In this document: positions 1 through 20,631 of the stretch, in pieces
Position numbering within the stretch: position 1 is the stretch's first letter
Layout: every line of letters starts with the position of its first letter
Virus record (IMG/VR): IMGVR_UViG_3300042924_005016
Span: 1-20,631 of that record
Strand: one strand, 5' to 3'
From: a virus
Length of the DNA stretch: 20,631 nucleotides
Made by a program: the position numbers and the translations under genes
Notes under the pieces: model-generated
Databases searched by the model: none
Seen by the model: the letters and a program-made list of their open reading frames with translations, nothing else
What the model was told of the DNA's origin: nothing

Positions 1-552
1 AGCAATGTGATTTGGGATGAACGCGAATTCGTCCAAAAAGATGACATTATATGATCCGCCTCGGACAGCAGATGCAGAAGTAGACGCTGCGATAATTTTG
101 GAACCATTTTCCAGTTCTAACGATCTTTTATTCCATGATACGATACCTTGTTGCATCCACTTTGGCAGTTTCTCATATGCAAATTGTAATCTACTGAGAA
201 GATCCTGTGCGGTGGATGCCTTGTTGGCTAGAATAGCTATGTTGACATTATCATTAAAGACAGCATAATGTAACAAATATGAAACACAAGTTGTAGATTT
301 ACCTGTCTGACGAGGCATTCTACAAATGTTGAATCTATTTTCATGGAAATTAGTGATCAACTTCTCCTGAAAGGGATACATCTTAAATGGTATTTCACCA
401 TAATCAAGAGAAACAATTTTGATATAATTTTTAGCAAAATACACAGGATCGTTCTTGCACTTAACGAACTCAAGAACTTGTTCCTGTGTAAATTCTACGG
501 CTACATTAGCCTTCTTAAGATTGGGATTACCAAGATATACCTGATCATTCAT
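1..552 (-). CDS. 17: Terminase large subunit, N-terminal part (T4 gp17), cut by window edge
   Basis: This is the ATPase/nuclease motor that pumps DNA into the prohead. Only the first 184 codons are in the window; the gene continues past base 1. Reading from the ATG at 552, the product shows an adenine-binding-type segment MYPFQ (residues 58-62), a Walker A P-loop MPRQTGKST (79-87) like the T4 motif SRQLGKTT, and a Walker B with catalytic Glu, VIFLDEFAF (170-178), followed by IPNHIA as in T4 gp17. The P-loop sits about 80 residues earlier than in T4, so the N-terminus is shorter. The start lies 8 bases after the stop of the 58-residue gene. I see no clear Shine-Dalgarno, so it is probably translated as part of the late neck/packaging operon. 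The nuclease domain is not visible here. Confidence 0.97.
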   Translation of the reverse strand, partial: MNDQVYLGNPNLKKANVAVEFTQEQVLEFVKCKNDPVYFAKNYIKIVSLDYGEIPFKMYPFQEKLITNFHENRFNICRMPRQTGKSTTCVSYLLHYAVFNDNVNIAILANKASTAQDLLSRLQFAYEKLPKWMQQGIVSWNKRSLELENGSKIIAASTSASAVRGGSYNVIFLDEFAFIPNHIA

Positions 553-560
553 AAAAAAAA

Positions 561-737
561 TTACAATTTCGCTAAACTTGCTACTACTTCCTGTTGTTTG
601 AGATAAAGTTTAAAATAAGCTTTTGCAAACTCTATTGCTTCTTCTCTATCCAATTTATCTATAACCCTTGACTGTTGCTCATAAACTAACATCTTATTAA
701 TATCAGAAAGTTCAATATCAGAAGGGTTAATGTTCAT
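561..737 (-). CDS. Small 58-residue protein directly upstream of gp17
   Basis: A short reading frame too small for most ORF finders: it starts MNINPSDIELSDINKMLVYE and ends VVASLAKL. It begins 1 base after the stop of the 549-residue gene and ends 8 bases before gp17, so it fills the gap exactly. That position, with a GGTAAG stretch in front of the ATG, is the main evidence that it is real. The protein is charged and predicted mostly helical, with no cysteine, membrane segment or recognised motif. Its place beside the terminase suggests a packaging or virion role, but this is inference only. It is not gp16, which is recognisable further upstream. Confidence 0.72.
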   Translation of the reverse strand: MNINPSDIELSDINKMLVYEQQSRVIDKLDREEAIEFAKAYFKLYLKQQEVVASLAKL

Positions 738-738
738 T

Positions 739-2388
739 TTACTTACCTTGAATAACTACGATTGGTTTCGATGGATCGGTAGGACTTGGATACCACTGCA
801 GTATAACTGCGCCTGGGTAAAACTTTTCAATTTCCGCTTTTACTTCATCTTTAGAAGGTCTCTTCATATTTGGGAAAAAGAGTTGAAGATTCATCATTGG
901 TCTACCTCTCCAAGAGAAGAGTATAGTATAAACACTACCTGTAGATTGTATCCGTTGATAATCTTCGTTTGTCAGTTGTCCAGGTTGAATGACTGAATCC
1001 GCAAGAGGTAAAGAAGGACCACTTAGTTTTCTCATTGCTGCGTCCTTTTCACCTTTATTTGTTGTTCCTGTGGCAAGATTTCTAATCTTTGCTTGTCTTT
1101 GTGCCTGTCTATGTCCAGAACCAATTTCAAAACTTACATTCTCATTTGCTGGATGAATTTTTGCAATACTATATGGTTGTTCTGGAGCTAATGAGGAGGG
1201 TAGTGAGAACATTCTCCAATAACCTTCTCCATACTTACACTCACTTCCAGTTTCATTCTTTTGACATTTGGGACAATATCTTTGAACTTCGCCCATTTCT
1301 TGGAGTTCAAAAGATTCTTTCTTAGTCTTATTGCCCCAGTTCTTTGCACCAACCTTACGACACTTAACCAAAGCACCAGATGCATATGCAGAAGGCCAAA
1401 CCTTATAACGAGATTTTACCTTTGAATAACATGCGTCTTTTTCTTCAGTCGCAACCATCTTAGCCTTACCCTTTCTATCAGGATTTGGATCTTCTTGGTT
1501 CTTACGACGGAATGCACTCTCCTCTTCCTTATCGGAGAGGTCTGCCTTCATTTTACTTGAACCACACTTTGGTTTGGTTGTTTGTCCTGGCTGTTTTGCA
1601 CAGGGTTTTCCTGCGTATTTACCACCCAATTGAACCCAACCAGGGGTGCCATCAGAAGCACGACTCTTAGTAAACCAGTCACGCAAAGAACTATCACCAC
1701 TCTTGTTCCCTTCATCAATAGAATCCTCCTTCACGCAATTAGGAACTACCTTTTTGCCTTTCTTTTTCATTCCCACTTGTTTGTATCCATCCCAACACTT
1801 TTCGGATACTGGTTGACTAAAACTCTTAAACTTATAATCACTACCCTTAATAATATCAACAACGTGTGCAAAAGCATTACCATTTGCATCGTGAAGTTCT
1901 GTCCACTCTTCCTTTACTTTTTCCATCTTTTTGAGTTTGGAGTAGTAATTAGGAATTTCATCTAGATGTTGCAATGCAATATCCATTGCTTCATCATTAT
2001 CTGTAGTATGTTCATGTTCAACTTTCATCCCCATCTCAAGTTGTTTTTGAATGGTTGATGGGGATACTTTATGCTTTTTTGCGATTTCTTCTACTGACTT
2101 ATGACCTTTGAATCCTTCTTTAACTTCTTTCTTTCTTTCAGTATCATCTTCTCCGTGAGAGAGATGATCAGCTACCGTATCAAGATACTCTGCAGCCTTT
2201 GTAATTTTTGATTGAACCCAAGCTTCCAAATCGCCTTCACCTTTAAGTTTAGTCATTAATCTAGTGATAGCGGCTTGTGCAGTTTTAAGTTCTCCACGAG
2301 CCATGGAAAACTCAAAATCTTCCCCAAGGGGTGCAACTGTTTCTAGGTCTGCAAGAATAGACCATTCCTTAAAGGTGAGTTTATCCAT
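739..2388 (-). CDS. 549-residue multi-domain protein of unknown function between gp16 and gp17
   Basis: Function not known. Visible parts in order: a helical N-terminal region (about 1-80); a helix-turn-helix-like stretch SVEEIAKKHKVSPSTIQKQL (98-117); the motif MGMKVEHEHT with ALQHLDEIPNYYSKLKKME (119-156), which resembles the phage family DUF5661; a basic segment CWDGYKQVGMKKKGKK (198-213); a Lys/Gly-rich region with SRYKVWPSAYASGALVKCR (326-344) resembling DUF5872; a CxxC pair plus another Cys (372-384, zinc-ribbon-like); and a C-terminal beta/alpha unit with FSWRGRPMMNLQLFFP (491-506). It looks like a composite of phage-borne small domains. It follows gp16 by 23 bases, with AGGAA 14 bases before the ATG. 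T4 has no gene here between 16 and 17. A virion, packaging or protease-processed capsid cargo role is possible; the domain names are from memory of the families. Confidence 0.85.
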   Translation of the reverse strand: MDKLTFKEWSILADLETVAPLGEDFEFSMARGELKTAQAAITRLMTKLKGEGDLEAWVQSKITKAAEYLDTVADHLSHGEDDTERKKEVKEGFKGHKSVEEIAKKHKVSPSTIQKQLEMGMKVEHEHTTDNDEAMDIALQHLDEIPNYYSKLKKMEKVKEEWTELHDANGNAFAHVVDIIKGSDYKFKSFSQPVSEKCWDGYKQVGMKKKGKKVVPNCVKEDSIDEGNKSGDSSLRDWFTKSRASDGTPGWVQLGGKYAGKPCAKQPGQTTKPKCGSSKMKADLSDKEEESAFRRKNQEDPNPDRKGKAKMVATEEKDACYSKVKSRYKVWPSAYASGALVKCRKVGAKNWGNKTKKESFELQEMGEVQRYCPKCQKNETGSECKYGEGYWRMFSLPSSLAPEQPYSIAKIHPANENVSFEIGSGHRQAQRQAKIRNLATGTTNKGEKDAAMRKLSGPSLPLADSVIQPGQLTNEDYQRIQSTGSVYTILFSWRGRPMMNLQLFFPNMKRPSKDEVKAEIEKFYPGAVILQWYPSPTDPSKPIVVIQGK

Positions 2389-2411
2389 TTATTTTTATAA
2401 GTTTCCTATTT

Positions 2412-2843
2412 TTATTTAGATAGATCTTGATTCATTGAACTCTTCAAGAACTTTTGAAGTTCTGCTGTAGATCCCAAGAACACTGCATTGTTGGTAACAT
2501 TTGTTGGCACAGATCCTTTTTGTTCTTGATTAATATCTTTCATCTTCTTTTGAAGATCAAGAAGTTTATCGGTTACATCTCCAACGTTTTTAATAAGTTG
2601 ACCAGCAACTTCATACGCTCTAGGAGAGTCTGATTCTTGTGCAAGTTCCAAAATACCATTAATCGCTTCTTGACCCTTTTCAATAATAGAGTAAAGTTGA
2701 CCTCTAGAATATTCATAATCTTTTTGAAGTTGATCCACAGATCCTTCAATTTTTTTTATTTCTATAGATTCTGTTTTAACTATTTCAGATTTAATTTCTG
2801 TCGGTTCAATATCTAAAGCTTTATCAATATCTTCAAAGTTCAT
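2412..2843 (-). CDS. 16: Terminase small subunit (T4 gp16)
   Basis: Recognises phage DNA and regulates the gp17 motor at packaging initiation. The 143-residue product has acidic, low-complexity ends around a predicted helical hairpin core (about 35-105), as in T4 gp16 (164 residues). Two stretches match T4 clearly: ESDSPRAYEVAGQLI (70-84) against T4 ADSPRHMEVFATLM, and NNAVFLGSTAELQKFL (118-133) against T4 NATVFMGSPTELM. The ATG overlaps the gp15 stop by 4 bases and has AAGGAA 7 bases upstream inside gp15, indicating translational coupling. In T4, gene 17 follows at once; here two extra genes intervene. Confidence 0.93.
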   Translation of the reverse strand: MNFEDIDKALDIEPTEIKSEIVKTESIEIKKIEGSVDQLQKDYEYSRGQLYSIIEKGQEAINGILELAQESDSPRAYEVAGQLIKNVGDVTDKLLDLQKKMKDINQEQKGSVPTNVTNNAVFLGSTAELQKFLKSSMNQDLSK

Positions 2844-3889
2844 ACATCAATTCCTTTCGTAGTGCTATAGACTTTACCATCTGCAAAATCATAACGAGAT
2901 TCACTAAATCCGAAATCATCATCCAGATCAATCAATTCATCATCTGCATTATTAATAACATTTACTGCAGTTCCAGATGCATGAGTTGTAACAGGAGTAT
3001 TATCTTCGCCTCTATTTACTAATAAAGTATTTCCTGTAATCTTACGAATGAGCATTGACTCATCACCAAGCATAATATAAGATTTTTCAGTTAGAACCGA
3101 TCCATCTACAACGTTAAATTGCGTAGTCTCTTCAGAAATATCTTCAGAAATTTGAGTTATTTCATCATTATTGTAATCCTGCAAGGCTCTAGGTTCTGCT
3201 ACATATCTCAATTGTCTAGATGCATTGACTTTATTAGTGTTTGTATAATAATCAACTTGAACTTGTTTAATAATGGCTTCATTAGGAGTACCAAGAGGTC
3301 CGAATAGATAAGTCTTTGCAACAAAATCTAAAGTATAAACTAAAACTCTTCTCGTAGTAAAATCACCTTCATATTGATCATCCATTGCAATTCTTTCAAG
3401 AATCATTGGAATGTCTCTTTTTTCCCCAATACTGGAAACTAAATCTACTGTAAGATTAAAATGAGGTTGAAAATATGGTAATATCTGTTCCACCACTTGT
3501 AATGCATCTTCATTCAATTTAGACATTATTGAGAGTCTAAAGTTTACATTATATGGAACTGGCATAAAAACTTTTGTTACTTCATTATTGGTCTTATCTA
3601 AAGCTTTAAAAGTTTGCATTGTAGAAGATTTTCTACTAGCATCATATGATATTCCCGTCATTTCAAATGACATTCTTGGAAGAGTGATTGCAACTCTTTT
3701 CTTTAAATCTGGTACTTGTTCAATTCTCGCCAAAAACTTTTGAACAGGACCATAAGCAATAGGTACAGTTAAGATACTAAAATCATCTCCAGCATTATCT
3801 TTATGTTTGATTTGAATATCATTGAAAAGAGTACCGAAAGCCACAATGGTCTTTCTCAATATTTCGTGATAAAAATAATTTGAGATCAT
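2840..3889 (-). CDS. 15: Tail sheath stabiliser / tail completion protein (T4 gp15)
   Basis: Caps the finished tail tube and sheath and joins the tail to the head. The 349-residue product follows T4 gp15 from the start (NYFYHEILRKTI...GTLFNDIQIK against T4 GYFYNSSFRRYATLMGDLFSNIQIK), and shares LPRMSFEMTGISYDA (70-84) and the near-identical VEQILPYFQPHFN (about 133-145). It is about 75 residues longer than T4 gp15 (272). The extra part is a C-terminal beta-rich segment (about 250-315, with VDGSVLTEKSYIMLGDE and LLVNRGEDNTPVTTHASGT), of the kind seen as add-on domains in marine phage structural proteins. It starts 27 bases after gp14 and ends overlapping gp16. Confidence 0.95.
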   Translation of the reverse strand: MISNYFYHEILRKTIVAFGTLFNDIQIKHKDNAGDDFSILTVPIAYGPVQKFLARIEQVPDLKKRVAITLPRMSFEMTGISYDASRKSSTMQTFKALDKTNNEVTKVFMPVPYNVNFRLSIMSKLNEDALQVVEQILPYFQPHFNLTVDLVSSIGEKRDIPMILERIAMDDQYEGDFTTRRVLVYTLDFVAKTYLFGPLGTPNEAIIKQVQVDYYTNTNKVNASRQLRYVAEPRALQDYNNDEITQISEDISEETTQFNVVDGSVLTEKSYIMLGDESMLIRKITGNTLLVNRGEDNTPVTTHASGTAVNVINNADDELIDLDDDFGFSESRYDFADGKVYSTTKGIDV

Positions 3890-3916
3890 TACAAGTAATT
3901 ATAGAGTAATAATTAT

Positions 3917-5347
3917 TTAGTATTCACCAAATGGATTCTTTTGACTAAAATCTAAAATTTCATCCGCGGCTAATTCAATCTCAATATTTTCTGCATATGC
4001 ATCTAAGAATTCATTTGTTTGAACACTTGCAACCTTATAACTTGCACCTACACCAACTATAGCTTCTCCTCTTGCAAAAGTTCCGTCAACAACAGAAAGT
4101 TTAAGAACTCTATTAACATAATCCCAACTCTTAACATATCCAGTTGTGCCTGTTTTGGAACCAGTAACAACTTCATTATAATCATAATCACCAAATGTAG
4201 TCGCAGTAGGATCTGTGAAGGATATCGTTGGAGTAAATGTATATCCAGCACCAGCATTAGAATAACGAATTGCAACCACTACTCCATTAGAATTGAGAAT
4301 CACCTCAGCTTGTGCGTTTCTGATATTAGAAGAAATACCTGTACTGGTAGGAATAAATGTTCTTTGAATTGTTACTTGAGGAGTTGTAGTATATCCAACA
4401 CCTCCAGAAGAAATTCCAATGACTCCAAGAACTCTTGTGTTAATTACTGCAGTTGCAATACCGCCAGATCCTCCACCTCCAGAAATAGTAACAATAGGAG
4501 GCTCAGTATATCCAAATCCTGGATTTGTGATAAGGATTCTATCGATTGCAAGTTTTTGATTTGGAGATCTACTTGTCATAATTGCAACAGCAGTTGCTGT
4601 TAGACCACCAGAAGGCGCAGTAGATATGGAAACTGTAGGAGGTACAGAATATCCAAATCCATCATTAATAAGGTCAATATACTGGACTGACTTGGAGTTT
4701 GGATTAGTAGTTGCAAATCCAACAGTAGCTACAGCCGTAGTTGCTCCAGATCCAACCATTTGAATGGTGTATACATTTCCAAGATCCTTAATAGATTCAT
4801 TGATTTCTATACCAGTAGGATCAACTTCAGGGACATCAATAATCTCATCTTCATATTCAAATCTTTCACATCTTAGTTCATAGACATATAGATTATTAAG
4901 TTGATAGAAAGGTTTTTTGCCCTCAACATACTTAATTTCAAATAAAGATTCATCCAAAGGAAACCAAATTAAATCTCCTTCTTGTGGTCTATATGCAACT
5001 TTTCTCTCATCTTCTGGCCATAATTTCAATAATGGTGATATGAAATCATCATATCTTTCCTTTGAAATTACAAGATTAATCTCATCATTACTTCTGACTC
5101 CAAATTTACTTAGTAAATCTCCATTTCCACTAAATCCTTCAAAATTCATCAAGTATGCTTCGATACGAAAACTATCATCAAATTTAGATGCAGTGACTTC
5201 TTTGATGACCGTATTTTCCCCAATAATCCTTCTAGGCATGTATAGAACATCCTGTCCATACATTTTGAGTTGTTCGTTAATTAGATCTTGAATAAGTCTT
5301 TGCTCACTCGGAGATCCTTGAAGAAAATAAGAATTAAGTGGTGACAT
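3917..5347 (-). CDS. 14: Neck protein gp14 with an inserted beta-repeat domain
   Basis: Head-completion/neck protein that with gp13 forms the collar where the tail attaches. T4 gp14 is 256 residues; this one is 476. Residues 1-170 carry the gp14 head part (QDVLYMPRRI, EGDLIWFPLDESLFEIKYVE, FYQLNNLYVYELRCERFEY) and the extreme C-terminus DFSQKNPFGEY is typical of the family in marine T4-like phages. The extra length lies between them: four degenerate repeats of about 40-50 residues centred on LINDGFGYSVPPTVSIS (226-242), ITNPGFGYTEPPIVTISG (273-290), ISSGGVGYTTTPQVTI (312-327) and YSNAGAGYTFTPTISF (362-377), separated by alternating beta strands. The insert likely projects from the neck, perhaps as whisker-like decoration. 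The gene starts 1 base after gp13, with AGGT inside the gp13 end as ribosome binding site. Confidence 0.93.
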   Translation of the reverse strand: MSPLNSYFLQGSPSEQRLIQDLINEQLKMYGQDVLYMPRRIIGENTVIKEVTASKFDDSFRIEAYLMNFEGFSGNGDLLSKFGVRSNDEINLVISKERYDDFISPLLKLWPEDERKVAYRPQEGDLIWFPLDESLFEIKYVEGKKPFYQLNNLYVYELRCERFEYEDEIIDVPEVDPTGIEINESIKDLGNVYTIQMVGSGATTAVATVGFATTNPNSKSVQYIDLINDGFGYSVPPTVSISTAPSGGLTATAVAIMTSRSPNQKLAIDRILITNPGFGYTEPPIVTISGGGGSGGIATAVINTRVLGVIGISSGGVGYTTTPQVTIQRTFIPTSTGISSNIRNAQAEVILNSNGVVVAIRYSNAGAGYTFTPTISFTDPTATTFGDYDYNEVVTGSKTGTTGYVKSWDYVNRVLKLSVVDGTFARGEAIVGVGASYKVASVQTNEFLDAYAENIEIELAADEILDFSQKNPFGEY

Positions 5348-5348
5348 A

Positions 5349-6179
5349 TCAACCTATGAGATCCAGTGGTGGCAATTCGTATTCATCCTTAAGTTGTTGT
5401 TCTAACTTTTCTACTTCGGCAACACCATCATCATAGATCTGTCTTCCATTCAATTGAACTCCACCTGGAAGAAGTACACCATTAAACTTAATCATATTTT
5501 GCCCCCACTGTTTTTTGATTAATGCAGTGAGGTATTTTTTTAACCACCAATCATTATAGAGTTTTGGTGCATCTGACGGATCCACAATTCTATAACAATC
5601 AATGATAACGTATTCATTTTCACCAACTTGAGACCAATCAATGTCAAGATATAATTTATGGTTCTTTTTATTGAAACGAATTTGTGCATGAGGATTTAAG
5701 AGAAAATCCAAATCCTCAAGATATCTTTTAACCATCGCATAATTTAGAAGGTCTAAAGCACCATAATAATAAACATCATTCAAGAATATTTGATATTTAA
5801 TATTAAAAAGACCGTCTGATATAGTACTTGAATTAATCTTAAGAATATTGTTAACACCAATGATAGAATCTGGTAGTGGAAGATAATTAACTCCTTCAAC
5901 ATAAGTAAGAGAAGTTAAACCAGCTCCAACAACATTTGGAGAGGTGGTTGCAGATCCTACTGGGCCTGGTTGGGATAAAGTTGTTTTAGTTGCAGGAGTA
6001 AGTTTATGTTTTAAAAATACGCGATCAATACCATCAAAATGTCTCTCATGATAATATTGAATTGCATCATCAATCAAATTATCAATCTGATCGTCATCTA
6101 CGTTTATTTCTAAAACTGGCTTTCCTAGTTGTTTGAGGCAATAGTCTTTCAACTCCGCTCTACTAGATGGTTGCGCCAT
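5349..6179 (-). CDS. 13: Neck protein gp13 (head completion)
   Basis: Closes the filled head above the portal and, with gp14, forms the neck. The 276-residue product opens with MAQPSSRAELKDYCLKQLGK and the acidic DDDQIDNLIDDAIQYYHERH (28-47), the conserved start of the gp13 family, and carries the family core with LYLDIDWSQVGENEYVIIDCYRIVDP (about 172-197) and WLKKYLTALIKKQWGQNM near 210-225. T4 gp13 is 309 residues. It is the first gene of the neck/packaging operon: an exact TATAAATA late promoter box lies 27 bases upstream, and AGGGG 8 bases before the ATG is the ribosome binding site, held inside a hairpin (see 6183-6210). Confidence 0.95.
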   Translation of the reverse strand: MAQPSSRAELKDYCLKQLGKPVLEINVDDDQIDNLIDDAIQYYHERHFDGIDRVFLKHKLTPATKTTLSQPGPVGSATTSPNVVGAGLTSLTYVEGVNYLPLPDSIIGVNNILKINSSTISDGLFNIKYQIFLNDVYYYGALDLLNYAMVKRYLEDLDFLLNPHAQIRFNKKNHKLYLDIDWSQVGENEYVIIDCYRIVDPSDAPKLYNDWWLKKYLTALIKKQWGQNMIKFNGVLLPGGVQLNGRQIYDDGVAEVEKLEQQLKDEYELPPLDLIG

Positions 6180-6182
6180 AAA

Positions 6183-6210
6183 AAATACCCCTAGTCTTCT
6201 AGAGGTATTT
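6183..6210 (-). promoter_or_regulatory. Hairpin overlapping the gp13 ribosome binding site and late promoter
   Basis: On the minus strand the arms 6199-6210 and 6183-6194 pair over 12 base pairs (11 Watson-Crick and one U-G) with loop AAGA. The 3' arm contains AGGGG, the gp13 Shine-Dalgarno, and is followed by six U and the ATG. RNA reading through from upstream would fold and hide the ribosome binding site, or terminate at the U run. RNA started at the late promoter (expected +1 near 6200) would lack most of the 5' arm and stay open. The wobble falls as U-G on the minus-strand RNA but as C-A mismatch on the plus-strand RNA, which argues that the minus RNA is the one under selection. Confidence 0.6.
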
Positions 6211-6213
6211 ATA
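6206..6213 (-). promoter_or_regulatory. T4-type late promoter for gp13 operon
   Basis: Exact TATAAATA on the minus strand, the box recognised by the T4-type late sigma gp55. With T4 spacing the transcript would start near 6200, giving a leader of about 20 bases with AGGGG before the gp13 ATG at 6179. It is placed correctly to drive gp13-14-15-16 and on to gp17. Confidence 0.85.
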
Positions 6214-6242
6214 AATTATAGTTGTGGTGGTCTGGATAAATG

Positions 6243-6250
6243 AATAAATA
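6243..6250 (+). promoter_or_regulatory. Possible late-type promoter for the 61-residue gene
   Basis: AATAAATA differs from the late box TATAAATA by its first base, with an expected start near 6256 and a leader of about 19 bases before the ATG at 6275. AT-rich sequence makes one-mismatch hits common, so this is a weak call. Confidence 0.25.
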
Positions 6251-6274
6251 ATAGAAGATTGTTTAAATTTTTCC

Positions 6275-6460
6275 ATGAGAATATATACTATAAGTGCAAG
6301 ACGTTTGTCTGACGGTCACACAATTACAAAAGAACCAATACAAACTAGTAACGATTTGAATGAAGCAATTCAGTTAGCAAATCAATTTGCTTTAGAAATG
6401 CAAGAATCGGAAGGAACTGGTTGGACCTTTAATTTGTGGGAAGAAGAAGTAGATTCTTAA
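6275..6460 (+). CDS. Small 61-residue protein of unknown function
   Basis: A short plus-strand frame starting MRIYTISARRLSDGHTITKE and ending FNLWEEEVDS. The N-terminal beta-strand-like stretch followed by a helix rich in Asn/Ala/Gln (about 27-45) and an acidic tail suggest a small folded alpha/beta protein. No family recognised. It is divergent from gp13 across a 95-base promoter region and convergent with the 62-residue gene, sharing the four bases TTAA as overlapping stops. The ribosome binding site is poor (AGAAGA about 17 bases before the ATG). It may belong with the plus-strand cassette or be a separate small gene. Confidence 0.6.
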   Translation: MRIYTISARRLSDGHTITKEPIQTSNDLNEAIQLANQFALEMQESEGTGWTFNLWEEEVDS

Positions 6461-6466
6461 AATCTA
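6450..6466. terminator. Palindrome across convergent stops, possible bidirectional terminator
   Basis: TAGATT and AATCTA (6 bp, perfect) flank the loop CTTAA that contains the shared stop codons of the convergent 61- and 62-residue genes. There is no long T run on either side, so termination strength is doubtful. Confidence 0.3.
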
Positions 6467-6645
6467 GAACACAGTGTAATAAGCATCGGACACTTAGAAA
6501 GAGTTGAAATTTTACTGCGAATAGATGACTCAGATTCATTATTTTCTAGTGCTGAAAGGATAAGATCTATCTCCGACTCTTCATCAGCGCTCCAATTTCC
6601 ACCGGATAAAGTTTGAACTTGAATTTTGAAGTCTTCTACAGTCAT
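6457..6645 (-). CDS. Small 62-residue acidic protein of unknown function
   Basis: MTVEDFKIQVQTLSGGNWSADEESEIDLILSALENN begins a small, acidic, mostly helical protein with no recognised motif, no signal peptide and no membrane segment. Support for a real gene comes from an exact late promoter box TATAAATA 22 bases upstream (6667-6674) giving a leader of about 16 bases with GAAG before the ATG. It faces the 61-residue gene tail to tail with a TTAA overlap, and its start is only 36 bases from the divergent halogenase gene. Read-through from it would run antisense to the 61-residue gene and into the gp13 hairpin. Confidence 0.65.
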   Translation of the reverse strand: MTVEDFKIQVQTLSGGNWSADEESEIDLILSALENNESESSIRSKISTLSKCPMLITLCSRF

Positions 6646-6666
6646 TTTTCTTCGTAACTTTAAAAT

Positions 6667-6674
6667 TATTTATA
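6667..6674 (-). promoter_or_regulatory. T4-type late promoter for the 62-residue gene
   Basis: Exact TATAAATA on the minus strand, with expected start near 6661 and the ATG at 6645. It lies in the 36-base gap that also precedes the plus-strand halogenase, and overlaps a TATAAT reading on the other strand. Confidence 0.75.
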
Positions 6675-6676
6675 AT
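6671..6676 (+). promoter_or_regulatory. Possible sigma-70-like -10 box before the halogenase operon
   Basis: A perfect TATAAT ends 5 bases before the halogenase ATG, so a transcript would start almost at the ATG (leaderless). No good -35 hexamer is seen at 17 bases (TTCTTC at 6648-6653). It is the only candidate close promoter I see for the cassette; read-through from the 61-residue gene is the alternative. Confidence 0.3.
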
Positions 6677-6681
6677 TAATC

Positions 6682-8145
6682 ATGGTATTTAATGAAATTG
6701 AATCAATTACGATAATAGGCGGTGGAACCAGTGGATGGTTATCAGCCGCATTCTTATCCTACAATAATCCAAATATTAAAGTAACTATAATTGATAAAGA
6801 AGTTGGTTGTCCCGTGAATGTCGGAGAAGCAACTATACTTAACTTTGGTCCATTCATGGAATCATGTGGATTCAATATAGAAGAGTGGTTTATATCTGTA
6901 GATGCAACTTATAAATCTGGAATTCTATTTCCAGATTGGGTTAAAAATGGTGCAAGTGTATGGCATCCATTTTTTATGAATCCAACTTTAGAAAATGGAT
7001 ACAGTCTTCATGATGCTTGGGCTAAAAATAAAAACTATGATTTTGTTAGATATGGATTACCAATGTATGAAAATTCCATATCAAATTTAATTGACAGAAA
7101 TGAACTTGGAACATATGCATTTCACATTGATTGTGGAAAATTAGTTGAATTTATAAAAACCAAACTCCACAATAGAGTAAATTTTATTCAGTCAGAAGTT
7201 GTAGATATTAAAAAAATTGATAATAATATCAATAAGGTATTTCTAAAAAATTCTCAAGTAATTGAATCCGATTTGTTCATTGATTGTACAGGGTGGAAAA
7301 GTTTACTTAAAATCCAAGATAAAAACTTTCTAAACGGAAGATTATTTTGTGATACTGCAGTTTGTTCCAGAGTCCCATATTTAGATAGAAAAAAAGAATT
7401 GACTCCATACACAACGGCAGAATCTGTAGATCATGGTTGGATATGGAAAACTCCAGTCAGAACAAGAATTGGATCTGGATTAGTTTTCAATAGAAGTATC
7501 ACTTCTATTGATGAAGCAAAAAAATATTTTCTTGAGTATTGGAATCACAGAGTATCAGAACAAGATTTAAAAGTCTTGGATTGGACACCATACTATTCCA
7601 ATAATATTTGGGAAAAAAATGTTGTTTCTATTGGATTATCTGCTGGATTTATCGAACCACTAGAAAGCACTGGTGTAGCTTTAATTATTGATGGATTAAA
7701 AAAACTGCAAAATAAAATTTCAGATAGAAGTTGGAGTGAAATGGATGTAAAAGTTTATAATGATGAAATGAAATTACACTTTGAAGATTGCATAGATTTT
7801 GTCAGTATGCATTATTCAAAATCATACAAAAATACTCCATTTTGGAAGTTTGTAAAAGATACATATCAACCTTCCGAAAAAATAAACCTAATGGAAAAAA
7901 TTCTATCACAAAAAATACTCTACACAAGAGACAGATCCGAATACCAAGTTTTTTCTGGATCAAACTGGACAACTTGGATGATTCAATTGGGATACGATGT
8001 AAATAGTAATGTTGATTGTGACCCTTTGATATTGGAAAAAAGTATGTTAAACTACTATAATAAGTATGAATCATTTAGAAAAAGTTGGTCAGTTGACCAC
8101 GAAACCGAAATTCGCAGATTAGAAACATTTTACAATTTACACTAA
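6682..8145 (+). CDS. Flavin-dependent (tryptophan-type) halogenase
   Basis: Predicted to use FADH2, O2 and halide to form a hypohalous acid and halogenate an aromatic substrate. The 487-residue product has the FAD motif IIGGGTSGWL (11-20), VNVGEATILNFGPF (46-58) equivalent to PrnA GVGEATIP, and YKSGILFPDW (77-86), which places K78 on the catalytic Lys79 of PrnA/RebH. WIWKTP (253-258) corresponds to the family WxWxIP signature with I replaced by T. GFIEPLESTG (322-331) holds E328 on the catalytic Glu, and HY...TPFW (377-388) follows the family. Length is close to PrnA (538). A viral halogenase, VirX1 from a cyanophage, has been reported as an iodinating enzyme. The substrate here is unknown and no flavin reductase is nearby. 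It opens the cassette; no Shine-Dalgarno is visible. Confidence 0.92.
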   Translation: MVFNEIESITIIGGGTSGWLSAAFLSYNNPNIKVTIIDKEVGCPVNVGEATILNFGPFMESCGFNIEEWFISVDATYKSGILFPDWVKNGASVWHPFFMNPTLENGYSLHDAWAKNKNYDFVRYGLPMYENSISNLIDRNELGTYAFHIDCGKLVEFIKTKLHNRVNFIQSEVVDIKKIDNNINKVFLKNSQVIESDLFIDCTGWKSLLKIQDKNFLNGRLFCDTAVCSRVPYLDRKKELTPYTTAESVDHGWIWKTPVRTRIGSGLVFNRSITSIDEAKKYFLEYWNHRVSEQDLKVLDWTPYYSNNIWEKNVVSIGLSAGFIEPLESTGVALIIDGLKKLQNKISDRSWSEMDVKVYNDEMKLHFEDCIDFVSMHYSKSYKNTPFWKFVKDTYQPSEKINLMEKILSQKILYTRDRSEYQVFSGSNWTTWMIQLGYDVNSNVDCDPLILEKSMLNYYNKYESFRKSWSVDHETEIRRLETFYNLH

Positions 8146-8152
8146 TATAAAA

Positions 8153-8791
8153 ATGATAAACAGAGGAATTTATTATAAACCAAAAGAGCCCGATGTAATT
8201 GTCGGTGGGTGTATTTCAATTTATGAAAATGCTTGGCAAAATTGGAAAGAAACTATAGAAACTTTGGAACGAGAATGTAATACTCCAGATTCAGGAGTAT
8301 TTTGGAATAGAGCTACTACCATAGGTCAAGGAATATATCAACAAGCAAGAACAAATTTAGATTTGGGAATAACTTTTTGTATAGAATCTTTTGGAAATGA
8401 AGAATTAATAAAAATTCAAAATCAATTTTGCAATCTAATAAATTCTGCAGCTAGTCATTACGTTAATAAATTTCAAGTCAAAGAAACTTACTACCATGAA
8501 TATTATAATGCACTAAAATATAAAGAAGGTACAGAGTATCATACTCATTATGATGGTTGTACATCCACCCAAAGACACATTAGTTGTATTCTTTATTTAA
8601 ATGATGACTATGATGGCGGAGAACTAGAGTTCCCAAATTTTAATTTAAAAATTAAACCGGAAGCTGGAATGTTTTTAATGTTCCCATCAAATTTTGCTTA
8701 TGCTCATACTGCAAAACCGGTCAAAAAAGGAACAAAATATGCACTAGTTACCTGGTTACATGATCAACCAATAGTTCCAACGATTCGTTAA
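8153..8791 (+). CDS. Prolyl-4-hydroxylase-like 2OG/Fe(II) oxygenase
   Basis: Uses 2-oxoglutarate, O2 and Fe(II) to hydroxylate a peptide or small molecule. In the 212-residue product the double-stranded beta-helix core runs from about 110 to 205: YHTHYDGCT (129-137) gives metal ligands H132 and D134, ISCILYLNDDYDGGELEFP (143-161) is the typical P4H strand-turn-strand, and FPSNFAYAHTAKPV (177-190) gives distal H185. GTKYALVTWL (193-202) gives K195, the Lys that binds 2-oxoglutarate in prolyl 4-hydroxylases where most of the superfamily has Arg. All key residues are present, so it is probably active. It begins 7 bases after the halogenase. Proline in a protein is a plausible substrate; action on a halogenase product is equally possible. 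Confidence 0.9.
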   Translation: MINRGIYYKPKEPDVIVGGCISIYENAWQNWKETIETLERECNTPDSGVFWNRATTIGQGIYQQARTNLDLGITFCIESFGNEELIKIQNQFCNLINSAASHYVNKFQVKETYYHEYYNALKYKEGTEYHTHYDGCTSTQRHISCILYLNDDYDGGELEFPNFNLKIKPEAGMFLMFPSNFAYAHTAKPVKKGTKYALVTWLHDQPIVPTIR

Positions 8792-8796
8792 TTAAA

Positions 8797-9549
8797 ATGT
8801 TTTTTCGTGATAATTCAAAAATAGTTTTAGACTGTTTCACCAATTCCTCTGTTGCTTATGAATATTTTCCTATTTCCAATACAATAGAAAATTTGCCCAA
8901 TTGGTGGAAAAAATTAGACACAACTTTTGAAGTCCAACATTTTGGAACTCTTAGAAACAAATCTGCAACTATTAAAAAATGTCCAGGAATTTTTAATTTA
9001 TTTAATAAAGGATTTGTAGTATCTACGCCATCTGAACTTTCTTTAGAAATAAAAGAAGAAAATAATCAATATAAATTTAATTACGAATTTGTAGGACCGA
9101 AAACAAACTGTCGAATAGATCTTCACGATCACAGACAATACATGGGAGTCTTTAACGACAAATTTCTCCAAGGAAAAATTACTCTACCCTGGTTAATAAA
9201 AGAAACGTCTGGAGTTGACTTTACATTAATGGAACCTACATGGATGATGGAAAATCCAGATAATTACTGCATTCCACCGGGAGTTCTTGATTTTAAATAT
9301 CAAAATAATATTAATATTAATTTTTTTGTTGAATTTAAATCAAGTAGAATTGACATTGCTGCTGGAACTCCATTAGCGCATTTGATTCCATTATCTGACA
9401 AAAAAATAAAACTAAAGCATCATCTAGTATCCGATGAAGAGTATGAAAAACTCTTTACCTTGTCGCAACCATTTGGTTGGGTATCTTCATACAAACAAAG
9501 AAAGGAACTAATAAATAAAAAATCAAGATGTCCATTTAATTTTTTATGA
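8797..9549 (+). CDS. Conserved-looking 250-residue protein of unknown function
   Basis: I cannot assign a function. The sequence is beta-rich, begins MFFRDNSKIVLDCFT, and contains NLPNWWKKL (33-41), TIKKCPGIFNLFNKGFVV (58-75), TLMEPTWMM (144-152), an IPPGVLDF turn near 165 and FVEFKSSRIDIAAGTPLAHLIPL near 178-200. The order Trp-Trp-Lys, Cys-Pro-Gly, Pro-Pro-Gly and AGTPLAHLIP reminds me of uncharacterised phage and bacterial proteins (possibly DUF6065) that occur near 2OG oxygenases, but I hold this loosely. The strand-turn pattern would fit a cupin or jelly-roll fold. It starts 5 bases after the P4H gene and its stop overlaps the next start by 4 bases, so it is produced together with the oxygenases and may handle their substrate. 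Confidence 0.8.
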   Translation: MFFRDNSKIVLDCFTNSSVAYEYFPISNTIENLPNWWKKLDTTFEVQHFGTLRNKSATIKKCPGIFNLFNKGFVVSTPSELSLEIKEENNQYKFNYEFVGPKTNCRIDLHDHRQYMGVFNDKFLQGKITLPWLIKETSGVDFTLMEPTWMMENPDNYCIPPGVLDFKYQNNININFFVEFKSSRIDIAAGTPLAHLIPLSDKKIKLKHHLVSDEEYEKLFTLSQPFGWVSSYKQRKELINKKSRCPFNFL

Positions 9550-10142
9550 CTATGATATGTGATTTAATTTTTCCAACTGGAATTTGGCACGATTACTTAG
9601 AAATAAACCATGATGATATTATTGAGTTTTGTAGAGAAAAACGTTATTCCTCGAATGGAAGAATTTTAAGTAATATTGGTGGCTGGCAGTCAGAAGACTT
9701 TTGGCCAGAAGAAGACCCTAGGATACACGAATTATCAAGAGAAATTTATGCAAGAAGTTTAACAATATTGGATCAATTTAAATTTGATACTTCAAATACC
9801 GATTTAAGATTTTTAAACATGTGGATAAATATAAATTACCAAAATTGTTTAAATAATATACATATTCATCATGGTTCTATTTTATCTGGAGTTTATTATT
9901 TAAAATGTCCAAAAAATTGTGGAGATATTTCATTTCATAGAAATTTTTCCGAAACATTCATCTTAAAAACCGCAGCAAATCTACTTGAAGATAATACTTT
10001 TAACTATACAAATATTCGTTTTGCTGTTGAAGAAAAAAAATTGTTACTTTTTCCATCTTGGTTACCTCATAGCGTAGAACCAAACCAATCGGAAGAAGAA
10101 AGAATATCAATAGCTTTTAATATGGTCCTTTTAAAGAAATAA
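9546..10142 (+). CDS. Putative 2OG/Fe(II) oxygenase (TIGR02466-like)
   Basis: The 198-residue product resembles the small 2OG-Fe(II) oxygenase family TIGR02466 (Pfam 2OG-FeII_Oxy_5), frequent in marine phages. Evidence: the opening LIFPTGIWHDYLEINHDDI (8-26), WININYQNCLNNIHIHHGSILSGVYYLKCP (93-122) matching the family pattern of N-x-H-x-H-x-G followed by SGVYYL, and LLLFPSWLPHSVEPN (166-180) with distal H175 and R186 as probable 2-oxoglutarate anchor. The first metal ligands are probably among H106, H108 and H109; the acidic ligand is not certain. It is translationally coupled to the preceding gene by a 4-base overlap. Substrate unknown. Confidence 0.82.
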   Translation: MTMICDLIFPTGIWHDYLEINHDDIIEFCREKRYSSNGRILSNIGGWQSEDFWPEEDPRIHELSREIYARSLTILDQFKFDTSNTDLRFLNMWININYQNCLNNIHIHHGSILSGVYYLKCPKNCGDISFHRNFSETFILKTAANLLEDNTFNYTNIRFAVEEKKLLLFPSWLPHSVEPNQSEEERISIAFNMVLLKK

Positions 10143-10143
10143 A

Positions 10144-11346
10144 ATGTATAACATAGGTATAATTGGGAATGGATCTGGAGCTTTGGTATCTATTTTAGCA
10201 TTAATAAATGCTTCCAAAAGAGAAGAACTACCCATAAAAATAACTTGTATTTACGATCCAACTATACCAACAATTGAAGTGGGGGAATCAACAAGCAGTG
10301 CGGTACTATTTCTACTGACACAAGTTCTCGATTTTCGTATAGTAAAACACCTACTAGAAATTGACGGAACTTTAAAGTATGGGACAAAATATATCAATTG
10401 GTCAACGACTAATAATGATTTTTATGTCTGTCACATAGACCCAGCATTACATCTTAACAGTGCAAAATTCAGTAAGTGGGGTATAAAAAAAGTTTTAGAA
10501 AAATATGAAGAAACTTTTTCACTAATAAAAGACAATGTGAAAGAAGTAAAAAACAATAACAATAGAGTGGATGTTGTTGGGGAGACACAAACATATCAAT
10601 TTGATTATGTTATAGACTGCACAGGATTTCCGTCAAATCATACATTTGATATGAACGAATATTCGGTTCCAGATTTTTTATCGGTAAACTCTGTAATTCT
10701 TTTACCAAAAAAAGAACTAAACAATCCAAATGAATATTATACATCTGCTACAACTCATGAAAATGGTTGGATGTTTACAATTCCACTAACTACACGAACA
10801 ACCTCTGGATACTTATATAATAATTCAATAACATCTTACGAAGAAGCCTTATCAGATTTTTGCAACTTGAAAAATATTGATATTTCATCAGGTAAGAGTT
10901 TAAGAAATTTTTCTTGGAGTCCTTTATATAGAAAAACAGTAATTGATGAAAAAATTATTTACTGTGGTAATAAATTATTTTTCTTTGAACCTAGTCAGGG
11001 ATTTCCATTGCACTACTATGCAGTTATAATAGATATATTAATATCCAAACTTAAAGAAAATCCTTCTTTAGTTGAGAATGAACTAAATGTATTTTACAAT
11101 GAAGCTATAAATTCTGTGCAAGATGTGATAGCTTTAACTTATCAGTCAAATACAAAGTATAAAAGTGATTTTTGGAAGTTAACAAAAGAAAGATCGTACA
11201 ATAAGTTAATGAACTCTAAACCTTTTATAAATTGGTGTAAAAATAAAGATACCCTCACACATTATTCATCACATTCTAATGAAATATTAATGAGTCTAAT
11301 TGATGGTATGAATATTGACCTATCTACATTTACAGAAAAAGTATGA
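10144..11346 (+). CDS. Divergent tryptophan-halogenase-like flavoprotein
   Basis: A 400-residue relative of the first halogenase in the cassette. It keeps an FAD motif IIGNGSGALV (6-15), VGESTSS (46-52) for the usual GEATIP, LKYGTKYINW (77-86) with K78 at the catalytic Lys position, a WMFTIP signature (209-214) close to WxWxIP, and TYQSNTKYKSDFW late in the protein. The segment that carries the catalytic Glu in active enzymes (EPLEST) reads EPSQGF (282-287), so Gln285 stands in place of Glu and Gly in place of Ser. It is nearly 90 residues shorter than its neighbour, with no sign of a frameshift. It may use a different mechanism, act as an FAD-dependent partner, or be inactive. It begins 1 base after the previous stop and overlaps the next gene by 4 bases. 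Confidence 0.85.
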   Translation: MYNIGIIGNGSGALVSILALINASKREELPIKITCIYDPTIPTIEVGESTSSAVLFLLTQVLDFRIVKHLLEIDGTLKYGTKYINWSTTNNDFYVCHIDPALHLNSAKFSKWGIKKVLEKYEETFSLIKDNVKEVKNNNNRVDVVGETQTYQFDYVIDCTGFPSNHTFDMNEYSVPDFLSVNSVILLPKKELNNPNEYYTSATTHENGWMFTIPLTTRTTSGYLYNNSITSYEEALSDFCNLKNIDISSGKSLRNFSWSPLYRKTVIDEKIIYCGNKLFFFEPSQGFPLHYYAVIIDILISKLKENPSLVENELNVFYNEAINSVQDVIALTYQSNTKYKSDFWKLTKERSYNKLMNSKPFINWCKNKDTLTHYSSHSNEILMSLIDGMNIDLSTFTEKV

Positions 11347-12356
11347 ATTTTTTAGATTATTTTAAAAAAATATCTTCTGAAATAACTCACGGAAATAGTG
11401 ATTATTTTAGTCATTCGTTTGGAGTTTATAATATTTTAAAAGAACTAAACTTAGATGAATATATTTGTGTAGCCGGATTATATCATTCAATATATGATAC
11501 GGAAAATTTCAAAGTAGATTTAAATCTTGAAAGAAAAACGATAATTGAAATTATAGGAGAAAAATCAGAAAATTTAGTTTTTATATTCTGTCATTTGCGA
11601 GATCGATTTAACTCAATTATTAACAATCATTTTGAATTTTCAACTGATATTCATTTATCTTTGTGTTATATTGAATATGCCAATTTAAAGGAACAATATT
11701 CAAGGATTATGGATCCCATCTTAGCAAAAAGATGTTTGGAACTTCAAGAAAAAATAACTGAACTAACAAAACCGGCTAATTTTTGTTTGATTGACAATAA
11801 AAAATTATATATCTTTGACAATTTATTAGAAAAAAATCACATTGAATTTTTAAATCAATATTGTCACAACAGTGTTTATAGACCAGATCACAAAAGCAAT
11901 AATTCTGTAGGAATTGATTGTAGATTTTCTGCAACCATTTCTCCTGAGGAGTTTGAACAAACTAAGTTAATTCCAATAATTTCTAAAATTGCCTGTTCAC
12001 TAAAAACTTCATTATATATTGGAAAACATTATATAAACCATTATGGGTTTATGACAGGAGTATCCGAACATTGTGATGCAGATGAACCTGGACAATATAC
12101 TATTTTAATCTTTCCCAATAATGTTTGGGTAAGAGATTGGGGGGGAGAAATTTGTTTCTATAGTGAAGGCAATATACATAATATGATAGAATATAAACCA
12201 GGAAGAATTATTGTATTTGATGGTAGAATATCACATAAAGTACTTCCATTAACTAGAAATTCTCAATCTGACAGGTACTCAATTGCAATAAAAACTTGTA
12301 CTGAAGAAGGACTATCTTATTTTCAAAAAATATATCAACCTTATATTAGGATATAA
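11343..12356 (+). CDS. Fusion of HD-like helical domain and 2OG/Fe(II) oxygenase
   Basis: Two domains in one 337-residue chain. The N-terminal half (about 1-145) is helical, with SHSFGVYNILKEL (23-35) and VAGLYHSIYDTENF (43-56): paired His and Asp positions (H24, H48, D52) resemble HD-superfamily hydrolases and the family I know as DUF6817, though the canonical HD doublet is not seen. The C-terminal half (about 150-320) is a 2OG oxygenase: VSEHCDADEPG (240-250) gives H243 and D245, WVRDWGGEICFYS (262-274) is the strand typical of prolyl-hydroxylase-type enzymes, VFDGRISHKVLP (291-302) gives distal H298, and RYSIAIKT (311-318) gives R311 for 2-oxoglutarate. The oxygenase half appears catalytically complete. 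The pairing suggests the helical domain binds or processes the same substrate. Confidence 0.85.
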   Translation: MNFLDYFKKISSEITHGNSDYFSHSFGVYNILKELNLDEYICVAGLYHSIYDTENFKVDLNLERKTIIEIIGEKSENLVFIFCHLRDRFNSIINNHFEFSTDIHLSLCYIEYANLKEQYSRIMDPILAKRCLELQEKITELTKPANFCLIDNKKLYIFDNLLEKNHIEFLNQYCHNSVYRPDHKSNNSVGIDCRFSATISPEEFEQTKLIPIISKIACSLKTSLYIGKHYINHYGFMTGVSEHCDADEPGQYTILIFPNNVWVRDWGGEICFYSEGNIHNMIEYKPGRIIVFDGRISHKVLPLTRNSQSDRYSIAIKTCTEEGLSYFQKIYQPYIRI

Positions 12357-12358
12357 AT

Positions 12359-12985
12359 ATGAATCAATTCCATGAATTAAAATATGTACCTGTAAAAGAA
12401 CTGGTATCGCAAGAAATAGTAGAATTATTTTCCCAATATGCTTTAATAGATGAATTATTTAATTTTAATCAGGAAGTTGGTCAAGAAAATGATATACAAG
12501 TAAAAAATGCTCATAGTAAATATGCAGATCCCTTTGCGGAATCACTTCTGTTACATTTAAAATCCAAAATAGAATATGTTACCGAACTGGAATTAATTCC
12601 AACATATTCTTATTATAGAGTTTATCGTCCAGGCAGTATACTTAAAAAACATGTTGATAGACCTTCCTGCGAAATATCAACTTCAGTTTGTTTCAAATAT
12701 AACTACAAAGAACGTAATGAAGATTTGATTTGGCCTATATTTTTTAATAATCAAGCTGTTGTTTTATATCCCGGAGATGGTGTAGTTTATAAAGGTATGG
12801 AAGTTCCTCATTGGAGAGAGGAATTAAATGCCCCAGACTTTTCATATCATATTCAAGCTTTTTTCCATTACGTCGATAAAAATGGACCTTATGTAGAATA
12901 TGCTTTGGATAAAAGGATGGCAATTGGTGAAAAGAAAAAATTTGATAATAAATTTCAAAAATCTTACATATCAATAATAAATTAA
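12359..12985 (+). CDS. 2OG/Fe(II) oxygenase-like protein, last gene of the cassette
   Basis: The 208-residue product has the compact oxygenase layout YYRVYRPGSILKKHVDRPSC (85-104), giving H98 and D100, then an insert WPIFF, and VVLYPGDGVVYKGMEVPHWRE (134-154), giving distal H151. It finishes with SYHIQAFFHYVDKNGPYVEY. The usual Arg or Lys about 10 residues after the distal His is replaced (YHIQAFF), so the cosubstrate site is unusual; this arrangement recurs in a family of phage oxygenase-like proteins I recall only generally. The C-terminal 30 residues are Lys-rich. The gene starts 2 bases after the previous stop and converges with the minus-strand 146-residue gene over a shared TTAA. Confidence 0.78.
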   Translation: MNQFHELKYVPVKELVSQEIVELFSQYALIDELFNFNQEVGQENDIQVKNAHSKYADPFAESLLLHLKSKIEYVTELELIPTYSYYRVYRPGSILKKHVDRPSCEISTSVCFKYNYKERNEDLIWPIFFNNQAVVLYPGDGVVYKGMEVPHWREELNAPDFSYHIQAFFHYVDKNGPYVEYALDKRMAIGEKKKFDNKFQKSYISIIN

Positions 12986-12992
12986 AATTTAT
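12977..12992. terminator. AT-rich palindrome over convergent stops
   Basis: ATAAATT-AA-AATTTAT is a perfect inverted repeat of 7 bases per arm spanning the overlapping stops of the plus-strand cassette and the minus-strand 146-residue gene. It could fold as a weak hairpin in RNA from either strand, but lacks G-C pairs and a proper T run. Confidence 0.3.
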
Positions 12993-13422
12993 ACTTATAA
13001 TGTAAACCTTTCCTATCTACTATGATCCCTGCATCATATCCTTCTGGATATGTATTATATTTTATATTTTTTGATTTTAAATACCTTCTACACTCAAAAT
13101 CTGCATTTTTTCCATAAAAAGTTCTTACTCCCCCTTCTTGTGGAGGTAATTTGACCATAAAAAATTCTGCGTGAGGCCTCCAAGCAGCATAAACACCAGA
13201 AAATCCTCCTCCTCCTGCATCACTTATTGCATCACAACCACCCGACCATTCCATAATTACTTCCCACAAGTCCACATCGTCTATAGTAAGTTCTCTTCCA
13301 TAATCCCATTCACTTGTTGGTGGATATACTACTTTGTCATAGTTCATCCACGAGGATTCAAAATATTCCAATCCGATTCTATCTGGACGAAAAATATGTG
13401 CAGTTTCTCTAAAAATTGGCAT
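12982..13422 (-). CDS. 146-residue protein of unknown function
   Basis: No family recognised. The product (MPIFRETAHIFRPDRIGLEYFESSW at the start) is rich in aromatic residues, has a glycine cluster DAGGGGFSGVYAAWRPHAEFF (68-88) and a strand-rich C-terminus ending GLHYKYKF. No signal peptide or membrane segment. It lies 15 bases after the adhesin-like gene on the same strand and is probably transcribed with it from the late promoter at 14398, which suggests a virion protein, adhesin partner or fibre assembly factor. It converges with the cassette by a 4-base stop overlap, marking the right border of the inserted operon. Confidence 0.72.
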   Translation of the reverse strand: MPIFRETAHIFRPDRIGLEYFESSWMNYDKVVYPPTSEWDYGRELTIDDVDLWEVIMEWSGGCDAISDAGGGGFSGVYAAWRPHAEFFMVKLPPQEGGVRTFYGKNADFECRRYLKSKNIKYNTYPEGYDAGIIVDRKGLHYKYKF

Positions 13423-13437
13423 AATAATAACTAAAAA

Positions 13438-14370
13438 TTAAGCTAAATATCTTACAATACAAAGTCCTTGGAAACCTGCTCCTGCGCCGGCATTTCCGTA
13501 GTCCCAACTACCGCCTCCTCCGGATCCGTAGTTTGATGCATTATTCTGTGGACCTCCTGGTTGGTTAGCATTACCTCCACCGCCGGGTCCTCCTGTCTGA
13601 GGGCCTTGGAAAGTTCCAGCACCGCCGCCAGCATAAGTTATTGAAGAACCGCTGGTGGAGAATGTCCCACCAGTACCACCAGCACCATTATCAAATCCAC
13701 CGCCGCCATAACCACCACCGCCGCCGCCACCTTGGCTATTTGTAAGTCCACCCGCACTACCTTGTCCAGGAGTTCCGGATGTTCTAGCACCAGGATATCC
13801 TTGTGGTGAGCCTGGATATCCAGCATGTCCACCACCAGATCCGCCTGGTAGTCCGGGGTTCATGACACCGGGTCCAGTATTCCCACCTCTACCGCCACCA
13901 ATTGCTGTCTGTGAAGCAAAAACCGAATTATCACCTGGAACTCCCACCGTAACACCACCTGGTCTAAATGGACCTCCAGCTCCTATGGTTACGTTGGATA
14001 TTCCACTAAGTCCATAAGTAGCATTATATATTACTCCTCCAGCGCCGCCACCAGCTCCTGTGCCACTTCCACCAGAACCACCACCAGCAATTAAAAGTAA
14101 CTCACCAGTTGTAGATCCATTTGCAGCAAAAGTTCCTGGTGATGTAAATGTATGAATACTATATCCACCAATGGTAGCCAATGATCCACCAGTTGCTGTA
14201 AATTTATCTACCTGTACCCATGTTGATCCATTATAATATTCTATAGCATTATTACTTGTACTATATCTAAGGTCTCCTACAACAGGAGACGCAGGTCTCT
14301 GAGCAGTTGTTCCTACAGGAATTCTAAGATATCCAGTGTCATTAATAATGGTATTTTTTAATGTTGCCAT
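13438..14370 (-). CDS. Glycine-rich tail adhesin / fibre tip protein candidate
   Basis: 310 residues. The N-terminal 55 residues (YLRIPVGTTAQRPASPVVGDLRYS, then NAIEYYNGSTWVQVD) are a module seen repeatedly in phage fibre proteins. After a linker, residues 90-298 are dominated by Gly with Pro and Ser, including GGSGTGAGGGAGG, GLPGGSGGGHAGYPGSPQ and GYPGARTSGTPGQG, and the chain ends QGLCIVRYLA, a frequent ending of glycine-rich phage proteins. Glycine-rich motifs of this kind build the polyglycine type II lattice of T4-like gp38 adhesins such as that of phage S16, so host-receptor recognition is likely. It has its own late promoter and AAGGAG 12 bases before the ATG. Local G+C is high because of Gly and Pro codons. 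Confidence 0.8.
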   Translation of the reverse strand: MATLKNTIINDTGYLRIPVGTTAQRPASPVVGDLRYSTSNNAIEYYNGSTWVQVDKFTATGGSLATIGGYSIHTFTSPGTFAANGSTTGELLLIAGGGSGGSGTGAGGGAGGVIYNATYGLSGISNVTIGAGGPFRPGGVTVGVPGDNSVFASQTAIGGGRGGNTGPGVMNPGLPGGSGGGHAGYPGSPQGYPGARTSGTPGQGSAGGLTNSQGGGGGGGYGGGGFDNGAGGTGGTFSTSGSSITYAGGGAGTFQGPQTGGPGGGGNANQPGGPQNNASNYGSGGGGSWDYGNAGAGAGFQGLCIVRYLA

Positions 14371-14382
14371 CTTAAGTTTACA

Positions 14383-14388
14383 CTCCTT
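14383..14388 (-). promoter_or_regulatory. Shine-Dalgarno of the glycine-rich adhesin gene
   Basis: AAGGAG on the minus strand, 12 bases before the ATG at 14370. The spacing is long but the match is among the best in the window, in contrast to the cassette genes, which have none. Confidence 0.55.
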
Positions 14389-14397
14389 CTTTGTTAG

Positions 14398-14405
14398 TAT
14401 TTATA
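14398..14405 (-). promoter_or_regulatory. T4-type late promoter for the adhesin gene
   Basis: Exact TATAAATA on the minus strand in the 51-base gap between the giant fibre gene and the adhesin gene; the expected start near 14392 leaves a leader of about 22 bases containing AAGGAG. Confidence 0.85.
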
Positions 14406-14421
14406 ACTTGTAATAAAATTA

Positions 14422-17400
14422 TCAAGAAAGTTTCTTTTTAATTTCGGAAATTTCTTCTTTCAATTCTCTAATGGATTCAATGAGTAAAGCAACGATGTTT
14501 CCATAAGAAACAGATTTAAACTCAGAGTTATCTTCAAATACAACTTGAGGAACAACCTCTTCTACTTCCTGAGCAATTAATCCAATCTTATTTTCTCCTG
14601 TAGACTTTAGATTATATTCAACTCCTCTTAATTGGAGAATCTTTTCTAGTGAATTTTCAAGAGTTTTGATATTTTCTTTTAGTCTCAAGTCGGAACTTTC
14701 TGTTATAGTAGTTGCAGTTAATGTTGCATTAACTGTAACGTTACCTACAAAAGTTGGTGTCGTTGTTAAGTTATATGCAGTTCCATTACCAATTAGAATT
14801 GCTCCGGTCTGGGGAACTCCAGTTTGTCCTGTACCACCTCTATTGAGTGGAATTGTTCCTGTGTGATTTGCTGAGTCCAGATAATATGAACTAGCCTGAC
14901 CGCCAAGTGTTGCGGCATCAACATCACCAGTTGAAGAGTTCTTGATTGAAATTGCACCATCATCACCAACTAAGAATGTAGAAGTCTTAAATTTGGCAAC
15001 ACCAGTAGTAGAATAGGTATCTAAAGTAGCAGCAGCTCTGTTTGCTGTGATTCGAATGTCTCCATAATGAGTTGAGATTCCTATACCGAAGGTGGAACTT
15101 GTGGCAGTAATTCCAAATGGTTGAGTGGATCCAATTCCAACACTTCTAACAACTTTCTGATATGAAGAGTTTCCATATAGAACAGTATCGGAGTTAGCGG
15201 AACCAGAACCAAGTCTGGATGGAGATACAGTACCACTAATAATATTAGCAGCATCAATATCCGCACTTGCGAGTAGGGACCAGTTGGTAGGATCTGATGC
15301 AGATGTATTAACGGTATTTTGATATCTTATATTTTGTTTAGTAAATGTTATTACACCTGTACCGGTTTGAGCAATTCCAACAGCGTTGAAAGTTACTCCG
15401 CTAAGTGAAGATACTGCATCGGATCTTGTAAGGTGAAGTGTAAATCCGTTCTGAGTAACAGATCCAAGGTAATAGAACGCTCCAGTATCAACACCAACAG
15501 GAGTACTTCCAGAAATTCTAACTGGATCGCCAACTGTAAATGGATGATTAGCAAAGATAATTGTATCTTTAGCAGTCGAAACTCCACATCTAACTAAACT
15601 ATGTGTACCGATACCACTTCCAGACAAATCTTGTCTGGATACTAATGCATAAGTTGAGTGAAGTTCAACAGAGGAAACACCAACTCTCTTCGCATAGTAA
15701 GTGGTATTTTCAATTACACCTGCAATATTAGTTCCACCGTTTGTTGTATATTTAATTGGGTCACCATCTTGGAATGTATGGCCAACACCAAGTACAATTC
15801 TATCATTGATAAAGTCAATATCACCGCCAGTATCAATCGTAGTTGGATCAATATCATAAGAAACATCTAGATTTAGAGTAGTTCCGACTCCAACTGCATT
15901 TCCGTCTGCAATATAGTCTGGGAGTGCTACAGTTCCAGCAAACTTCTGATTATTTGTAAGTTTGAGATATAGTCTAGTTTCTATATCGTTTACCTGAACT
16001 GTAAAGGCTCCACCTCCCGATCTTCCACCAAGATCTGAATCAATAGCAGTAAGAACATTTCCTGACGCATAGTAACGACCACCAGTTTTAATATTAACAT
16101 CTCTTACTGTACCAGCAGCACTAACTGTAATTTCAGCCAGAGCTGATGTACCAATACCTGTTGTTGATTGTAAGAAACAAGTGTAGATACCAGGAGTAGT
16201 ATATCCAGAACCACCATTTTGAATTGGAGCGCCAAGTAGAACACCCTTAACAAGACCAGTTGTACCATAACCAACATATGTGGAAATTGATGTACCAATT
16301 CCAACTCCAACTGGTGGTGCTGTTACAACACCAACTGCAGCAGCCGCAAGAGCACTAACTACTGTATCTCCATTATTAAAGTTGTAATTTTCGGTATCGC
16401 TATCTAAAATTAGATATTGACCTACAATATCTTGAATAAGAACGTATGATAGTTCTGGTTCAACAACCGTATCACCGTTTAAAATGTTAATTGCAGGAAT
16501 TTCATTAACAAGTACAGTTCTACCAGTGGATACGTTTGTTCTTGTATAATTAACAACTTTAGGTGGAATAAGGTCTGGATTAATTTGTCCAGAGGAATTT
16601 AATTGAACAACTGCATTTGGAACAGCATTTTGTGATACTGTTTTATCAATAAAGGTTCCAAGTCTATTGGACATGAAACTTCTAACAGCTAACTGAGTTG
16701 CAACTCTCTTATTCAGAGGTCCACCAAGTTCACCTTCTCCAAGATTTGTATCAGTTGAAAATTCTTCAACAGCAACACCACCAGATAGAGATAGTCTAAT
16801 AGAATCTAGTTCTCCAATCGATACCTTGTTATTGAAGAAGATATTACCCGTTCTGTTAACAGCGGTAATTTGACTACCAATCTTAAAGTCACCAAGTTCG
16901 TTAGTACCCGAAGCATATACGCGACCACCAAGTTCAGATACCTGTTCGGAAGCTGGATCACCCTTACCACCATTTTGTGGTAGTGCGTTATAGTCAGTAC
17001 CAGATCCAGAGAATTCCCAAGTATGTGACGAAGAGTTGACAATGGATGGTCTATGTAAATGACATCTGTAATTTACTGGGAGACTGCCAATACCCTGAAT
17101 TACGTTACCTGGTACTGTAGAATCAACTTTAAATTCAATTGTTCTAAAAGTAGTAATTCCAGTTGCCGCAGTAACACCAATCGCAATTGGAGAAGCTCCA
17201 TGATCTGTAATGTTTCCACCTGTAGTGGAGAAGAACCTTCTAGTTCCACCAACAGATTCAACGGAAACAATTAACTGTCTGGTACTATTATGATATGTGT
17301 AGGCATAACCAGTTGCAGTTCCACCAGATACAGATTGTGTAATTTGTTGACCAGAATTGAAAATAGCAGTTGAACCAGCACTGGCCAAAGTCAATCTTTG

Positions 17401-20400
17401 ATATGAATCGTGAGAACTAATAATTTCATCAACTATGAATTCTTGATTGTTCTTTTGGAAAGTATTGATACCAGAAGGAGTGGATCTTAAATCAACAGGT
17501 CTTCTGAAAGAATCATCTTCATAAAGTTTAAATGTAGATGCAGTGAGATATTGTACATAATAAGTATTACCATTAACAAGACCTTGAATTACGATAGCAG
17601 GTTCTGCTTGTTCGTTTCCAAGATAAACAATACTATCACCATCTACGAATGGATGACCAGCAATTGTAATAACATCCGTTGTAGTATCAATTCCTACAGA
17701 TGGATTGACAGTGGCTTGTTGTACAAGTGGTTTGAATAAACTTGTTCTATCTACATAACTATCGTCCAGGAACCTCAGTACGTAAAGGTCTTGTTCAGTT
17801 CTACCTACACCTATAACTCTAAGGGTTTGTAGACCGCCAGAAGTACCTGTGTCAGCGACTCTTCCTCTGTCAAAACCAAAGGCATTTGGAGAAAATCCGG
17901 TTGCTCTTAAAGCTACGGAACCAAAGTTAGTTGCAGAGTTAGTAATTGAGAGGTAACCACCAGACTGAGACAGTGAACCATATCTACAGAAAATCTGGAA
18001 ACAAGAAACAACCTGTGCATAACCATCATTAATTGTTCTCCAACCAATACCGTCAAATGAAATCATGGTAAAGGTTGCAGCAACCATTGACTTACCGAAC
18101 TCTGGGATATCTCCTACTGCTGGATTTTCTGCAAGTAGTTGGATAGCAGGTACGTTTGGAGAAATTACCTTATCGCCATCAACAAGAATACCATTACCAC
18201 CTAGACTGGATAGGATTGTGCAGTTTTGAATATAAGGAGACTTGAAGATTTGGGGTTTGCTGAGTATTGCAGTTCCACCAATTCCAGTTACATAATAGTG
18301 TGGAATTGTTGAAATTCTCTCTCCACGAATTGCAAAAGTAGTTGTAGAAGCAGCAGAAATCACTCCAAAATCTCTTACACCACTTTGATGTAGATCTGGA
18401 TATAATTTAATTTTTTGAATTGTTGGTACTTTTTCTACTGTAGGAACCTTTTTAGCAGTACCACCACTTACATAGGTGTGTGCAATTGTAGAAACACCAA
18501 CATTAACTGTAAAGGTTGTGGAATTGTCTACGGCACTAACTCTAAATGTATAACCATAAGGAGAAGTTCCATCTGGGAAGATCGTAGTTGTAATTCCAGA
18601 TCCACCTGGGCAAGTAAATGCAAGTCCAGTAAGAGTTACATAGTCACCAGAGGTCAATCCGTGTGCAGACGATACTACACAAGTGGCAACACCAGTTGAT
18701 TGTGTATAAATGAAGTCACTGACATTAACTTGACCATAACCATCATAAGTATGTGCAATTGTTGAAATGCCAGCATTAAATGTGAAACTATTTGTTGTTA
18801 CTCCAGTAATTGTAAATGTATATCCATCAACGTTATAAGTATTGATAGTTCCATCTGGGAAGATTGTTGTAGTAACTCCAGCATGTTGTGCGGCACAAGA
18901 GAATGGTAGTCCGTTTAAAGTTACTTTATCATTAACTTTATAACCGTGAGATTCTCTAGTGGTCGCAGTGCTTACACCAGTTGTATGTGTATATGCAAAT
19001 GTGCTAATACCTAGTTTCTGCCAACCAACATAAGTATGAGGAATAGTACTAATTCCACCTTGAATGGTAATTGTTTTAGCAGCAGTATTAACTCCAATGA
19101 TAGGGTAAATAGCACCATATCCTTGATCATCTAATCCATAATATGGGAAGATGGTTGTAGTAACTCCAGCATGTTCGGAAGTACATGCAAATGGGAAGTT
19201 GTAGAGGAAAAGTTTATCTCCTATGGTATAACTACCACCATTAGAAGTTCTACTTGGAGCAGAACGTAAAGTTAGTGTAGAAACACCAACAACATTATTG
19301 TATCTGATACTTGCGATACCAGTTTCATCATATCCACAAGTCCATCCAAGTCCTGAAAGTCTTACAGTGTTAGTTGGATACAGTTCATGTGGTGATGATG
19401 TAGTAATTGTAGTAACTCCGGTAACTCCATCATAAGTTGCACCAGTGATATTAATTACAGAAGTTGCTGCATATCCAGTTCTATCTAAAGAGGTATTAAA
19501 TGGTTCGTCAAATGAAATTGCATAGTTAAATGTATGTTGTGGAGTTTTTGTTGATGGGTCAATGTAATCTGTAAATGTTAGTCCTGTAATATAGTTTCCA
19601 TTTCTAACTTTAAAGAAATCAACCCCAGCATGTAAAGGTCTTACAACTACATTTCTTAAGGAGTCTGCGATGATATTTACATTATCATATAGAATAATTG
19701 GGTTATTTTCAATGTAATCACCAGATTCAACTAGAATTGTAGCTCCAGTGTTATAATAAAAACCTAGGAATGAAGCAATTTGAGCTGCCCTTCTAATTGT
19801 TTTGACAGGAAGAGTTCTACCATCATTCGAATCATCACCACTAGCTTGAGAAACTCTTACTAAAACTTTAGAACCAGTTCCACCACCAGTTGAAAATCCA
19901 AGATTTCCATCTCCATCTGTAGTTAGAACTTGTCCTTTTATTCCATCAGAAGTTGGATAAGTTAATCCATTAATTGTTGCAATACCAGTTACTCTAAGAT
20001 TTTCATTAACAATATTTTTTGCAACTAAATTTGTATTATTTTCTGGAATTCTTCTTATGGAAACAGAACTTGATGTTGGAATAGTTAAAGCAGGAGCAGA
20101 AGATACTCCAATTCTTATAGCTGATGAAACATTTGTAAATGTAGAAATTGCAACAGTAGTATCAGATGGAATTACGGCTGCTATTGTATTTGCAGATCCG
20201 ACAACAATAGCATTATAAACTAAATTTGTTGGCCTGGTGATACTTACTGCACTACCACTACTTACAACTGCACCAATTGTGGATGAGAGAGTTACTGCAG
20301 GTCTTCCTGTTTGAACTGTACTAATAGATACAGTGGTTCCAGATTGGATTGTGTATGCAGCTCCAACATTAACAACAACTGAATTCGTATTTACTCCAAC

Positions 20401-20631
20401 AATTACCGCATTATTGAAGAATGTTGTTACACCAGATGGTCCCAATCCACTTATAAAAATTGAATTTCCAACAGAAACATTTGCAACAGATGTTAGAGGT
20501 ACAATTGTAACTCCGGCCGCAACTGTTGAGGATGCTGTGGTTGTTAAAATTCCAATATTATATGGAGTAACAGAAGTGGTTCCAAGTCCTACAATTGATT
20601 TGTAAGAAACTCCACCTACACTTAAAGAATC
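14422..20631 (-). CDS. Giant fibre-like structural protein with beta-helix, repeats and S74 domain (5' partial)
   Basis: The frame is open to the right edge: bases 20446-20631 encode 62 more residues without a stop, so at least 2069 residues are present and the true start lies outside. An apparent start at 20445 is an internal TTG. In order: Thr/Ser/Val-rich beta repeats (to about 19900); VRVSQASGDDSNDG and KTIRRAAQIA leading into a right-handed beta-helix (ESGDYIENNPIILYDNVNII, about 19880-19560); three tandem units of 90-95 residues (18460-19270); a second helix part with PYIQNCTILS and LSQSGGYLSITNS (about 18240-17800); further beta modules with NGGSGYTTPGIYT (near 16200); the fibre motif LNRGGTGQTG (near 14830); and a C-terminal S74 self-cleaving chaperone. 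It is probably a homotrimeric tail fibre or baseplate-attached spike. Confidence 0.88.
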   Translation of the reverse strand, partial: DSLSVGGVSYKSIVGLGTTSVTPYNIGILTTTASSTVAAGVTIVPLTSVANVSVGNSIFISGLGPSGVTTFFNNAVIVGVNTNSVVVNVGAAYTIQSGTTVSISTVQTGRPAVTLSSTIGAVVSSGSAVSITRPTNLVYNAIVVGSANTIAAVIPSDTTVAISTFTNVSSAIRIGVSSAPALTIPTSSSVSIRRIPENNTNLVAKNIVNENLRVTGIATINGLTYPTSDGIKGQVLTTDGDGNLGFSTGGGTGSKVLVRVSQASGDDSNDGRTLPVKTIRRAAQIASFLGFYYNTGATILVESGDYIENNPIILYDNVNIIADSLRNVVVRPLHAGVDFFKVRNGNYITGLTFTDYIDPSTKTPQHTFNYAISFDEPFNTSLDRTGYAATSVINITGATYDGVTGVTTITTSSPHELYPTNTVRLSGLGWTCGYDETGIASIRYNNVVGVSTLTLRSAPSRTSNGGSYTIGDKLFLYNFPFACTSEHAGVTTTIFPYYGLDDQGYGAIYPIIGVNTAAKTITIQGGISTIPHTYVGWQKLGISTFAYTHTTGVSTATTRESHGYKVNDKVTLNGLPFSCAAQHAGVTTTIFPDGTINTYNVDGYTFTITGVTTNSFTFNAGISTIAHTYDGYGQVNVSDFIYTQSTGVATCVVSSAHGLTSGDYVTLTGLAFTCPGGSGITTTIFPDGTSPYGYTFRVSAVDNSTTFTVNVGVSTIAHTYVSGGTAKKVPTVEKVPTIQKIKLYPDLHQSGVRDFGVISAASTTTFAIRGERISTIPHYYVTGIGGTAILSKPQIFKSPYIQNCTILSSLGGNGILVDGDKVISPNVPAIQLLAENPAVGDIPEFGKSMVAATFTMISFDGIGWRTINDGYAQVVSCFQIFCRYGSLSQSGGYLSITNSATNFGSVALRATGFSPNAFGFDRGRVADTGTSGGLQTLRVIGVGRTEQDLYVLRFLDDSYVDRTSLFKPLVQQATVNPSVGIDTTTDVITIAGHPFVDGDSIVYLGNEQAEPAIVIQGLVNGNTYYVQYLTASTFKLYEDDSFRRPVDLRSTPSGINTFQKNNQEFIVDEIISSHDSYQRLTLASAGSTAIFNSGQQITQSVSGGTATGYAYTYHNSTRQLIVSVESVGGTRRFFSTTGGNITDHGASPIAIGVTAATGITTFRTIEFKVDSTVPGNVIQGIGSLPVNYRCHLHRPSIVNSSSHTWEFSGSGTDYNALPQNGGKGDPASEQVSELGGRVYASGTNELGDFKIGSQITAVNRTGNIFFNNKVSIGELDSIRLSLSGGVAVEEFSTDTNLGEGELGGPLNKRVATQLAVRSFMSNRLGTFIDKTVSQNAVPNAVVQLNSSGQINPDLIPPKVVNYTRTNVSTGRTVLVNEIPAINILNGDTVVEPELSYVLIQDIVGQYLILDSDTENYNFNNGDTVVSALAAAAVGVVTAPPVGVGIGTSISTYVGYGTTGLVKGVLLGAPIQNGGSGYTTPGIYTCFLQSTTGIGTSALAEITVSAAGTVRDVNIKTGGRYYASGNVLTAIDSDLGGRSGGGAFTVQVNDIETRLYLKLTNNQKFAGTVALPDYIADGNAVGVGTTLNLDVSYDIDPTTIDTGGDIDFINDRIVLGVGHTFQDGDPIKYTTNGGTNIAGVIENTTYYAKRVGVSSVELHSTYALVSRQDLSGSGIGTHSLVRCGVSTAKDTIIFANHPFTVGDPVRISGSTPVGVDTGAFYYLGSVTQNGFTLHLTRSDAVSSLSGVTFNAVGIAQTGTGVITFTKQNIRYQNTVNTSASDPTNWSLLASADIDAANIISGTVSPSRLGSGSANSDTVLYGNSSYQKVVRSVGIGSTQPFGITATSSTFGIGISTHYGDIRITANRAAATLDTYSTTGVAKFKTSTFLVGDDGAISIKNSSTGDVDAATLGGQASSYYLDSANHTGTIPLNRGGTGQTGVPQTGAILIGNGTAYNLTTTPTFVGNVTVNATLTATTITESSDLRLKENIKTLENSLEKILQLRGVEYNLKSTGENKIGLIAQEVEEVVPQVVFEDNSEFKSVSYGNIVALLIESIRELKEEISEIKKKLS
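14425..14694 (-). other. Peptidase S74 intramolecular chaperone domain of the giant fibre
   Basis: The last 90 residues start at the Ser of SSDLRLKENI. This is the endosialidase-type cleavage site, where Ser and a Lys five residues later (S-D-L-R-L-K) form the catalytic dyad. LIAQEVEEVVPQVV and VSYGNIVALLIESIRELK follow, then a terminal coiled coil EISEIKKKLS. The domain trimerises the fibre and then cuts itself off, so the mature fibre should end near 14695. Confidence 0.9.
18460..19270 (-). repeat. Three tandem 90-95-residue repeats in the giant fibre
   Basis: Each unit has a strand ending in LxGLxF or LxNFPFxC, then AGVTTTIFP or SGITTTIFP, a variable loop, and GxSTIxHTY. The IFP motif lies at about 19144, 18856 and 18574, giving spacings of 288 and 282 bases; the HTY motif recurs at about 19030, 18745 and 18470, with a degenerate further copy near 18290. 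DNA identity is visible but partial, pointing to old duplication. Confidence 0.75.

Follow-up and report, generated by a model that had tools for sequence, protein, structure and literature searches.

A flavin halogenase and 2OG-Fe(II) oxygenase operon linked to Gly-rich adhesin genes in a T4-like phage, with a possible role in tail-adhesin modification

Results and Discussion

The window, i.e. the whole analysed stretch of 20,631 nucleotides from a cyanophage-like virus (IMG/VR record IMGVR_UViG_3300042924_005016), contains seven open reading frames packed into an operon at positions 6682-12985, with intergenic gaps of -4 to +7 nt (Table 1). All seven are on the plus strand. The flanking virion genes are T4-like and lie throughout on the minus strand; part of terL, terS, gp15, gp14 and gp13 border one side of the operon, and genes for a Gly-rich protein and a tail fibre the opposite side. 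The exact coordinates thus confirm the original prediction of a tightly packed seven-gene operon directed against the virion genes. The order fibre, Gly-rich gene, operon, gp13, gp14, together with the emptiness of the slot in relatives, corresponds to the host recognition cluster of Kyanoviridae, a variable block with fibres upstream of the neck genes. The small ORF s1 may be an eighth member of the operon, perhaps its first gene. A conserved T4-type late promoter precedes virion genes and is absent before the operon; promoter and terminator scans gave little above shuffles.

Table 1. Features of the locus in the window (L090: related record IMGVR_UViG_3300049043_000117)
Feature	Coordinates	Strand	Assignment	Evidence
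gp13	5349..6179	-	neck protein, fixed edge of slot	phrog_211 E 5e-47
s1	6275..6460	+	small ORF	64-76% identity at matching place in L090; dN/dS about 0.2
s2	6457..6645	- (virion strand)	small ORF between s1 and H1	52% over 46 aa in L090
TATAAATA	6667-6674		late-promoter-like, upstream of s2	kept at matching place in L090
H1	6682..8145	+	flavin-dependent halogenase, VirX1/PrnA type	PF04820 283.8 bits
O1	8153..8791	+	2OG-Fe(II) oxygenase, prolyl-4-hydroxylase type	PF13640 67.1 bits; phrog_61
U1	8797..9549	+	phrog_7084 family, predicted dUTPase-like fold	phrog_7084 E 2e-22
O2	9546..10142	+	PF13759-type 2OG-Fe(II) oxygenase	PF13759 88.0 bits; phrog_81 E 4e-43; PDB 2rg4 E 6e-11
H2	10144..11346	+	short halogenase-family flavoprotein	PF04820 127.2 bits
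O3	11343..12356	+	DUF6817 (HD-like) domain fused to 2OG-Fe(II) oxygenase domain	DUF6817 65.1 bits; PF13640 34.6 bits
O4	12359..12985	+	2OG-Fe(II) oxygenase, prolyl-hydroxylase-like predicted fold	phrog_2954 E 7e-47
y	12982..13422	-	146 aa, convergent with O4	no Pfam match
Gly-rich protein	13438..14370	-	adhesin-like (Gly_rich_2, 30% Gly)	PF21722 40.6 bits; composition
TATAAATA	14398-14405		late-promoter-like, 25-35 bp upstream of Gly-rich gene	conserved in L090
Tail fibre	14422..20445	-	tail fibre	phrog_5342 E 3e-168

Both halogenase-family proteins score above the curated PF04820 cut-off of 21 bits. H1 matches phrog_2928 (E 2e-105), PrnA (2e-57) and VirX1 (3e-50), with only 28% identity to the Syn9 counterpart of VirX1. 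It contains the GxGxxG motif (GGGTSG at 13), the catalytic lysine (K78) and the active-site Glu/Ser of FxPxSxG (FIEPLESTG at 323), and its WxWxIP motif reads WIWKTP (GWIWKTP at 252). Judged by these motifs, H1 is an intact halogenase of the VirX1/PrnA type. In H2 the alignments retain the catalytic lysine, K78; the GxGxxG pattern reads GNGSGA, with the last Gly replaced by Ala, and the active-site Glu/Ser are changed in PSQGFP, with Gln for Glu. Two halogenases had been predicted; both are PF04820 members, but with its altered site H2 is classed as a halogenase homologue and not as a proven halogenase. A scan of IMG/VR with H2 yielded no confirmed relative. Scans of bacterial genomes with H1 and U1 confirmed none either, so that there is no bacterial neighbourhood to learn from.

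The prediction of four 2OG oxygenases holds for O1, O3 and O4, which carry HxD...H, while O2 carries HxH and is assigned by family match. The iron triad of O1 is H132-x-D134...H185, with Lys at the usual Arg position, and among PDB sequences it comes closest to prolyl 4-hydroxylases of bacteria (E 2e-8). Despite the strong PF13759 match, O2 shows H106-x-H108...H175 in place of HxD/E...H; a simple pattern detected HxH in 65 of 192 relatives and left the remainder unscored. O3 contains H243-x-D245...H298 as well as R311, and its PHROG label 'DNA endonuclease V' was rejected in favour of the 2OG fold. No Pfam family matched O4 above its own cut-off. The triad of O4, H98-x-D100...H151, is invariant across the family, and the predicted structure (pLDDT 87) has a double-stranded beta-helix fold, matched by Foldseek to P. 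putida P4H (E 5e-8) and then to PHD2. Its PHROG label 'ferrochelatase' (161 bits) was rejected for this prolyl-hydroxylase-like 2OG fold.

For U1, the model (pLDDT 87) is matched to a dUTPase by Foldseek (E 8e-5). With PF00692 the protein scores 13.2 bits (E 0.08), below the cut-off of 22, a marginal signal seen in 2 of 41 members, and the likeness is one of fold only. U1 is a signature gene of halogenase/2OG clusters; among U1-anchored loci of at least 12 kb, 59 of 64 contain a 2OG gene and 39 of 64 a halogenase.

In L090 all seven genes are found in matching order, strand and slot, flanked likewise by s1, y, the Gly-rich gene and the fibre gene. Amino-acid identities to the window are about 49-76% per gene, and each gene shows a dN/dS of 0.16-0.38, i.e. 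purifying selection, which indicates that the unit is maintained. L090 differs by broken frames; since these also affect virion genes, they are probably sequencing errors. The cassette is absent in L175, L176, L177 and L180 (gp13 86-98% identical) and in the isolate S-SCSM2R (80%). In direct comparison with L175, DNA identity ends at 6221 and returns inside the fibre gene, with about 8.2 kb differing, so that the stretch which the window has and L175 lacks comprises both the adhesin-like gene and the operon. The predicted coordinated unit is supported by the order kept in L090 and by looser combinations of halogenase, U1 family and 2OG genes elsewhere.

Such halogenase/2OG clusters are not unique to the window. 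Groups of a halogenase, the U1 family and several 2OG genes occur again in cyanophage isolates and in IMG/VR contigs. In the isolates the clusters directly follow Gly-rich tail-fibre genes, and they do so at two or more genome positions. In S-RIM44 and Sf-FP1 this position is beside gp13, in Syn9, P-TIM40, S-WAM1 and S-CREM1 it is away from gp13. The cluster thus tracks the adhesin, and a linkage to gp13 was rejected. Fourteen phage genomes with a Gly-rich-domain (Gly_rich_2) gene contain 15 long halogenases, and 9 of these are no more than 5 kb away from such a gene (1.0 expected; 0 of 20,000 rotations). For 2OG genes a distance of up to 8 kb applies to 39 of 178 (17.6 expected, P 0.0006). 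The genomes are related to one another, and the rotation test therefore overstates independence. The other 139 2OG genes lie elsewhere, the halogenases of S-B64, P-SSM2 and S-SCSM2R are also located elsewhere, and none of five H2-type proteins is near a Gly_rich_2 gene. Sf-FS3 possesses the slot with 2OG genes but no halogenase. No description of the linkage was found in the literature searched.

The clusters of S-RIM44 and Sf-FP1 share with the window the slot bordered by Gly-rich fibre genes and by gp13, the halogenase(s), the U1 family and the 2OG genes with the O4 family in last place. Unlike the operon, they are co-directional with the virion genes and lack both the DUF6817 fusion and a short H2. 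Syn9, nearly a twin of Syn10, from which VirX1 derives, has two VirX1-type halogenases packed together with a U1-family gene and several 2OG-type genes on one strand directly after Gly-rich fibre genes; its cluster also has a JmjC_2 member. In contrast to the window, the Syn10/Syn9 cluster is on the fibre strand and away from gp13, contains many more 2OG genes, and both of its halogenases are long. According to the original prediction, single and scattered genes would weaken the idea of a common pathway; this distribution was found for H2-type short proteins (S-SSM5, S-MS29, S-ShM2 and a second copy in S-SSM7), not for most H1-type genes.

Related gene groups at like places in many phages suggest chemical modification of the phage's own adhesion proteins. 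In our view the most likely role of the operon, with a rough probability of 0.45, is to modify tail-fibre or adhesin proteins after translation. In T4-like aquatic phages (Kyanoviridae) the cassette would travel together with the genes for tail fibres and adhesins, and its enzymes would act during infection on freshly synthesized fibre proteins or Gly-rich adhesins, the Gly-rich protein of the window being the candidate substrate. O1, O3, O4 and perhaps O2 would add hydroxyl groups to adhesin residues, and H1 would place a halogen onto an aromatic side chain using reduced flavin from the host. H2 would act as a divergent partner or as some other flavin enzyme, while U1 would be an accessory protein with a dUTPase fold. 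The modification may alter adhesin stability or receptor binding. This role is favoured by the order and purifying selection kept in L090, by the linkage to Gly-rich genes and by the joint absence of adhesin-like gene and operon in L175. A protein substrate is favoured by the resemblance of O1 and O4 to prolyl 4-hydroxylases and by the JmjC_2 member of the Syn9 cluster; known prolyl 4-hydroxylases and JmjC_2-type enzymes act on proteins. The active site of VirX1, which is large, open and accepts bulky substrates (PMC8407142), also counts for this role. Of the substrates originally proposed, a virion protein has the strongest support, given by the linkage to Gly-rich adhesin genes, and a modified nucleotide is weakly hinted at by the fold of U1 only. 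The proposed "complete pathway" has to be reduced to a coordinated unit, as the H2 site is altered, a scaffold-building enzyme is missing and gene content varies among phages.

Against adhesin modification, no modification of any cyanophage virion is reported in the literature searched. The 2OG genes and halogenases located elsewhere and the slot of Sf-FS3, which has no halogenase, also weigh against it. Furthermore, the inverted operon without a conserved T4-type late promoter may not be co-expressed with its supposed substrate. A serious rival, although rather unlikely in our estimate, assumes no shared pathway at all, the fibre-gp13 interval and fibre loci being insertion hot spots whose enzymes act separately. 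As tail-fibre genes are known to lie in a hypervariable island (PMC7029224), the linkage could reflect such a hot spot, and the widely differing contents, the empty slot in close relatives, the scattered H2-type genes and the 2OG genes throughout these genomes fit this explanation. It accounts poorly for seven genes kept in order under the dN/dS values given above and for the recurrence of the U1 family with 2OG genes and halogenases. Modification of the host cell surface or of surface glycans, with lipopolysaccharide, pigments or outer-membrane proteins as targets and the blocking of co-infection as one possible purpose, is likewise of low probability. The slot lies within the host recognition cluster, and for the glycosyltransferases of that cluster this reading has been put forward (PMC7029224). 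In S-SSM7, Sf-FS3 and the L026 group, genes for heptose kinase, cytidylyltransferase, epimerase and carbamoyltransferase accompany the halogenase and/or 2OG genes. However, neither the operon nor clusters of the Syn9/S-RIM44 type contain an annotated glycosyltransferase or sugar-activation gene, and the oxygenases resemble enzymes that hydroxylate proteins.

Synthesis of a small molecule carrying halogen and hydroxyl groups, as antibiotic protection for the infected cell or as a signal, or an altered 2-oxoglutarate/nitrogen metabolism, appears improbable. In the literature prnA was read as antibiotic protection (PMC2984593, PMC9964418) and 2OG genes as 2-oxoglutarate modulators (PMC3037559), but the operon and its relatives lack a scaffold-building enzyme, the linkage is to virion adhesin genes, and mere consumption of 2-oxoglutarate needs no dissimilar 2OG enzymes. 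Modification of phage nucleotides or DNA, with U1 handling the nucleotide, is very improbable: the Foldseek match of U1 and the HD-like DUF6817 domain on O3 speak for it, whereas the U1 sequence is dUTPase-like at the margin only, the Pfam matches include no TET/JBP-type oxygenase and the operon lies beside tail genes, not nucleotide metabolism.

Viral halogenases and the many cyanophage 2OG oxygenases are listed as metabolic genes with no known purpose, and the native substrate of VirX1-type viral halogenases is stated nowhere in the literature searched. The linkage offers tail adhesins as a concrete candidate. It is conceivable, though doubtful, that many aquatic T4-like phages make chemically non-standard adhesins, the cassette halogenating aromatic residues and hydroxylating others in Gly-rich tail-tip proteins, and that this is the natural job of VirX1-type halogenases. 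Adhesin modification, if true, would add a new layer of phage-host recognition, help to explain the abundance of 2OG genes beside fibres in these phages and direct biocatalysis work to protein-acting halogenases.

In cyano- and pelagimyophages the host recognition cluster is described as a hypervariable island with tail fibres upstream of neck genes (PMC7029224). The window shares this type of island; the description concerns glycosyltransferases and radical SAM cassettes, and halogenases are unmentioned in its text. A viral enzyme resembling prolyl 4-hydroxylases is also present in PBCV-1, with evidence for 4-hydroxyproline in viral proteins (Eriksson 1999, as cited in PMC9301287). PBCV-1 differs from the window as an alga virus with a single gene and no halogenase partner.

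Rfam and tRNA scans gave no match. A psbA-type host marker was absent in eight relatives, and the host is therefore placed no further than Kyanoviridae-like kinship. Gene y was found only in the window and in L090, with 57% identity and a dN/dS of about 0.27. From its sequence, the C-terminal end of the tail fibre appears to resemble the intramolecular-chaperone end of phage fibres.

Results and Discussion

The original prediction of a packed seven-gene operon against the strand of the virion genes was confirmed. In the 20,631-base IMG/VR virus fragment, seven plus-strand genes in the order H1, O1, U1, O2, H2, O3, O4 occupy the interval between gp13 and y with intergenic gaps of -4 to +7 nt, flanked by minus-strand genes on both sides (see table). 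With 29% the G+C content of the operon lies below that of the adjoining genes. The finding is real, and the operon is a variant of an already known type of phage gene cluster.

Positions of features in the window and in compared phage loci (L-numbers)
Feature	Locus	Position	Strand	Remarks
Virion genes, gp13 side	window		-	large terminase (partial), 549-aa unknown, terS (gp16), gp15, gp14, gp13
gp13	window	5349-6179	-	
s1 (small ORF)	window	6275-6460	+	
s2 (small ORF)	window	6457-6645	-	overlaps s1-H1 leader
Operon	window	6682-12985	+	
y	window	12982-13422	-	146-aa unknown
Adhesin-like gene	window	13438-14370	-	30% Gly, Gly_rich_2 domain
Tail fibre	window	14422-20445	-	
135-166 aa protein	L004	6455-6949		
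135-166 aa protein	L007	8157-8618		
135-166 aa protein	L008	7136-7624		
135-166 aa protein	L258	12346-12753		
135-166 aa protein	L259	10976-11476		
S-SSM7-like slot	L005	5336-16848		
S-SSM7-like slot	L093	13586-22186		
Tandem H1-type halogenases	L026	9559-15463		

Two flavin halogenases had been proposed, and by its sequence H1 is clearly one: it matches PF04820 with 283.8 bits, PrnA with 2e-57 and the cyanophage Syn10 enzyme VirX1 with 3e-50, and its flavin motif, K78 and PLESTG are all intact. In H2, a shorter homologue, the Lys is retained; since PSQGFP replaces PLESTG and GNGSGA replaces GxGxxG, halogenase activity of H2 appears doubtful. Among short-clade relatives the Glu is kept in S-SSM5, S-MS29 and S-ShM2, and Gln is found in S-SSM7.

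Among the four predicted 2OG/Fe(II) oxygenases, O1 resembles bacterial prolyl 4-hydroxylases, O3 is a fusion of DUF6817 with a 2OG domain, and O4 combines an invariant HxD...H triad with a predicted P4H/PHD2-like fold, despite its PHROGs label "ferrochelatase". O2 is of PF13759 type and carries HxH. For U1 (phrog_7084 family) a dUTPase-like fold is predicted; the dUTPase family threshold was failed. The labels "ferrochelatase" and "DNA endonuclease V" (phrog_2954, phrog_3531, phrog_274, phrog_2297) sit on 2OG-oxygenase-like proteins and are likely misannotations that conceal these clusters.

All seven families recur in order in a second phage, L090 (IMGVR_UViG_3300049043_000117), with identical strand and slot (the interval between fibre and gp13) and matching s1, y, Gly-rich and fibre genes. 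Reading frames in L090 are broken throughout; because virion genes are affected as well, we read the breaks as sequencing error. Codon comparison of both loci gave dN/dS values, rough because dS is near 1, of 0.16 (H1), 0.23 (O1), 0.30 (U1), 0.32 (O2), 0.38 (H2), 0.26 (O3) and 0.18 (O4), with 0.09 for gp13. All seven genes appear to evolve under purifying selection.

The slot is empty in L175, L176, L177 and L180 (gp13 86-98% identical) and in the isolate S-SCSM2R (80%), where the fibre directly adjoins gp13 at 52-54 bp (494 bp in L180). Between L175 and the window DNA identity stops at 6221, just above gp13, and restarts at 14750 within the fibre gene, so a single segment absent from L175 includes the operon along with y and the Gly-rich gene.

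Looser versions of the cassette were found in the isolated phages syn9 (two halogenases, a U1-family gene and many 2OG-type genes), S-RIM44, S-CREM1, Sf-FP1, P-TIM40 and S-WAM1. In these and in L010/L017-type contigs, genes between fibre and cluster encode 21-36% Gly, several matching Gly_rich_2. A recurrent order is three Gly-rich genes, halogenase, U1, 2OG genes and O4 family. Inverted cassettes occur in L010/L011, and in pelagiphage HTVC008M four 2OG genes and one "ferrochelatase"-labelled gene form an inverted block directly before gp13. Among 64 U1-family IMG/VR loci of at least 12 kb, 2OG genes were present in 59, halogenases in 39 and a Gly-rich protein in 38, compared to 2, 2 and 1 of 30 gp13-anchored loci of that length. 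In syn9, P-TIM40, S-WAM1 and S-CREM1 the cluster comes after the fibres yet away from gp13, which indicates that it tracks the adhesins. In a rotation test on 14 genomes, a Gly_rich_2 gene stood no more than 5 kb from 9 of 15 long halogenases (0.99 expected; 0/20,000 rotations) and from none of five short H2-type genes; 2OG genes were enriched within 8 kb of one (39/178; 17.6 expected, P 0.0006) and not significantly within 5 kb (P 0.23), all P values being indicative only, as the genomes are related and were picked for halogenase contexts.

According to literature, cyanophage halogenase and 2OG genes are sporadic metabolic genes with guessed roles in antibiotic protection or 2-oxoglutarate modulation (PMC2984593, PMC3037559, PMC9964418). 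A hypervariable host recognition cluster is already known (PMC7029224); no paper on a halogenase, 2OG and adhesin linkage was found in the open-licence literature. By analogy to Gly-rich gp38, the receptor-binding tip of T2-like phages (PMC12892980), the Gly-rich proteins may form such a tip. The operon, its conservation and its association with tail adhesin-like genes are established here, and we infer that the cassette modifies adhesins; the finding lends itself to a direct experimental test. Virion proteomics of S-CREM1 yielded 14 proteins, four structure-related and nine of unknown function, and neither a halogenase nor an oxygenase is mentioned among them in the paper's text (PMC9964418), which agrees, if weakly, with a role in catalysis and not in virion structure.

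The main alternatives are modification of the host surface by the cassette enzymes and a passive insertion hot spot. The T4-type late-promoter word TATAAATA stands on the minus strand at a distance of 25-35 bp upstream of each of three genes, gp13, s2 and the Gly-rich gene, and is kept at 3/3 of these sites in L090; across the whole window it is no more frequent than expected by chance, the support lying only in placement and conservation. No conserved copy precedes H1 on the plus strand in window and L090, so the operon may be driven by a different promoter from the virion genes, which speaks against simple co-expression with the adhesin. The s2 frame, which overlaps the s1-H1 leader, has its own conserved late-promoter-like word.

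Further variants were noticed. S-SSM7 itself combines a halogenase with sugar genes, and S-SSM7-like slots (L005, L093, L021, L032, L205, L208) hold genes for heptose kinase, cytidylyltransferase, phosphoheptose isomerase, carbamoyltransferase and epimerase; behind the fibre come three Trp-rich proteins in tandem, each of 260 aa. This is possibly a sugar-modification form of the island. A separate phage group (L026 plus roughly 50 loci like it within L023-L089) carries tandem H1-type halogenases flanked by a gp15-like gene with NUDIX and by fused PfkB/cytidylyltransferase, epimerase and cupin; the loci inspected showed no Gly-rich gene near them. L015, L017, L022 and L033 contain 3-5 halogenase homologues each (five in L015), interleaved with opposite-strand 2OG genes beside Gly-rich genes. 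Finally, a conserved-looking protein of 135-166 aa, whose syn9 copy gave no Pfam match, separates the Gly-rich genes from the halogenase in several cyanophages.
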